This document shows, one piece after another, positions 1-64,000 of a DNA stretch of 64,000 nucleotides. The stretch's first letter is position 1. Each line of letters opens with the position of its first letter. The translations under genes and the position numbers were made by a program. This DNA is from Streptomyces sp. NBC_01231. GTDB lineage: Bacteria > Actinomycetota > Actinomycetes > Streptomycetales > Streptomycetaceae. The DNA lies in NCBI GenBank assembly GCA_035999765.1, contig CP108521.1, positions 3,720,001 to 3,784,000 on the forward strand, in the 5' to 3' direction. A model generated the notes under the pieces. That model was given only the letters and a program-made list of their open reading frames with translations. It was not told the DNA's origin and ran no database searches.

Positions 1-19
1 GAGTGGTGAGGAGGCCGGC

Positions 20-1447
20 ATGTACGTCGGTATCGATGTGGGCACGTCCGTGGTGAAGGCCGCCGCCTTCGACGGCACCGGGCGTGAACTGGCCGTCGAG
101 GCCCGCCCGGTGGGCCTCTCGCTGCACGGCGGCTTCGTCGAGCAGGACATGGAGGAGGTGTACGGGGCGGTCGTCGCCGTCCTCGACGCGCTGACCGCAC
201 GCGTGGCCGAGCCGGTGGAGCTGGCCGGGCTCACCGGGCAGGGCGACGGGGTGTGGCTGGTGGACGCGGCGGGGCGGCCGGTGCGGGCGGCGGCCTCGTG
301 GATGGACGGGCGGGCCCACGAACCGCTCGACCGGTGGCTGGCGGACGGCACCTTCGAGGCGGTGTTCCGACGGACGGGCAGCGCCATGTTCCCGGGCTGC
401 CCGGGTCCGCTGCTGGCCTGGCTGGACCGGCACGAGCCGAAGTCCCTGGACGCCGCCGCCGCGGCCGTCTGCTGCAAGGACATGGTCTTCCAGCGGCTGA
501 CGGGGGCCACACGGGCGACGACGGACGTGTCGGACGCGTCCATGCCGTTCCTCGACCCGCGCACCCGCACGTACGACAACGGGGTCGTGGAGCTGCTGGG
601 CCTGACCCACCGGCGTGGGCTGCTGGCCCCGCTCGCCGACCCGATCGCGACGGCCGAGGCCCGCGGCGAGGGGCTGGCACCCGGCACCCGCGTCAGCAAC
701 GGCCCCTACGACCTGCCCGCCAGCGCGCTCGGCGCCGGTGCCACCACCCCCGGGGACGGCCTCCTCATCGTCGGCACCTGCCTGGCCGCCCTGGTCGCCA
801 CGACCGACCTCGACCTGACCGGTGAACCGGCCGGCCTGTACATCTCCACCGACCGTCCGGGCCACCGGCTGCGGGCCATGCCCGCGATGGTCGGGACGGC
901 GGCCCTGGACTGGGTGCTGTCGACGACGGGCGTCCGCCACGAGGAGGTGGACGGCCTGCTGGCGGCCACCCCGCCGGGCGCCCACGGGGTCCGGGTCCTG
1001 CCCTACTTCGCGCCCTCGGGCGAGCGCGCCCCGTTCGTCGAGCCGCGGCTGCGCGCCGAGCTCACCGGGGTCTCATTGGAGTCCACCCGTGCCGACCTGG
1101 TCCGCGCGACCTGTGAGGGCATCGGCTACGCGGCCCGGCACTGCCTGGAGGCCGCGGGTCTGACGGGCTCGCTGGCGGTGTGCGGGGGCGGCACCCGCAG
1201 CCCCGCCTGGATGCGGCTGCTCGCCGATGTGCTCGGCCGGCCGCTGCGGGTCGTCGAGGGCGAGGTGGGCGCCCGGGGCGCGGTGCTCGCGGCGGCCGAA
1301 CGGTTCGGGATCGCGCTGGACCCGGCCGCCTGGACCGAGCCGACGGCGGTGGTCGAACCGGACCCGGACCGGGCCGCGTACTACGCCGCGGGGTTCGACG
1401 AGCACCTGGTCAGGCTGGCGGCTGCCCGCGACCGGGCCCGCGCCTGA
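20..1447 (+). CDS. FGGY-family carbohydrate kinase
   Basis: Cytoplasmic ATP-dependent sugar or polyol kinase of the FGGY family (475 aa, a normal length). The N-terminal ATPase half opens with the phosphate-binding loop GIDVGTSVVKAAAFD; the substrate region TGQGDGVWLVD and an SWMDGRA segment follow; the C-terminal half has the adenosine motif CGGGTRSPAWMRLL near residue 390. The layout is closest to xylulokinase and erythritol kinase members, but the substrate cannot be read from sequence, so no symbol is given. The ATG is preceded by GAGGAGG with good spacing. The first bases (gag tgg tga) may be the end of an upstream gene, which would make this a downstream member of a sugar operon cut by the window edge. 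Confidence 0.9.
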   Translation: MYVGIDVGTSVVKAAAFDGTGRELAVEARPVGLSLHGGFVEQDMEEVYGAVVAVLDALTARVAEPVELAGLTGQGDGVWLVDAAGRPVRAAASWMDGRAHEPLDRWLADGTFEAVFRRTGSAMFPGCPGPLLAWLDRHEPKSLDAAAAAVCCKDMVFQRLTGATRATTDVSDASMPFLDPRTRTYDNGVVELLGLTHRRGLLAPLADPIATAEARGEGLAPGTRVSNGPYDLPASALGAGATTPGDGLLIVGTCLAALVATTDLDLTGEPAGLYISTDRPGHRLRAMPAMVGTAALDWVLSTTGVRHEEVDGLLAATPPGAHGVRVLPYFAPSGERAPFVEPRLRAELTGVSLESTRADLVRATCEGIGYAARHCLEAAGLTGSLAVCGGGTRSPAWMRLLADVLGRPLRVVEGEVGARGAVLAAAERFGIALDPAAWTEPTAVVEPDPDRAAYYAAGFDEHLVRLAAARDRARA

Positions 1448-1490
1448 ACGGCCCGACGGGTTCCCGCCGGCGGGCTTCGGCGGGATCCGG

Positions 1491-1570
1491 GCGAAGTACC
1501 GGAGCCGACGATTTCGGGGGACGCGCTCGCGAAGTACGCGCAGTACTGCGGAGTACACGCTGTACTACGG
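1491..1570. promoter_or_regulatory. phased GTAC array upstream of small gene
   Basis: The 183-bp gap after the sugar kinase holds GTAC cores at 1533, 1543, 1553 and 1562, i.e. steps of 10, 10 and 9 bp, plus one at 1496. Such helical phasing places the sites on one face of the DNA and could mark a regulator-binding region for the next gene. No regulator is known; this is an observation of pattern only. Confidence 0.3.
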
Positions 1571-1630
1571 GACCGGGGTCGACGCGGTGGCGACCGACTT
1601 CCCGGATCCGGCCGTGATCGCGAGGAGAAC

Positions 1631-1867
1631 GTGATGGGGACACGCACACTGGACTGTCCGACCTGCCGCAGCATGCAGGAGTTCCGGCTTCTCAACGACG
1701 AGGAGAAGGCGGCGATCCGTGCGGAGAAGGGGGACGGTCACCACGTGGACAACCTCTGGCGGTGCACCGCCAAGGGCTGTCTGACGTACTACCGCCACCT
1801 GAAAAAGAGCGACCGCGGCCGCCTCCCCGACAGATTCGGCGAGGAGGCGGCCGCCGCCGGACAGTGA
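1631..1867 (+). CDS. small zinc-ribbon hypothetical protein
   Basis: A 78-residue protein with CPTC at residues 9-12 and a second cysteine pair CTAKGC near residue 46, which together could bind one zinc ion. The rest is charged and contains no membrane segment. The start is GTG 1631 or the adjacent in-frame ATG 1634; the SD-like GAGGAG (1622-1627) is placed better for the ATG. I do not recognise a named family. Streptomyces carry many such single-ribbon proteins and the function is unknown. Confidence 0.6.
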   Translation: MMGTRTLDCPTCRSMQEFRLLNDEEKAAIRAEKGDGHHVDNLWRCTAKGCLTYYRHLKKSDRGRLPDRFGEEAAAAGQ

Positions 1868-1870
1868 TCC

Positions 1871-2530
1871 CTACAGGTTGCTGAAGTCAGGGCCCTTGGT
1901 ACGGGTGCGCTTGAGCTCGTAGAAGCCGGGGACCGAGGCGACGGCGAGGGTGCCGTCCCACAGGCGCAGGGCGGCGTCGCCCTGGGGGGTCGGGGTGACG
2001 ACCGGGCCGAAGAACGCGATCTCCTCGCCGTCGGGGCCGGGGACCGCGATGACCGGGGTGCCGACCTCCTGGCCGACCTTCTCGATGCCCTCCTTGTGGG
2101 AGGCGCGCAGCTGGGCGTCGAACTCGAAGTCCTCCTGGTCGGCGTACTCGATCAGGTCGGCGGGCAGGCCGACCTCGTCGAGGGCGGCCGCTATGGCCTC
2201 GACGGTCGGGCCCTCGCCGCCGTTGTGGAAGCGGGTGCCGAGGGCGGTGTAGAGCGGTCCGACGACGTCGGCGCCGTGCTTCTGCCAGGCCGCGGTCACC
2301 ACCCGGACCGGTTTCCAGGCCTTGGTCGCGAGCATGTCCCGGTACTCCTCGGGCAGCTCGTCGATCCGGTCCTCGTTCAGCACGGCGAGGCTCATCACGT
2401 GCCAGCGGATCTCGATGTCCCGGGACTTCTCCACTTCCAGCACCCAGCGCGAGGTCATCCAGGCCCAGGGGCACAGCGGGTCGAACCAGAAGTCGACGGG
2501 GGTCTTGCCGGAGGCGGCGGTCTCGGACAT
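1871..2530 (-). CDS. DsbA-family protein, Rv2466c (mycothiol nitroreductase) type
   Basis: Thioredoxin-fold protein of 219 aa. It opens with VDFWFDPLCPWAWMTSRW and ends with ELKRTRT, both diagnostic of the actinobacterial family that includes M. tuberculosis Rv2466c, a mycothiol-dependent oxidoreductase/nitroreductase. As I recall it, that enzyme has a CPWC active site; here the second cysteine is alanine (CPWA), so a monothiol mechanism is expected. The protein has no signal peptide and should be cytoplasmic. The ATG at 2530 has a GAGGAGA site just upstream. It is divergent from the aminopeptidase gene that follows. Confidence 0.85.
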   Translation of the reverse strand: MSETAASGKTPVDFWFDPLCPWAWMTSRWVLEVEKSRDIEIRWHVMSLAVLNEDRIDELPEEYRDMLATKAWKPVRVVTAAWQKHGADVVGPLYTALGTRFHNGGEGPTVEAIAAALDEVGLPADLIEYADQEDFEFDAQLRASHKEGIEKVGQEVGTPVIAVPGPDGEEIAFFGPVVTPTPQGDAALRLWDGTLAVASVPGFYELKRTRTKGPDFSNL

Positions 2531-2689
2531 GGGTCTCCTCGGAGTGCGGTGCGCGATACGGCGTCATGGCTGACCTCAAGGTGGAACACCGGCCGGGTCC
2601 CGCCCCATTCCCGGCTGCCGTGGCCGGCAGGCGCATGGCAGGATCAGCCCTGGTTCACATACTGAAACACACCCGAGGGAGTGCCATCC

Positions 2690-5281
2690 GTGCCCGGTGA
2701 GAACCTGTCCCGCGACGAGGCCCGGGAGCGGGCCGCCCTGCTGTCCGTCGACGGATACGACGTGTCCCTCGACATCCGTTCGGCGGTCGGCGACGAGACG
2801 GGGGACGGCCCGCGGACCTTCCGCTCGGTCACCACGATCCGCTTCCGGTGCGGTGATCCGGGCGCCTCCAGTTTCGCGGACCTGATCGCGCCGGATGTGA
2901 CCGCCGTCTCCCTGAACGGCAAGGACCTCGACCCTAGCGAGGTCTTCGACGGCTCCCGGATCCTCCTGGAGGACCTGGCCGCCGACAACGAGCTGATCGT
3001 CGACGCCCAGTGCGCCTACTCCCGCACCGGTGAGGGCCTGCACCGGTTCGTCGACCCCGAGGACGGCGAGGTCTACCTCTACACGCAGTACGAGCCGGCC
3101 GACTCCCGCCGGGTCTTCGCGAACTTCGAGCAGCCGGACCTGAAGGCCCCGTTCCGTTTCGAGGTGCGGGCGCCCGAGGGGTGGACGGTGTGGGGCAACG
3201 GTGTCGGTGAACTCGCCGACGGGGTCTGGCGGTTCGCGGAGACCAAGCCGATCTCGACGTACATCACGTGTGTGGTCGCGGGCCCGTACCACTACGTGAC
3301 CGACTCGTACGAGCGGGTCTTCGAGGACGGCACCCGCCTGGAGATCCCCCTCGGCGCCCTGTGCCGCAAGGGCCTGGCCCCGCACTTCGACTCCGACGAC
3401 GTGTTCCTGGTGACCAAGCAGGGCCTGGACTTCTTCCACGACCACTTCGACTACCCGTACCCCTTCGGGAAGTACGACCAGGCGTTCGTGCCCGAGTACA
3501 ACCTCGGCGCGATGGAGAACCCGGGCCTGGTCACCTTCCGCGAGGAGTACATCTTCCGCGGCAAGGTCACCCAGGCGTCGTACGAGGGCCGGGCGAACGT
3601 CATCCTGCACGAGATGGCGCACATGTGGTTCGGCGACCTGGTGACCATGGAGTGGTGGGACGACCTGTGGCTCAAGGAGTCCTTCGCGGACTTCATGGGC
3701 GAGTTCTCGCTGGTCGGCGCGACCCGCTTCGTCAACGGCTGGGTCACCTTCGCCAACCGCCGCAAGGCGTGGGCCTACCGCGCCGACCAGCTGCCCTCCA
3801 CGCACCCGATCACGGCGGACATCCGCGACCTTCAGGACGCCAAGCTGAACTTCGACGGCATCACGTACGCCAAGGGCGCGTCGGTGCTGAAGCAGCTCGT
3901 GGCGTACGTCGGGCAGGACGCGTTCCTGGAGGGCGCCCGGCGCTACTTCAAGCGGAACGCGTACGGCAACACCAGGCTCGGCGATCTGCTGTCGGTCCTT
4001 GAGGAGACCAGCGGCCGGGACATGGCCACGTGGGCGCGGGCCTGGCTGCAGACCGCCGGGGTCAACTCCCTCACCCCGCAGGTGCTGTTGGACGCCGAGG
4101 GCCGGGTCGACGAGCTGGCGGTGGTGCAGGAGGCCGCCGAGTCGCACCCCGAACTGCGCCCGCACCGGGTGGCGGTGGGCCTGTACCGGCGGTCCGCCTC
4201 CGGCGCGCTGGAGCGGTACGCCCGTGCCGAGGCGGACGTCGACGGCCCCCGTACGGTCGTGTCCGAGCTGGCCGGCGCCGAGGCCCCCGAGCTGGTGCTG
4301 GTCAACGACGACGACCTCACCTACTGCAAGATCCGCTTCGACGCGACCTCGCTGGAGACCCTGAAGGCGCACCTGGGTGACCTCACCGATCCGCTCGCCC
4401 GGGCCCTGTGCTGGTCCGCGCTGTGGAACATGACCCGGGACGCGCTGCTGCCGGCGCGGGACTTCGTGGACCTGGTGCTGCGGTTCGGGGGGCGCGAGTC
4501 CGAGATCGGCGTGCTGCAGATGCTGCACGCATGGGCCGAGTCGGCGATCGTGCACTACGCGGCTCCAGGGTGGCGTGCGCAGGGCGCGGCGCTGCTCGCC
4601 GAGGGCGCGGAGCGGGAGCTGTACCGCGCCGAGCCGGGCAGCGAGCAGCAGCTGGCATGGGCGCGGTTCGTCGCGCGTACGGCGGAGGGACGCGGCGGCT
4701 TCGATCTGCTGCTGGGCCTGCTGGACGGCACGTCGGCCATCGCGGGGCTGGAGGTCGACCAGGAGCTGCGGTGGGCGTTCCTGGAGCCGCTCGCGGCCCA
4801 CGGCATCGCCGACGAGAGCGCGCTGGCCGCCGAACTGGCCCGCGACGACACGGCGTCCGGCAAGCGCCACCAGGTCCGCTGTCTCGCCGCTCGCCCCTCG
4901 GCGGCGGTCAAGGCGCAGGCGTGGGCGCAGGTGGTGGAGTCCGACGCCCTGTCGAACGCGCTGGTGGAGGCGACGATCACGGGCTTCGACCGGCCCTCGC
5001 AGCGGGAGCTGCTCGCGCCGTACGCGGAGAAGTACTTCGGCGTGATCGAGCGGGTGTGGCGGGAGCGGTCGATCCAGATCGCGATGCACGTGGTCAAGGG
5101 CCTGTTCCCCTCCCTCCAGGACTCGCAGGAGACGCTGGACGCGACGGACGCCTGGCTCGCCGCCCACGAGGAGGCGGCGCCCGCCCTGCGCCGACTGGTA
5201 CTGGAGGCACGGGACGACCTGGCACGGGCGTTGCGGGGACAGGCGTGCGACGCGGAAGCGGCGGCCGCGAGCCGACCGTAG
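2690..5281 (+). CDS. aminopeptidase N paralogue (M1 family)
   Basis: Zinc metallopeptidase that removes N-terminal residues from peptides in the cytoplasm. It has the M1 exopeptidase motif GAMEN (about residue 275) and the zinc site HEMAHMWFGD followed by KESFAD, giving the HExxH-x18-E pattern (about residues 307-330). Length, 863 aa, is normal for actinobacterial PepN. GTG 2690 is chosen over GTG 2681 because the GAGGGA site ends at 2680, and because the resulting N-terminus MPGENLSRDEAR matches that of the second pepN in this window (MPGTNLTREEAQ). It is probably a duplicate with different specificity: the glutamate helix reads KESFADFMGEF rather than NESFATYTSIA. Confidence 0.93.
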   Translation: MPGENLSRDEARERAALLSVDGYDVSLDIRSAVGDETGDGPRTFRSVTTIRFRCGDPGASSFADLIAPDVTAVSLNGKDLDPSEVFDGSRILLEDLAADNELIVDAQCAYSRTGEGLHRFVDPEDGEVYLYTQYEPADSRRVFANFEQPDLKAPFRFEVRAPEGWTVWGNGVGELADGVWRFAETKPISTYITCVVAGPYHYVTDSYERVFEDGTRLEIPLGALCRKGLAPHFDSDDVFLVTKQGLDFFHDHFDYPYPFGKYDQAFVPEYNLGAMENPGLVTFREEYIFRGKVTQASYEGRANVILHEMAHMWFGDLVTMEWWDDLWLKESFADFMGEFSLVGATRFVNGWVTFANRRKAWAYRADQLPSTHPITADIRDLQDAKLNFDGITYAKGASVLKQLVAYVGQDAFLEGARRYFKRNAYGNTRLGDLLSVLEETSGRDMATWARAWLQTAGVNSLTPQVLLDAEGRVDELAVVQEAAESHPELRPHRVAVGLYRRSASGALERYARAEADVDGPRTVVSELAGAEAPELVLVNDDDLTYCKIRFDATSLETLKAHLGDLTDPLARALCWSALWNMTRDALLPARDFVDLVLRFGGRESEIGVLQMLHAWAESAIVHYAAPGWRAQGAALLAEGAERELYRAEPGSEQQLAWARFVARTAEGRGGFDLLLGLLDGTSAIAGLEVDQELRWAFLEPLAAHGIADESALAAELARDDTASGKRHQVRCLAARPSAAVKAQAWAQVVESDALSNALVEATITGFDRPSQRELLAPYAEKYFGVIERVWRERSIQIAMHVVKGLFPSLQDSQETLDATDAWLAAHEEAAPALRRLVLEARDDLARALRGQACDAEAAAASRP

Positions 5282-5339
5282 CCTTGGCCAAAACCTGAGC
5301 CTGCCGTCACCGTTACGGAATTCGGCCAACCGACGCCGT

Positions 5340-5377
5340 AACCCCTGGGACGCACCCGAACGGACCAGGGGTTTTCC
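5340..5377 (+). terminator. rho-independent terminator after aminopeptidase paralogue
   Basis: Perfect 9-bp inverted repeat AACCCCTGG (5340-5348) and CCAGGGGTT (5365-5373) with a 16-nt loop, running into TT. It lies about 60 bp after the stop codon. Confidence 0.7.
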
Positions 5378-5487
5378 ACGGCTACTCGGCAACCGAACAT
5401 CCGTCCTTTAGTGCGACCTTGTCAGCATTTGTCGACGGGCCTGTAACAACGGTTAAAAGCCGGTCGGATGGCGGGAATCTGCCGGTC

Positions 5488-6597
5488 ATGAACCACAACG
5501 CCCCGGTCCCCCCGCTCTCCCCGCGCCCCCTCAAGCACCTCCCCGACGTGCACCAGCGGGTGCTGACGGCCGCCCGTCTCCGCTCGCACGGCGTCTCGGC
5601 CTCGGAGATGAACGAGCAGTGCCGTCCCGGCGGCCCCTGGCAGCAGATCCTCCCGGGGGTCTTCCTCCTCCACCCCAGTCCGCCGACCATCGAGGAGCGG
5701 CTGCACGCGGCGCTGATGTACGCGGCACGGGAGCAGACGACCGGGGTCCCGGCGCAGCCCGGCGCGGACGGCCCGCACCGCCCGGTGTACACGGACGCGA
5801 TGATCACCGGCCTGGCGGCGCTCACCCTGCACGGCTTCCGCTCGACCCCGCCGCTGCCCGCCCTGGACCGGATCGACGTCCTGGTCCCCCGGATGCGCCG
5901 GCTGCGCTCGACGGGCTGCGCGCGGATCGTCCGCACGGGGGCGCTCCCCACGCCCGAACCGGTGAAGGGCCTGCCGGTCGCCCCGGTCCCGCGTGCCCTG
6001 GCCGACGCGGTGGCCGAACTGGCGGACGCGGAAGCCGTACGCCGGCTGCTGACCGAGGCGGTGCGCGACCGGTACTGCGAACCGGCGTCGGTGGTACGGG
6101 CGTTGAACGACGCCAAGCTGCTGAGCCGCCCGCACGTGGTGGACGCGGTGGACTCCCTCCTCGCGGAGGGCCGGGCGATCGCCGAGAACCGGCTGTACCG
6201 GATGGTCGAGGAGTACGGCCTGCCCGACCCGGTGTGGAACGTGGACCTGCGCCTCCCCGGCGGCCCGCACCTGGGCGGCCTGGACGCGTACTGGCCGGAG
6301 CAGGCGGTCGCGGTCGAACTGGACACCCGCGCGGCCCGCCCGCACGACCCCGAGGACCACCGCCAGGAGCGCGGGCAGAACCGCGTCCAGGACCGCCGGC
6401 AGGACGAGAACGACGCGCTGTCGTCCGAATACGCCCGCAAGCGCGAGCACCTGGAGCGGCTGGGCATCACCGTCGTCCACATCACCCCGAAGAAGCTCCG
6501 GGACACGATGGAGCAGCAGGCGGCGGTGGTCCGTACGGCCCTCATGGCGGCCGGGGACCGGGATCCCGCCGCGTATGTCGTGGTGCTGCCCCGATAG
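5488..6597 (+). CDS. AbiEi-like winged-helix protein with nuclease-like C-terminus
   Basis: A 369-residue protein from ATG 5488; an in-frame TTG at 5419 is less likely because the extra N-terminus looks non-coding. The N-terminal 80 residues resemble the wHTH of type IV antitoxin AbiEi-like proteins. The middle (TGLAALTLHGF and VPRAL) matches the same actinobacterial family. Residues about 230-345 look like a small PD-(D/E)XK fold of the VSR/DUF559 type: LGGLDAYWPEQAVAVELD supplies the Asp and Glu, followed by KREHLERLGITVVHIT. No obvious toxin partner is adjacent. The function is unknown; restriction, antitoxin or DNA repair are all possible. Confidence 0.7.
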   Translation: MNHNAPVPPLSPRPLKHLPDVHQRVLTAARLRSHGVSASEMNEQCRPGGPWQQILPGVFLLHPSPPTIEERLHAALMYAAREQTTGVPAQPGADGPHRPVYTDAMITGLAALTLHGFRSTPPLPALDRIDVLVPRMRRLRSTGCARIVRTGALPTPEPVKGLPVAPVPRALADAVAELADAEAVRRLLTEAVRDRYCEPASVVRALNDAKLLSRPHVVDAVDSLLAEGRAIAENRLYRMVEEYGLPDPVWNVDLRLPGGPHLGGLDAYWPEQAVAVELDTRAARPHDPEDHRQERGQNRVQDRRQDENDALSSEYARKREHLERLGITVVHITPKKLRDTMEQQAAVVRTALMAAGDRDPAAYVVVLPR

Positions 6598-6631
6598 TGA
6601 GGGGACGGGGCAGGACCAGGCGGGGAGCGGA

Positions 6632-6668
6632 GGGGCCCAACGGGATCGTGTGATCCGGCGGGCCCTTC
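6632..6668 (+). terminator. terminator after AbiEi-like gene
   Basis: Interrupted inverted repeat: GGGCCC (6633-6638) pairs with GGGCCC (6660-6665) and the inner GGATC pairs with GATCC around a GTGT loop. It lies 35 bp after the stop codon and marks the boundary before the inserted element. Confidence 0.55.
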
Positions 6669-6692
6669 CGCATGTCCTCCCCCTTCTCGACC

Positions 6693-8049
6693 CGCTCAGC
6701 GTTGAGCGAACGTACGGTCGGTGGGTCGCTGAATGGTGGGGCGGGTGTGCGGAAGCCGTCTGTGTGTGCGGGCGGCTGTGTAGGTTCGGGTGTCATGAAA
6801 CTGGTGGTGCAGGTCAAGCTGTTGCCGACGCCCGTACAGGCGGCGGCGCTTGAGGCGACCCTGCACGCCTGCAACGAGGCGGCATCCTGGGTGTCCGAGG
6901 TGGCCTTCGCCAAAGAGGTGAAGCGGAATTTCGCGTTGCGTGAGCACACCTACACCGAGGTCAAGCAGCGGTGGGGGCTGGGCGCGCAGGCCGCCCAGCA
7001 CGTGATCAAGAAGACCTGCGACGCTTACCGCACACTGGCGGCGAATGCGAAGGCCGGGAACCTGGGCAAGCCGTGGTCCAAGCGGTACCGGCTAGCGACC
7101 CAGAAGCCGATCTCCTTTCGGCCTGAGGGCGCGCAGCCCTATGACGACCGGATGCTGTCCTGGCAGATCCCGGACCGCACCCTCTCCATCTGGACCTTGT
7201 CGGGACGGGTGAAGGGCGTGGCGTTCACCGCCTCCCCGGAGCAGCTGGCCCGTCTGGCCCTGTACCGCAAGGGCGAATCCGACCTCGTCGCGCGGGACGG
7301 CATGTGGTTTCTGCAGGCGACCTGCGAGATCCCCGAAGCCGAGCAGAATGCCGGTCCGGACGGTTTCCTGGGTATCGACCTGGGCATCGTGAACATCGCC
7401 ACCACCTCGGACGGTCAGATCATGGCCGGGCGCGCACTCAACCGGGGACGGCTGCGTGAGCGCACGTTGCGGACCAAGCTGCAGAAGAAGAACACCCCGT
7501 CCGCCAAGCGCCGGCTGAAGAAACGCAGGCGCAAGGAGTCGCGGCAGGCGAAAGACATCAACCACAAGATCGCGAAACATGTGGTGGCCGAGGCAGAACG
7601 CACCGGACGCGGAATCGCCCTGGAGGACCTGGGCGGTATCCGTGAGCGGGTACGGCTTCGCAAGCCCCAACGGGCCACCCACTCCAGCTGGTCGTTTGCC
7701 CAGCTGGGGCAGTTCATCGCGTACAAGGCCAAGCAGGCCGGGGTGCCGGTGGTGTACGTCGATCCGGCGTACACCTCCCGCACCTGCGCCGAATGCGGCC
7801 ACATCGACAAGGCGAACCGGGTCTCCCAGGCCTGGTTCGCATGCCGGTCCTGCGGATTCGTTGATCACGCAGACCGCAACAGCTCCCGCAACATCCGTGC
7901 TCGCGCGGAAGAGTTGTGGCGACGCGGGGCGCAGTCAACCGCCCCAGACCCACTCCCGAAACCGGGGGGGCGGGACAGGACGCAAGCGCAGCACCACAAC
8001 CAGTGGCGCCCGCTGTGCAAGCCCGTCGCTTTAGCGACGGGTCGTTGAC
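6693..8049 (+). mobile_element. TnpB-only IS605-type (IS1341-like) element
   Basis: A single tnpB gene without a tnpA neighbour, bounded by candidate subterminal hairpins. The left one is CGCTCA-GCGT-TGAGCG (6693-6708), about 90 bp before tnpB. The right one is CCCGTCGCT-TT-AGCGACGGG (8022-8041), inside the 3' end of tnpB. The right end probably finishes near TCGTTGAC (8042-8049). There is no target duplication, as expected for IS200/IS605 elements. Exact ends are inferred. The element sits between the terminator of the AbiEi-like gene and the end of the convergent phosphoesterase gene. Without TnpA it would need a transposase supplied in trans. Confidence 0.65.
6795..8048 (+). CDS. tnpB: TnpB RNA-guided nuclease / OrfB transposase-associated protein
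   Basis: IS605-family TnpB, 417 aa, the small RNA-guided DNA nuclease related to Cas12. The N-terminal helix-turn-helix domain starts MKLVVQVKLLPTP. RuvC motif I is FLGIDLGIVNIATT, with the catalytic Asp. The basic bridge-like stretch is AKRRLKKRRRKESRQ. RuvC II is IALEDLGG with Glu. The zinc finger uses CAECGH and CRSCGF. RuvC III is DHADRNSSRNI with Asp. All three acidic residues are present, so it looks active. ATG 6795 is chosen as the conserved family start; the 41 residues upstream in the same frame look non-coding. The last codons run through the right-end hairpin. Confidence 0.93.
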   Translation: MKLVVQVKLLPTPVQAAALEATLHACNEAASWVSEVAFAKEVKRNFALREHTYTEVKQRWGLGAQAAQHVIKKTCDAYRTLAANAKAGNLGKPWSKRYRLATQKPISFRPEGAQPYDDRMLSWQIPDRTLSIWTLSGRVKGVAFTASPEQLARLALYRKGESDLVARDGMWFLQATCEIPEAEQNAGPDGFLGIDLGIVNIATTSDGQIMAGRALNRGRLRERTLRTKLQKKNTPSAKRRLKKRRRKESRQAKDINHKIAKHVVAEAERTGRGIALEDLGGIRERVRLRKPQRATHSSWSFAQLGQFIAYKAKQAGVPVVYVDPAYTSRTCAECGHIDKANRVSQAWFACRSCGFVDHADRNSSRNIRARAEELWRRGAQSTAPDPLPKPGGRDRTQAQHHNQWRPLCKPVALATGR

Positions 8050-8069
8050 CCCTTCTTCAGTACGAGCTC
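7900..8069 (+). ncRNA. candidate omega-RNA of TnpB with guide region
   Basis: In this family the guide RNA scaffold overlaps the 3' end of tnpB and the right end, and the guide is the flanking host DNA. Here the right-end hairpin is at 8022-8041 and the sequence just after about 8049 (ccccttcttcagtacgagct) would be the guide. The 5' limit is arbitrary; the call rests on family knowledge plus the visible hairpin. Confidence 0.35.
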
Positions 8070-9806
8070 CGTGTTCCGGTCCTGTGCGTCGCCGCCGAGG
8101 TTCGTGGCGGCGCCGGGCGCGTTGAAGGAGAGCTCGCGGTAGAGGGCCGCCAGGCCGGTCTGGGAGAGGTCGGAGAAGTCCGTGCGGTGCGGGGCCGAGG
8201 ACTCGACGCAGGTGGTGAAGATCGAGAGCGTGCCGTCCTTGTTGTCCACCAGCTCGATGACCCGGGCGAGCTGGGGGTAGTCGACGTGGGAGGCGGTGGA
8301 GATCTCCCAGAAGGCGCGGCCGGAGGAGGTGGAGTGCGGGGTGATGTCGTTGCGGTGGATATGACCGTTCACCCAGGCCAGGACGTTGGCGTGGCGGCCG
8401 AGGAGGGATATGACCTCCTGGCCGGTGTGCCGCCGATCGCCGGGGCGGGCCGGGTCGGGGCGGGTGTTGGTCATCGTCTTGCTGGTGTGGTGACTGAAGA
8501 GGACCGCGTACGAGTCCTTGTTCTCCCGCAGGGTCCGGTCCAGCCACCTCAGCTGGGCCGTCCCGATGGAGCCCTCGTAGTGGCCGCCCGCGTCGGTGGT
8601 GTCGAGGCTGATGCCGATGACGTCGTCGGCGATCCGGAAGCTGTAGTACTGGGTGCCCGCGTCGAGGTTGGCGGTGGAGTAGCCGTGGCCGACCGGGCCC
8701 AGACCGCGGTGGGCCGGGTCGAGGTGGGCCTCGAGGTACTCGGTGGCGGTGAAGGGGGCACGGCTCTCGTCGGGCGTGACCGAGCGCATGTCGCGGGAGT
8801 GGGCCTTGAGGAAGTCGCGGAACGCGGTCCCCTTGGGGTCCTTGGCGTTCTTGATGGCGTCCTGGAGCTTGCTCGCCTCGGACGCGGACACGCTCATCAG
8901 CTTCTTGCCGCCGACCGCGTACTCGGCGAGCCAGGAGTCGCCGTGGCCGTAGCAGCCGAGCGGCATGGAGTCGTGGTTGCCGACCGTGGAGTACCAGGGC
9001 AGGTTGAGGCCAGGGCTGTTCAACTCCCGCAGTGCGGCGGTCAGATAGCCCTGGAGGTGCGGGAAGCCGAGCTGCTTGTCGGTGTCGCGCACGGTGGAGT
9101 CGGGCTGCCAGTACTGCTTGAGGCCGCTGTTCTGCACGCCCTCGTAGTGGCGCGGGTCGCCGGAGTTGGCGCTGACCCGGCCGCCGCTCATGATCGTCAG
9201 GAACCAGTCGAGCTCGGTTCTGGCGTTGTTGTCGGTGTTGTCGCCGGTGGTCATGGCGAAGTGCAGCGGCGAGCCGGTGACGGGCGCGCCCCGCAGCGCG
9301 TTGATCCGCTCCACGAGCGAGATGGCGCCGGGCACGGTGAGCGCCTCGTGCGGGCGCCAGGCGTGGGCGTCGGTGGAGCGCAGGTACTCCAGCCGCATCG
9401 GGTGCTGGACGTCGATCAGGTGCAGGTCGGTGATCTGCACGAAGGAGGCCAGCGCGGTACGGCGGCCGGCCCGGCCGGACTTGGGTGCCGCGAGCTCGCT
9501 GCGGACCGTGCGGCTCCAGCCGGGGCCGTCGCCGAGGCGGCGGTAGCCGGAACTGGTGCGCGGGGCGGCGACCGAGGCGAGGGTGGTGCCCCGGGTGTAA
9601 GGGGCCATGGGGGCGGCCGGGGCCCTGCGCGACTGGGCCACGGGCGCCTGGGCGGCCGCGGTGTCCGCGGCGGGGGCGGCCTGGCTGTCGGTGGGCCGCA
9701 GGGCGTAGCCGACGCCCGCGGAGAGGGTGACCGCCGCGGTGGCGGCGAGGACGGTACGGCGATGGGTCCCTTGTGCGGGACCGGCGACAGAGCGTGTGCG
9801 CGACAT
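8031..9806 (-). CDS. Tat-exported metallophosphoesterase (TIGR03767-like)
   Basis: Secreted calcineurin-type phosphoesterase of 591 aa. The ATG at 9806 follows a GGGGAG site. The N-terminus has a twin-arginine signal (HRRTVLAATAAVTLSAG), so export is folded, via Tat. Metal-binding motifs of the family are visible: QITDLHLIDVQ, TTGDNTDNNA, VGNHDS, FSHHTSK and GHIHRND. The family usually acts on phosphodiesters or monoesters; the substrate is unknown. The 3' end is unusual: the last five codons (STTRR) and the TAA lie inside the right-end region of the neighbouring TnpB element, so the native C-terminus has probably been replaced. The gene converges on tnpB with an 18-bp overlap. Confidence 0.88.
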   Translation of the reverse strand: MSRTRSVAGPAQGTHRRTVLAATAAVTLSAGVGYALRPTDSQAAPAADTAAAQAPVAQSRRAPAAPMAPYTRGTTLASVAAPRTSSGYRRLGDGPGWSRTVRSELAAPKSGRAGRRTALASFVQITDLHLIDVQHPMRLEYLRSTDAHAWRPHEALTVPGAISLVERINALRGAPVTGSPLHFAMTTGDNTDNNARTELDWFLTIMSGGRVSANSGDPRHYEGVQNSGLKQYWQPDSTVRDTDKQLGFPHLQGYLTAALRELNSPGLNLPWYSTVGNHDSMPLGCYGHGDSWLAEYAVGGKKLMSVSASEASKLQDAIKNAKDPKGTAFRDFLKAHSRDMRSVTPDESRAPFTATEYLEAHLDPAHRGLGPVGHGYSTANLDAGTQYYSFRIADDVIGISLDTTDAGGHYEGSIGTAQLRWLDRTLRENKDSYAVLFSHHTSKTMTNTRPDPARPGDRRHTGQEVISLLGRHANVLAWVNGHIHRNDITPHSTSSGRAFWEISTASHVDYPQLARVIELVDNKDGTLSIFTTCVESSAPHRTDFSDLSQTGLAALYRELSFNAPGAATNLGGDAQDRNTELVLKKGSTTRR

Positions 9807-9983
9807 GGCGCGATCTCCCCGAGTGCGAACGCGTCGGCAGTGGTCGCGGGCGGTCGCTGTTGCGAACATCCCGCTCACTACCGATCGTTGGCACCGGGCA
9901 TGACCTGCGCGTGAACGAGGCAGCAACGCACAGCGCCGATCACCGTACGTCGATCTTGGACTACCCTGCGCGCCCTCGACCGC

Positions 9984-10002
9984 TCCCCCAACGGCTTGGG
10001 GA
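9984..10002 (-). terminator. terminator-like hairpin after Nudix gene
   Basis: CCCCAA and TTGGGG flank a CGGC loop directly downstream of the Nudix stop codon, in the 200-bp gap before the phosphoesterase gene. It has no long T-run. Confidence 0.45.
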
Positions 10003-10005
10003 CGG

Positions 10006-10515
10006 CTACTCCGTGTTCATCTTCCCGGGTAGGGGAGCTGTTTCCGGAGGGGGCTCGACCGGCGGCGGCGCGAGGTGCCCGGTGGCCGGTCGTTCCCGCC
10101 ACAGCCGCAACCCGAGGTCGACCAGGCTCACCAGGTTCAGGCCGGGCACGGCGTCCAGGTCGTGCCAGGCGGCCATGTCGGTGGAGCCGCCGATCTCGTA
10201 GCGGAGCTCGCCGCCGGTGATCCGGCCCTCGTAGACGAGCCGTACGCCGTGGTGGTCGACATCGCGCCCGAAACGGCCGGGAAAGGTGCGGTGACTGGAG
10301 TGCACGCCGAGCAGGCCGGTGACTTCGATGCGGTACCCGGTCTCCTCGGCCACCTCCCGCACGACGGTGTCGTGGGGATCCTCGCCGTGCTCCATCCCCC
10401 CGCCGGGCAGAACCCACTCCGGCGGCCCGCCGTCGGGCGCCGGGGACCGGGAGAGCAGAAGCTGTCCGTCACGCACGCATATGGCGTAGGCCGCCACCCG
10501 CAACTTCTTGAGCAT
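10006..10515 (-). CDS. Nudix hydrolase
   Basis: A 169-residue Nudix protein that hydrolyses nucleoside-diphosphate-linked substrates using a divalent metal. The full Nudix box is present (G-x5-E-x7-REVAEETGY, about residues 40-62), starting in PGGGMEHGED. N-terminal MLKKLRVAAYAICVRDG is typical of the family. The substrate cannot be assigned. The ATG at 10515 has no clear SD and may give a short or leaderless transcript. It precedes the phosphoesterase gene in the same direction but is separated from it by a hairpin and 200 bp. Confidence 0.9.
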   Translation of the reverse strand: MLKKLRVAAYAICVRDGQLLLSRSPAPDGGPPEWVLPGGGMEHGEDPHDTVVREVAEETGYRIEVTGLLGVHSSHRTFPGRFGRDVDHHGVRLVYEGRITGGELRYEIGGSTDMAAWHDLDAVPGLNLVSLVDLGLRLWRERPATGHLAPPPVEPPPETAPLPGKMNTE

Positions 10516-10756
10516 CAGGGGAAGTTAACCCGAACCCGGGCACCTCTGGGGCGAGTTGCCCGATTCATGACTCATCTCCGCAAAGCGCATAGGGGGTTTT
10601 CCCCATGCGCCCATATCGTTTCGGTCAACTCTCCCTAAACATCTCTCCCATGGGTAAAGCTGTGCGATCGTCCGGGATCGCAATCCGGACTTCGGCGACC
10701 AGGACCGATCGGCTCTGGTCGCGCACCGTTCGTTCCTTTACCTACAAGGGATGCCG
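10516..10756. promoter_or_regulatory. divergent promoter region, Nudix / subtilase
   Basis: A 241-bp intergenic region. It contains an inverted repeat GCGCAT (10585-10590) and ATGCGC (10605-10610) with inner GGGG/CCCC around a TTTT loop, which may be an operator or a hairpin in the subtilase leader. The stretch before the subtilase is relatively A/T-rich for this genome (ctccctaaacatctctccc), which would suit a promoter. No further sites are recognised. Confidence 0.4.
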
Positions 10757-13700
10757 ATGACCCTCACCCCCCAGCGCGAGCCGATATCCGGCGCGAGACG
10801 CGTGGCCCGTATCGCCGTCGCCGCCGGACTGGTGGCCGCGCTCTCCGCCGCCGGGCCGATACCCATGGCCCTCGCCGCCGACGAAGGATCCGTCGCCGCC
10901 GACCCGGGTGTGAAGTCCGCCCACGACAAGCTCGGCTCCGACGACGCCGACGCGCTCGCCGAGGCCAAGGCCGACGGCGACAAGAGCGTCACGATGATGA
11001 TCGCGACCGCGCCCGGACAGACCGAGCAGGTCTCCGAGCAGCTCGACGCGGTCCAGGGCAGCCTGGTCGGCAAGACCTACGACAAGCTCGGCTACGTCCG
11101 CGCCACCGTCCCGACCGGCAGGGCGGACGCGGCCATCGCCGCCGCCGCGAAGCTCACCGCCGTGCACGGCATCGACCTGCGGCAGGAGATCGTGCTGGAC
11201 GACCCGTCGCCGGCCGCGGACACCGCCAAGGGCGCCACGCACAAGGGCGCCACGGCCAAGGGCACGGCCTCCTACCCGGCGCCGAGCAGGAAGACCCCCG
11301 CCGAGAACCCGTACAACCCGTCGTTCGAGACGGGCGCCGTCGACTTCGTGACGAAGAACCCAAAGGCGGACGGCCGGGGCATCACCATCGGCGTCCTCGA
11401 CTCAGGCGTGGACCTCGCGCACCCGGCGCTGCAGAAGACCAGCACCGGCGAGCGGAAGATCGTCGACTGGGTGACCTCGACCGACCCGGTCTCCGACGGC
11501 GACGGCTCGTGGCTGCAGATGACCACCTCGGCGGCCGGTCCGGCGTTCTCCGCGACCCCCCGCGGCGGCACCGCCGAGACGTTCAAGGCCCCGGCCGGCT
11601 CGTACAAGTTCAGCTACTTCTACGAGTCCGCGACCGCCGGCGGCGACCAGGCGGGCGACGTCAACCGCGACGGCGACAAGACCGACGTCTGGGGCGCGCT
11701 GTACGACGCCGCGGCCGGCACCGTGCGCGTCGACCTCGACGACGACCACGACTTCGCCGACGAGCAGCCGATGAAGCCGTACAAGGACGGCTACCGGATC
11801 GGCTACTTCGGCACGGACGACCCGGCGACCGACGTCGCCGAGCGCATCCCGTTCGTCGTCGAGATCCGCAAGGACGTCGTCTACAACGCCGCGGGCGCCA
11901 AGGCCGACTACGTCAACATCGGCATGATCTCCAGCGAGCACGGCACCCACGTCGCCGGCATCACCGCCGCCAACGGCCTGTTCGGCGGCAAGATGAACGG
12001 CGCCGCGCCGGGCGCGAAGATCGTCTCCTCCCGGGCCTGCGAGTTCGGCCCCGGCTGCACCAACGTGGCGCTCACCGAGGGCATGATCGACCTCGTCGCG
12101 AACCGTGGCGTGGACATCGTGAACATGTCGATCGGCGGCCTCCCGGCGCTGAACGACGGCAACAACGCGCGCGCCGAGCTGTACACGCGTCTCATCGACA
12201 CCTACGGCGTGCAGCTGGTGATCTCGGCCGGCAACTCCGGCCCCGGCGCCAACACGATCGGCGACCCGGGCCTGGCCGACAAGGTCATCTCGGTCGGCGC
12301 GACCATCTCCAAGGAGACCTGGGCCGCCAACTACGGCTCCGTCGTGGAGAAGAAGTACGCGATGATGCCGTTCTCCTCGCGCGGTCCGCGTGAGGACGGC
12401 GGCTTCACGCCGACCCTGTCCGCGCCGGGCGCCGCGATCAACACCACCCAGACCTGGCTGCCGGGCGGCCCGGTCGCCGAGGCGGGCTACACCCTGCCGG
12501 CCGGCTACTCGATGCTCCAGGGCACCTCGATGGCATCCCCGCAGGCCGCGGGCGCCACCGCGCTGCTGCTGTCCGCCGCGAAGGCCAAGGGCGTCGACCT
12601 GACCCCGGCCGCCCTGCGCACCGCGCTCACCTCGACCGCCGACCACATCAAGGGTGTGCAGGCGTACGAGGAGGGGGCCGGCCTCATCAACATTCCGGAC
12701 GCCTGGAAGTCGATCCGTTCCGGCGCCACCGCCCACACGTACTCGGTCAAGGCGCCGGTCGACACCGCGATCGACTACGCGCTGAAGACCCCGGGCTTCG
12801 GCACGGGTCTGTACGACCGTGAGGGCGGCCTCGAGGCCGGGCAGAAGAAGACGTACGACGTCACGATCACCCGTACGTCCGGCGCCGACAAGGCGATCCG
12901 GCACGAGCTGTACTTCGAGAACAACGCGTCGAGCACGTTCAAGATCGTCGGCTCGGACGAGGTGAAGCTGCCGCTGAACCAGCCGGTGATCGTGAAGGTG
13001 CAGGCCGCGCCGAAGTCCGCCGGCCTCAAGAGCGCGATCCTGGAGGTCGACGACCCGAAGACCGAGGGCGTAGACCAGCAGGTGCTGTCCACCGTCGTGG
13101 TCTCGCAGCCGCTGAAGTACACCTACGCGGCGTCGAGCACGGTCCAGCGCAACAGCACCCAGTCGTACTTCGTGACCGTCCCGGAGGGCGCCAAGTCCCT
13201 GGAGGTCGCGATCGGCGGGCTGAAGGACAAGAGCCAGACGCGGTTCATCGCCATCCACCCGTACGGCGTCCCGGTCGACAACACCTCCACCCCGTACTGC
13301 TACAACAACTACCTCGACGGCAACGGCTGCAAGCCGGACGTGCGTTCGTACGCCGACCCGGTGCCGGGCGTCTGGGAGATCGAGGTCGAGTCGCGCCGTA
13401 CGTCGCCGCTGCTCGACAACCCTTACAAGCTGGACGTCTCCGTCCTCGGCGCGGCCTTCGACCCGGAGACCGTGACCGTCCCCGAGGCCAAGGTCGGCAC
13501 CCCGGCCACCGCCTCCTGGAAGGTGACGAACGGCTTCGCCGCGCTCGACGGCAAGCTGGTCGGCGGCCCGCTCGGCTCGGCCAAGGCGGCCCGTCCGACG
13601 ATCGCCACCCGCCAGACCGAGACCACCACGGTCGAGGTGCCCGCGGGCGCCAAGTCGCTGGACGTCGCCATCGGCAACGTCTCCGACCCGGCGGCCGACC

Positions 13701-14077
13701 TGGACCTGTACGTGTACGACGCCACCGGCAAGGAACTCGGCAACTCCGCCGACGGCGACTCGGAGGAGGCAGTGTCCCTCCCCTCGCCCGCCGCCGGTAC
13801 GTACACCATCGAGGTCGTCGGCTACTCGGTCCCGTCCGGTTCCACCGCGTACGACTACCAGGACGTGTTCTTCTCCGCCGCGCTCGGCACGGTCACGGTC
13901 GACGGGTCGACGCCGGTGAAGCTCGGCACGGGCGACTCGGCGACGGTCTCCGGCAGCGTCACCGCCGCCGCGGCCGCGCCGGAGGGCCGTGAGTTCTTCG
14001 GCCAGGTCCAGCTGGTGAACGCCCGCGGCACGGTCGCGGGCACCGGCAGCGTGAAGATCGAGAAGGTCACGCCGTAA
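10757..14077 (+). CDS. large secreted subtilisin-like serine protease (S8)
   Basis: Exported S8 peptidase, 1106 aa from ATG 10757. An ATG at 10751 is also in frame, but AAGGG (10746-10750) sits too close to it. A signal peptide (ARRVARIAVAAGLVAALSA to ALA) is followed by an inhibitor-like propeptide. The catalytic Asp is in GVLDSGVDLAHP (about residue 215), His in SSEHGTHVAG (about 395), the oxyanion Asn in ISAGNSGPG and Ser in QGTSMASPQ (about 591). About 160 residues separate Asp and His, carrying an acidic insertion with DDDHDF that may bind calcium or gate access. The C-terminal 450 residues are beta-rich, with a pre-peptidase-like segment. Expected role: extracellular protein degradation. 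Confidence 0.93.
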   Translation: MTLTPQREPISGARRVARIAVAAGLVAALSAAGPIPMALAADEGSVAADPGVKSAHDKLGSDDADALAEAKADGDKSVTMMIATAPGQTEQVSEQLDAVQGSLVGKTYDKLGYVRATVPTGRADAAIAAAAKLTAVHGIDLRQEIVLDDPSPAADTAKGATHKGATAKGTASYPAPSRKTPAENPYNPSFETGAVDFVTKNPKADGRGITIGVLDSGVDLAHPALQKTSTGERKIVDWVTSTDPVSDGDGSWLQMTTSAAGPAFSATPRGGTAETFKAPAGSYKFSYFYESATAGGDQAGDVNRDGDKTDVWGALYDAAAGTVRVDLDDDHDFADEQPMKPYKDGYRIGYFGTDDPATDVAERIPFVVEIRKDVVYNAAGAKADYVNIGMISSEHGTHVAGITAANGLFGGKMNGAAPGAKIVSSRACEFGPGCTNVALTEGMIDLVANRGVDIVNMSIGGLPALNDGNNARAELYTRLIDTYGVQLVISAGNSGPGANTIGDPGLADKVISVGATISKETWAANYGSVVEKKYAMMPFSSRGPREDGGFTPTLSAPGAAINTTQTWLPGGPVAEAGYTLPAGYSMLQGTSMASPQAAGATALLLSAAKAKGVDLTPAALRTALTSTADHIKGVQAYEEGAGLINIPDAWKSIRSGATAHTYSVKAPVDTAIDYALKTPGFGTGLYDREGGLEAGQKKTYDVTITRTSGADKAIRHELYFENNASSTFKIVGSDEVKLPLNQPVIVKVQAAPKSAGLKSAILEVDDPKTEGVDQQVLSTVVVSQPLKYTYAASSTVQRNSTQSYFVTVPEGAKSLEVAIGGLKDKSQTRFIAIHPYGVPVDNTSTPYCYNNYLDGNGCKPDVRSYADPVPGVWEIEVESRRTSPLLDNPYKLDVSVLGAAFDPETVTVPEAKVGTPATASWKVTNGFAALDGKLVGGPLGSAKAARPTIATRQTETTTVEVPAGAKSLDVAIGNVSDPAADLDLYVYDATGKELGNSADGDSEEAVSLPSPAAGTYTIEVVGYSVPSGSTAYDYQDVFFSAALGTVTVDGSTPVKLGTGDSATVSGSVTAAAAAPEGREFFGQVQLVNARGTVAGTGSVKIEKVTP

Positions 14078-14099
14078 CCGAAAGGTCACGCCGTAACCG
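14063..14099 (+). repeat. 18-bp direct repeat spanning the subtilase stop codon
   Basis: AAGGTCACGCCGTAACCG occurs at 14063-14080, including the TAA stop, and again exactly at 14082-14099. It is a recent local duplication that leaves a second copy of the gene end in the 3' untranslated region. Confidence 0.85.
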
Positions 14100-14113
14100 G
14101 TCGGTACGGCCGG

Positions 14114-14152
14114 GGGCGGGCGTTCGTCGTCATGACGGGCGCCCGCCCTTTC
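14114..14152 (+). terminator. bidirectional terminator, subtilase / sigma-linked gene
   Basis: GGGCGGGCG (14114-14122) pairs with CGCCCGCCC (14140-14148), 17-nt loop, followed by TTTCT. It separates two convergent genes. Confidence 0.75.
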
Positions 14153-14887
14153 TCATGCGCAGGTCAGGGTGCGGGACTCGGGCAGCGAGGCGATGACCCA
14201 GGCCCGTTCGCGGGCGACCTCCTGCTTGCCGACGGCCCAGTGGTCGGGCGTGGCGGCGCCGCGGGGGACGCCGAGCAGGACCTGGTCGCCCTTGTGCAGG
14301 TGGGTGACGTCGTAGGGGTTGATCACGAAGGTGAGCTGGTCCGCGCCCCGCTCCGGCTTGTAGGAGCGGGTCACGCGCACGGTGACGTGCAGCTGTTCGG
14401 TGTCGGGGAGCTGTTCGAAGCCGGTGACCGTGCCCTCGGCGACCGTGCGGGCGCAGGCCAGGTACCGGGGGCTCCCGAAGGGGGCGCCGGAGTCCTGTTT
14501 GGAGGCCGCGCTGTCGCCGGCGCTGTCCGACGCGTCACTGGTGCCGTGCCCGGCCTGGCTCAGCAGCCAGCCCATGCCCGACAGCACGACCGCGACGGCG
14601 GCCACCGCGAGGGCGCCGAAGGCGAGCCTGAAGGCCCTGCGGCGGGGCCGCGACGGACGTACGGGAACGGGCTTCGGAGCCTTGGCGGGCTTCGGGGCCT
14701 TGGCGGGGTCGCCGAGGGCGTCGCCGATGAACCCCAACTGCTCGCGCAGCAGCGCGAGATCGGACTCGGCGCAACGGTGTTCGGCCATGAAGGCGGCGTC
14801 CGCGCGGGCGGCGTCGGACAGCGGCTCCTCGATGATCGCGGCCATCAGCGCGTCCATGTCGACGGAACCGTCGTGTTCGGCGGTCAT
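14153..14887 (-). CDS. membrane partner of ECF sigma factor (putative anti-sigma)
   Basis: A 244-residue single-pass membrane protein. Its cytoplasmic N-terminus (about 85 residues, DMDALMAAIIEEPLSDAARA) resembles a sigma-binding helical domain but lacks the HxxxCxxC zinc motif of ZAS anti-sigma factors. A transmembrane helix (AFGALAVAAVAVVLSGMGWL) follows, then an extracellular beta-rich domain. Its ATG (14887) comes one base after the sigma-factor stop codon, so the two are translationally coupled, which supports an anti-sigma role. The signal it senses is unknown. Confidence 0.75.
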   Translation of the reverse strand: MTAEHDGSVDMDALMAAIIEEPLSDAARADAAFMAEHRCAESDLALLREQLGFIGDALGDPAKAPKPAKAPKPVPVRPSRPRRRAFRLAFGALAVAAVAVVLSGMGWLLSQAGHGTSDASDSAGDSAASKQDSGAPFGSPRYLACARTVAEGTVTGFEQLPDTEQLHVTVRVTRSYKPERGADQLTFVINPYDVTHLHKGDQVLLGVPRGAATPDHWAVGKQEVARERAWVIASLPESRTLTCA

Positions 14888-14888
14888 G

Positions 14889-16756
<1,868 letters not shown>

Positions 16757-16772
16757 CGCCGTTCCGTACGCG

Positions 16773-16821
16773 AAAGGGGGCGCCCACCGGTGTGAGTGTG
16801 ACCGGTGGGCGCCCCCTTTTT
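16773..16821 (+). terminator. strong rho-independent terminator after asd
   Basis: Perfect 19-bp stem: AAAGGGGGCGCCCACCGGT (16773-16791) and its complement (16801-16819), 9-nt loop, then a T-run. It can also serve the convergent toxin gene on the other strand. Confidence 0.92.
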
Positions 16822-16830
16822 TTCGCGTGC

Positions 16831-17178
16831 TCAGAGAGCCAGATGCCGCCGCAGCGCCGCGTCGATCTCGGTCATACGTTGCCGAGGCACGGAACCGATC
16901 GGCCGCAGCAGCCGCTGGGGAGCGAGCGCGCGTACTTGCTCGCACTGCACCTTGGAGTCCTTCGGGAGGCCGCACTCCCCGGAAGGCAGCAGCACCTGGA
17001 ACGGGTAGACGCGAGAGGTGTTGGTCGTCAGGGGCACCAACGTGACCACACCTCGCCCGGTCCGTTCCACCGCCGCGTTGGCACCGTCGTTCGAGACGAT
17101 CACCGCCGGGCGGGCCTTGTTGGCCTCACTGCCGCGCGTCGGCTCGTAGTCGACCAGGTAGATGTCACCGCGCTTCAT
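16831..17178 (-). CDS. mazF: MazF/PemK-family toxin (endoribonuclease)
   Basis: A 115-residue toxin of the MazF/PemK fold, a sequence-specific mRNA interferase. Hallmarks are MKRGDIYLVDYEPTRGSE at the start, ARPAVIVSND in the second strand, VTLVPLTTNT and the CEQVRAL motif. These cover the RNA-binding groove and the conserved Arg and Thr residues. The ATG at 17178 overlaps the end of the antitoxin gene by 14 bp, giving coupled translation with antitoxin first. The pair lies between asd and pepN. Confidence 0.9.
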   Translation of the reverse strand: MKRGDIYLVDYEPTRGSEANKARPAVIVSNDGANAAVERTGRGVVTLVPLTTNTSRVYPFQVLLPSGECGLPKDSKVQCEQVRALAPQRLLRPIGSVPRQRMTEIDAALRRHLAL

Positions 17179-17395
17179 CAGTCAGCCCGTCCCCGGAGAA
17201 CTGGTCCCAGAACTCCGCGTCCTCGCTCCCGTCCCACTCGGCGAACGCTTCCGCGTACTCCTGCTCCAGCTGCGCCTGCCGCAGCAGTTCGATGGCGGCG
17301 TGTATGACGGCGGACCGGGACTCGGCGTCCGTGCGCGATGCGTACTCGTCGACGAAGGCGACATCCTCCTGCGGCAAGCTCACACTGATCTTCAT
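17165..17395 (-). CDS. mazE: MazE-type antitoxin, ribbon-helix-helix
   Basis: A 76-residue antitoxin. The N-terminal MKISVSLPQEDVAFVDEYA is a ribbon-helix-helix DNA-binding strand and helix, and the acidic C-terminal tail (AFAEWDGSEDAEFWDQF) should wrap the toxin. The ATG at 17395 lies inside a palindrome that probably serves as the operator. Promoter control by the antitoxin or the complex is expected from the family. Confidence 0.88.
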   Translation of the reverse strand: MKISVSLPQEDVAFVDEYASRTDAESRSAVIHAAIELLRQAQLEQEYAEAFAEWDGSEDAEFWDQFSGDGLTDEAR

Positions 17396-17417
17396 ACCCT
17401 CACGGTAACAGGGTATG
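17393..17417. promoter_or_regulatory. palindromic operator overlapping antitoxin start
   Basis: Perfect 8-bp inverted repeat CATACCCT (17393-17400) and AGGGTATG (17410-17417) with a 9-bp spacer. The left arm includes the antitoxin start codon and its AGGG ribosome-binding site. A repeated GTAGC/GCTAC follows at 17424-17452. The position fits repression by the ribbon-helix-helix antitoxin. Confidence 0.6.
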
Positions 17418-17666
17418 ACCGCTGTAGCTACCGTTTGTGCTACCACTTGGCAGCACTCCCCTGCACACCGCACCTCGAACCTGCCTCACGACGTCGTCAT
17501 GTCCTCAGCCTCCGGCGCATCCGCCCTGCCCACCGGGCGGGAAACGGACATCGCGTTCGGTGCGGGCGCGTGGAAGGATGGCGCAACCCGCCCACCCGTC
17601 ACCCGACCACCACCCCCCAACGAGGCGCTACCGCGCCGCACCTTTGAATGACGAGGAGATGACCGC

Positions 17667-20246
17667 GTGCCTGGCACAAACCTGACTCGCGAAGAGGCGC
17701 AGCAGCGGGCGAAGCTGCTCACCGTTGACTCGTACGAGATCGATCTCGACCTCTCCGGCGCGCAGGAGGGCGGTACCTACAGGTCCGTGACCACGGTGCG
17801 CTTCGATGTCGCCGAATCCGGCACGGAGTCCTTCATCGACCTGGTCGCCCCGACCGTCCACGAGATCGTGCTCAACGGTGACCCGCTCGACCCCGCCGAG
17901 GTCTTCGCGGACTCCCGGATCGCGCTGCCCGGTCTGCTGGAGGGCCGCAACATCCTGCGGGTCGTCGCCGACTGCGCGTACACCAACACCGGCGAGGGCC
18001 TGCACCGGTTCGTCGACCCCGTCGACAACCAGGCCTATCTGTACACCCAGTTCGAGGTGCCGGACGCCCGCCGCGTCTTCGCGAGCTTCGAGCAGCCCGA
18101 CCTCAAGGCCACCTTCCAGTTCACCGTGAAGGCGCCCGACGGCTGGACGGTCATCTCCAACTCGCCGACGCCCGAACCGACGGACAGTGTCTGGGAGTTC
18201 GAGCCGACGCCGCGGATCTCGTCGTACATCACCGCGCTGATCGTCGGCCCGTACCACTCGGTGCACAGCGTGTACGAGAAGGACGGCCAGTCGGTCCCGC
18301 TCGGCATCTACTGCCGCCCCTCACTCGCCGAACACCTCGACTCGGACGCCATCTTCGAGGTGACCCGGCAGGGCTTCGACTGGTTCCAGGAGAAGTTCGA
18401 CTACCAGTACCCGTTCAAGAAGTACGACCAGCTGTTCGTGCCGGAGTTCAACGCGGGCGCGATGGAGAACGCGGGCGCGGTCACCATCCGCGACCAGTAC
18501 GTGTTCCGGTCCAAGGTGACGGACGCCGCGTACGAGGTGCGCGCCGAGACGATCCTGCACGAGCTGGCCCACATGTGGTTCGGCGACCTGGTCACCATGG
18601 AGTGGTGGAACGACCTGTGGCTGAACGAGTCGTTCGCCACCTACACGTCCATCGCCTGCCAGGCGCACGCGCCCGGGAGCCGCTGGCCGCACTCCTGGAC
18701 CACGTTCGCCAACTCCATGAAGACGTGGGCGTACCGCCAGGACCAGCTGCCGTCCACGCACCCGATCATGGCCGAGATCAACGACCTCGACGACGTGCTC
18801 GTCAACTTCGACGGCATCACCTACGCCAAGGGCGCCTCGGTGCTGAAGCAGCTCGTCGCGTACGTCGGCATGGACGAGTTCTTCGCGGGCGTGCAGGCGT
18901 ACTTCAAGGCGCACGCGTACGGCAACACGCGCCTGTCCGACCTGCTGGGCGCCCTGGAGAAGACCTCCGGACGTGACCTGAAGGCCTGGTCGAAGGCGTG
19001 GCTGGAGACCGCCGGCATCAACATCCTGCGCCCGGAGATCGAGACGGACGCCGCCGGTGTCATCACCTCCTTCGCGATCCGCCAGGAGGCCCCGGCCCTT
19101 CCCGCCGGCGCGAAGGGCGAGCCGACGCTGCGTCCGCACCGGATCGCGGTCGGTCTCTACGAACTCGACGACAACAGCGGCAAGCTGGTGCGGGACGAGC
19201 GCGTCGAGCTGGACGTGGACGGCGAACTGACCGCCGTACCGCAGCTGGTGGGCAAGCGCCGGCCGGCCGTGGTGCTGCTCAACGACGACGACCTGTCGTA
19301 CGCGAAGGTCCGCCTCGACGAGCGGTCCCTCGCCTTCGTCACCGAGCACCTCGGCGACTTCGAGTCGTCCCTGCCCCGCGCGCTGTGCTGGGCGTCGGCG
19401 TGGGACATGACCCGGGACGCCGAGCTCCCGACCCGCGACTACCTGTCCCTGGTGCTGTCCGGCATCGGCAAGGAGTCCGACATCGGTGTCGTGCAGTCGC
19501 TGCACCGGCAGGTGAAGCTGGCGATCGAGCTGTACGCCGACCCGGCCGCCCGCGAGGCCCTGCTGACCCGCTGGACGGACGCCACGCTGGCGCATCTGCG
19601 GGCGGCGGCACCGGGCAGCGACCACCAGCTGGCGTGGGCGCGCGCGTTCGCCGCGACCGCCCGTACGCCCGAGCAGCTGGATCTGCTGGACGCCCTGCTG
19701 GAGGGCACGCAGACGATCGAGGGGCTGGCCGTCGACACCGAGCTGCGCTGGGCGTTCGTACAGCGCCTGGCCTCGGTGGGCCGCTACGACGAGGCGGAGA
19801 TCACCGGCGAGTACGAGCGCGACAAGACCGCCGCCGGTGAACGGCACGCGGCCACCGCCCGGGCCGCCCGTCCGACCGAGGAGGCCAAGGCGGAGGCGTG
19901 GGGGTCGGTCGTCGAGTCCGACAAGCTGCCGAACGCCGTCCAGGAGGCGGTCATCGGCGGTTTCGTCCAGACCGACCAGCGGGAGCTGCTCGCCCCGTAC
20001 ACGGAGAAGTTCTTCACCGTGGTCAAGGACATGTGGGAGAACCGCTCGCACGAGATCGCCCAGCAGATCGCGGTCGGCCTCTACCCGTCGCTCCAGGTCT
20101 CCGAGGAGACCCTGCGCCAAACGGACGAGTGGCTGGCCTCCGCGGAGCCCAGCGCGGCCCTGCGGCGGCTGGTCTCCGAGTCCCGCGCGGGCGTGGAACG
20201 CGCGCTGAAGGCGCAGTCGGCGGACGCGGCGGCTGCCGCCGAGTAG
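17667..20246 (+). CDS. pepN: aminopeptidase N (M1 family)
   Basis: Cytoplasmic broad-specificity zinc aminopeptidase, 859 aa. The substrate motif GAMENAGAVTI (about residue 267) and zinc site HELAHMWFGDLVTMEWW with NESFATY (about residues 299-324) are intact. The long C-terminal helical domain is of the actinobacterial ERAP1-like type. GTG 17667 is preceded by GAGGAG at a good distance. This copy, near asd, is taken as the principal pepN; a paralogue lies at 2690-5281. Confidence 0.95.
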   Translation: MPGTNLTREEAQQRAKLLTVDSYEIDLDLSGAQEGGTYRSVTTVRFDVAESGTESFIDLVAPTVHEIVLNGDPLDPAEVFADSRIALPGLLEGRNILRVVADCAYTNTGEGLHRFVDPVDNQAYLYTQFEVPDARRVFASFEQPDLKATFQFTVKAPDGWTVISNSPTPEPTDSVWEFEPTPRISSYITALIVGPYHSVHSVYEKDGQSVPLGIYCRPSLAEHLDSDAIFEVTRQGFDWFQEKFDYQYPFKKYDQLFVPEFNAGAMENAGAVTIRDQYVFRSKVTDAAYEVRAETILHELAHMWFGDLVTMEWWNDLWLNESFATYTSIACQAHAPGSRWPHSWTTFANSMKTWAYRQDQLPSTHPIMAEINDLDDVLVNFDGITYAKGASVLKQLVAYVGMDEFFAGVQAYFKAHAYGNTRLSDLLGALEKTSGRDLKAWSKAWLETAGINILRPEIETDAAGVITSFAIRQEAPALPAGAKGEPTLRPHRIAVGLYELDDNSGKLVRDERVELDVDGELTAVPQLVGKRRPAVVLLNDDDLSYAKVRLDERSLAFVTEHLGDFESSLPRALCWASAWDMTRDAELPTRDYLSLVLSGIGKESDIGVVQSLHRQVKLAIELYADPAAREALLTRWTDATLAHLRAAAPGSDHQLAWARAFAATARTPEQLDLLDALLEGTQTIEGLAVDTELRWAFVQRLASVGRYDEAEITGEYERDKTAAGERHAATARAARPTEEAKAEAWGSVVESDKLPNAVQEAVIGGFVQTDQRELLAPYTEKFFTVVKDMWENRSHEIAQQIAVGLYPSLQVSEETLRQTDEWLASAEPSAALRRLVSESRAGVERALKAQSADAAAAAE

Positions 20247-20268
20247 TCGTCCGTAGCTAGGTACGGCG

Positions 20269-20303
20269 ATGGGGGCGCCCGGCACTGTGCCGGGCGCCCC
20301 CAT
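20269..20303. terminator. bidirectional terminator, pepN / EamA gene
   Basis: A 17-bp perfect inverted repeat (20269-20285 and 20287-20303, core GGGGGCGCCCGGCAC) with almost no loop, between convergent genes. No T-run follows. Confidence 0.8.
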
Positions 20304-20320
20304 CTCGCGTCTCCCGTTTC

Positions 20321-20387
20321 ACGGCGTCACGGCGTCACGGCGTCACGGCGTCACGGCGTCACGGCGTCACGGCGTCACGGCGTCACG
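20321..20387. repeat. 8-bp tandem repeat, eight copies
   Basis: ACGGCGTC is repeated exactly eight times (20321-20384), followed by a partial copy. The stop codon and last residues of the EamA transporter gene (minus strand) fall within it. Because the unit is not a multiple of three, copy-number change would alter that protein's C-terminus. Confidence 0.95.
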
Positions 20388-21320
20388 CGAACAGTGTGAC
20401 GCCACCGTGAGCCCCGCCGCCGGGACGGCCGCGCTCCTGTCGGCGGAAACCGGCATTACCGCGGACGAGGCGCCCGGTCGGAGCTGTCCGGCGACCGTCG
20501 CCGTGACCGCCAGCGCCATGCCCGTCAGCTGTAGCGGGGTCAGCGACTGGCCGAGCGCGGCCCAGCCGACCACCGCGGCGGTCAGCGGTGACAGGGGGCC
20601 GAGGAAGGTGACCTGGGTGGCGGTGAGGCGGCCGATGCCGCGGAACCAGAGCAGGTAGGCGACGGCCGTGTTGGCGAGGGCCAGGTAGAGGTAGCCGCCG
20701 ACCGCCCGGCCGTCCAGCGCGGGCGGCCCGCCCTCGGCCAGGAGAGCGAGCGGGGCGATGAGCATGCCGCCCGCGGTCAGCTGCCAGGCGGTGAGCGCGA
20801 GGGGGCCCACACCGTCCGGGCGGCCCCAGCGCTTGGTCAGGACGGTTCCGGCGGACATCGAGGCGGTCGAGGCGAGCGCGGCCAGCACTCCCACGGTGTC
20901 GAGCGCCCCTGCCGCCTTCAGCACGACCAGGCTCACCCCGAACGCGGCCAGGAGCCCGGTCAGCACACTCCGCGGCGTCGGCCGCTGTCCCAGCAGCAGC
21001 GCCGACAGCCCGACCACGAACAGCGGGCCGACCGAGCCGATGACCGCCGCCATCCCGCCCGGCATCCGGTACGCCGACAGGAACAGCAGCGGGAAGAAGG
21101 CGCCGATGTTCAGCGCGCCGAGCACCGCCGCCTTCCCCCACCAGACGCCCCGGGGCAGTACCCGGGCGAGGGCCAGCAGGACCAGTCCGGCGGGCAGGGC
21201 GCGCAGGGCCGCTGTGAACAGGGGGCGGTCGGGCGGCAGGAGCTCGGTGGTGACGGCGTAGGTGGTGCCCCAGGAGATGGGGGCGAGCGCGGTGAGCAGG
21301 ACGGTCGCGGGCAGTTTCAT
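20367..21320 (-). CDS. EamA/DMT-family exporter
   Basis: Inner-membrane drug/metabolite transporter, 317 aa, with about ten transmembrane helices in two EamA repeats. Typical segments are LAPISWGTTYAVTTELLP, the first-repeat SAYRMPGGMAAVIGSVGPLF and the second-repeat LANTAVAYLLWFRGIGRL. ATG 21320 follows GGAGGAG at ideal spacing. It diverges from a MarR regulator gene across a palindromic operator, so it is probably repressed by that protein and induced by its own substrate, which is unknown. The 3' end runs into an 8-bp tandem repeat. Confidence 0.9.
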   Translation of the reverse strand: MKLPATVLLTALAPISWGTTYAVTTELLPPDRPLFTAALRALPAGLVLLALARVLPRGVWWGKAAVLGALNIGAFFPLLFLSAYRMPGGMAAVIGSVGPLFVVGLSALLLGQRPTPRSVLTGLLAAFGVSLVVLKAAGALDTVGVLAALASTASMSAGTVLTKRWGRPDGVGPLALTAWQLTAGGMLIAPLALLAEGGPPALDGRAVGGYLYLALANTAVAYLLWFRGIGRLTATQVTFLGPLSPLTAAVVGWAALGQSLTPLQLTGMALAVTATVAGQLRPGASSAVMPVSADRSAAVPAAGLTVASHCSRDAVTP

Positions 21321-21345
21321 GACCGGCACTCCTCCGGAAGGCGGC

Positions 21346-21392
21346 TTGACGGTAAGTAGCTTAGCTCTAAGCAACTTACAGTCAAGCTACTT
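21346..21392. promoter_or_regulatory. overlapping divergent promoters and MarR operator
   Basis: Forward promoter: TTGACG (21346-21351), 16 bp, TAAGCA (21368-21373). Reverse promoter: TTGACT (21385-21380), 16 bp, TAAGCT (21363-21358). Both overlap an imperfect palindrome with arms AAGTAGCTTAG and CTAAGCAACTT (21354-21377). A further copy of the arm, AAGCTACTT, is at 21384-21392. A classic arrangement for MarR autorepression and repression of the divergent exporter. Confidence 0.6.
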
Positions 21393-21429
21393 GCTTGCGG
21401 GTGACCGGAAACGGGCGGATACTCGGGCC

Positions 21430-21939
21430 ATGAGTGCACAGCGCCCACCGCGCGAGGACCCCGTCGACGCGATCATCGAGCAGTGGGCCGAGGTGCGGCC
21501 CGACCTCGACACCGCCGCGATGGAGGTCTTCGGCCGGATCTACCGGCTCACGCGTGCGGTGGGCGACCGCATGGACAAGGCGTACGCCACGCTCGGCATC
21601 GGACGCGGCGAGTTCGACGTCCTGGCCACCCTGCGCCGCTCCGGCGAGCCGTACACCCTCTCGCCCCGCGAGCTGTCGGCGACGCTCATGCTCACCACCG
21701 GCGGGATGACCGGCCGCCTCGACAAGCTGGAACGCGCCGGACTGCTGCGCCGCTCCCCCGACCCGCACGACCGCCGCGGGCTCCACGTGACGTTGACCGA
21801 GCAGGGGCTGGGCCTGGTCGACCGGGCGGTCGGCGCCGGCCTCGCCGTCCAGACGGAGGCCCTGTCCGCCCTGAACACCGAACAGACCGACCAACTGGCC
21901 GGCCTGCTACGGGAGTTGCTGCTCGACGCGGAGAAGTGA
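21430..21939 (+). CDS. MarR-family transcriptional regulator
   Basis: A 169-residue winged-helix regulator from ATG 21430. The recognition region is LSPRELSATLMLTTGGMTGR, with the wing RSPDPHDRRGLHVTLTEQG. This DxRD-containing wing is the MarR hallmark. It lies divergent to the EamA exporter and should control both through the palindrome between them. The ligand is unknown. Confidence 0.92.
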   Translation: MSAQRPPREDPVDAIIEQWAEVRPDLDTAAMEVFGRIYRLTRAVGDRMDKAYATLGIGRGEFDVLATLRRSGEPYTLSPRELSATLMLTTGGMTGRLDKLERAGLLRRSPDPHDRRGLHVTLTEQGLGLVDRAVGAGLAVQTEALSALNTEQTDQLAGLLRELLLDAEK

Positions 21940-21972
21940 GCCGGGCGTCTCCGGCGTGAGCCCGGGGGCGGC

Positions 21973-22066
21973 TCAGCCGACGTGCGCGGCGCAGGCCGTC
22001 TCGATCGCGGACAGGTCGGCGGTGTCGGCCGCCCAGGCCACGTATCCGTCGGGCTGGGGCCCGCGC
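21973..22066 (-). pseudogene. C-terminal remnant of an FAD-dependent monooxygenase
   Basis: Minus-strand reading gives PDGYVAWAADTADLSAIE and then ACAAHVG before a TGA. The PDGYVAWA block is the end of aromatic-ring FAD hydroxylases (PHBH-like), but no upstream coding frame continues it, so this is a decayed fragment. It points to deletion of a full gene next to marR. Confidence 0.5.
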
Positions 22067-22257
22067 TGCAGGGGTATCTCACGGCGCCGCTCCCTTGAGG
22101 AACTGCGGACTGCGGGCCTGCGGACGCTGTGCGGTTTGGCCCGGACATGCCGAGGGCGCCGGCCTCGCGCACGTACGGCGGGTACGTCGGCGGGGGCGGC
22201 GCCCTCCGGGAAGCGTGCGGGCAGCCGGAGCCGGGCTCCGGAGCTGCGGCGCTTCGG
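22067..22257. other. non-coding stretch next to monooxygenase remnant
   Basis: Together with the fragment before it, this forms a 318-bp gap between marR and the next gene. No frame has convincing codon use and no hairpin stands out; it is probably the decayed remainder of the lost gene. Confidence 0.4.
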
Positions 22258-22539
22258 TCAGACCTTCGACTCGGCCTTGGGCTTGGTCTTGATGTTGCGG
22301 GTGGTGACCCGGTGCGACTCGTGCGACTTGTCGAGGACCATGACCAGGCCCGCGATGACCCCGAACAGCACGAGGGGGGCCACGACGAAGAGGCCCAGCG
22401 TCTCGATGACGCTCAGGCCCGAGCCGGGGTCGTCACCGTCGTCGCGGGTCACCGCGAGCGCAGGGGACGACATGAGCAGCAGCATCAGCGTCGTACCGGC
22501 AGCCAGGGCGCCGGCGCGCAGGGCGTTCTTCTTGTCCAC
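22258..22539 (-). CDS. small two-helix membrane protein
   Basis: A 93-residue protein with an N-terminal signal or first helix (ALAAGTTLMLLLMSSPALA), a short acidic extracellular loop (TRDDGDDPGSG), a second helix (LGLFVVAPLVLFGVIAGLVM) and a basic cytoplasmic tail rich in Lys, Ser and His. GTG start at 22539. It is located just downstream of malQ on the same strand. I do not recognise a named family. Confidence 0.75.
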   Translation of the reverse strand: MDKKNALRAGALAAGTTLMLLLMSSPALAVTRDDGDDPGSGLSVIETLGLFVVAPLVLFGVIAGLVMVLDKSHESHRVTTRNIKTKPKAESKV

Positions 22540-22598
22540 GGTGCCAAAAGTACCGAACGCCGGTTGAGGGCGCTCGTCCGGGGTGCCGTATGAGGCGA

Positions 22599-24713
22599 TC
22601 AGGGGTGTGGCGGGGCTGGTGAGGGGCGGCCCTCCGCCGACTCCCGCAGCACCTCCACCAACGCGTGCAGCCTCGGTGACCCGGCCAGTTCCTCCAGGGT
22701 CACCGGCCTCCCCTCCGCGTCCGCGATCGGCAACCGCCAGTTCGGGTACTGGTCCCAGGTCCCCGGAAGGTTCTGGGGGCGACGGTCACCCACGCCGTCC
22801 GGGAGCCAGACACCGACCATGCGGGCCGGGGTGCGCAGCAGGAAGCGGTGGACGGCCTGGATCTCGGCCTCCTCCGAGGAGGGGTCGGAACCGCCGCCCG
22901 CGCCCTGGAGGAGGCCGAGTCGATGGAGCAGGGCCAGCCACTCCGTCGCGTCCGCCGCGGCCTCGGCCCGCTCCTCCTCCAGGGGGCGGGTCAACAGGCC
23001 CAGGCTGTCGCGGAGTTCGACGTGCTCGCCGGTGAGGCGGGCCGCCGTGGACGGCAGGTCGTGGGTGGTGGCGGTGGCCAGGCAGTCGGCGCGCCATCGG
23101 TCGGGGTCGAGGGGGCGGCCGTCGCCCTCCCAGTCGCGCTCGAACCACAGCACGGACGTGCCGAGCACCCCGCGCTCGCGCAGCGTCTCGCGCACACCGG
23201 GTTCGACGGTGCCCAGGTCCTCGCCGATGACGACGGCCCCGGCCCGCGAGGCCTCCAGCACCAGCACGGCGAGCATGGCCTCGGCGTCGTAGTGGACGTA
23301 CGTACCGTCCGTGGGCGCCTCGCCCAGCGGGACCCACCACAGCCGGAACAGGCCCATGACGTGGTCGATCCGCAGGGCGCCGGCGTAGCGGAACAGCGCC
23401 CGCAGCAGGTGCCGGAAGGGCGCGTAGCCGGACTCGGCCAGGCGGTCGGGGCGCCAGGGCGGCAGCCCCCAGTCCTGACCGCGCGCGTTGAAGGCGTCCG
23501 GGGGCGCGCCGACCGACATGCCGGCCGCGAAGTACTCCTGCTGCGCCCAGGCGTCGGCGCCCCCGGGGTGCACACCGACCGCGAGGTCATGGACGATCCC
23601 GACCGGCATGTCCGCCTCGCGGGCCGCGCGCTGGGCGGCGGTGAGCTGGGTGTCGGTGAGCCAGGCGAGGCGGCAGTGGAAGTCGACGCGGTCCATCAAC
23701 TCCCCGCGGGCGCGGGCGGTTTCGGCCGAGCGCGGGTCGCGCAGGCCATGCGGCCACTGGTGCCAGTCGGAGCCGTGCACCTCGGCGAGCGCGTACCAGG
23801 TGGCGTGGTCCTCCAGGGCCTCGCCCTGTTCGGCGAGGTAGTCGCAGTAGGCGGCGCGCCGGCCCGGCCCGAGCGGCACCTCCCGCATCAGCTCCAAGGC
23901 CTCCCGCTTGAGCTCCCACACGGCGTCCCGGTCGATCAGCGCGCCCTCCTCCAGTACGGAGGCGCGCAGCCGGTCGGCCCGCTCCAGCAGGGCCCGCACT
24001 CGCTCACGGTCCTCGACATGGGCGTACTCGGGGATGTCCGCCACCCGCAGATGGACCGGATCCGGGAAGCGGCGCGAGGACGGGCGGTAGGGGGAGGGAT
24101 CCGTGGGGGCTCCGGGCACGGCCGCGTGCAGTGGGTTGACCTGGACGAATCCGGCGCCGAGCGCGCGGCCCGCCCAGGAGGTCAGTTCGGCGAGGTCACC
24201 GAGGTCGCCCATGCCCCAGGAGCGGCGGGAAAGGAGGGAGTAGAGCTGGACGAGCAGGCCGTACGAGCGTCCGGGGGGCTCGGGCAGCCGGGGCGGGGCG
24301 ACGATCAGATGGGCGTCGGCGGTGCGGCCGTCCGGGGCGGTCGCGGTCAACCGGTGCACTCCGGGCGGGAGTTGGTCGGCGGCGGCGCGTGTCTCGCCCT
24401 GTTCGGTGGCGATGCGCAGCCGGGTGCCGGCCGGGAGAGCGTCGAGGGCTTCGGGCGTACTGCCGCTCCAGCCCACCACGGTCGGCGGCAGCAGCCGTTG
24501 ACGCAGCTCCTCCTCCCGGGCGGTGCGCGCTGCGTGGACCGCCTCGGGGCTGTCTGCGGCGACGCCCAGGGCGGCCAGGGCCCGGGTGACGGCAGTGGCG
24601 GAGGCCGTGACCGTACGGTCCGAGGAGGGGCTGTAGGAGGTGGAGACGCCATGGAGCGCGGCGAGCCGGGACAGGTCCTCGGTGGGCGGCTCGACCGGCC
24701 GGGGCGCCGTCAT
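22599..24713 (-). CDS. malQ: 4-alpha-glucanotransferase (amylomaltase)
   Basis: GH77 disproportionating enzyme, 704 aa, that transfers alpha-1,4-glucan segments in maltodextrin and glycogen metabolism. Visible family motifs: YGLLVQLYSLLSRRSWGMGD, ALRIDHVMGLFRLWW with the catalytic nucleophile Asp, VIGEDLGTVEPGV with the acid/base Glu, and TTHDLPS with the third Asp. An actinobacterial N-terminal extension of about 150 residues is present. The ATG follows directly after the TAG of the small upstream gene, so the two are coupled. Confidence 0.95.
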   Translation of the reverse strand: MTAPRPVEPPTEDLSRLAALHGVSTSYSPSSDRTVTASATAVTRALAALGVAADSPEAVHAARTAREEELRQRLLPPTVVGWSGSTPEALDALPAGTRLRIATEQGETRAAADQLPPGVHRLTATAPDGRTADAHLIVAPPRLPEPPGRSYGLLVQLYSLLSRRSWGMGDLGDLAELTSWAGRALGAGFVQVNPLHAAVPGAPTDPSPYRPSSRRFPDPVHLRVADIPEYAHVEDRERVRALLERADRLRASVLEEGALIDRDAVWELKREALELMREVPLGPGRRAAYCDYLAEQGEALEDHATWYALAEVHGSDWHQWPHGLRDPRSAETARARGELMDRVDFHCRLAWLTDTQLTAAQRAAREADMPVGIVHDLAVGVHPGGADAWAQQEYFAAGMSVGAPPDAFNARGQDWGLPPWRPDRLAESGYAPFRHLLRALFRYAGALRIDHVMGLFRLWWVPLGEAPTDGTYVHYDAEAMLAVLVLEASRAGAVVIGEDLGTVEPGVRETLRERGVLGTSVLWFERDWEGDGRPLDPDRWRADCLATATTHDLPSTAARLTGEHVELRDSLGLLTRPLEEERAEAAADATEWLALLHRLGLLQGAGGGSDPSSEEAEIQAVHRFLLRTPARMVGVWLPDGVGDRRPQNLPGTWDQYPNWRLPIADAEGRPVTLEELAGSPRLHALVEVLRESAEGRPSPAPPHP

Positions 24714-24974
24714 CTACGGCTCCCAGTGGGCATCGGACTCGCTGGTCAGCGGGGCGAAGTCGGCGAGCGGCGGCTCGCTGGTGAGGGGCTCGGCGTCGGG
24801 CAGCGGCGGCTCGCTGGTGAGGGGGGCCTCGACGCAGGCGCCCTCGGCGCTGAACACGCACAGGTGGAGATCGGATGCGGCGGACGACTCCGCCTCGTAC
24901 AGGGCGGACAGGGCGGAGGGGTCCGCCTCGGGTTTGGAGAGGGGCGGGAGCAGAACGGGTGCTGATGCGGCCAC
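24714..24974 (-). CDS. acidic repeat-containing small protein coupled to malQ
   Basis: An 86-residue protein of unknown function. GTG 24974 has a perfect AAGGAGG five bases upstream, and the TAG touches the malQ ATG, so it is almost certainly translated. It is acidic and rich in Pro, Ser, Ala and Leu. Its C-terminal half repeats PLTSEPPL (about residues 51-58 and 63-70) and a third partial copy PLTSES (75-80). Two cysteines lie at LCVF and GACVE. There is no membrane segment and no known domain. It could be a disordered regulator or partner of MalQ; a peptide precursor is possible but unsupported, since no modification enzymes are nearby. Confidence 0.75.
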   Translation of the reverse strand: MAASAPVLLPPLSKPEADPSALSALYEAESSAASDLHLCVFSAEGACVEAPLTSEPPLPDAEPLTSEPPLADFAPLTSESDAHWEP

Positions 24975-25218
24975 GGGGGCCTCCTTGTCGAGTACGACGT
25001 GTGGATATCGCAGCTCTACCCAGTGGTCGCGGTGGCAGACGTAACCGAGGGGACAACGTGCCTCTCGTCACATTCCGTTCCGGTGCGCTATTACCATACT
25101 GGTCCAAAAAACGCATGACGGCCATTCTCGTGCCCTGACGGGAATGTCGGCCAGGACTCGGGAAGGGAGAGCGGCGGTCGCGTGAACCGGGCGCTCCGCG
25201 GTCGTCGATAGACGAGGT
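24975..25218. promoter_or_regulatory. divergent promoter region, malQ operon / sigma operon
   Basis: 244 bp. It contains an A/T-rich patch (gctattaccatactggtcc, 25088-25107) that is unusual here and may hold the promoter core. No known operator is recognised. Confidence 0.4.
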
Positions 25219-25863
25219 GTGAGACTGTTCCGCCCCATGGGGGGCCACCGAGAGAAGGACCCGGGGGACTCGGACGCGGCGCTGTTGCGGGCGGTCGCGG
25301 GCGGTGACTCGGCGGCGATGGCCACGCTGTACGACCGGCACGCGGGGTGGCTGCACGCGCGGCTGAGCCGGCGTTGCGCCGATCCCGAGGTCGTGCGCGA
25401 GGTGTTGCAGGACACCTTCGTGACCGTGTGGCGGTCGGCGGCCGGACATCGCGGCGAGGAGGCCGGCGGCTGGCTGTGGACGATCGCCGCGCGCCGTCTG
25501 GTCGACGCGCGCCGGGCGCACGAGCGGGCGTCGCGGCTGGAGACGACGCCGATGAACTCGCCGGCGGGCGAGGCACGGGCCGGGTACGCACCGGCGGTGG
25601 CCGCGCCGTCCGTGCCCTCGGCGGAGGACCGGGTGCTGGCGGCGCTGGAGTACGGCGACGTGGGCACCGCCCTCGACCGCATCTCGCCCGAACTGCGCGA
25701 GGTGCTGCGCGCCACGGTCGTCGACGGCCTGACCACCCGCGAGACGGCCCGTCTGCTCGGCATCCCGGAGGGGACCGTGAAGTCCCGCGCGATGCGCGCC
25801 CGCGCCGAACTGCGCGCCGCACTGGCCCAGTTGAACACGTCGCCGATGGGAGGCCCGGCATGA
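25219..25863 (+). CDS. ECF-type RNA polymerase sigma factor
   Basis: A 214-residue sigma factor. Region 2 (LYDRHAGWLHARLSRRCADP to DTFVTVWRSA) and region 4 (ISPELREVLRATVVDGLTT and [18 protein letters not shown]) are clear, joined by a Pro/Ala-rich linker. It is first in a five-gene overlapping operon with a zinc-finger membrane anti-sigma factor and an ABC exporter. Start GTG 25219 is the longest sensible choice; ATG 25237 lacks an SD. Confidence 0.88.
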   Translation: MRLFRPMGGHREKDPGDSDAALLRAVAGGDSAAMATLYDRHAGWLHARLSRRCADPEVVREVLQDTFVTVWRSAAGHRGEEAGGWLWTIAARRLVDARRAHERASRLETTPMNSPAGEARAGYAPAVAAPSVPSAEDRVLAALEYGDVGTALDRISPELREVLRATVVDGLTTRETARLLGIPEGTVKSRAMRARAELRAALAQLNTSPMGGPA

Positions 25864-26777
25864 CCGGCTGGCACGCGTCCGACGACCTCGTCACCCGCTA
25901 CGGCGACGGCTCCCTCCCGGAACCGGACGCCTGGTCCCTGGAGAAACACCTCGAAACGTGCGGCCGGTGCGCCACCCGGGTGTCCCGGGCCGTACGCGAG
26001 ACGGCGGCGGGAGCGGCCCTGGCGCAGGTGCGGGAGGCGGTCCTGGGAGCCGCGCCCACCCGCCCGGCGACGGCGACACCGACAACGGCGAAGCCGACCA
26101 CGGCTCAGCCTCGGCCGCGCGCCCGCCCCCTCGCTCTCCCCTCCCCCGGCCCCCGCCTCGCCCACCTCCTCTGGGCCGCCGGGCCCGCCGTGCGCGGGGC
26201 CTGGCTGCCCGCCGTGCTGCTCGTGGCGTTCGGCGCCGTGGCGCTCGCGTACGGGGCCGACATCACCGGCGTACGGCCTCTGCTGCTGGCCGTCGCCCCC
26301 GTCGTACCGGTCGCCGGGGTGGCCCTGTCCTACGGGGCGCACGCCGACCCGCTGCACGAGATCGCCGCTTCGACACCGTCCGCCGGGTTGCGGCTGGTGC
26401 TGACGCGGACGGCCGCCGTACTGGCGGTGAGTGTGCCGCTGCTGACGCTGGCCGGGCTGCTGGTGCCGTCCTCGGACGCCCCGGGCGCGGCCGCGTGGCT
26501 GCTGCCGGGGCTCGCGCTGACGCTGGCCTCGCTGGCCCTGGCCGGATATGTCGGCGTCCGTACGGCGACGGCCGTGACCGGCGGCGGCTGGCTGTGCGCC
26601 GTACTCGCGCCGGTACTCGCCGCCCCGGGCGGGCGGCTGACGGCCCGGCTGGCCGAGCAGCTCCAGTACTGCCTCGACGGCGCCCCGGCGCAGGGCGGCT
26701 GGGCCGCGGCGGCCGTCCTGTCCGCCGTCCTGCTGGCCGCCCGCCGGCCCGCCTACGACCGCCTGGAGACGCGATGA
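25860..26777 (+). CDS. membrane anti-sigma factor with ZAS zinc finger
   Basis: A 305-residue protein. The cytoplasmic N-terminus carries HLETCGRC (residues about 30-37), the HxxxCxxC zinc-binding anti-sigma motif. A Pro/Thr linker and about six transmembrane helices follow (for example PAVLLVAFGAVALAYG). The ATG overlaps the sigma stop codon (ATGA). A multi-pass rather than single-pass membrane part is unusual for a ZAS protein and may couple sigma release to the ABC transporter encoded next. Confidence 0.85.
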   Translation: MTGWHASDDLVTRYGDGSLPEPDAWSLEKHLETCGRCATRVSRAVRETAAGAALAQVREAVLGAAPTRPATATPTTAKPTTAQPRPRARPLALPSPGPRLAHLLWAAGPAVRGAWLPAVLLVAFGAVALAYGADITGVRPLLLAVAPVVPVAGVALSYGAHADPLHEIAASTPSAGLRLVLTRTAAVLAVSVPLLTLAGLLVPSSDAPGAAAWLLPGLALTLASLALAGYVGVRTATAVTGGGWLCAVLAPVLAAPGGRLTARLAEQLQYCLDGAPAQGGWAAAAVLSAVLLAARRPAYDRLETR

Positions 26778-27616
26778 GCCCGGCCGGCTCCATCTCCCCT
26801 CCCACCTCTGGAGAACCGTTGAGCACGATACGAGTGACCGGTCTGCACGTCCGGCACCGCAAAACCGTCGCCCTCGACTCGGTGGACCTCGACTTCGGTC
26901 CCGGCGTGCACGGCCTGCTGGGTCCGAACGGCGCCGGCAAGACCTCGCTGATCCGGGTCCTGGCCACGGTGGCCGCACCGACGGGCGGCCGGGTGGAGCT
27001 GCTCGGCGACGATGTCCAGGACCACCGGAAGCGGGCCGCGGTCCGCCGTCGGCTGGGTTACCTGCCGCAGGAGTTCGGCTACTACCCGGGCTTCACCGTG
27101 CGGGAGTTCGTCGCCTACGTGGCCTGGCTGAAGGAGATGCCCGCCGCCGAGGTCCCGGCCGCCGTCGAACGGGCCGTGGCCCGCGTCGGTCTCGCCGACC
27201 GCATCGACGCCAAGGTGAAGACGCTGTCCGGCGGCATGGTGCGCCGCGTCGGCATCGCGCAGGCCATCGTCAACGAGCCCGACCTGCTGCTGCTGCTCGA
27301 CGAACCGACAGCGGGGCTCGACCCGGAGCAGCGGGTGGAGTTCCGGGAGCTGCTGCGCGAGCTGGGCGGTTCGTCGACCGTCATCGTCTCCACCCACCTG
27401 GTGGAGGACGTGGCCGCGGCCTGCACGGAGGTGACCCTCGTCGAGTCGGGCCGGGTCGCCTACCGCGGCACACCCGCCTCGCTCGCCGCGCTCGGCGATG
27501 GCGAGACGGGCACCGGCGTCGGCGACAACCCGATCGAGCGCGGCTACACGACGGCCCTGCGCACCCACCGCGCGTCCGCCGCGTCGGCCGCGCCGCTCGA
27601 AGAGGCGGCGCGATGA
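26774..27616 (+). CDS. ABC transporter ATP-binding protein
   Basis: A 280-residue ATPase of the exporter (drug/lantibiotic immunity-like) class: Walker A GPNGAGKTSL, Q-loop YLPQEFGYYPG, signature LSGGMVRRVGIAQ, Walker B LLLLLDEPTAGLDPEQ, H-loop STHLVED. The ATG overlaps the previous stop (ATGA); a later GTG/TTG start near STIRVTGLHV is possible. It works with the membrane proteins encoded downstream. Confidence 0.92.
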   Translation: MSPAGSISPPTSGEPLSTIRVTGLHVRHRKTVALDSVDLDFGPGVHGLLGPNGAGKTSLIRVLATVAAPTGGRVELLGDDVQDHRKRAAVRRRLGYLPQEFGYYPGFTVREFVAYVAWLKEMPAAEVPAAVERAVARVGLADRIDAKVKTLSGGMVRRVGIAQAIVNEPDLLLLLDEPTAGLDPEQRVEFRELLRELGGSSTVIVSTHLVEDVAAACTEVTLVESGRVAYRGTPASLAALGDGETGTGVGDNPIERGYTTALRTHRASAASAAPLEEAAR

Positions 27617-28950
27617 CCCTCGTGGCGGAGAGACGAGAGACCGCACCGCGCCCGCACCATCCGCTGCGCGCCGAGGTGGTCCGCGGTTTCGGCCCGTGGG
27701 CCGGTGCCGCCGTCCTGCTGACGGTCGCGGTCGCGCTGGGCGCCGCCGCCGACCAGTGGCAGGGCGGCTGGGCCGAGACGCGCGAGCGGTTGCACACGAC
27801 CGCGGGGCTGCTCGGTGTGCCACTGGCGCTGGCCGCGGGCTGCTGGCACGGCGGGCGCGAACGCAGACGCCGTACCGAGGACCTGCTGGCGGCGTCCGCG
27901 CGCGGGCCGCTCGCCCGGCTGCTGACCTCGGGGCTGCCGCTGGTGCTGTGGGTGGTCGCGGGTTACACGGCGGCGGCCGTCCTCGCGCTGCTCGCCACCT
28001 GGTACCGCACCACGGGAGACAGCCCGTACCTGGTCGCGTTCCTCACGGACGTGGTCGTGCTGGCGTCGGCCGTCGTGGCGGGCCAGGTGGCGGGCCGGCT
28101 GGTCGCCTGGCGGCTCGCGGCACCGCTGTCAGCGTTGGCGGGGTACGTCGTCATCGGCATGCTGACGTACGGCAGCGACAACAACTCCTACGCACCCCTC
28201 TCACCGGTCGTCGACGGTCCGACCAACTCGGTCCCGGTGTGGTGGCAGCCGATCGCCATGGCGGCGTGGGCGGGTGGTATCGCGGGCACCGCGGTGCTGG
28301 CGTACGCGGCCCGCCGAAGGGCCTTCGCACTGCTGCCGTTGGCCGCCGCGATCGGCGCGGGCGCGCTGTTGGTGCAGACCGGGGACGGTCTGTGGCACAC
28401 CAGCCCGGTCGCCCGCCGCCAGGTGTGTGGCACCTCCAGCACCCCGCAGGTCTGCGTGAACGCCCGCTTCGAGAAGCTACTGCCGCAGGTCACAGATGCC
28501 CTGTCCGGCCTCACCGGCCGTCTGGAGGGCGTACAGAACCTGCCGGTGCGGTTCGAGGACCGGCCGGGCCGGCCGGCCCGGGACGAGGTGGAGTTGCCGA
28601 TGCTCGCGCCGATCGGCTGGTCCGTCGTACGGGGTGAGCTGGTCGATCCGCGGGAGTACGCGTGGGCGGCCGGGATGGCGTTGTACGGGCGCGGTGAGTG
28701 CGACGAGCCGGACCCTCGGCTCGACCCGGTCGACAACGCCGTGGAGCACTATCTGGCGGCGAGCCCCTCGGAGAAGGTCTTCGACGAGCAGCTCGCCGAA
28801 AGGGGCGAGGACGCCCGCGCGAGGCTCCGGGCCAGGGTCGCGGCCCGCGCCCGGCTGGAGGCGATGGGCGAACAGGACCGCCGCGCCTGGCTGTCGGAGT
28901 ACTTCGCGACGACGGACCGGTGCGACGCGAAGGGGGTGCCGACACTGTGA
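27613..28950 (+). CDS. ABC-type membrane permease with extracellular domain
   Basis: A 445-residue membrane protein, the likely permease for the ATPase upstream (ATGA overlap). Six or so transmembrane helices occupy the first 260 residues (for example VLWVVAGYTAAAVLALLATW). The C-terminal 180 residues are soluble with a cysteine pair (VCGTSSTPQVC). The sequence is typical of poorly characterised Streptomyces exporter subunits; the substrate is unknown. Confidence 0.8.
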   Translation: MTLVAERRETAPRPHHPLRAEVVRGFGPWAGAAVLLTVAVALGAAADQWQGGWAETRERLHTTAGLLGVPLALAAGCWHGGRERRRRTEDLLAASARGPLARLLTSGLPLVLWVVAGYTAAAVLALLATWYRTTGDSPYLVAFLTDVVVLASAVVAGQVAGRLVAWRLAAPLSALAGYVVIGMLTYGSDNNSYAPLSPVVDGPTNSVPVWWQPIAMAAWAGGIAGTAVLAYAARRRAFALLPLAAAIGAGALLVQTGDGLWHTSPVARRQVCGTSSTPQVCVNARFEKLLPQVTDALSGLTGRLEGVQNLPVRFEDRPGRPARDEVELPMLAPIGWSVVRGELVDPREYAWAAGMALYGRGECDEPDPRLDPVDNAVEHYLAASPSEKVFDEQLAERGEDARARLRARVAARARLEAMGEQDRRAWLSEYFATTDRCDAKGVPTL

Positions 28951-29597
28951 ACGCCTCCTTCCGCCTCCGCGCCGGCGCACTCTCCGGCACCGCGCTCGAC
29001 GGCCCGCTCCTGTACGCCCGCTCGCGGGCCGTCCCGCGCGCCCTCGCCGCGCTCCTCGCCACCGCCGCCCTCGCCGTATGGGCGGCGGACGGCCTGGACG
29101 CCTATGTCGATCCGGAGCGGCGGGTACCGGTCGTGGCGCTGGCCCCGCTGTTCGGCGCCGCGGTGATCGGGACGAGCCTGTACTCCGCGTCCGAGGAGCT
29201 GGACCGTACGGCGGTCAGCCCCTGGTGGCGGTGGCGCCTGGTCCATCTCCTGGCGCTGACCGGGCTCATGGCGGCCCTGCTGTCCGTGGCGGTGCTCGGC
29301 CACACGTCCGTGTTCGGTCCGCCGGCGATGATCCGCAACGCGCTCGGCTCGACGGGTCTCACCGCGGCGGCGGCCGCCCTGCTCGGCGCCCGGCTGAGCT
29401 GGCTGCCGGCCTTCGGCTATGTCAGCGCGGTGTACCTCGGGTCGGCCGGTGCGCACGGGCGCTCCAGCACGGTGTGGGCGTGGCCGGTGCAGCCGGGCGG
29501 CGGAGCGGGCGCCTGGGCCACGGCGGCGGTTGTGTTCGTCGTGGGCGGAGCGCTGTACGTCGTACGGGGAGCGCGGGGAGAGGGACCGCGCGCCTGA
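28947..29597 (+). CDS. integral membrane protein of the ABC operon
   Basis: A 216-residue protein with about six hydrophobic helices (ALAALLATAALAVWAADG and ATAAVVFVVGGALYVVRG among them). The GTG start overlaps the preceding TGA (GTGA), making it the fifth and last gene of the sigma/ABC operon. A terminator follows. Probably a second transmembrane subunit. Confidence 0.8.
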   Translation: MNASFRLRAGALSGTALDGPLLYARSRAVPRALAALLATAALAVWAADGLDAYVDPERRVPVVALAPLFGAAVIGTSLYSASEELDRTAVSPWWRWRLVHLLALTGLMAALLSVAVLGHTSVFGPPAMIRNALGSTGLTAAAAALLGARLSWLPAFGYVSAVYLGSAGAHGRSSTVWAWPVQPGGGAGAWATAAVVFVVGGALYVVRGARGEGPRA

Positions 29598-29618
29598 GGT
29601 GCCGCCTCGCCCCGACGG

Positions 29619-29648
29619 GCCCCGCGCCGCGGACGGCGTGGGGCCCTT
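29619..29648 (+). terminator. terminator at end of sigma/ABC operon
   Basis: GGGCCCCGCGCC (29619-29630) pairs with GGCGTGGGGCCC (29637-29648) with one mismatch; loop GCGGAC. It lies between convergent genes. Confidence 0.75.
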
Positions 29649-29700
29649 GAGGTCACCGGATCACCAGGTGTCACCGGGTATGCAAAAGCCCGGATCGTGG

Positions 29701-30237
29701 TCAGGCAGAGATGCCGTCGATCCGGGCCAGGGCGTCGTCCGCGCCGTACGGTTGCAAGTACGGCAACCAGCGCGGATCCCTGTGGCCGGTCCCGATGATG
29801 CGCCAGGCCAGGCCGGTGGGCGGGGCGGGTTTGTGACGCAGCCGCCAGCCGATCTCGACGAGATGGCGGTCGGCCTTGACGTGGTTGCAGCGACGGCAGG
29901 ACGCGACGACGTTGTCCCAGACGTGCTTGCCCCCGCGGCTGCGCGGGATGACGTGGTCGACGCTGGTTGCGACGCCACCGCAGTACATGCACCGGCCCCC
30001 GTCACGGGCGAAGAGGGCCCGCCGGGTGAGAGGAACGGGCCCCCGATAGGGAACCCGTACGAATCGCTTGAGCCGGACCACGCTGGGTGCGGGGACAGTG
30101 ACGGTTGCGCTGTGCATGAAGGCGCCGGACTCCTCAAGGCACACGGCCTTGCTCTCCAGAACGAGAATGAGCGCGCGACGGAGCGGTACGACGCCGAGTG
30201 GCTCGTACGACGCGTTCAGGACCAGGACATGCGGCAC
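29701..30237 (-). CDS. HNH endonuclease-family protein
   Basis: A 178-residue protein conserved across Actinobacteria. The HNH fold is evident: CMYCGG zinc pair, SVDHVIPRSRGGKHVWDN with catalytic His, and CRRCNHVKADR closing the zinc site. The N-terminus VLVLNASYEPLGVV is a family signature. GTG 30237 has AAGGAGG seven bases upstream. The role is unknown; similar genes are housekeeping, not clearly restriction or phage. Confidence 0.88.
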   Translation of the reverse strand: MPHVLVLNASYEPLGVVPLRRALILVLESKAVCLEESGAFMHSATVTVPAPSVVRLKRFVRVPYRGPVPLTRRALFARDGGRCMYCGGVATSVDHVIPRSRGGKHVWDNVVASCRRCNHVKADRHLVEIGWRLRHKPAPPTGLAWRIIGTGHRDPRWLPYLQPYGADDALARIDGISA

Positions 30238-30611
30238 GGATGGCCTCCTTGGACGCCGGCGGCGCGTGGCTCGCGCCGGGACGATTTCGTTAGTCAGTCT
30301 CCCCTCATGCCTGGTGGAAGCGCCACCATGTCGTGGTAACGGGCTGGGAGTGTTTTCGACCACATCTGGTACATCCCCAGGATCGCGAGCAGTTCATCCC
30401 ACCTGTTCATCCCCAGGTGAGCGCATTCTCTCCCCTGAACATTGCAACGATCGACACACGATGCCCCGATAGTGTGGTGGAGCCGCCCCACCGGTGACCT
30501 TTCCGTGACCTTGAAGCGCGACGTACGACCGGACGTACGCCCGTACGACCCCACGCCGTACGGACCTGACCGCGACCGGAGGGGCGGACCGCCGCACTGG
30601 AGGTACCTGCC
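30238..30611. promoter_or_regulatory. divergent region between HNH and mscS genes
   Basis: 374 bp without a gene. It has a hairpin GGTGgaagcgCCACC near 30313-30327, three near-copies of TTCATCCCC/CATCCCCAGG (about 30370-30416), and a cluster of CGTACG/GTACG words at 30521-30560 just before the MscS gene. Promoters for both genes must lie here; none is certain. Confidence 0.4.
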
Positions 30612-31709
30612 GTGTCCTTGTCCGCCGTCCTACTGGCCGCTGGTCCGTCGCCGTCGCCGTCCCCCTCGGGGACGCCGACCGCTCCGGCGGTGCCGTCACT
30701 CGAGGACGCCCAGGAGAGCGCGACGAACGCCGCCAGCTGGGTTCAGCAGAACTGGTCCACGTGGCTGGCGATCGGGCTGCGGGTCCTGCTGATCCTGGTG
30801 ATAGCGGCAGTGCTGAGAGTCGTGGTGCGGCGGGCCATCACCAAGCTGATAGACCGGATGAACCGCTCGGTGAACGCGGTCGACGGCAGCGCGCTGGGCG
30901 GCCTGCTGGTGAACGTGGAGCGGCGTCGCCAGCGCTCCCAGGCGATCGGCTCGGTCCTCCGCTCGGTCGCCAGTTTCCTGATCCTCGGCACCGCGGCGCT
31001 GATGATCCTCGGCACCTTCGAGATCAACCTCGCCCCGCTGCTGGCGTCCGCCGGTGTCGCCGGTGTCGCGATCGGTTTCGGCGCCCGGAACCTGGTGACG
31101 GACTTCCTCTCCGGCGTCTTCATGATCCTGGAGGACCAGTACGGCGTCGGCGACACGATCGACGCGGGGGTCGCCTCCGGCGAGGTGATCGAGGTCGGCC
31201 TGCGGGTGACGAAGCTGCGCGGCGACAACGGCGAGATCTGGTACGTCCGCAACGGCGAGGTCAAGCGCATCGGCAACCTGTCCCAGGGCTGGGCGACGGC
31301 CGGGGTGGATGTGACCGTCCGCGCGAACGAGGACCTGGACAAGGTGCGGCGGACCCTCAACGAGGTCAGCGAGAAGATGAGCAAGGAGGAGCCCTGGAAC
31401 GAGCTCCTGTGGGGCCCGATCGAGGTTCTCGGCCTGGACAGTGTCCTGCTCGACTCGATGGTCGTGCGCGTCTCCGCCAAGACCATGCCGGGCAAGTCCC
31501 TCACCGTCGAACGCGAGCTGCGCTGGCGCATCAAGCGCGCGTTCGACGCGGCGGACATCCCGATCGTGGGCGGCGCGGTCGTCGTGGTCCAGGACGAGGA
31601 GGCCGCTGACCCCACGGCCGGCATGGCGGCCCCGTCCGTGTACTCCAACACGGGCTCCGCCCAGGCCCAGGCGGCCACACCGCTGACACCGCAGAGCCCT
31701 ACGAAGTAA
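30612..31709 (+). CDS. mscS: mechanosensitive channel of small conductance (MscS)
   Basis: A 365-residue membrane channel that releases solutes on hypo-osmotic shock. Three transmembrane helices (LRVLLILVIAAVLRVVVRR; a second at SFLILGTAALMILG; the pore helix GVAGVAIGFGARNLVTDFL) are followed by the beta domain (DQYGVGDTIDAG). The extension at the N-terminus is Pro/Ser-rich. GTG 30612 has GGAGG nine bases upstream. Confidence 0.92.
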   Translation: MSLSAVLLAAGPSPSPSPSGTPTAPAVPSLEDAQESATNAASWVQQNWSTWLAIGLRVLLILVIAAVLRVVVRRAITKLIDRMNRSVNAVDGSALGGLLVNVERRRQRSQAIGSVLRSVASFLILGTAALMILGTFEINLAPLLASAGVAGVAIGFGARNLVTDFLSGVFMILEDQYGVGDTIDAGVASGEVIEVGLRVTKLRGDNGEIWYVRNGEVKRIGNLSQGWATAGVDVTVRANEDLDKVRRTLNEVSEKMSKEEPWNELLWGPIEVLGLDSVLLDSMVVRVSAKTMPGKSLTVERELRWRIKRAFDAADIPIVGGAVVVVQDEEAADPTAGMAAPSVYSNTGSAQAQAATPLTPQSPTK

Positions 31710-31752
31710 GACCCACGCCCGCGCACCGCCACCCCCGCGGGTAACGGCCTCC

Positions 31753-31795
31753 GCCCCCGCAGGTAACGACTCCGTTGCCGCGGGGGCTCTCTCTT
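31753..31795 (+). terminator. terminator after mscS
   Basis: GCCCCCGC (31753-31760) pairs with GCGGGGGC (31780-31787), with further pairing inside (GGTAACG/CGTTGCC, one mismatch), followed by CTCTCTCTT. Confidence 0.65.
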
Positions 31796-31837
31796 GACGC
31801 CTCCTCCACCCCCGGCCTATGGTCCAGGCCATCAGAT

Positions 31838-31852
31838 AGGAAACCTTCCTAA
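31838..31852. promoter_or_regulatory. CsnR-type operator box
   Basis: TAGGAAACCTTCCTA is a near-perfect palindrome that matches, from memory, the CsnR target (AGGAAA-N-TTTCCT type) described for chitosanase control in Streptomyces. It lies 73 bp before csnR, where it would give autorepression of the operon. Confidence 0.75.
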
Positions 31853-31924
31853 CAGTCATCGCCGGATGGACTTCCCGGCTCGATCACTGGGAAGCTGGAC
31901 GGCCGAGAGGCAGGTGTCGACCCC

Positions 31925-33136
31925 ATGGCAGGAATCGCCGGTACGCCGGGCACCCCGCGCGTCCTGCGCGCCATGAACGACCGTGCCGCGCTGGACCTGT
32001 TGCTGGAGCACGGACCGCTGTCCCGCACCCGGATCGGCAAGCTCACCGGCCTGTCCAAGCCGACCGCCTCCCAGCTGCTGGCCCGACTGGAGGCCTCGGG
32101 GCTGGTCCTCGCGACCGGCACCACCGAGGGCCGCCCGGGCCCCGGCGCCCAGCTCTACGAGGTCAACCCGGCCGCCGCGTACGCCGCCGGACTCGACGTC
32201 ACCCCGGAGCGCATCCTGGCCGCCGTCGCCGATGTCACCGGCCGGACGGTGGGCGAACACGAACTGCCCACCCCCGGCAGGCGGTCGGCGAAGTCCGTCG
32301 TCCAGCAGGTCACCGACGCCCTCGACGGCGCGGTCAAGGCGGCCGGGCTGGCCCGCGACGACCTGCACCGCCTCGTCATCGGCACCCCGGGCGCCTTCGA
32401 CCCGGGCACCGGCCGGCTGCGCTACGCCTCCCACCTCCCCGGCTGGCACTCCCCCACGCTGCTCGACGAACTGGCCGCGGCGCTGCCGATGCCGGTCGAG
32501 TACGAGAACGACGTCAACCTCGTCGCCGTGGCCGAGCAGCGGCTCGGTGCGGCGCGGGGGTACGGCGACTTCGTCCTGCTCTGGAGCGAGGGCGGCCTCG
32601 GCGCCGCCCTGGTCCTCGGCGGGCGGCTGCACCGGGGCTGGACCGGCGGCGCCGGCGAGGTCGGTTTCCTGCCGGTGCCGGGCACCCCCCTGGTCCGCCA
32701 GGTGGCCAAGGCCAACAGCGGCGGCTACCAGGAACTGGCCGGCTCGCAGGCGATCCCCCGGCTGGCCCGTGAACTCGGCGTCCAGGACATCCCCTCGGGC
32801 CCGTACCCCGAGGTCGCCGCCGCTCTCGTGACCCGTGCCGCGGCGGCCGACGACGACCTGCACCAGCGCCTGCTCCAGACCTACGCCACGAACCTCGCCA
32901 CCGGTCTGGCCTCCCTCGTCTCCGTCCTCGACCCCGAACTCGTCGTCCTCAGCGGCGCCTCGCTCACCTCGGGCGGGGAGCCGCTGCGCGCCCTCGTCCA
33001 GGCCGAACTGGAGGAGCTGGCCGCACCCCGGCCCCGGCTCGTCGTGGGCGACGTCCATGAACACCCCGTGCTGCGCGGCGCGTTGGAGAGCGCGCTCGCG
33101 ACGACCCGCGACGAGGTCTTCGACACCTCGCGCTGA
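31925..33136 (+). CDS. csnR: ROK-family repressor of chitosan-oligosaccharide operon
   Basis: A 403-residue repressor. The N-terminal winged helix (LSRTRIGKLTGLSKPTASQL) is followed by a ROK sugar-binding domain (LVIGTPGAFDPGTG and VEYENDVNLVAVAEQR). The GWTGGAGEVGFLPV block lacks the His and Cys residues of the usual ROK zinc site, so ligand sensing differs from NagC-like members. It is first gene of the csnR-E-F-G-H-K operon and should repress it until chitosan-derived oligosaccharides arrive. Confidence 0.9.
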   Translation: MAGIAGTPGTPRVLRAMNDRAALDLLLEHGPLSRTRIGKLTGLSKPTASQLLARLEASGLVLATGTTEGRPGPGAQLYEVNPAAAYAAGLDVTPERILAAVADVTGRTVGEHELPTPGRRSAKSVVQQVTDALDGAVKAAGLARDDLHRLVIGTPGAFDPGTGRLRYASHLPGWHSPTLLDELAAALPMPVEYENDVNLVAVAEQRLGAARGYGDFVLLWSEGGLGAALVLGGRLHRGWTGGAGEVGFLPVPGTPLVRQVAKANSGGYQELAGSQAIPRLARELGVQDIPSGPYPEVAAALVTRAAAADDDLHQRLLQTYATNLATGLASLVSVLDPELVVLSGASLTSGGEPLRALVQAELEELAAPRPRLVVGDVHEHPVLRGALESALATTRDEVFDTSR

Positions 33137-33196
33137 ACCGCGTCACCCCCTCGCACACCCACCATCACCCCACCCTGGCCCTAGGGAGACCCCGTC

Positions 33197-34543
33197 ATGC
33201 CCACAGCCATACCCACAGCCGCCCGAAACGCGGCTTTTGCCCTCACTGCTTCCCTTGCACTCCTCACCACGGCCTGTACGGGCCAGTCGGATTCGGCCGG
33301 CGCCTCCGACGACACCTCCAAGGACACGACCATCACCTTCTGGCACGCCTGGAGCGCGCCGAACGAGGTGAAGGGCGTGAAGGCGCTGATCGCCGGCTTC
33401 GAGAAGACCCACCCCACCATCCATGTGAACGTCGTCGGCAACATGACCGACGACAAGATCAACCAGGCCCTGCGCGCGGGCGGCAGCAAGGCGCCCGACG
33501 TGATCTCGTCGTTCACCACCAACGGCGTCGGCACGTTCTGCTCGTCGGGCGCGCTGGTCGACCTGGGCCCGCTCTTCAAGAAGTCGGGCATCGACCCGGC
33601 GACCACCTTCCCGAAGGCGATGGGCGAGTACACCCAGTACGAGGGCAACCGCTGCGCCGCCCCGCTGCTGGGCGACGCCTACGGCCTCTACTACAACAAG
33701 ACCGCGTTCAAGAAGGCCGGCATCACGAGCCCGCCCAAGACCTGGTCCGAGTTCGAGTCCGACGCCAAGAAGCTGACGATCACCCAGGGCTCCACGTACA
33801 AGCAGCTGGGCTTCATGCCGGACTACCACGGCTGGGAGACCACGACCGAGCACTACCTGGGCCAGTTCTCGCCGACGTACTTCGACAAGAGCGGCAAGTC
33901 GACGATCGCCACCGACCCGGGCGTCGCCGACGCCTTCACCCTCCAGAAGAAGCTGGTCGACGACCTCGGCGGCTTCAAGAAGCTGGAGAAGTTCCGTTCC
34001 GGGCTCGGTGACGAGTGGGGCCCCAAGCACCCCTTCCAGACCGGCCAGGTCGCCATGCAGCTCGACGGCGAGTGGCGCTTGGGCATGGCCCTGGACGCCA
34101 AGCCCGGCTTCGAGATCGGCGTCGCCCCGCTGCCCGTCTCCGACGACCAGGCCGACCAGTACGGCAAGGGCTACATCACCGGCACCATCGCCGGCATCGC
34201 CGCCACCAGCCAGAAGCAGAACGCGGCCTGGGAGCTGCTGAAGTACATCACCACGGACACCGGCGCGGTGGTCGGCTTCTCCAACGCCATCCACAACGTC
34301 CCCTCCACCCTGGCCGCCCTGAAGTCCCCCGACCTGAAGTACGACCCGCGCTTCAAGACCTTCCTCGACATCGCCGCGAACCCGAACTCCACCACCGCCC
34401 CGGCCTCGATCAACGGCGGCGTCTACCTCACCACCCTCCAGGAGCTCGGCTACGACTACGAGAGCGGCAAGGTCACCGACCTCAAGGTCGGCCTGAAGAA
34501 GGCCGCCGCGCAGATCGACACGGACATCGCGCAGGCGAAGTAG
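33197..34543 (+). CDS. csnE: sugar ABC transporter solute-binding lipoprotein
   Basis: A 448-residue extracytoplasmic binding protein (CUT1 family). The lipobox LLTTAC near residue 27 marks lipid anchoring. The ligand-binding fold starts TITFWHAWSAPNEVKGV and includes GSKAPDVISSF and NAAWELLKYITT. A SD AGGGAG precedes ATG 33197. By context it captures chitosan oligosaccharides (glucosamine oligomers) for the CsnFG permease. No ATPase gene is present, so a shared MsiK-type ATPase is expected. Confidence 0.9.
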   Translation: MPTAIPTAARNAAFALTASLALLTTACTGQSDSAGASDDTSKDTTITFWHAWSAPNEVKGVKALIAGFEKTHPTIHVNVVGNMTDDKINQALRAGGSKAPDVISSFTTNGVGTFCSSGALVDLGPLFKKSGIDPATTFPKAMGEYTQYEGNRCAAPLLGDAYGLYYNKTAFKKAGITSPPKTWSEFESDAKKLTITQGSTYKQLGFMPDYHGWETTTEHYLGQFSPTYFDKSGKSTIATDPGVADAFTLQKKLVDDLGGFKKLEKFRSGLGDEWGPKHPFQTGQVAMQLDGEWRLGMALDAKPGFEIGVAPLPVSDDQADQYGKGYITGTIAGIAATSQKQNAAWELLKYITTDTGAVVGFSNAIHNVPSTLAALKSPDLKYDPRFKTFLDIAANPNSTTAPASINGGVYLTTLQELGYDYESGKVTDLKVGLKKAAAQIDTDIAQAK

Positions 34544-34545
34544 TC

Positions 34546-35511
34546 ATGGCCATCCACACGTTGCGGGCGAAGCGGCCGCCCGGTCTCGCCGCGAAACAGC
34601 GGAGACAGGCGCTGCGCACCCTCGCCTTCCTCTCCCCCTGGTTGATCGGCTTCGCGGTGTTCTTCGCGTACCCGATGATCTCGACGGTCTACTTCTCGTT
34701 CATGCACTACGACGGCTTCAAGCCGCCGACCTGGGCCGGGACGAAGAACTGGACGTACGTCTTCGAGCACTACCCCTTCTTCTGGCCCGCCCTGCGCAAC
34801 ACGCTGTGGCTGGTGCTCATCATGGTGACCCTCCGCGTCCTGTTCGGGCTCGGGATCGGCATGCTCATCACGAAGATCAAGACGGGTACGGGCATCTTCC
34901 GCACCCTCTTCTACCTGCCCTACCTCGCCCCGCCGGTGGCCGCGACCATGGCGTTCGCGTTCCTCCTCAACCCCGGCACGGGACCGGTCAACTCCATGCT
35001 GGAGAAGATCGGCATCCCGGCACCGGGCTGGTTCAACGACCCGAACTGGTCCAAGCCGGCCCTGACGCTGATGTTCCTGTGGGGAGTCGGCGACCTGATG
35101 GTCATCTTCATGGCGGCGCTGCTCGATGTACCGAAGGAGCAGTACGAGGCGGCGGAGCTGGACGGCGCGTCGGCGTGGCAGCGGTTCCGGTTCGTCACCC
35201 TCCCCAACATCTCGCCGATCATCATGTTCGCGGTCGTCACCGGCGTGATCGCGGCGATGCAGTGCTACACCCAGCCCCTGGTCGCCGGAAAGGTCGCCTC
35301 GGGCGTGATCCAGGGCGCGGGCACCATGTTCGAGCCCGGCTACCCCGAGCACTCCACGCTCACCCTTCCCCAACTCGTCTACAACCTCGGCTTCCAGCGC
35401 TTCGACTACGGCTCCGCCTGTGTCGTCGCCCTGGTCCTGTTCGCCCTGTCGATGGCGTTCACCGCGCTGTTGATGCGGCGCCGGGGCGGCCTCATCCAGG
35501 CAGGTGACTGA
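34546..35511 (+). CDS. csnF: sugar ABC transporter permease
   Basis: A 321-residue MalF-type permease with six transmembrane helices and the EAA loop EAAELDGASAWQRFRFVTLP that contacts the ATPase. The ATG comes two bases after the csnE stop. It pairs with csnG. Confidence 0.92.
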   Translation: MAIHTLRAKRPPGLAAKQRRQALRTLAFLSPWLIGFAVFFAYPMISTVYFSFMHYDGFKPPTWAGTKNWTYVFEHYPFFWPALRNTLWLVLIMVTLRVLFGLGIGMLITKIKTGTGIFRTLFYLPYLAPPVAATMAFAFLLNPGTGPVNSMLEKIGIPAPGWFNDPNWSKPALTLMFLWGVGDLMVIFMAALLDVPKEQYEAAELDGASAWQRFRFVTLPNISPIIMFAVVTGVIAAMQCYTQPLVAGKVASGVIQGAGTMFEPGYPEHSTLTLPQLVYNLGFQRFDYGSACVVALVLFALSMAFTALLMRRRGGLIQAGD

Positions 35512-35512
35512 C

Positions 35513-36406
35513 ATGACCCAAGTACTGGACCGTCCCGTGGAGTTGAAGGTTCCCGCCTCGCCCGCCGCGCGCACGGCCCGCCGCAAGGCGTTCCTGGAGT
35601 GGGTCGCGGTCCACTCCCTCGGTGTCGCGGCCGCGCTCTTCTTCGCCCTGCCCTTCGTGTTCGTCTTCCTGACGTCCCTGATGAGCGACTCGCAGGCACT
35701 CAGCCGGGACCTGATCCCGCACACCTGGGAATGGGCGAACTACCGCAAGGTCTTCGACACCCCCGGCTTCCTCACCTGGTGGAAGAACACGCTGATCTAC
35801 GCCGGACTGGGCACGCTCCTGACCGTCGTCTCCTCGGTTCCCGTGGCGTACGCGCTGGCCAAGTTCCGCTTCCGGGGCCGCAATCTGACGCTGATGCTGG
35901 TGATCTCGATGATGATGCTGCCTCCGCAGGTGGTCGTCATCCCGATGTACCTGTTCTGGGCGAAGCAGCTGGACCTGTCCGGCACCCTGTGGCCGATGAT
36001 CATCCCGCTGGCGTTCGGTGACGCGTTCTCGATCTTCCTGCTCCGCCAGTTCCTCATGACCATCCCCAACGAGTACGTGGACGCGGCCAAGGTGGACGGC
36101 TGCGGTGACCTGCGGACCCTGCTGAGGGTCATCCTGCCGATGGCGAAGCCCGGCATCGCCGCCATCGCCCTCTTCCAGTTCTTCAACGCCTGGAACGACT
36201 ACTTCGGCCCGCAGATCTACGCCTCGGAGAACCCGGGCGCCTGGACCCTCTCCTACGGCCTGGAGTCGTTCAAGGGCGCCCACCACACCGACTGGAACCT
36301 CACCATGGCCGCGACCGTGCTGGTCCTGGCTCCTGTGCTCCTCGTGTTCTTCTTCGCCCAGAAGGCGTTCGTCGAAGGCGTCACTCTCACCGGCGTAAAG
36401 GGTTGA
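35513..36406 (+). CDS. csnG: sugar ABC transporter permease
   Basis: A 297-residue MalG-type permease with six helices; the EAA-type loop reads DAAKVDGCGDLRTLLRVILP. ATG 35513 is one base after the csnF stop; an in-frame GTG at 35504 would overlap csnF. It completes the CsnEFG importer. Confidence 0.92.
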   Translation: MTQVLDRPVELKVPASPAARTARRKAFLEWVAVHSLGVAAALFFALPFVFVFLTSLMSDSQALSRDLIPHTWEWANYRKVFDTPGFLTWWKNTLIYAGLGTLLTVVSSVPVAYALAKFRFRGRNLTLMLVISMMMLPPQVVVIPMYLFWAKQLDLSGTLWPMIIPLAFGDAFSIFLLRQFLMTIPNEYVDAAKVDGCGDLRTLLRVILPMAKPGIAAIALFQFFNAWNDYFGPQIYASENPGAWTLSYGLESFKGAHHTDWNLTMAATVLVLAPVLLVFFFAQKAFVEGVTLTGVKG

Positions 36407-36426
36407 TCCACACATGCTGCGTCTAC

Positions 36427-36452
36427 CCGGGGGCCAACCCCCGGACCCCCGG
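36427..36452 (+). repeat. intra-operon hairpin repeat
   Basis: CCGGGGG-CCAA-CCCCCGG (36427-36444) followed by ACCCCCGG, a form of GC-rich palindrome that recurs in Streptomyces intergenic DNA. It lies between csnG and csnH and could attenuate transcription or stabilise the upstream transporter mRNA. Confidence 0.6.
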
Positions 36453-36499
36453 CCGATGAAGAGCTACGCCACCGGCGCCTGGAAGCGAGGGAACTCTCA

Positions 36500-37765
36500 G
36501 TGAAACTCACCGTGGTCGGCGGAGGATCGACCTACACCCCCGAACTCATCGACGGTTTCGCGCGGTTGCGGGACACCCTGCCGATAGAGGAACTGGTCCT
36601 GGTCGACCCGGCAGCCGAACGCCTTGAGCTGGTCGGCGGACTGGCGCGGCGCATCTTCGCCAAGCAGGGGCACCCCGGGCGGATCGTCACGACCGACGAC
36701 CTGGACAAGGGCGTCGAGGGCGCCGACGCCGTCCTGCTCCAACTGCGTGTCGGGGGCCAGGCAGCGCGTCAGCAGGACGAGACCTGGCCGCTGGAGTGCG
36801 GCTGCGTCGGCCAGGAGACGACCGGTGCGGGCGGCCTCGCCAAGGCACTGCGCACGGTCCCGGTGGTCCTGGACATCGCCGAACGCGTCCGCCGCACCAA
36901 CCCGAACGCCTGGATCATCGACTTCACCAACCCGGTCGGCATCGTCACCCGGGCCCTGCTCCAGGCGGGCCACAAGGCGGTCGGCCTGTGCAACGTGGCG
37001 ATCGGCTTCCAGCGGAAGTTCGCGGGCATGCTCGGTGTGGCGCCCGCCGACGTCCACCTCGACCACGTGGGCCTCAACCACCTCACCTGGGAGACGGGCG
37101 TGCGCCTCGGCGGCCCCGAGGGCAAGGACGTCCTGCCCGAACTCCTCACCGCCCACGGCACGGACATCGCCGGGGACCTGCACCTCCCGCGGCCCCTCCT
37201 GGACCGTCTGGGCGTGGTCCCGTCGTACTACCTGCGCTACTACTACGCGCACGACGAGGTGGTGCGGGAGCTGCGCACCAAGCCGTCCCGTGCGGCGGAA
37301 GTGGCCGCCATGGAACGGGAGTTGCTGGACCTGTACGCGGACCCGGCGCTCGACGAGAAGCCGGAGCTGCTGGCCCGGCGCGGCGGCGCCTTCTACTCGG
37401 AGGCGGCCGTGGACCTGACCGCTTCCCTGCTCGGCAAGGGCGGCAGCCCCTACCAGGTGGTGAACGCGTACAACCGGGGCACTCTGCCCTTCCTGCCGGA
37501 CGACGCGGTGATCGAGGTACAGGCGGCCGTGGGCCCCAAGGGTCCGACCCCGCTGTTCGTGCCGTCCGTGGACCCCCTGTACGCCGGTCTGATGGCCAGC
37601 GTGACGACGTACGAGGACCTGGCTCTGCGAGCCGCCCTGCACGGCGGTCGCGACCGGGTCTTCCGGGCCCTCCTCGCCCACCCGCTCGTCGGCCAGTACG
37701 CGTACGCCGAATCCCTCACCGACCAGCTGATCGCACACAACCGGGAGCACCTCGCGTGGGCCTGA
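36500..37765 (+). CDS. csnH: GH4-family 6-phospho-glycosidase
   Basis: A 421-residue NAD- and metal-dependent glycosidase. The NAD-binding motif VVGGGSTYTPELI opens the protein; VGLCNVAIGFQRK carries the metal-binding Cys and LNHLTWETG the His; ADAVLLQLRVGGQAARQQDE is a family block. In the csn operon it should cleave phosphorylated chitosan-derived disaccharides inside the cell. The exact substrate (6-phospho-glucosaminide) is inferred from its neighbours. Confidence 0.9.
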   Translation: MKLTVVGGGSTYTPELIDGFARLRDTLPIEELVLVDPAAERLELVGGLARRIFAKQGHPGRIVTTDDLDKGVEGADAVLLQLRVGGQAARQQDETWPLECGCVGQETTGAGGLAKALRTVPVVLDIAERVRRTNPNAWIIDFTNPVGIVTRALLQAGHKAVGLCNVAIGFQRKFAGMLGVAPADVHLDHVGLNHLTWETGVRLGGPEGKDVLPELLTAHGTDIAGDLHLPRPLLDRLGVVPSYYLRYYYAHDEVVRELRTKPSRAAEVAAMERELLDLYADPALDEKPELLARRGGAFYSEAAVDLTASLLGKGGSPYQVVNAYNRGTLPFLPDDAVIEVQAAVGPKGPTPLFVPSVDPLYAGLMASVTTYEDLALRAALHGGRDRVFRALLAHPLVGQYAYAESLTDQLIAHNREHLAWA

Positions 37766-38745
37766 CCGCAAGTGTCCTCGCCGTCGACGCGGGCAACAGC
37801 AAGACCGACGTCGCGGTCGTGGCGGCCGACGGAACCGTCCTCGCCACGGCCCGCGGCGGCGGGTTCCGGCCGCCGGCGGTGGGCGTGGAGACGGCGGTGG
37901 ACAAGGTCGCGGACGCGGTGAAGCGGGCGTTCGCCGCGGCGGGCGTCGAGTCGGCCGACCATGTCTCCGCCTGCCTCGCCAACGCCGACTTCCCCGTGGA
38001 GGAGGAGCAGCTGCGGGCCGCGCTGCACGCGCGCGCGTGGGGGGCACGTACGGAGGTCCGCAACGACACGTTCGCGGTGCTGCGGGCGGGCGTCACCGAG
38101 CCGCGCGGGGTCGCCGTCGTCTGCGGCGCGGGCATCAACTGCGTCGGCATGCGTCCCGACGGCCGCACCGCCCGCTTCCCCGCACTCGGCCGGGTCTCCG
38201 GCGACTGGGGCGGCGGCTGGGGCCTGGCGGAGGAGGCCCTGTGGCACGCCTCCCGCGCGGAGGACGGCCGCGGCGGTCCCACGACGCTGGCGCGGACCCT
38301 CCCCGCCCACTTCGGTCTCCCCTCCATGTACGCGCTCGTCGAGGCCCTGCACCTGGAGCACGTCAAGCCCGCCAGACAGCACGAGTTGACGCCCGTGCTG
38401 TTCGCCACCGCGGTCGACGGTGACCCGGTCGCCCGGTCCATCGTCGACCGGCTGGCCGAGGAGGTCGTCACCATGGCCACGGTGGCGCTGGCACGGCTCG
38501 ATCTGCTGGAGGAGGAGACACCGGTGCTGCTGGGCGGGGGTGTCCTGGCCGCGCGGCATCCCCAGCTCGACGACGGCGTACGGGACCTGCTGGCGGCCCG
38601 GGCCCCGAAGGCGGTCCCGCGCGTGGTGACCGCGCCCCCGGTGCTGGGGGCGGCCCTGCTGGGACTGGACCGTGCGGAAGCACCGGAGGAGACCCACGAG
38701 CGACTGCGGGCGCACTTCGCACACTCCGGCCCGTCCGGCGTTTGA
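37756..38745 (+). CDS. csnK: BadF/BcrA-type glucosamine kinase
   Basis: A 329-residue ASKHA-fold kinase related to eukaryotic N-acetylglucosamine kinase: LAVDAGNSKTDVAVVAADG (phosphate 1), VVCGAGINCVG, GDWGGGWGLAEEAL and the adenosine region VLLGGGVLA. GTG 37756 overlaps csnH by 10 bp. Likely phosphorylates glucosamine or its oligomers after uptake. The final residues GPSGV and stop are encoded by a dispersed Streptomyces repeat, so the C-terminus may differ between strains. Confidence 0.88.
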   Translation: MGLTASVLAVDAGNSKTDVAVVAADGTVLATARGGGFRPPAVGVETAVDKVADAVKRAFAAAGVESADHVSACLANADFPVEEEQLRAALHARAWGARTEVRNDTFAVLRAGVTEPRGVAVVCGAGINCVGMRPDGRTARFPALGRVSGDWGGGWGLAEEALWHASRAEDGRGGPTTLARTLPAHFGLPSMYALVEALHLEHVKPARQHELTPVLFATAVDGDPVARSIVDRLAEEVVTMATVALARLDLLEEETPVLLGGGVLAARHPQLDDGVRDLLAARAPKAVPRVVTAPPVLGAALLGLDRAEAPEETHERLRAHFAHSGPSGV

Positions 38746-38800
38746 AGACGAGGATCTTCAGGCCGAACAGGAGGTCTGGGGGCGGAGCCCCCAGAGCCGC
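38730..38800 (+). repeat. dispersed Streptomyces intergenic repeat with terminator hairpin
   Basis: The CCGTCCGGCGTTTGAAGACGAG block and TCTGGGGGC-GGA-GCCCCCAGA hairpin (38775-38795, 9-bp perfect stem) match, from memory, a repeat common between genes in Streptomyces genomes. It supplies the csnK stop codon and probably terminates the csn operon. Confidence 0.7.
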
Positions 38801-39013
38801 GCGCCACAACGCACCTGAACACACCCACCTCCGGGCGGAACCGAACAGATTCCCACGGCGTATTCATGGGCAAGGGGTGGTGAAGGGGGCGCGGTCAAGT
38901 CGCCGGCAGGCATTCCGCACTGCGATCCGATCAAGATCCAGCCAAGGCCGATGCGGATGTCAGTCCCGCCAGCGATACTTGCGGCGACGGATGACCATGG
39001 GGGAGGTCAAACA

Positions 39014-40495
39014 GTGACACACCCGCCGAAGAGCAGCGCGGCGCCACCACCGGCACCGGGCGTGCCCACGATCCCGGCGGTGCCACCGCAGCCGACGCCG
39101 CCGGGTGGCCCGGCCCAGTACACCCGGCCCGGCCCGCCGGGCGGCCCCGGCCTGCCGCTTCCCCCCGCACCTCTGCAGGCACGGCGTACCGCGTTCGCCG
39201 AGGGAGCCGACCGCCTGCGCGCCGCCGCCACCACCGAACCGGGCCGGCTGCGCATCATCGGCGCCCTCCTCGCGCTCCTCGTCGTGGCCTTCGGCTCCGT
39301 CACCGCCTGGCAGACGGCCGAACGGTCGGCGGCCGCCGACGACGTCCTCAACAACAGCCAGCCGCTCAGTTCCTCCGCGGCCGACATCTACCGCTCGCTC
39401 GCCGACGCCAACACCGCCGCCTCCAGCGGCTTCCTGGCCGGCGGCCAGGAGACGGCGGCCTCCCGCGAGCGGTACGAGAAGGACATAGACAACGCCGCCG
39501 AGGGCCTCGTCGAGGCCGCCACCAACTCCGACCCCAAGTCCCCCGCGGCGGCGACCGTGGCCGATCTGAACCGGCTGCTGCCCGAGTACAAGGGCCTGGT
39601 GGAGCGCGCCCGGACGTACAACCGGCAGGGCTTCCCGGTCGGCGGCGCGTATCTGCGGTACGCCAACGAGAAGATGCAGAAGGAGATGCTCCCGAAGGCG
39701 GAGGATCTCTACACCAAGGAGAACCAGCGGCTGCGCGCCGACTACGAGGACGCCACGCCCTACCCGTGGGCGGCGATCGGCCTCGGCGTCCTCGCGCTCG
39801 CCGGTCTCGCCTGGGCCCAGCACCGCAACTACCGGCGCACGAACCGGGTGTTGAACCACGGCCTGGTCGCCGCCACGGCCACCGCCACCGTGGTGCTGCT
39901 CTGGCTGGTCGTCGGCCACAGCGTCGCGCGCGCCGACCTCAACGCCTCCTACGACGACGGCGTCCGCTCGCTGAACGTGCTGCACGACGCCCGGATCGCC
40001 TCCCTCAAGGCCCGCGGCAACGAGAACCTGACGCTGGTGGCCCGCGGCGCCGAGACCAAGAAGGTGGGCGACGAGAGCGTCGACGCCTACGACTACGACT
40101 TCAAGAGCAACATGGCCACCCTCGGCAAGGGCCTCGCCGAGGCGGAGAAGCTCGCCGACGACGCGACCGGCGAGCAGCCGGTCACTCAGGCCGTCGGCAA
40201 CATGCAGGAGTGGAAGAAGCGCCACGGCGCGGCCCGCGCGGACGACGAGAACGGCAACTACGCGGGCGCGCTGGCCAGGGTGATCGGCCCCAAGGGAGCG
40301 ACCGGCGAGTGCTTCGACAGCGTCGACGCCAATCTCGCCAAGGCGATCGACCACGAGACGACCCAGTTCGAGCAGACAGCAGGTGACGGTCTGAGCGCGA
40401 TGACCGGGCTGTCGGTGGGCGCCGCCGTCCTCGCGGTCCTGGGTGCCGCCGGCGCGGTGCTGGGCATCGGGCGCAGACTTTCGGAGTACCGGTGA
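39014..40495 (+). CDS. GlnX-like membrane sensor protein
   Basis: A 493-residue membrane protein without a kinase domain. A Pro-rich cytoplasmic N-terminus (about 70 residues) precedes transmembrane helix 1 (IIGALLALLVVAFGSVTAW); then come a four-helix extracellular sensor (about residues 110-255), helix 2 and helix 3 around AAIGLGVLALAGLAWAQ and ATATVVLLWLVVGHSV, a second helical extracellular domain, and a last helix near the C-terminus. This double four-helix arrangement next to a binding protein and PknG matches GlnX of mycobacteria. GTG 39014 has GGGAGG seven bases upstream. It probably transmits ligand state of the neighbouring binding protein to the kinase. Confidence 0.75.
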   Translation: MTHPPKSSAAPPPAPGVPTIPAVPPQPTPPGGPAQYTRPGPPGGPGLPLPPAPLQARRTAFAEGADRLRAAATTEPGRLRIIGALLALLVVAFGSVTAWQTAERSAAADDVLNNSQPLSSSAADIYRSLADANTAASSGFLAGGQETAASRERYEKDIDNAAEGLVEAATNSDPKSPAAATVADLNRLLPEYKGLVERARTYNRQGFPVGGAYLRYANEKMQKEMLPKAEDLYTKENQRLRADYEDATPYPWAAIGLGVLALAGLAWAQHRNYRRTNRVLNHGLVAATATATVVLLWLVVGHSVARADLNASYDDGVRSLNVLHDARIASLKARGNENLTLVARGAETKKVGDESVDAYDYDFKSNMATLGKGLAEAEKLADDATGEQPVTQAVGNMQEWKKRHGAARADDENGNYAGALARVIGPKGATGECFDSVDANLAKAIDHETTQFEQTAGDGLSAMTGLSVGAAVLAVLGAAGAVLGIGRRLSEYR

Positions 40496-40509
40496 AAGGG
40501 GGCGTGACG

Positions 40510-41568
40510 ATGCAAGGACGACGACTGCGGGCCCGCCTGAAGGGCTGGGGCGGTGTGGGGGCGATGGCTGTCGTGTGCGCCGTCGCGCTGGCCTTCGCGC
40601 TGCTGCTGCCGCTGGCCCAGCCGCGTGACGGCGGCACCGGCACCGGTGGATCGGGCCTCGCCCGGGTCACGCAGGCGAGCGCCGAAGAGGGCTGCACCAC
40701 ACCGGCGATGCGGAACGCGCCGGAGAAGCAGACCCTGTCCCCCTCGGGCGCCGACGGCAAGACCATCGAGGCGATCAAAAGCCGTACGGGTGAGAAGCGC
40801 AAGCTGATCGTCGGTGTCGACCAGAACAGCTACCGCTGGGGCTACCGCGACCCCAACAGCGCCGGCACCGGCGACCTGGAGGGCTTCGACATCGACCTGG
40901 TCCACCGGATCGCCAAGGACATCCTCGGCGACGAGAACGACGTCCAGTTCAAGGCCATCCCCACCGACCAGCGCATCCCCGCCATCCAGGACGGCCGTGT
41001 CGACATGGTCGTCCGCACGATGACCATCAACTGCGCCCGCCTGTCGGATGTCGCCTTCTCCGCCCCCTACTTCGAGACCGGCCAGCAGGTACTCGCCCCC
41101 AAGTCCTCGTCGATCACGGGGTACGACGACTCGCTCGCGAAGAAGAAGATCTGCACCGCGACCGGCTCCACCGCCAACACCAAGCTGACCGACGACCAGA
41201 AGGCGGGCAAGCTCGTCTCCTCGGCGGACCTGAGGACCACCGTCCCCAACCAACTCGACTGTCTCGTCAGGCTGCAGCTCGGTGAGGTCGACGCGGTGGT
41301 CACCGACGGGGCGCTCGCCGCGAGCCAGGCCGCGCAGGACCCCACGGTCGAGCTGAAGGGGGACCCGTTCACCGTCGAGTACTACGGCGTGGCGATGAAG
41401 AAGGACGCCGACGACCTGGTACGCCGGGTCAACCAGATACTGGTGGACTACCGCCAGGACAAGACGAACGGCTGGCAGGCGTCGTACGACAGGTGGCTGT
41501 CGGCGACACTGGAGAAGGACTCCTCGACCTCGGAGCCACCGACACCGCAGTACCTGCGCACGAGCTGA
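40510..41568 (+). CDS. GlnH-like amino-acid binding protein
   Basis: A 352-residue family 3 solute-binding protein specific for polar amino acids (probably Glu, Asp or Gln). After a signal-anchor helix (VVCAVALAFALLLPLA) come the ligand motifs LIVGVDQNSYRWGY, LEGFDIDLVHRIAKDIL, VVRTMTINCARLSDVAFSAP and VTDGALAASQ. There is no lipobox cysteine, so it may stay membrane-anchored by its N-terminus. ATG 40510 follows AAAGGGGG; the GTG at 40492 overlaps the sensor stop. No ABC permease is linked, so it serves sensing, as with GlnH of the mycobacterial PknG operon. Confidence 0.85.
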   Translation: MQGRRLRARLKGWGGVGAMAVVCAVALAFALLLPLAQPRDGGTGTGGSGLARVTQASAEEGCTTPAMRNAPEKQTLSPSGADGKTIEAIKSRTGEKRKLIVGVDQNSYRWGYRDPNSAGTGDLEGFDIDLVHRIAKDILGDENDVQFKAIPTDQRIPAIQDGRVDMVVRTMTINCARLSDVAFSAPYFETGQQVLAPKSSSITGYDDSLAKKKICTATGSTANTKLTDDQKAGKLVSSADLRTTVPNQLDCLVRLQLGEVDAVVTDGALAASQAAQDPTVELKGDPFTVEYYGVAMKKDADDLVRRVNQILVDYRQDKTNGWQASYDRWLSATLEKDSSTSEPPTPQYLRTS

Positions 41569-41639
41569 CGGTCATCACCATCTCACTCCCACGGACACTC
41601 TGAACCACTGACGGAACACAACGCAGCGAGAGGTGATCG

Positions 41640-42974
41640 ATGGGCGTCACGGACCCCGCCGGGCCGGTGATGGACCGGGACGAGGTGGACCGTGCGCTGG
41701 CGCGGCTCGGCGCGGAGCACGAGGCGATCGAGACCTCGCTCCTCGCCCTGCAGGACCACGCGGGCCGCAGACTCCTGGAGGGCGCCGACCTCACCGGTGT
41801 CACCAAGGAGCGCTGGACGGGCGCGGAGGCGTCGATCACGCTGCTGTGGGCGTACTTCGACGCGTACACGGACGCGTTGCGGGCCGGCCGCGAGATCCGG
41901 TCCCGGCGCCGCTGGTCCAGCCGCGAGGACCTGGTCGAGCTGACCGAACTACTGCGCGGCGAGGCCGTCACGGTCGCGGGTTCGGCCACCGCGACCGCCA
42001 ACGCGCCCACGCTGCACGGCGGTCCGGGCAAGCTCAGCGAGCGTTTCTCGCTGGTCACGCTCGTGGACCGGATGAACGAGCTGTACGCGACCTCGCTCGA
42101 CATGGTGGTCGCCGCGGACGCGGTGTGGTCGGCGCTGCCCGCCCGGATCGACCTGTTGGCCGCGGAACTCCAGCGCACCCGTCGGCTCGCGCACTCGGTC
42201 GGCGTGCGCCCGGGCGAGCACCCGGCCGGCGACGACCTGGAGCGGATCACCCGCACACTGACCCGACTGCGCGAGCAGGTGATCTCCGACCCGCTGGCGT
42301 TCTGGGTGCCGGCGCCGGGCAGTTCGGCCCCGGGCGGCGGCAAACCGGACACCACGGTCTACGACCGGGAGGCCCGCGCCCTGGAGGACGTGCGCCGGGA
42401 GATCGACGCCGTGCTCACGGTCCGGCAGGACGCCGAGGCCCGGCTGGTGAAGCTGCGGGACGTGCTCTCCCGCGCGGACCGCACCCTCGCCGAGGCGCGT
42501 ACCGCGCGCGGAGAGGTCCTGGCGAAGATCGCGGCCACCGAGGTGCCGGTGGTCAGCGGCCCGCCGACCGCGCTGCACGAGCAGCTGTCGACGGCCGCCG
42601 AGTACCGCAGACACGCCCAGTGGCACCGCCTGTCCCCGCTCCTGGACTCCCTGGAGCGGAAGGCGGAGGACGAACTGCTGCGCGCCCGTGAGTCGTTGAC
42701 CGCGGTCACCCAGCCCCTGGCGGTCCGCGCGGAACTGCGCGGCCGCCTCGACGCGTACAAGGCGAAGGTCGCCCGGCACGGCTTCGCGGAGGACCCGTTC
42801 CTGGTGGAGCGGTACGACGCGGCGCGCCGCATGCTGTGGAGCGCGCCCTGCGACCTGCGCGTCGCAGAACAGGCCGTCCTGCGCTACCAGCGGGCGGCCG
42901 TGGAACTGCTCGGCGCCCCGCGGGCGCCCGGTCAGGACGGAACCGAGGACCGAAGGGGGGAGTCGTCGTCATGA
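41640..42974 (+). CDS. uncharacterised helical protein of the kinase cluster
   Basis: A 444-residue soluble protein, mostly alpha-helical, with probable coiled coils at residues 240-330 (DVRREIDAVLTVRQDAEARL and following) and 340-410. No enzymatic motif or membrane helix is visible. The ATG has GAGAGGTGA just upstream, and its stop overlaps the pknG start (ATGA), so it is made together with the kinase. I do not recognise a characterised family. Position suggests an adaptor between membrane sensor and kinase. Confidence 0.75.
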   Translation: MGVTDPAGPVMDRDEVDRALARLGAEHEAIETSLLALQDHAGRRLLEGADLTGVTKERWTGAEASITLLWAYFDAYTDALRAGREIRSRRRWSSREDLVELTELLRGEAVTVAGSATATANAPTLHGGPGKLSERFSLVTLVDRMNELYATSLDMVVAADAVWSALPARIDLLAAELQRTRRLAHSVGVRPGEHPAGDDLERITRTLTRLREQVISDPLAFWVPAPGSSAPGGGKPDTTVYDREARALEDVRREIDAVLTVRQDAEARLVKLRDVLSRADRTLAEARTARGEVLAKIAATEVPVVSGPPTALHEQLSTAAEYRRHAQWHRLSPLLDSLERKAEDELLRARESLTAVTQPLAVRAELRGRLDAYKAKVARHGFAEDPFLVERYDAARRMLWSAPCDLRVAEQAVLRYQRAAVELLGAPRAPGQDGTEDRRGESSS

Positions 42975-45565
42975 GTCAGGCAGAGCAGGGCCGGGCGCAG
43001 CAGAGCCAGCAGGAGCCGAGTCAGGCGGAGCAGAGCCAGGCACCACGGACCTGTCAGCGGCCCGACTGCGGCGGGTCGTACGAGGACGTGGGCGGTGGCG
43101 AGCTGTACTGCGACACCTGCGGTCTCGCCCCCGTCGTGTCGGCGACCGGCATGGTCGGCTCGCCGCCCACCGGGATCACCGCGGGCGGCCGGGGCTCCCG
43201 GGGTTCGTCGGGCAGCAGTTCCCGCTCCAGCAGCCGCAGTTCGCGTACCTCCTCCCACTCGTCGAAGTCCCGGCGCTCGGTGTCGGGACGGCTGTCGCGG
43301 TCCGTGTCGGGCAAGTCCACGGGCCGCTCGGTGTCGGTGCGCAGCTCCGGCGCGAGCTCCGGCTCGTCCAGTCGCGGGCGGCTCGGCGCGGGCCTGGTGG
43401 ACGTGCCGGGTGTGCCGCGGCCCGACCCGCGCGCGATGGTGCTGGACAACCCCGAGGTGCCCGAGCGCAAGCGGTTCTGCTCACGCTCGGACTGCGGGGC
43501 TCCGGTGGGGCGGGCCCGCGGTGACCGGCCGGGGCGCACCGAGGGGTTCTGCACCAAGTGCGGCCACCCGTACTCGTTCGTCCCGAAGTTGAAGACCGGC
43601 GACGTCGTGCACGGGCAGTACGAGGTCGTGGGCTGTCTGGCGCACGGCGGACTCGGCTGGGTCTACCTCGCCGTGGACCGGGCGGTGTCGGACCGCTGGG
43701 TGGTCCTCAAGGGCCTCCTCGACACCGGCGACCAGGACGCGATGGAGGCCGCGATCTCCGAGCGGCGCTTCCTCGCGGAGATCGAGCACGCCAACATCGT
43801 CCGGATCTACAACTTCGTCGAGCACCTCGACCAGCGCACCGGCTCGCTGGACGGGTACATCGTCATGGAGTACGTCGGCGGCAAGTCGCTCAAGGAGATC
43901 GCCAACGCCCGCCGAGGCCCGGCGGGCAAGCGGGACCCGCTGCCGGTGGAGCAGGGCTGCGCGTACGGCATCGAGGCCCTGGAGGCGCTGGGCCATCTGC
44001 ACAGCCGCAACCTGCTGTACTGCGACTTCAAGGTCGACAACGCGATCCAGACCGAGGACCAGCTCAAGCTGATCGACATGGGCGCGGTGCGCAGGATGGA
44101 CGACGACGAGTCGGCCATCTACGGCACGGTCGGCTACCAGGCGCCGGAGGTCGCGGAGGTCGGACCGTCCGTGGCGTCCGACCTGTACACCGTCGCGCGT
44201 ACGCTCGCCGTCCTCACCTTCGACTTCCAGGGCTACACGAACGTCTTCGTGGACTCCCTGCCCGACCCGGACAACATCGAGGTCTTCCGCCAGTACGAGT
44301 CGTTCTACCGCCTCCTGGTCCGGGCCACCGACCCCGACCCGGCCCGCCGGTTCGCGTCCGCCCAGGAGATGTCGGAACAGCTGACGGGCGTGCTGCGGGA
44401 GGTGGTGTCGCTGCAGACGGGCCGGGCGCGGCCCGCGCTGTCGACGCTGTTCGGGCCCGAAGTCCGCGTCACCGACACGGTGTTGTTCCCCAAGCTGGAC
44501 GGCGAGGTGTCGCGGCTGGGTGCGCGGGCGGCGCGCCCCGCACGCTCCTCCTCCGCCGGTTCCCTCCCCGCTCCTGCCGGTTCCCTCCTCCCCGCCGCTG
44601 CCGGCGTCGCTCCCGGCCTCGTCACGACGGTCGACGCCTCCGCCGCGGGCCTCGCGTTGCCCGTCCCGCACGTCGACCCGGGCGACCCGAACGCGGGCTT
44701 CCTGGCCGGGCTGATGACGTCCGCTCCGGCCGAGCTGCTCGGGGCGCTCGCCGCGGCGCCGGCCCCGTCGACGGAGACCCGGCTCAGGCAGATCCGCGCC
44801 TGGCTGGAGAACGGCGACGCGTACACCGCGCACGAGGCTCTGCTGCGGCTGGAGGGAGAGCGGCCCGACGACTGGCGGGTGGTCTGGTACCGGGGCGTTG
44901 CCGCCCTGGTGACCGGCGATCAGGAGGCGGCCGCGCTCGCCTTCGACGCGATCTACGACGCCTTCCCGGGCGAGATGGCCCCCAAGCTGGCGCTCGGCCT
45001 GTGCGCGGAGGTGCTGGGCCAGTTGGACAACGCCGCCGAGTACTACCGCCTGGTCTGGTCGACCGACCCGAGTTATGTGAGCGCCGCCTTCGGCCTGGCC
45101 CGCGTCCAGCTCGCGGCCGGGGACCGCCGAAGCGCCGTGAGAACGCTGGAGTCGGTGCCGGAGTCGTCCATCCACTACACCGCCGCTCGCGTGGCGGCCG
45201 TACGGGCGAGGCTGCGGCAACGCACCGCGGCCGCTTCCGACGTACCCTTCCTGGACGATCTGACCGCGGCCGCCGGTCAGGTCGAAGCCCTGGAGGCGTA
45301 CGGTCTGGATCCGGCCCGGCGTGAGCAGTTGTCGGCGGAAGTCCTCGGCTGCGCGCTGGACTGGATACTCTCCGGTGGCCAGGGTTCCGTCCCGCCCGGG
45401 GCCGCCGGGGGACGGATGCTGCTCGGCAGCGGCCTGGACGAGCGAGGCCTGCGTTTCGGCCTGGAACGTTCGTACCGCACGCTGGCCCGGCTGGCGTCGG
45501 GCGGCGAGGAGAGGATCGACCTGGTGGAACGTGCCAACCGTTACCGCCCCCGGACATGGGTGTAG
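42971..45565 (+). CDS. pknG: PknG-type serine/threonine protein kinase
   Basis: An 864-residue soluble kinase homologous to mycobacterial PknG along its length. Zinc ribbon 1: C28, C33, C47, C50. A Ser/Arg-rich segment spans residues about 74-137. Zinc ribbon 2: C170, C175, C194, C197, at the position of the rubredoxin region. Kinase domain from about 212: Gly loop AHGGLGWVYLAVDR, Lys247 in VVLKGL, catalytic loop YCDFKVDN (no HRD arginine, as in PknG) and DMG in place of DFG. A TPR domain (about 600-760) and C-terminal PknG region follow. In mycobacteria and corynebacteria PknG phosphorylates GarA/OdhI to control 2-oxoglutarate dehydrogenase; no such target gene is in this window. Confidence 0.93.
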   Translation: MSQAEQGRAQQSQQEPSQAEQSQAPRTCQRPDCGGSYEDVGGGELYCDTCGLAPVVSATGMVGSPPTGITAGGRGSRGSSGSSSRSSSRSSRTSSHSSKSRRSVSGRLSRSVSGKSTGRSVSVRSSGASSGSSSRGRLGAGLVDVPGVPRPDPRAMVLDNPEVPERKRFCSRSDCGAPVGRARGDRPGRTEGFCTKCGHPYSFVPKLKTGDVVHGQYEVVGCLAHGGLGWVYLAVDRAVSDRWVVLKGLLDTGDQDAMEAAISERRFLAEIEHANIVRIYNFVEHLDQRTGSLDGYIVMEYVGGKSLKEIANARRGPAGKRDPLPVEQGCAYGIEALEALGHLHSRNLLYCDFKVDNAIQTEDQLKLIDMGAVRRMDDDESAIYGTVGYQAPEVAEVGPSVASDLYTVARTLAVLTFDFQGYTNVFVDSLPDPDNIEVFRQYESFYRLLVRATDPDPARRFASAQEMSEQLTGVLREVVSLQTGRARPALSTLFGPEVRVTDTVLFPKLDGEVSRLGARAARPARSSSAGSLPAPAGSLLPAAAGVAPGLVTTVDASAAGLALPVPHVDPGDPNAGFLAGLMTSAPAELLGALAAAPAPSTETRLRQIRAWLENGDAYTAHEALLRLEGERPDDWRVVWYRGVAALVTGDQEAAALAFDAIYDAFPGEMAPKLALGLCAEVLGQLDNAAEYYRLVWSTDPSYVSAAFGLARVQLAAGDRRSAVRTLESVPESSIHYTAARVAAVRARLRQRTAAASDVPFLDDLTAAAGQVEALEAYGLDPARREQLSAEVLGCALDWILSGGQGSVPPGAAGGRMLLGSGLDERGLRFGLERSYRTLARLASGGEERIDLVERANRYRPRTWV

Positions 45566-45568
45566 TTG

Positions 45569-46933
45569 ATGTCGCAGATGCCCCAACTGTCCGCCTGCCC
45601 GAGCTGCGAGGAACCGCTCGACTCGGGTGACCGTTTCTGCGGTGCGTGCGGATACGACCTGTCCGCCGTGCCCGTACGGCCGGACGACAACCCGACCATC
45701 GCCATGAACGGCAGCGCGCCACCCCCGCCGCGCGCCGCCGAGGCGCCCTGGCCCCAAGTCCCCGACACCGGCTCCGGGGCGCCCGCCCCGGCGCACCTGC
45801 CGACGGACCTCCCGGACACCGACTCAGGCGGCGGCGCCCTGCCACCGGTGCCGGCCCAGCCGCCGCACATCGGTCCACCAGGATCCCCCGGGGCCCCGGC
45901 GCCCCCGGCGCCCCCGGCCACGGGGGTCCGCTTCGACCATCCGCCGGAGCCCGACGACTACCCGCTCCAGGCGCCGGACCCGCGGGTGACGCCGGGCGTC
46001 CCGACTCCGGCCGAGGGCACCCAGGTGTGTGTGGCCTGCCGGGCGGGCCGCGTCGACAGCGACGGCTACTGCGAGAACTGCGGGCACGCCCAGCCGCGCG
46101 AACGCGACCACATGGAGCAGGAGTTCGGCCCGGTCGCCGCCGTCAGCGACCGGGGCCGGCGCCATCACCGCAACGAGGACGCGTTCGGCCTCGGGTGCGC
46201 CACGCTGCCCGACGGCTCGCCCGCCCTGCTGTCGATCGTCTGCGACGGCGTGTCCTCCGCGACCCGCCCCGACGACGCCTCCATGGCCGCGTCCCGGGTG
46301 GCGAGCGAGGCGCTGCTGGCCGCCCTGCCGCTCGGCACGCACCCGCAGCAGGCCATGCACGACGCGATCGTCGCGGCCTCCCGCGCGGTCAACTCGCTGG
46401 CCGCCGAGCCCGCCACGGCCCGCGAGCACGCCCCGCACCAGAACGCCCCCGCCTGCACCCTGGTCGGCGCGGTGGTCACGTCCGGCCTGCTGATCGTCGG
46501 CTGGGTCGGCGACAGCCGCGCCTACTGGGTACCGGTGGACCGCAGCGCTCCCCCGGCCCGGCTCACCGAGGACGACTCGTGGGCGGCGCAGATGGTCGCC
46601 GCCGGCCTGATGAACGAGGCGGAGGCGTACGCCGACGAGCGCGCCCACGCGATCACCGGCTGGCTCGGCGCGGACGCCTACGAACTGGAGCCGCACACCG
46701 CTTCCTTCAAGCCGGACCGGCCGGGAGTGGTGGTGGTGTGCACGGACGGCCTGTGGAACTACGCGGAGGCGGCCGAGGAGATGGCCGAGGTGCTGCCGCT
46801 GGACGCCGCCGTGCGCCCCCTGCACAGCGCCCGCGTCCTGGTCGGTCACGCCCTGGACGGCGGGGGCCACGACAACGTAACAGTGGCCGTCCTGCCGTTC
46901 CCCGCACCGCCTCAGGGGGCAGGATCGGCCTGA
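45569..46933 (+). CDS. PP2C-type protein phosphatase with two zinc ribbons
   Basis: A 454-residue phosphatase that would reverse PknG phosphorylation. Zinc ribbon 1 (CPSC and CGAC, residues about 10-32), a Pro-rich linker, zinc ribbon 2 (CVAC and CENC, about 152-172), then the PP2C domain: DRGRRHHRNEDAFG, SIVCDGVSSATRP, GWVGDSRAYWV, VVCTDGLWNYAE and GGHDNVTVAV. All metal-binding Asp residues are present. Its ATG is three bases after the kinase stop; an upstream TTG at 45566 is less likely. The adjacent position is strong evidence for an opposed kinase/phosphatase pair. Confidence 0.92.
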   Translation: MSQMPQLSACPSCEEPLDSGDRFCGACGYDLSAVPVRPDDNPTIAMNGSAPPPPRAAEAPWPQVPDTGSGAPAPAHLPTDLPDTDSGGGALPPVPAQPPHIGPPGSPGAPAPPAPPATGVRFDHPPEPDDYPLQAPDPRVTPGVPTPAEGTQVCVACRAGRVDSDGYCENCGHAQPRERDHMEQEFGPVAAVSDRGRRHHRNEDAFGLGCATLPDGSPALLSIVCDGVSSATRPDDASMAASRVASEALLAALPLGTHPQQAMHDAIVAASRAVNSLAAEPATAREHAPHQNAPACTLVGAVVTSGLLIVGWVGDSRAYWVPVDRSAPPARLTEDDSWAAQMVAAGLMNEAEAYADERAHAITGWLGADAYELEPHTASFKPDRPGVVVVCTDGLWNYAEAAEEMAEVLPLDAAVRPLHSARVLVGHALDGGGHDNVTVAVLPFPAPPQGAGSA

Positions 46934-47044
46934 GGCCGCGTACGCCTCGCGCAGCAACGGGGAAGCCTCGACGGACCGGAGGGGACCGGTCCGTCCACAG
47001 TCATCGCCCCGCCCCGGCGGGGTTCGAGGGGGATTCGATCAGGC

Positions 47045-48391
47045 ATGGCCAATTTCTCGAAGTCGAACGCGCCACAGTTCTCGGTGGACGTGTACCAGAA
47101 CGAGTTCCTGCCGGAGGGCGGCCGCGAGGTCAACGCGATCGTCACGGTGACGTCCACCGGCGGTGGCACGGTCGGAAGCGCGGTCGGGGCGCCCCACCTC
47201 TACGCGCCCGGCCAGGGCCCGTCCGCCGCGGTGGCGATCATGGTGGACTGTTCGGGCTCGATGGACTACCCGTCGGCCAAGATGCGCAACGCCCGCGACG
47301 CCACGGGCGCCGCGATCGACACCCTGCGCGACGGCGTGCACTTCGCGGTGATCGGCGGCACGCACGTCGCCAAGGAGGTCTACCCGGGCAACGGCCGCCT
47401 CGCCGTGGCCGACGCGACCACCCGCGACCAGGCGAAACAGGCCCTGCGCAAGCTCAGCGCGGGCGGCGGCACCGCCATCGGCACCTGGCTGCGTCTCGCC
47501 GACCGGCTGCTGTCCTCCGCGGACGTCGCCATCCGCCACGGCATCCTGCTCACCGACGGCCGCAACGAACACGAGTCACCCGAGGACCTGAAGGCCTCCC
47601 TGGACGCCTGCGCCGGCCGCTTCACCTGTGACGCCCGCGGGGTGGGCACCGACTGGGAAGTGAAAGAAGTCACAGGGATCGCCTCCGCACTGCTCGGCAC
47701 CGCCGACATCGTCGCCGACCCGGCCGCGCTCGCCGCCGACTTCACGCAGATGATGGAGACGGCCATGGGCAAGGAGGTCGCGGACGTCGCCCTGCGGCTG
47801 TGGACCCCGGTCGGCACCACGGTGAAGTTCGTCAAACAGGTCGCGCCGACCGTCGAGGAGCTCACCGACCGGCGCACGGAGGCCGGCCCGCGCGCCGGGG
47901 ACTATCCCACCGGCTCCTGGGGCGACGAGTCCCGTGACTACCACGTCTGCGTCGAGGTCCCGGTCGCCCATATCGGCCAGGAGATGCTCGCCGCCCGGGT
48001 CTCCCTGGTGGTCCCGCAGCCCGACGGCACGGTCCAGAACCTCGGCGCCCAGGGTCTGGTACGGGCCGTGTGGACCGACGACATGGTCGCCTCGACGTCG
48101 ATCAACCCCCAGGTCGCCCACTACACCGGCCAGGCGGAACTGGCACAAGCCATCCAACAGGGGCTGGACCTTCGCAAAGCGGGAGATATGGATGGAGCAA
48201 CGGCCAAACTGGGCCGGGCCGTTCAGCTCGCGAGTGACTCCGGGAACGCGGATACTGCGAAACTGCTTGCGAAGGTGGTGGACGTGGTCGACGCCGCGAC
48301 AGGTACTGTGCGACTGAAGACGAAGGTCGCGGACGCCGACGAGATGACTCTCGAAACACGGTCCACAAAGACTGTTCGTGTAAAGAAGTGA
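47045..48391 (+). CDS. TerY-like VWA-domain protein
   Basis: A 448-residue protein. The N-terminal beta region (FSVDVYQNEFLPEGG) precedes a von Willebrand A domain with an intact metal site: VDCSGSMDYPSAK (DxSxS), AGGGTAIGTWL (Thr) and LLTDGRNEHES (Asp). A C-terminal beta-sandwich and a helical tail (residues about 350-420) follow. It has no signal peptide. VWA proteins next to a PP2C and a kinase form the TerY-P triad of Ter-type stress systems; that resemblance is the basis for the name. No other ter genes are in the window. Confidence 0.85.
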   Translation: MANFSKSNAPQFSVDVYQNEFLPEGGREVNAIVTVTSTGGGTVGSAVGAPHLYAPGQGPSAAVAIMVDCSGSMDYPSAKMRNARDATGAAIDTLRDGVHFAVIGGTHVAKEVYPGNGRLAVADATTRDQAKQALRKLSAGGGTAIGTWLRLADRLLSSADVAIRHGILLTDGRNEHESPEDLKASLDACAGRFTCDARGVGTDWEVKEVTGIASALLGTADIVADPAALAADFTQMMETAMGKEVADVALRLWTPVGTTVKFVKQVAPTVEELTDRRTEAGPRAGDYPTGSWGDESRDYHVCVEVPVAHIGQEMLAARVSLVVPQPDGTVQNLGAQGLVRAVWTDDMVASTSINPQVAHYTGQAELAQAIQQGLDLRKAGDMDGATAKLGRAVQLASDSGNADTAKLLAKVVDVVDAATGTVRLKTKVADADEMTLETRSTKTVRVKK

Positions 48392-48493
48392 CGTAGCACG
48401 ACCATGTGAAGCACGGAAAAGCAGCGAGCCTGACCCCTTGGGGTTGGAGAAATCCGGTCGTCGCGACCGGACAGGAGAGGGGGAAGCGCCGAC

Positions 48494-50041
48494 ATGCCGA
48501 CCTGCCCGAACGGACACCAGTCGGGTTCCGACGACTGGTGCGAGGTCTGCGGTCACCGCATGGCCGGTGCCGCACCCCCTCCGCCGCCCCCAGGTGGGGG
48601 GTACGGCTTCCCGCCGCCCCAGGCCACCCAGCCCGGTCCCGGCGGACGCCCGCCGCACCTGTCCGGCGGACCGGACCCCGAGCCGGAGCTCTGCCCGCAG
48701 TGCCGTACGCCCCGTGAGGGCGGAGCGCCGTTCTGCGAGGAGTGCCGGTGGAACTTCCTGACCAACACGGCGACCTCGTACACCCCGGCCGCCCCGCCCC
48801 AGCCCGCGCCCGGCCCCAACGCGGCCGGCCGCTTCCAGCAGCAGCCGGGCCAGCCGTCGTTCGGCGGCGGTGACGGGTACGACTACCAGAGCTCGCGCCC
48901 CTCGCAGGTGAACCGGCCCGCCGAGCCGATCCCGCCGGGCCCGCCGTTCGGCAACCAGCCGGGGCAGGGCGGCCCGGGTGGGCCCGGTGGCCCTTCCGGT
49001 CCTGGCGGTCCGGGCGGGTTCGGTGGCCCTGGCGGTCCTTCGGGTCCTGGTGGTCCCGGTGGTCCTTCGGGTCCTGGCGGTCCGGGCGGGTTCGGTGGCC
49101 CTGGCGGTCCTTCGGGTCCTGGTGGTCCCGGCGGTCCCGGTGGCTACGGCGGTCCTGGCGGCCAAGGTGGCTACGGTGGCCCGTCCGGTCCTAACGGACC
49201 CGGCGGTCAGGGTGGCTTCGGCGGTCCCGGCGGCCCGGGTCCCGGCGGCCCCGGTCAAGGTGGCCCCGGCGGTCCCGGTCCCTTCGGCGCCGACCCGTCG
49301 CGGCCTGTTCCGCCGCCGCCCGGGCCGACCCCTTACGGCGACCTCGGCGGACCTGGTGGTCCCGGCGGTCCCGGTAACGGACCCCAGGCGCCCCAGGCCT
49401 TCCAGCAGCCCGGCCCGGGCCCGTCGGCCCCGCCCGGATATCCGCAGGAGAACCGGCCGCAGCAGGGCGGCCCGTCCTTCGGTGGCGGCAACGACGACTG
49501 GGTGATCTCCCCGCCGTCGGGCGGTCCCGGTGGCCCGGGCGGGCCCGGCCCCGGTCAGGGCCCCGGCGGCGGCTACGGATACCCGCAGCCCGGTTCTCCG
49601 CAGGCCCCGCCCGGCCCCGGCTACCAGCAGCAGCCGACGACGTGGACGGCGACCATCGGCCCGGACCGCGAGTACTTCATGGCGATGATGCATCGTTCCG
49701 GCCCCGAGGCCGCGGGCCTCAACCTGCCCGCGTTCTCGCCCGAGCAGCAGCGCACCCTGTCCGGCAACCAGGTCACCATCGGCCGCCGCCGTCACTCCAC
49801 CGGCGACACCCCCGACATCGACCTGTCGGTGCCGCCGGAGGACCCGGGCGTCTCGCACCAGCACGCGGTCCTGGTCCAGCAACCGGACGGAACCTGGGCT
49901 GTCGTCGACCAGAACTCGACGAACGGGACGACGGTGAACGGCTCGGAGGAGCCGATCCAGCCGTTCGTGCCGGTACCGCTGCAGGACGGGGACCAGGTGC
50001 ACGTGGGCGCCTGGACGACGATCACCGTCCGGCGCGGCTGA
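48494..50041 (+). CDS. FHA-domain protein with zinc ribbons and collagen-like linker
   Basis: A 515-residue cytoplasmic protein. Zinc-binding elements at the N-terminus (CPNGH with CEVC, residues 4-19; CPQC and CEEC, about 67-85), a very long Gly/Pro linker (about 150-400) with collagen-like repeats, and a C-terminal FHA domain (about 420-510: [29 protein letters not shown]). The phospho-threonine-binding Arg, Ser and His are present. It probably docks phosphorylated PknG, the VWA protein or other targets. It is last in the cluster and may replace the FHA protein GarA of mycobacteria. Confidence 0.88.
48964..49290 (+). repeat. minisatellite encoding collagen-like GPG repeats
   Basis: Tandem ggtcctggcggtccc-type units encode [21 protein letters not shown] and GGYGGPGGQ blocks. 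The 15-residue block [15 protein letters not shown] occurs twice nearly unchanged. Slippage here would alter linker length in frame, because the units are multiples of three. Confidence 0.85.
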
Positions 50042-50077
50042 GCCTCGGCTTTCCGCTGTCCGCCTGGCGCCTCCGCT

Positions 50078-51139
50078 TCACGCGAGGGGCCAGGCGTACG
50101 GCCCTTCCGGGTCGTCCAGCCACGCCCACTCGCGCTCGCCGCTGACCGTGATGCCGTACCGCTCGCGCTGCGGCCTGCCCTCCCGCTCCCACAGCGCGTA
50201 CGCCTCCTGCGGAGCGAGGCTGCCACGGGTCAGGGTGAGCAGGAACCGGAACAGTTCGTGGTCCCTGGCCTGGCGCGGCACCCCACCCAGCGGGGCCGGC
50301 TCCGGCTCGGGCGCACCGCCACGCAGCGGCACGAAGTAGGCGGGCGTGTGCAGGAACCGCCCCTCGGCCTGACCCGCCTGACCTGCATGACCCGCCTCAC
50401 CTGCATCCCTCGTCTCACCTGCCTGATTCGCGTGCCGCATGAGCCCCGTTTGCCCCGGCTCGTGGACCGTCAGGGCGATCAGGCCCGTGCCGAGGGGGGT
50501 CAGGATCCGGGCGCCGGGGCGGCACTGGGCGAGCCAGGCGAGCGGGATCGACGGCAGGGCGCAGGTGGCGATGACCCGGTCGAAGGGGGCGCGCTCGGGC
50601 ACCCCGCGCGCTCCGTCGCCGGTGACGACGACGGGGTGGTACCCCGCGGTGGCCAGATGCCGCCGGGCCGCCTCGGTGATCTCCGGTTCCAGGTCGACGG
50701 TGGTGACGAGGTCGTCGTCGCCGAGCCGGTGCGCGAGCAGGGCCGCGTTGTACCCCGTGCCCGCGCCGATCTCCAGGACCCGGTCGCCGGCCGCCACCCG
50801 CAACTCGGTCAGCATCATCGCCATCAGCGACGGCTGGCTGCTGGAGGAGACCAGTTCGCCGTCCCGCATCCGGGTGGCCAGCGGGACGTCGGCGTACACC
50901 CCGCGCACCCAGCGTTCGCGCGTGCCCGGGTCGGGGCTCTCACCCCACCGGCGTTCGCACCCACCCCTGACGCCGACGTAGTAGTACGGCACGAAGAGAT
51001 GCCGCGGGACCGCCTCGAACGCCTCCCGCCACGCCGGGTCGGCGGCCCAGGCCCCGCTCGCGTCGATCTCCCGCACCAGCGCCGTCCGCGCCGAGGCGGC
51101 GAGGTCGTCCAGATCCTTGTGGAGAACATGCGTGCCCAT
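50078..51139 (-). CDS. PCMT-like protein L-isoaspartate methyltransferase
   Basis: A 353-residue SAM-dependent methyltransferase. Motif I is VLEIGAGTGYNAALLA, preceded by SSSSQPSLMAMMLTEL, the substrate-binding region of L-isoaspartyl methyltransferases; post-motif I is VTTVDLEPEI. The C-terminus resembles actinobacterial PCMT-like enzymes rather than E. coli Pcm, so the substrate may be a peptide or an internal protein. A repeat-coded insertion (GEAGHAGQAGQAEG) interrupts the middle. ATG 51139 is chosen from domain extent; in-frame sequence upstream looks non-coding. Confidence 0.85.
   Translation of the reverse strand: MGTHVLHKDLDDLAASARTALVREIDASGAWAADPAWREAFEAVPRHLFVPYYYVGVRGGCERRWGESPDPGTRERWVRGVYADVPLATRMRDGELVSSSSQPSLMAMMLTELRVAAGDRVLEIGAGTGYNAALLAHRLGDDDLVTTVDLEPEITEAARRHLATAGYHPVVVTGDGARGVPERAPFDRVIATCALPSIPLAWLAQCRPGARILTPLGTGLIALTVHEPGQTGLMRHANQAGETRDAGEAGHAGQAGQAEGRFLHTPAYFVPLRGGAPEPEPAPLGGVPRQARDHELFRFLLTLTRGSLAPQEAYALWEREGRPQRERYGITVSGEREWAWLDDPEGPYAWPLA
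50370..50434. repeat. degenerate tandem repeat in methyltransferase gene
   Basis: Four imperfect copies of a unit like cctgacctgcatgacccg. They encode the Ala/Gly/Gln/Glu-rich loop of the methyltransferase and look like recent in-frame expansion. Confidence 0.7.
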
Positions 51140-51266
51140 ACGTCCACTGTCCTGCGGGAGCCGTTGAGAAGCGAGCCGCGCCACCCTCGGGCTCCGGCCC
51201 GCCCATGGCTCGGCCCGACCGACCGTGGTCCTAGGCCTTGAGTCCTGGGCCCCCCGGTCTGAGAGC

Positions 51267-51680
51267 ATGGAGGGCGTGAAAGAGATCCGGCGCGGCACGC
51301 TTCAGACGCAGACCTTCTACGAGCAGGTCGGCGGGGAGGAGACCTTCCGCCGCCTCGTCCACCGTTTCTACGAGGGAGTCGCCGAGGACCCACTGCTGCG
51401 GCCCATGTATCCCGAGGAGGACCTGGGCCCGGCCGAGGAGCGCCTCACGCTCTTCCTGATCCAGTACTGGGGCGGCCCGACCACGTACAGCGACAACCGC
51501 GGCCATCCGCGCCTGCGGATGCGGCACGTCCCCTTCGCCGTGAACCGCGAGGCACACGACGCCTGGCTGAAGCACATGCGGGACGCCGTCGACTCTCTCG
51601 GACTGTCCGAGGAGCACGAGCACACGCTGTGGAACTACCTGGAGTACGCGGCCGCCTCGATGGTGAACACACCGGACTAG
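51267..51680 (+). CDS. group II truncated haemoglobin
   Basis: A 137-residue 2/2 globin (trHbO-like) that binds O2 or handles reactive nitrogen or oxygen species in the cytoplasm. Conserved features: TFYEQVGGEETFRRLV (A/B helices), HRFYEGVAEDP with Tyr B10, FLIQYWGGPTTYSD with the E/CD region, MRHVPFAV with the proximal His, and AWLKHM with Trp G8 typical of group II. ATG 51267 is used; GTG 51276 is possible. Confidence 0.92.
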   Translation: MEGVKEIRRGTLQTQTFYEQVGGEETFRRLVHRFYEGVAEDPLLRPMYPEEDLGPAEERLTLFLIQYWGGPTTYSDNRGHPRLRMRHVPFAVNREAHDAWLKHMRDAVDSLGLSEEHEHTLWNYLEYAAASMVNTPD

Positions 51681-52100
51681 GACAGGACTGGGACCGACCA
51701 CGGCGCTTCTGGCGACCCTCGCCGCGTACTCGGGCGGGAGGCGGTGACGCGGCCCTGCGCCACTCCCTGCGAGGCCTCGCAACGCCGCCGACACCGCCGC
51801 TGATCGTCCGCGCCGACGTGCCCGCGGCCGGTCGCACGAGCGCCGACACCGCCGTACCCGAGGCCGCCCGGGGGGGCGCCGTACACGAGGCCGCCCGGGC
51901 GCCGTTCGACGGCCTGCCGGTGACCTGTGCGGCCCCTCGTGCGGTCCGGCCCGTACGCCCACCGGACCGGACCCAGGTACGGACAGCCGCCGGGCGGTAG
52001 TGGCACGGGAGTACGCCATGCGCGACCGCGCGGGCCGCCTCCAGCTGCCCGCCGACTGCACCCGGGCCAACGGCGTACCGGTTCCGGCAACCTTCCGCTC
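51681..52100. other. gene-poor stretch after globin
   Basis: 420 bp between convergent genes. Open frames exist but show low-complexity Arg/Pro/Ala composition and no SD. It contains a direct repeat of CGAGGCCGCCCGGG (51869 and 51888). No gene or RNA is recognised. Confidence 0.4.
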
Positions 52101-52778
52101 TCAGCGGACGCTGACGTCCAGCGTGCCAAGTCCCGCCCTGCGTACGGCGATCGAGCCGTACGGCGTGCGCAGCCTCAGCCACGCGCCCGACGAGATCAGC
52201 ACCGGCGCCCCCGCGCTCTGCGTGGGCCGCAGGAACCCCAGCGACTGCGCCGCGTGCACGGCCCGCACCGGCAGCCCGGTCGTCCCGACCGCCCGGGACC
52301 AGATCTCCCGCCCGATCCGGTCCAACTCGGCCCGCGTGCGCCGCTCGTCCGCCAACTCCCCCGTACGGGAACGGAATTCGGTGACACCCGCGGCGACCAT
52401 GGCCCGCAGTGCGTCCGGCTCCGGCAGCCCGGGCTCGGGCCGCCACCCGCCGCGCGGCGGCAGCACGCCGGCCCAGGGCGGGCCGGTGACCGGGGCCGGC
52501 ACCACGGCCGTACCCGCCGACTCGTCGACGGACTCCAGGAACTCCCCCGCGGACACGGTCACGTCCAGCGTGACGTCGAGCCCGTTCTCGTACGGCTTGG
52601 CGAGCCGTACCGCACGGATCGCGAGCACCTCGAAGGACGGTGGCCGGCCGAAGACGGCGAGCGCGGTCCCGGCCGCCTGGAGACGCACCGCGGCCCCACG
52701 GTCGTAGTGGATCAGCCGGGAGAGGAAGGCCGCGAGATCCGCGGCCTCCCCCTCGTCGGCAAGGTGAAGCACCGTCAT
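52101..52778 (-). CDS. conserved actinobacterial hypothetical protein
   Basis: A 225-residue soluble protein beginning MTVLHLADEGEAADLAAFLS. No signal peptide, membrane helix or enzymatic motif is visible. It is probably a mixed alpha/beta fold. Its ATG overlaps the thioesterase stop (ATGA), so it is the third gene of an ettA-thioesterase operon. The function is unknown; conservation of this gene pair in Streptomyces is recalled, not checked. Confidence 0.75.
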   Translation of the reverse strand: MTVLHLADEGEAADLAAFLSRLIHYDRGAAVRLQAAGTALAVFGRPPSFEVLAIRAVRLAKPYENGLDVTLDVTVSAGEFLESVDESAGTAVVPAPVTGPPWAGVLPPRGGWRPEPGLPEPDALRAMVAAGVTEFRSRTGELADERRTRAELDRIGREIWSRAVGTTGLPVRAVHAAQSLGFLRPTQSAGAPVLISSGAWLRLRTPYGSIAVRRAGLGTLDVSVR

Positions 52779-53188
52779 GCGGCGACGGCCTCACCCTCGG
52801 CGTCGTCCCGGTACTCCTCCAGGAACTCACGTTCCTCCGCGGTGATCCGCCGCGGCCGCTGCGCCTCGAAGTCGAACGGCACGATCATCGTCGAGGCCTG
52901 CACGTAAACCTGGTCCGGGTCCTTGACCTCGAAGGTGAGCGTGAAGGACGCCGCCCTGATCTGTGTGACCCACAGCTCGATGTCCACGGGCGCGTGCCGG
53001 TGGACGAGCTGCCGCTTGTAGTCGATCTCGTGGCGCGCCACCACCGACCCCTGCTGGAAGTCCTTGTCCGGGCGGTGCAGGAAGTCGATACGGGCTTCCT
53101 CCAGGTAGCGCAGGAAGACCACGTTGTTGACGTGCCCGTACGCGTCCATGTCCGCCCAGCGCAGCGGGCAGCGGTAGATGTGCCGCAA
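52775..53188 (-). CDS. hotdog-fold acyl-CoA thioesterase
   Basis: A 137-residue 4HBT-family enzyme that hydrolyses acyl-CoA thioesters in the cytoplasm. The catalytic segment is RWADMDAYGHVNNVVFLRYL with Asp, followed by EEARIDFL. TTG 53188 gives MRHIYRCPLRWADMDAYG, the usual family start. It lies seven bases after ettA and overlaps the next gene. Confidence 0.9.
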   Translation of the reverse strand: MRHIYRCPLRWADMDAYGHVNNVVFLRYLEEARIDFLHRPDKDFQQGSVVARHEIDYKRQLVHRHAPVDIELWVTQIRAASFTLTFEVKDPDQVYVQASTMIVPFDFEAQRPRRITAEEREFLEEYRDDAEGEAVAA

Positions 53189-53194
53189 GATCGA

Positions 53195-54859
<1,665 letters not shown>

Positions 54860-55112
54860 GAGAAACCGTCCGGCAGCTTGAAATCTGGCAGTGGGCAGAT
54901 ACACCCCATCTTGCCCGACCGCCACCCCTGGGTCCTAACCCGTTTGGCCGGGGGGCTGTGACCTGGCACTTCGCCGCTGACCGCGGTAGCTCGACGGTCG
55001 CTGTCGGTCGTCATCGGCCGAGCGAGGGCGCCCTCGCACGGCCCCCGGACGGCCCCCGGACGGCCCAGCGCAAGGGTGCCGCTCCCCCACCACGCCGGGC
55101 TATCGTGCCGCC

Positions 55113-55631
55113 GTGACAAGCGCAGCGGAGCGCCCTCTCCTTTTCCTCGACGTCGACGGTCCACTCATCCCGTTCGGGTCGCCGTCCGCTCACCCACCAG
55201 CCGCTACGGCCGACACCTCGACGCCTGTCGATCAGGGAAACCCACTGCTGAAGCGGCTTAACCCTGGCATCGGCGCGCGTCTCACGGCGCTGGACTGCCA
55301 CCTCATATGGGCCTCGACCTGGATGGAGGAGGCGAACGAGACTGTCGCCCCGCGCATCGGACTGCCGAACCTGCCCGTGGTGGAGTGGCCCGACGTCTGT
55401 GCCGAGGCAGGCCCGCGCGGTCTGCACTGGAAGACCCGCCCCCTTGTCGAGCGGGCCAACGGCCGGCCGTTCATCTGGGTCGACGACGAGATCAGCGCGA
55501 TGGATCGTCAGTGGGTCGCAGCCGGCCACCCTGGGCCGTCGCTGCTCCATCACGTCGACCCGAGGAGAGGCCTCGACGACGCCGACTTCGCCGCGCTCGC
55601 CGGTTGGCTTCATGCCGTCGCGCCGAGATGA
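55113..55631 (+). CDS. HAD-like hydrolase domain protein
   Basis: A 172-residue protein. LLFLDVDGPLIPFG at the N-terminus is HAD motif I with two Asp residues; LIWASTWMEEANETVAP covers motif II; PFIWVDDEISAMD is motif IV with Asp pairs. It lacks a cap domain and resembles the small actinobacterial HAD proteins of unknown substrate. Start GTG 55113 lacks a clear SD. Confidence 0.8.
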   Translation: MTSAAERPLLFLDVDGPLIPFGSPSAHPPAATADTSTPVDQGNPLLKRLNPGIGARLTALDCHLIWASTWMEEANETVAPRIGLPNLPVVEWPDVCAEAGPRGLHWKTRPLVERANGRPFIWVDDEISAMDRQWVAAGHPGPSLLHHVDPRRGLDDADFAALAGWLHAVAPR

Positions 55632-55774
55632 GCACCGTTCCAGAAGTTCCACCGTCGGCGCATTTCTCCCGACCTGGCGCTCAACGGCACAGCGCAACCA
55701 TGGTGTGGGCCGCCGAGGGAGCCATTCTCGTCGTGCCGGCGGTCGGTTGGTACTTCCGGATGAATCTCACCTGA
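55628..55774 (+). CDS. possible 48-residue protein
   Basis: An ATG overlapping the HAD stop (ATGA) opens a 48-codon frame ending in GWYFRMNLT. The tail (AAEGAILVVPAVGWYF) is hydrophobic. Only the overlap supports it; it could be chance. Confidence 0.25.
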   Translation: MSTVPEVPPSAHFSRPGAQRHSATMVWAAEGAILVVPAVGWYFRMNLT

Positions 55775-55895
55775 GGCGCGATCCGGATTTTTTTCGGAGT
55801 TCAGCGACCTGGGGATGTCGAGAACGTGCCACCGGCTCCGTCCCAGGGACATCAGCGGCCACCACCGGCCGCACGAGGAAGAAGGAGAGACCAGC

Positions 55896-56336
55896 ATGGC
55901 GATTCAGCGGATGGACAACGTCGGCATCGTCGTCGAGGACTTGGATGCCGCCATCGCGTTCTTCGTGGAACTCGGTCTGGAGCTGGAGGGCAGGGCGGAG
56001 GTCGAGGGCCTCGTCGCCGACCAGTGCACCGGACTCGAGGGCGTCCGCTGTGACATCGCGATGGTCCGGACCCCGGACGGTCACAGCCGGCTCGAGCTGG
56101 CGAAGTACCGCAGCCCCGCGGCGATCAGCGACGGGCCGCGCAACCGGCCGCACAACATTCTGGGTACGCACCGCGTCATGTTCGCCGTCGACGACATCGA
56201 GGACACCGTTGCCCGCCTGCGCCCTCACGGCGCCGAACTCGTCGGCGAGATCGCCCGGTTCGAGGACAGCTATCTGCTCTGCTACCTCCGCGGCCCGGAG
56301 GGCATCATCGTCGGACTGGCCGAGCAACTGCGCTGA
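55896..56336 (+). CDS. VOC/glyoxalase-family protein
   Basis: A 146-residue vicinal oxygen chelate protein with two beta-alpha-beta-beta-beta modules: RMDNVGIVVEDLDAAIAFF and HRVMFAVDDIEDTVARL. Possible metal ligands are a Glu in RLELAKY and a Glu in GPEGIIVGLAEQL. The usual first His is replaced by Asn (DNVGIV), so metal binding is uncertain. ATG 55896 has AAGGAGAG upstream. Substrate unknown. Confidence 0.85.
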   Translation: MAIQRMDNVGIVVEDLDAAIAFFVELGLELEGRAEVEGLVADQCTGLEGVRCDIAMVRTPDGHSRLELAKYRSPAAISDGPRNRPHNILGTHRVMFAVDDIEDTVARLRPHGAELVGEIARFEDSYLLCYLRGPEGIIVGLAEQLR

Positions 56337-56673
56337 GAGCTGGGCCATGATCTTCGATGCTCGCCCCATGGTGGCTGCCTGAAGCCGTGGAGCCCACCAC
56401 TCCCACCACTCCCACCACTCCCACCACTCCCACCACGGGGCAACGGCCACGCAACGAGGAATGGACCGCGACAAGTTGCCACCGTGATCCGGCCTTGTCG
56501 GTCATCCAAAGCGTCGTTGACCTGCGGAGTGGCAATCCCCTGTACCCCCCATGACCCGTGACGCTGCTTGCCCTGAGAAGAGCCCGCCCGTGGGTGACCG
56601 ACGCCTCAGGGCTTCCGCGTCGGCCGGATCGTTGGCGCGCACCGCGGCTCTTTCCCCGAGGAGGTCACGGCCG
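56337..56673. other. non-coding stretch with 9-bp tandem repeat
   Basis: A 337-bp gap between convergent genes. Apart from the CCCACCACT tandem repeat no gene or strong hairpin is seen. Its base composition is less biased than the flanking genes. Confidence 0.4.
56393..56437. repeat. 9-bp tandem repeat (CCCACCACT)
   Basis: Four exact copies of CCCACCACT (56393-56428) plus a variant fifth (CCCACCACG). It is non-coding by all indications. Confidence 0.9.
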
Positions 56674-58074
56674 TCAGCCCTGCTCCTGCTTCTTGCGTAC
56701 GACGATCAGCGCGGCGCCGCCGAGTACGACCAGGGCGATGGCGACACCCACGATCACCGGGGTCACGCCGGAGCCGCCGGTCGCGGCGAGGTTCACGTCC
56801 GCCGCGTTGCCGCCCACCGTCGCGGGGCTCGGCTCGCTGAGTGTCTGCGTGGCGTCGCCCGCCGCGCTGCCCTGTGTCCGGCAGTCGAGGACACCGGCGA
56901 ACCGCTTCTGGAAGCCGCCCGCCTCGATCGTGAAGTCGTACGCCTGGTCCTCCTGGAGCGGGACCGTCACCGTGCGGGACTCACCCGCCGCGATGGTGTA
57001 CTCGGCGCCCATCAGCTCGAAGGCGAACGGCTCGTCGCCCTCGTTGGCCGCGGTGATGTCCAGGCCGCCCTCGGTGCAGTTCTTCGCCGCGGAGAGCGCG
57101 GGTATCGCGCCCGTCGCCGCCCAGCTCACGCTCGCGGTCGCCGAGACCGTCGACTCGCTGGAGCCGGCCAGGATCTGCGTCTGGCTGCGGCTCTCGGAGG
57201 CGAAGGCACGGCCGACCGGTACGGTCGTGGAGGCCTGCGCGGTCAGGTCGGCCGAGCCCGTCGGGGCGTCCTCGGGCACCTCGAAGAACAGCTGGCTGCC
57301 GTTGACCGCGGACGTGACGTCCCGGCCGTCCTTGCCTATGACCCGCACCCCGTTCGCGGCGGCGTCGGCCGGCGGCGTCACCGTCACCGTGGCCGCGTTG
57401 GTGTGAACCGTCACCGGGCCCAGCAGTGCGCCGGGGCGGCCGGAGACCGCGGGCGGGTCGAGTGTCAAGGACGCCGCGGGCTCCGCCGCGTTCCTGGCGC
57501 TCTTCTGCAGGTAGTCCGCGAGCTTCTCGGCCTGCGGGTCGACGGCGTCGACGTCCGCGCCGTCCGAGTAGCGCCAGATGGCCACCTGGGTGGCCGCCGC
57601 CGCGTCCTGCTCGGTGAGCCCGCTGCCCACGCCCGCCGCGGTGGCCAGCGCCGCGAGGTCGTTGACCTGCGGGTAGGAGTTCTGCAGGATCCAACGGATC
57701 TTGCCCGCGTCCTTGTTGGCACCGATCGAGGTGCCGCTCCACGGGGTCTCGTGGTACTTGGCCTCCCGCTGCGTGGGGTTGTGCAGGTCGATGCAGTACG
57801 TCTGCAGGGTGCCTCCGCCCTCGACGGACATCTCGAACAGACCCGCCGAGACGGTCAGGTCCCCGGACGCGTCGTGGATCACGGCGTCGCCGTACGTCTT
57901 CAGGCCACCTATGGTGGCGGTCGCCCCGCCCTGGTTCTGGGGCGTCTCGTCGGCGGACGCCGTACCGGCGCCGGTCATCACGCCGACGGCGACGAGGCCG
58001 GACACCAGCGTCGCGGCGACGAGGCGGGCCGCCCCTCGCCTGCGCGCCGACGGCACGAAGAACGAAGAAAACAC
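56674..58074 (-). CDS. thioester-domain surface protein with LAATG sortase signal
   Basis: A 466-residue exported, wall-anchored protein. A signal peptide (RLVAATLVSGLVAVGVMTG to ASA) is followed by a thioester domain: Cys94 in TLQTYCIDLHNP and Gln163 in AAATQVAIWRYSDG can form an internal Cys-Gln thioester for covalent attachment to a target surface. Two or three Ig-like beta domains follow. The C-terminus has NLAATGGSG, a transmembrane helix and RKKQEQG, the LAxTG signal for class E sortases that Streptomyces uses in aerial growth. GTG 58074 has AAGGGG upstream. Confidence 0.9.
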   Translation of the reverse strand: MFSSFFVPSARRRGAARLVAATLVSGLVAVGVMTGAGTASADETPQNQGGATATIGGLKTYGDAVIHDASGDLTVSAGLFEMSVEGGGTLQTYCIDLHNPTQREAKYHETPWSGTSIGANKDAGKIRWILQNSYPQVNDLAALATAAGVGSGLTEQDAAAATQVAIWRYSDGADVDAVDPQAEKLADYLQKSARNAAEPAASLTLDPPAVSGRPGALLGPVTVHTNAATVTVTPPADAAANGVRVIGKDGRDVTSAVNGSQLFFEVPEDAPTGSADLTAQASTTVPVGRAFASESRSQTQILAGSSESTVSATASVSWAATGAIPALSAAKNCTEGGLDITAANEGDEPFAFELMGAEYTIAAGESRTVTVPLQEDQAYDFTIEAGGFQKRFAGVLDCRTQGSAAGDATQTLSEPSPATVGGNAADVNLAATGGSGVTPVIVGVAIALVVLGGAALIVVRKKQEQG

Positions 58075-58405
58075 AGAATTCCCCTTCGAGCAGGACCCGT
58101 TGACGTGGGGGGTTACGGTCCCACCAGCAGAATCAGAAGCCCCGAGAGCTACGTTCGGCATCCTAGGTACCCGGCGCACCACGCTTCCCGGTGATGCACT
58201 CGGACCAGTGATCCGACTCGGAATCGTTATCGCCGAGACCGGCTGCGAGCAGGGCTTATCGACAAATCTACCGGGGTCGTACAGCACGCATTCGCAGATA
58301 AGCCGCAGTTCGGTCGGACACCATGCGCGAGGCGCGGGGTGATGTCTGACGTGGCGTGACGTGCTGTGACAACCTCGGTTGAAGTTGCTGTGGTGCGGTG
58401 TGACG
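58075..58405. promoter_or_regulatory. region upstream of thioester protein with TGACGT repeats
   Basis: 331 bp between the thioester protein start and the ssbB stop. At 58347-58370 the words TGACGT, GTGACGT and GTGAC recur; TGACGTCACGTCAC lies at 58401-58414 at the end of ssbB. Together they form an inverted set able to fold as an ssbB terminator, or a regulator site. No coding frame. Confidence 0.4.
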
Positions 58406-58876
58406 TCACGTCACGACGGCGGGTTCCGGACGCTGTTGGGCGGCCGGCTCGGCCGGAGGTGTCTCCCAGCTCGGTTCCGGCTGCTGTGGTGCGCCGACGC
58501 CGACGGCCGCCGTCTCCCCCTGTTTGGTGCGCCGGAAGGCGGAGGTACCGCGGGCCAGGTCATGACCGATCGACACCGCGTCGACATCCGCGGAGGTCCA
58601 GCTCTGCCCCTCGCGCACTTCCGTACGCACCTTCAGCCTGCCCTGCACGACGACGGGATCGCCCACGTTGAGCGATGCCGCCGTATTGGTGGCGAGCTGC
58701 CGATTCGCCCACACCGTGAAGAAGTTGGTGTGGCCGTCCGTCCAGGTGCTCTTCTCGCGGTCCCAGTAGCGTGTGGTCACCGCCAGCCGGAACCGCGCCG
58801 ACGCACCCGACGCCAGCTCCCGGTACACCGGCTGCGTCGCCACGTTCCCCACCGCGCAGACCATCGTCTCGTTCAT
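58406..58876 (-). CDS. ssbB: second single-stranded DNA-binding protein
   Basis: A 156-residue OB-fold protein (MNETMVCAVGNVATQPVYRE, then FRLAVTTRYWDREKSTW and VGDPVVVQGRLKVR). The C-terminal tail is short and Pro/Glu/Ala-rich, and lacks the acidic DDDIPF tip that recruits repair and replication proteins. That fits the paralogue SsbB, which in S. coelicolor is needed for chromosome segregation in sporulation. The ATG at 58876 is preceded by GAGGGAGGGG; ATG 58879 is also possible. Confidence 0.9.
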   Translation of the reverse strand: MNETMVCAVGNVATQPVYRELASGASARFRLAVTTRYWDREKSTWTDGHTNFFTVWANRQLATNTAASLNVGDPVVVQGRLKVRTEVREGQSWTSADVDAVSIGHDLARGTSAFRRTKQGETAAVGVGAPQQPEPSWETPPAEPAAQQRPEPAVVT

Positions 58877-59116
58877 CATGAACCCCTCCCTCACCCGGCC
58901 ACTCACGCCGGACACACGTACGGGCCCGTCCCGTACGGCTGCTTCCGTCTTCCGTCACGATCACGTCCGCCGTGATCGCGCGAAAACCAGACTGCCTCCG
59001 CCGGACCGAGCCCGCTGCGCGCTGTGCACCACCACCCGTCTGTGGAAAACTCCGTCATCCGGACGAGGGACCCAAGGACGGGAACAAGGGATAGAACGGG
59101 CACCAGGGAGCGGACC

Positions 59117-61348
59117 TCACCTCGTCCCCGCACTCACCCCCACGACCCGCCCGTACTGCTCCCGAACCTCCTGGTAGCGCAGCAGTTCCGCCGCCACCGG
59201 ATCCAGCACCCGGGCCCGTCCACACCCGGCCGCCGCCTCCCTCAGCCGCCGCTCGGCCTCGGCTCCGTATCGCCTGGCAGGCCCCCGCGCCGCGATCCGG
59301 CAGCTCCACTCGACGAGCGGGCCACCGATGATCCCGGCCACCATCAACAGCACCGGCACACCGAGGTTCGGTGCCATGAACCCGAGGATCTGGCCCAACA
59401 GCCACAGCCCGCCCACGACCTGCAGAATCGTCATCGACGCCTGCGCCAGCACGGCCGCGGGCCACCAGCCCGGCCGCGGCGGCCGTCCCGGCGGCAAACC
59501 GGCCCGCGCCGCCAGCTCGTCCAGCGCCTCGGACAACCCCTGTGAGCCGCGTGCGGCCGCCTCGCGCACCGCCTGTGCCCACGGTGTCGGCAGCCCGCCC
59601 GAGGCCCGGTCGGCGAGCGTCCGAACCGCCTGTTCGACCTGTTGGCGCGCCGTGGCCTCCTCGTCCGCCTGGGCGCGCAACGGCAGTCGGCTTGTGGGGA
59701 GTTCACGCCGGTCCTCGTACCAGCGCCACAGCCGCAGCCAGGGCGTTCCGCACGCTTTGTTGGCGTTGCGTTGCCACGCCCGCTCGGCCGCCTCGCCCGC
59801 CGCGGTGGCGCCCACCGCGTCCGCGAGCCGCGCCGCGAAATCGTCCCGCGCCTCCTCGCTCAGCCCGGTCCGCCGCCCGGTGGCGTAGACGGGTCGCAAC
59901 CGCCACGCGGCGGCGTCCAGGTCGGCGGAGATCCGGCGTGCCGCGGCCCCGCGCTCCGTCACGAACTGGCCGAGCGTCTCCCGCAGTTCACCGACGCCGT
60001 CCCCGGTGAGCGCGGACAGCGCGAGGACGGTCGCACCCGGCTCACCGTGCTCGCCGAGCGCGATTCCGTCCTCGTCGAGCAGTCGCCGCAGGTCGTCGAG
60101 GACCTGCTCGGTGGCTTCCCCGGGCAGCCGGTCGATCTGGTTGAGGATGACGAACATGACCTCCGCGTGGCCCGCCATGGGACGCAGATAGCGCTCATGG
60201 AGGATCGCGTCGGCGTACTTCTCGGGGTCGACGACCCAGATGACCGCGTCGACGAGCCCCAGGATGCGGTCCACGTGCTCGCGGTGCTGCACGGCGGCCG
60301 AGTCGTGGTCGGGCAGGTCCACCAGGACCAGTCCGCGCAGTTGTGCCTCCGCCTGGGGGCTCTGCAGCGGGCGCCGCCGCAGCCGCCCCGGGATGCCGAG
60401 CCGGTCGATGAGGGGCGCCGCGCCGTCGCTCCAGCTGCACACGATCGGAGCGGCGGTGGTGGGCCGTCGTACGCCGGTTTCCGAGATGGCCACTCCGGCG
60501 AGCGTGTTGAACAGCTGCGACTTGCCGCTGCCCGTGGCGCCCGCGATGGCGACCACGGTGTGCTGCCCGGACAGCCGACGCCGCGCGTGCGCCTCGTCCA
60601 GGACCCGGCCCGCCTCTGCGAGGGCCTGGCTGTCGAGCCGCGTACGGGACAGCCCGACCAGCTCGCGCAGCGCGTCGAGCCGCGACCGCAGCGGCCCGTC
60701 GTACGCCAGCGGTGTCACGGGCTGCGCACCCTGCGGCCTGGTCTCCGCGACGGCGACGTGCTGCGCGGCGGTCTCCTCGGTGACCCTCCGCGCGATCAGG
60801 CCGTCGTCCCAGGCGCTCTCGGAGTCCGCACGGGCGGAAGCGTCCGTGCCGGAGGAGGTATCCGCGCGGGCGGAGGTACCCGTGCGGGCGGAGGTACCCG
60901 TGCTGGCGGACGGGTCCTCGCCGTTCGTCACGCGCGCGGAGCGGTCCGTCGCGGGCGCCAAGGACGCGCCGGATGTCCTGGAGTCCTCATGGTCCTTGGA
61001 ACCCTCAAGGCTGCCGGAGCCCTCGGGGCTCTTGGCGTCCGCCTGCTCGTCGAGAGCCTCGGCGGGTTCAGACCCGCCGCCGGCTCCCTTCATCCGGACC
61101 ATGCGCTCAGGACGCTCGCCCCTGTCGCCAGTGCCACCGGAGTGTCCTGCGCCCCTCACATCACCTGAGCCACCGGTGCCCCCGGAGTCCCGGGCGCCGT
61201 CCGAGCCCCCGGAGTGATCCGCGTGCTCCGTGTAACCCTGCTCCCGGTCCCGGTCCTGCCTCCGGCCTTGGCCCTGGTCCCGGCCCTGATCCCGGTCCCG
61301 GTCCTGCTCCTGGCCCTGGTCCTGTTCCTGGTCTGTGACGGCAGCCAC
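59117..61348 (-). CDS. dynB: dynamin-like GTPase, membrane subunit DynB
   Basis: A 743-residue GTPase. The first 200 residues are low-complexity and charged (Gln/Asp/Arg/Gly then Ser/Thr/Ala). The GTPase domain has AIAGATGSGKSQLFN (G1), RRPTTAAP (G2), LVDLPDHDS (G3) and LNQIDRL (G4). A stalk region is followed by two hydrophobic helices (VLAQASMTILQVVGGLWLLG and a second at GVPVLLMVAGIIGG). The gene follows dynA by three bases. In S. venezuelae DynA and DynB stabilise FtsZ rings during sporulation septation. GTG 61348 has AGGTGA next to it. Confidence 0.9.
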   Translation of the reverse strand: MAAVTDQEQDQGQEQDRDRDQGRDQGQGRRQDRDREQGYTEHADHSGGSDGARDSGGTGGSGDVRGAGHSGGTGDRGERPERMVRMKGAGGGSEPAEALDEQADAKSPEGSGSLEGSKDHEDSRTSGASLAPATDRSARVTNGEDPSASTGTSARTGTSARADTSSGTDASARADSESAWDDGLIARRVTEETAAQHVAVAETRPQGAQPVTPLAYDGPLRSRLDALRELVGLSRTRLDSQALAEAGRVLDEAHARRRLSGQHTVVAIAGATGSGKSQLFNTLAGVAISETGVRRPTTAAPIVCSWSDGAAPLIDRLGIPGRLRRRPLQSPQAEAQLRGLVLVDLPDHDSAAVQHREHVDRILGLVDAVIWVVDPEKYADAILHERYLRPMAGHAEVMFVILNQIDRLPGEATEQVLDDLRRLLDEDGIALGEHGEPGATVLALSALTGDGVGELRETLGQFVTERGAAARRISADLDAAAWRLRPVYATGRRTGLSEEARDDFAARLADAVGATAAGEAAERAWQRNANKACGTPWLRLWRWYEDRRELPTSRLPLRAQADEEATARQQVEQAVRTLADRASGGLPTPWAQAVREAAARGSQGLSEALDELAARAGLPPGRPPRPGWWPAAVLAQASMTILQVVGGLWLLGQILGFMAPNLGVPVLLMVAGIIGGPLVEWSCRIAARGPARRYGAEAERRLREAAAGCGRARVLDPVAAELLRYQEVREQYGRVVGVSAGTR

Positions 61349-61351
61349 CGG

Positions 61352-62959
61352 TCACCTCTCCTTCTGCAGTACGGACAGCGCGGCGATGAGTTCGGCCTGG
61401 GTTTCGGGGTGGACGTCGAGCGCGTCGAGCGGGGCGAGGCGGCGTTCGCGTTCCGTGTGCATGACCCGGTCGATGTGGTCGGTGAGCAGCCGCCCGCCCC
61501 GGTCGCGCAGCCGCAGCGCACCGTGCGCGCCGATCCGCTCGGCGAGCCCCTCACCCGCCGACCGCGCCCTACGGCTGCCGAGCAGCGCGGTGGCGACGAG
61601 TGCGGCGATCACCTCGGGATCCGGGGCGACACTGCGGTCGAGGCCGCGAATCTCCTCCTCGACGTACTCCTCCAATTCCCGTCGCCACCGCCGTACGGCC
61701 ATCCCGATCCGGTGTTCGGCGCTCTCCGGGAACGGGTCCTGGTCGGTCAGCTCGGGAGCGCAGCCCGCCGGTTCGCGCCGCCAGGCCTGGTCGATGCGCT
61801 CGTCGGCCGCGGTGACGGCACACTGCAGGAGGGCACCCAGACTCTCGACGAGCGTGTCGAGGAGCTCCGGGGCGGTGCAGTCCATCGGGAAGGCCCGCCA
61901 GCGCTTCAGCGCGTCACCGGCGAGCACGGCACCGGCCTGGAGACGGCCCTTCACGCGTCCGTGCTCGCTGTCGTACGCCCCCTCGACGGCGGCGGTCAGC
62001 CGCAGCGCCGCCGCGTGCTGAGCGGCGGCCCCGGCGGCCAGCTCGGGCATCCGGGACTTGAGCGAGTCGAGGACGCCGTGCACCGTACGGGCCAGGGAGT
62101 GCTGCCGGGCGGCCGGGTCCTGAGCCTGATGGACGAGCCAGGTCCGCAGCGAGGCCACGGCGGTGGTCGGCAGCAGTCCGCCTCCCCAGGCGGACTCGGG
62201 CAGCTCGGGCACGGTGAAGCGGGGTACTGCGCCGAGACCGGCCTTGGTGAGCAGTGCGCCGTACTGTCGTGAAACCTCGGACACCACCTGGTGGGGCACC
62301 CGGTCGAGGACGGTGACGAGGGTCACGTCGTACTCCTTGGCTGCGCGCAGCAGATGCCAGGGCACGGCATCGGCATACCGGGCGGCCGTGGTGACCATGA
62401 TCCAGATGTCGGCCGCGCAGATCAGTTCGGCGGCGAGGACACGGTTGTCGGCGATGAGGGAGTCGACGTCGGGCACGTCGAGGAGTGCGAGGCCGTGCGG
62501 CAGGGTGTCGGCGGTCTCGATCCGCAGCACGCGCGCGGGATTCTCGCCGGGCAGCAGGAGGTCGTCCCCCGGCTCCTGGTGAGGCACCCACACGCGCGTG
62601 AGATCGGGCAGCACGCGCATCCCGCTGAACCAGTGATGGTCCTCCGGTCGGCAGACCAGCACGGGAGTCCGCGTGGTCGGCCGAAGTACGCCCGCCTCGC
62701 TGACCCGCCGCCCGACGAGGGAGTTGACCAGCGTCGATTTCCCGGCCCCGGTGGAACCTCCCACCACGGCCAGGAGTGGCGCTTCGGGCTCTCTGAGCCG
62801 GGGCACCAGGTAGTCGTCTAGCTGGGCGAGCAGTTCGTCGCGGTTGGCACGCGCGCGTGGGGCGCCCGCCAGCGGCAGCGGAAAGCGCGCGGCGGCGACA
62901 CGGTCGCGCAGGGCGGAGAGTGCGTCGAGCAGCTGAGGCCGTACGTCCAAGGTCACCAC
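61352..62959 (-). CDS. dynA: dynamin-like GTPase DynA
   Basis: A 535-residue soluble GTPase partner of DynB. Start [20 protein letters not shown]1 [16 protein letters not shown]2 [12 protein letters not shown]3 [11 protein letters not shown]4-like [10 protein letters not shown]. There is no transmembrane helix; it is recruited by DynB. GTG 62959 follows family precedent; ATG 62998 is also in frame. A TAAAAT sequence about 18 bp upstream could be a -10 box, suggesting a very short leader. Confidence 0.9.
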
Positions 62960-63281
62960 ATGCGAAGAATGCCCAATTTTAGGGGAATTCTGAAGCATAT
63001 GCGCATGTCTGCGCGCCGACAGGACACAAGGGATGGAAGGTGCGACTGGGACACGGGCACAGTCCAGGCATAACGAGTGCACAACACCCGGTGCGCAACA
63101 CGCCAAAAGCGGTGCACGATTCGTACCTGCCTGCGATTATCAGGACCGCTTCACCGAACCTCCACATCGAGCCACGGAGGCGAAGCAACAGGGGCAAGGA
63201 CACAGGAGCCCTATCCTTGTCCCCGGCGACGTCACGGAACGGCCCACACCCGGGCACCCACGACAGAGGCCACCACACCCG
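62960..63281. promoter_or_regulatory. divergent region between dynA and tRNA-Arg
   Basis: 322 bp. It holds the possible dynA promoter (CCCCTAAAATTGGG on the minus strand) and three GACAC words (63023, 63050, 63199), the core bound by the sporulation regulator WhiA. TATCCT near 63210 may be the tRNA -10 box. No gene is seen. Confidence 0.4.
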
Positions 63282-63354
63282 GCCCCCGTAGCTCAGTGGA
63301 TAGAGCAGGCGCCTTCTAAGCGCTTGGCCGCAGGTTCGAGTCCTGCCGGGGGCG
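63282..63354 (+). tRNA. tRNA-Arg (anticodon UCU)
   Basis: A complete cloverleaf: acceptor GCCCCCG/CGGGGGC, D-arm GCTC..GAGC, anticodon arm GGCGC-CTTCTAA-GCGCT with anticodon TCT, variable TGGCC and T-arm GCAGG-TTCGAGT-CCTGC. The discriminator base is G. CCA is not encoded. It reads AGA, a rare codon in Streptomyces. Confidence 0.97.
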
Positions 63355-63363
63355 CCTATCCCC

Positions 63364-63386
63364 GCCCTTCCTTGCAAGGGCCCTTT
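63364..63386 (+). terminator. terminator of tRNA-Arg
   Basis: GCCCTT (63364-63369) and AAGGGC (63376-63381) around CCTTGC, followed by CCTTTTG. Confidence 0.7.
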
Positions 63387-63421
63387 TGCTGGTCAGAACG
63401 GGTGACACGCGACACGCAGAG

Positions 63422-63466
63422 GCCCCGGGCGCTCTCCCGATGACGATCAAGGGAGGGCTCCGGGGC
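63422..63466 (+). terminator. long interrupted hairpin downstream of tRNA
   Basis: GCCCCGGGCGCTCTCCC (63422-63438) pairs imperfectly with GGGAGGGCTCCGGGGC (63451-63466), with a 12-nt loop. It may end transcription entering from either side. Confidence 0.5.
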
Positions 63467-64000
63467 TGTCCGGCTGTCACCGGGTTTTCGCGGGTGGCTG
63501 TGTCGAACACGTGTCGACGTTCTCTGCCAAGAGGGTCCACCGGCGTCGGGCCGTTCGAGGAGATCCCAGACCCCCGGCGGTCGGCATTCGCTTCTTCGCG
63601 CGCCCCGCACCAGCGTTCCGGACGCTGCTGACCCGCACCGACAACAGCCTTGATGAGGCAGGGAAATCGGCGATCCAGGTCCTCCTTGCGGAGGCGCATG
63701 TACAGCCTGTTCCCCGCCTCGCGTTGGTACACCGGACCAGCCTCACGAAGGACCCGCCCGTGATGGGTTCGGCTCGACTTGCCGACCGCCAGATCGAAGG
63801 AGGCGCAGAGCCGCTCCTCTTCCGGCCGTGCAGCGAAGGGGTCTCCTTCCCGACGCCGCCGGCATGGCGGCCGTCATCATCGTGGAGTGGCAGGCGAGCA
63901 GTTACCCGCGGGCTGGACCCTCGAAAAGATCCGCAACGCCTCAGGCGATTCGGCGGCCGCAGTTCTTGAGACGGATCGCGTCGTGCCACTGCGGCGGTGG

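Follow-up and report, generated by a model that had tools for sequence, protein, structure and literature searches.

A modular seven-gene locus of Streptomyces, with a proposed GlnX-GlnH-PknG input and a separable HelX-PP2C-FHA unit

Gene content and layout of the locus

The window analysed here is a stretch of 64,000 nucleotides from Streptomyces sp. NBC_01231 (contig CP108521.1). ORF calling placed seven genes on the same strand at positions 39014-50041 of the window, in the order GlnX, GlnH, HelX, PknG, PP2C, VWA and FHA:

39014..40495, + strand: GlnX-family membrane signal transducer, 493 aa, GTG start (NCBIfam NF058618)
40492..41568, + strand: GlnH-like extracellular amino-acid-binding protein, 358 aa (SBP_bac_3; a slightly downstream start is possible)
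41640..42974, + strand: HelX, conserved helical protein, 444 aa (AlphaFold2 model; no profile match)
42971..45565, + strand: PknG-type Ser/Thr kinase, 864 aa (PknG_rubred, Pkinase and PknG_TPR)
45569..46933, + strand: PP2C-type phosphatase, 454 aa (PP2C_2; alternative TTG start at 45566)
47045..48391, + strand: VWA protein with a DxSxS motif, 448 aa (VWA_3 and C-terminal VWA_3_C)
48494..50041, + strand: FHA protein, 515 aa (FHA domain at the C-terminus)

With the starts as assigned, GlnX overlaps GlnH by 4 bp and HelX overlaps PknG by the same length. PknG and PP2C are separated by 3 bp, and the remaining gaps are 71 bp (GlnH-HelX), 111 bp (PP2C-VWA) and 102 bp (VWA-FHA). No terminator-like sites were seen when the + strand within the cluster was scanned. 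The seven co-directional genes with short gaps or overlaps given in a preliminary description of this DNA were confirmed at these coordinates. That description had also taken the Streptomyces role of the pathway to be uncharacterised. Conservation of GlnX-GlnH-PknG, Streptomyces included, has been published (PMC6069109), but no description of the seven-gene set was found in the literature searched.

Domains of the encoded proteins and GarA

GlnX matched the NCBIfam GlnX-family model NF058618 with 509.7 bits (cut-off 250, residues 73-493), and its gene lies close to that of PknG; against the narrower equivalog NF041460 it scored 173.3 bits, below the cut-off of 780. GlnH was recognised by SBP_bac_3 (Pfam, 92.1 bits), and its top PDB match was GlnH 6h1u (E 3.4e-41). 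Using the residues of the Asp/Glu pocket of 6h1u as listed in PMC6069109, we found R147, T162, R169 and D250 retained, S164 replaced by Thr and W232 replaced by Gln. Because of the lost pocket Trp, the ligand of GlnH is uncertain. Signalling through GlnX-GlnH-PknG has been established for mycobacteria and Corynebacterium glutamicum (PMC6069109, PMC9769921), and the C. glutamicum study gives the GlnH-GlnX and GlnX-PknG contacts themselves as undemonstrated (PMC9769921).

Scanned with Pfam from an upstream start, the kinase gave 295.8 bits for PknG_TPR, 105.1 for PknG_rubred and 88.4 for Pkinase. The rubredoxin-kinase-TPR order and the catalytic residues were present, based on Pfam and on the alignment to PDB 2pzi (E 1.7e-165). 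The rubredoxin domain is preceded by an extra N-terminal zinc-ribbon motif and a Ser/Arg-rich segment, with ribbon motifs located at residues 28 and 170. The phosphatase (PP2C_2, 52.7 bits, with one Pfam zinc ribbon) has two zinc-ribbon motifs, at residues 10 and 154, ahead of its catalytic domain, and reached 98.8 bits against the Stp1-type PP2C model, below the cut-off of 230 bits. For the VWA protein, Pfam detected VWA_3 (39.8 bits) and VWA_3_C (78.8 bits), and the profile of its family matched the solved structure 4fx5 (E 5.5e-180). The FHA domain (Pfam, 60.5 bits) lies at residues 427-505, behind a Gly/Pro-rich linker. At the N-terminus of the FHA protein a pattern search found a zinc-ribbon motif at residue 67, and a second one, of Cys/His type, was seen by eye at residues 4-19; the pattern also occurred in 15 of 16 FHA ORFs of other families. 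HelX had no match in Pfam, NCBIfam or PADLOC. Its AlphaFold2 model is mostly helical with a mean pLDDT of 92, and the protein was present in 196 of 199 same-genus genomes (E 1e-20), the exceptions being G598, G605 and G703.

The genome encodes one GarA (L057/L259), in which SETTSTISI, containing the ETTS motif, precedes a GarA-type FHA domain. The earlier proposal that the kinase has targets other than the usual GarA is therefore unsupported. This GarA carries a zinc ribbon resembling those on PknG, PP2C and FHA, and such a ribbon was also found on GarA in genomes where no PknG was detected. In the class, GarA was found in 283 of 296 genomes (E 1e-20), as compared to 101 of 296 for PknG_TPR (E 1e-3). 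In family f87 Gln replaces the first Thr of ETTS in all four GarA rows (4/4), although the cluster is present.

In comparison to the GlnH-GlnX-PknG-GarA/OdhI system of mycobacteria and C. glutamicum, the locus has in common a GlnX-family protein, a GlnH-like binder, a PknG of rubredoxin-kinase-TPR type and a GarA with ETTS. It differs by four additional genes (HelX, PP2C, VWA and FHA), by the extra N-terminal zinc-ribbon motif on PknG and by the Trp to Gln replacement in the GlnH pocket.

Conservation, linkage and partial loci

The same set in the same order was found in 67 of 80 PknG loci, nearly all from Streptomyces (the best 80 of at least 586), a count of neighbours only, as the loci were picked via their PknG. 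The other 13 comprise 12 loci interrupted by a contig end and one without VWA (L152). Outside the window's own family, GlnX, GlnH, PP2C, VWA and FHA were all located near PknG in 35 of 56 well-flanked loci; a recognisable HelX was also present in 28 of these, and none was recognised in the other 7. The 35 loci span seven families (f3, f9, f43, f80, f86, f87 and f106), and one of these families belongs to another class. In f5, one genome had the full set (L215) in addition to classic trios (L214, L258). Two lineages are rearranged with the set still together, GlnX-GlnH being at the far end in f86 and inverted in f43. The genes flanking the cluster in the window were found beside it in its own family only, except for one f86 match. 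The seven genes thus belong together, their linkage having outlasted two rearrangements and being shared by several families. The preliminary description had named scattering of the genes in most relatives as a refuting result, and this was not what the survey showed. For the tree of PknG loci, matches shorter than 550 aa or with a stop were not in the starting set; 31 of 79 rows were excluded by hand, mostly near-copies from f87 and f86 and among them the long-branched L065, L071, L185 and L188, and six rows were added.

In four Streptomyces genomes (G022, G040, G044 and G676) GlnX, GlnH, PknG and VWA were broken or absent at the locus. HelX, PP2C and FHA (positions 3, 5 and 7) were open and near full length in all four. 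By parsimony these genomes occupy four separate places on the HelX tree, with well-supported branches forcing at least two. The pN/pS values in the eroded genomes were 0.21-0.39 for HelX, 0.25-0.51 for PP2C and 0.31-0.57 for FHA, all well below 1, as compared to 0.23-0.32 (HelX) and 0.07-0.51 (FHA) in four control pairs; the comparator for G040 was G639, itself without VWA. Low pN/pS alone is no proof of retention, because some values exceed the controls (HelX of G022 with 0.39 and of G044 with 0.38, FHA of G040 with 0.57) and the remnants of the disrupted genes in G676 give low values as well (0.26-0.53).

The reverse situation, GlnX-GlnH-PknG without the other genes, was found at loci of f5 and f110 and in G527 (f86), where a genome-wide search detected neither HelX (E 1e-8) nor VWA (E 1e-20). 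Four mini-loci (L071, L185, L189 and L203) contain PknG, VWA and GlnX without PP2C, FHA and GlnH, indicating that VWA goes with PknG. VWA alone was lost or broken with PknG kept in L152, G682, G726 and G639, and is therefore not required for PknG. Each half persists without the other, which would fit two neighbouring systems equally well. The one pathway of the preliminary description accordingly stands insofar as the seven genes belong together; it is not indivisible. The locus is modular, and it looks as if a kinase input that senses amino acids has been joined to a HelX-PP2C-FHA unit which can be separated from it.

Proposed mechanism and alternative explanations

Based on the sequence evidence, we propose a two-part phospho-signalling locus, in which a GlnH-GlnX-PknG input with VWA would feed a HelX-PP2C-FHA output; we give this reading a probability of about 0.5. 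An extracellular acidic amino acid would bind GlnH, GlnX would relay this through the membrane, and the TPR domain of PknG would serve to activate the kinase; the VWA protein is a putative PknG-linked adaptor. In the output unit, HelX may be a helical scaffold for the zinc-ribbon PP2C and the zinc-ribbon FHA reader, and together they would bind phosphorylated threonines and remove the phosphate. Both this unit and GarA would receive input from PknG. The unit could also serve with other kinases, and because of this it would outlive the loss of PknG. The proposal builds on gene content, linkage, conserved catalytic and binding motifs, separability of the halves and the open frames of the output half in genomes with a broken input half. 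From these we infer all physical interactions, which way the signal runs, what is targeted and what the zinc ribbons do.

The genes could instead be two independent systems that travel together, with GlnX-GlnH-PknG acting on GarA as in mycobacteria, HelX-PP2C-FHA serving another kinase and linkage reflecting co-expression only. The ETTS-bearing GarA and the loci in which either group stands alone agree with this, whereas the interleaving of HelX, PP2C, VWA and FHA with PknG, the HelX-PknG overlap and a linkage kept in seven further families and through two rearrangements do not, and we regard it as possible but rather doubtful. A closed GarA switch, with PP2C as a dedicated GarA/PknG phosphatase, FHA competing with GarA for phosphorylated PknG and no further targets, seems unlikely. 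It would suit the ETTS motif and the shared zinc ribbon of GarA and the phosphorylation-dependent recruitment of its FHA substrate by PknG (PMC8546545), but the GarA ribbon occurs without detected PknG, GarA is far commoner than PknG, the f87 GarA has Gln for the first ETTS Thr despite the cluster, and PP2C and FHA persist without PknG.

The adjacent kinase, PP2C, VWA and FHA domains also resemble the make-up of a stress or defence triad of TerY-P type, or of a phospho-switch for type VI secretion, here with a PknG-like kinase. The PpkA/PppA/Fha switch of type VI secretion likewise combines a kinase, a PP2C and an FHA protein. There the VWA domain is part of PpkA (PMC1262709), whereas VWA is a separate protein here. 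With TerY-P the locus shares neighbouring VWA, PP2C and kinase genes and zinc ribbons in the set. The "TerY-P-like triad" of the preliminary description holds at the domain level only, as the kinase layout does not fit: TerY-P kinases end in a zinc ribbon, or in an OB-fold in TerY-P-like modules (PMC11090510), whereas this kinase ends in PknG_TPR, and we therefore rejected TerY-P identity. In addition, the kinase, PP2C and FHA proteins have their ribbons at the N-terminus, and VWA carries VWA_3_C. Furthermore, FHA scored 36.4 bits against the type VI secretion TagH model TIGR03354, far below the cut-off of 120.25, and no Ter or type VI secretion domain was found in 11 flanking ORFs scanned (some in overlapping frames). 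In PADLOC the kinase matched 27 families, nearly all limited to the kinase domain among the 25 listed, and PP2C gave one weak match. PknG_TPR was detected in 187 of 199 same-genus genomes, unlike a defence island. Both readings are highly improbable.

A bolder version of the two-part proposal, which we put forward tentatively and regard as less likely than not, would make HelX-PP2C-FHA a core machine for phospho-readout, conserved in Streptomyces and its actinobacterial relatives and used by more than one kinase. GlnX-GlnH-PknG, with or without VWA, would then be an amino-acid input plugged into it, the mycobacterial three-gene operon a remnant after the machine was lost, and the zinc ribbons shared by kinase, phosphatase, reader and GarA a docking code.

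Among bacterial Ser/Thr kinases PknG has received much study, and the operon from which it is known has three genes. Several families of actinobacteria encode it together with a phosphatase of its own, a phospho-reader, a putative VWA adaptor and a new helical protein, so that the known GlnX-GlnH-PknG pathway appears to be half of a larger system. The locus provides candidates for a phosphatase reversing PknG marks and for PknG roles beyond GarA, which are testable in easily handled antibiotic producers, and the natural erosion series offers ready-made genetic separations of its parts.

Domain content of the seven genes

Seven co-directional genes were confirmed at window positions 39014-50041, as the preliminary description had claimed. 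Profile searches with Pfam and NCBIfam gave the assignments listed here.

Gene 1, GlnX: NF058618 (NCBIfam), 509.7 bits against a cut-off of 250
Gene 2, GlnH: family-3 solute-binding protein by profile
Gene 3, HelX (41640-42974, forward strand, 444 residues): helical protein
Gene 4, PknG: rubredoxin, kinase and PknG_TPR
Gene 5: PP2C
Gene 6: VWA protein with VWA_3_C
Gene 7: FHA protein

The alignment of PknG to 2pzi spanned the kinase and TPR parts. Pattern search placed zinc-ribbon motifs at residues 28 and 170 of PknG (170 being the rubredoxin), residues 10 and 154 of the PP2C and residue 67 of the FHA protein, and a further Cys/His ribbon motif was found by eye at residues 4-19 of the latter. 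We hypothesize that these ribbons dock partner proteins. What we take to be the aspartate motifs of the PP2C, the DxSxS of the VWA protein and the R, S and NGT residues of the FHA domain can be read in the translations. In the Streptomyces FHA protein a collagen-like Gly/Pro-rich linker (window 48950-49640) joins the zinc ribbons to the FHA domain, and this link is far shorter in several other families. A structure of the VWA family has been solved (PDB 4fx5; profile match at E 5.5e-180), its label being simply von Willebrand factor type A.

HelX had no match in Pfam, NCBIfam or PADLOC. Its best 120 relatives out of 2713 lacked a Pfam domain and, where named, were mostly called 'hypothetical' or 'coiled-coil'. 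The AlphaFold2 model was confident and mainly helical (mean pLDDT 92, pTM 0.75), and a search of solved structures gave no convincing relative. The fold class and the position directly 5' of PknG suggest that HelX may be a scaffold. The pocket of GlnH was compared by alignment to 6h1u, using the residues listed in PMC6069109. Arg147, Thr162, Arg169 and Asp250 were kept, Ser164 was replaced by Thr and Trp232 by Gln, so that an acidic amino acid is a plausible, though not certain, ligand. According to the same source, a conserved actinobacterial GlnX-GlnH-PknG operon, Streptomyces included, has already been published, and PMC9769921 and PMC8546545 describe the corynebacterial pathway and the TPR scaffold. 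The literature searches, which covered open-licence papers, gave few papers and, among the passages retrieved, no description of the seven-gene set.

Conservation and gene order

Of 60 genomes from the order, 57 had PknG_TPR (E 1e-3), as did 101 of 296 in the class draw and 36 of 296 in the phylum draw, 20 of the 36 exceeding the cut-off. Among the named loci, which are the best 80 of at least 586 fetched by PknG and, judging by record title, nearly all from Streptomyces, 67 had all seven genes in identical order. Twelve of the other 13 ran into a contig end, and one (L152) lacked the VWA gene. The flanking genes recurred beside the cluster in its own family only, with the exception of one match in family f86, and cross-family conservation thus stops at GlnX and FHA. 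Directly upstream (33197-38745) lie a sugar ABC transporter (binding protein and two permeases), a GH4 glycosidase and a BadF-type ATPase domain, found beside the cluster in its own family and elsewhere as one ORF in one f86 locus. Directly downstream, on the opposite strand (50078-51298), is a PCMT-like methyltransferase that adjoins the cluster in its own family only.

Outside the family we examined the neighborhood of every class-draw PknG place that exceeded the cut-off, with f5 represented by only 8 loci of a longer list, and added four f3 places from the order draw and one place from the phylum draw, 81 loci in all. Of these, 56 were well flanked, with no less than 5.5 kb before the PknG match and 6.5 kb after it, and 25 were set aside. 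The proposed co-occurrence was borne out by this neighborhood survey: GlnX, GlnH, PP2C, VWA and FHA all adjoined PknG in 35 of the 56 loci, and HelX was recognized by profile in 28 of the 35. Seven families held the linked set (f3, f9, f43, f80, f86, f87 and f106), f43 belonging to another class.

Gene orders in the 35 linked loci outside the family
GlnX-GlnH-HelX-PknG-PP2C-VWA-FHA: 18
GlnX-GlnH-PknG-PP2C-VWA-FHA, HelX not recognized: 4
HelX-PknG-PP2C-VWA-FHA-GlnX-GlnH: 9
PknG-PP2C-VWA-FHA-GlnX-GlnH, without HelX: 3
GlnX-GlnH inverted (f43): 1

The 21 other loci comprised 11 with GlnX and GlnH only, six of which (f87) had a convergent GlnH-GlnX pair and not the classic operon, two without any partner (f5) and eight with mixed subsets. 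Family f5 is probably mycobacterial, judging from ETTSVFRADF in its GarA and very high PknG_TPR scores. In one f5 genome (G586) two classic trios (L214, L258) occurred together with a full set (L215), whose flank was too short for it to be counted among the 56. Genome G527 of f86 retained PknG-GlnX-GlnH in the f86 order, and neither HelX (E 1e-8) nor VWA (E 1e-20) was found genome-wide. In an unrooted tree of 54 chosen PknG rows, the f5 three-gene kinases formed one group (100/100), two of its six rows having no partner in their stretch, with the seven-gene kinase of f5 as neighbor (100/98). The reduced G527 kinase was nested among f86 seven-gene kinases (100/99). The f5 three-gene form is therefore only likely to be a derived, stripped state, as the tree is unrooted. 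A single origin of the f5 three-gene and f110 kinases was not rejected (AU p = 0.12).

Other arrangements were also observed. The window's own genome has a second, divergent PknG_TPR kinase without cluster partners (L065, G000:C1:7717620-7718621), whose sole nearby match is a binding protein at 40 bits. In f87 (L187, L193, L231, L234, L240 and others) a paralogous PknG faces the convergent GlnH-GlnX pair, often with the main cluster in the same genome, and at L195 and L229 it is also accompanied by HelX, VWA and FHA. Mini-loci of PknG-VWA-GlnX without GlnH, PP2C and FHA (L071, L185, L189, L203; two with a partial HelX match) have a GlnX-type transducer with no adjoining binding protein.

GarA and the zinc ribbons

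The linkage across families supports one part of the earlier interpretation, the seven genes belonging together. Another part, that the kinase has targets other than GarA, was not supported, as one of the eight FHA matches in the window's genome is a GarA with SETTSTISI and a GarA-type FHA domain. GarA was present in 283 of 296 class genomes, and ETTS was retained in two genomes without intact PknG (G040, G022). In f87 the first Thr, which we take to be the PknG site, was Gln in all four GarA rows (L293-L296; EQTS three times, DQTS once), so that this presumed site is missing there; these genomes hold the cluster, PknG included. A zinc ribbon preceded the GarA FHA domain in 41 of 45 scored genes (exceptions: three f5, one f110). 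Four genomes that gave no match to PknG have this ribbon too, and it is thus a general GarA feature. The extra N-terminal PknG ribbon, scored only in the 89 rows with an LGAGLV-type anchor, occurred in 60/60 named loci, f1 4/4, f3 2/2, f43 1/1, f86 1/3, f87 3/13, f5 0/5 and f110 0/1.

Erosion of the locus within the genus

HelX was found in 196 of 199 genus genomes (E 1e-20), PknG_TPR in 187 (186 over the cut-off) and VWA in 185 (E 1e-40). Intact clusters are fewer than the latter counts, since these include fragments (both genes in G022, PknG in G676) and, in a few genomes, a best PknG score that looks like a divergent second copy. Several absences were assembly breaks; in G599 and G776 a contig end cuts PknG. 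Erosion of the locus was followed in four genomes. G022 had fragments of GlnX, GlnH, PknG and VWA. In G040 and G044 none of these four was found at the locus, apart from a 20-bit PknG trace in G040, nor was PknG_TPR (E 1e-3) or VWA (E 1e-20) found genome-wide. In G676 GlnX was absent at the locus, GlnH was truncated, and only the final portions of PknG and VWA remained. HelX, PP2C and FHA were open and near full length in all four, and as the survivors are genes 3, 5 and 7, a single deletion cannot account for these genomes. Damage to VWA alone was seen at L152, where the gene is missing, and in G682, G726 and G639, where it is broken.

On a quick HelX tree (91 rows, many forks weak) parsimony gave four separate erosions; against the other labeled rows alone it gave three, two of them forced by well-supported branches. 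G040 grouped with G639, which lacks only an intact VWA, as if VWA had been lost first. The pN/pS of HelX, PP2C and FHA in eroded genomes was well below 1. However, the HelX values of G022 and G044 and the FHA value of G040 exceeded those of the four intact control pairs, and the broken-gene fragments of G676 were likewise low, so that the argument rests on the open frames and not on pN/pS. The locus is an extended, modular PknG locus, in which the HelX-PP2C-FHA half can outlive the kinase.
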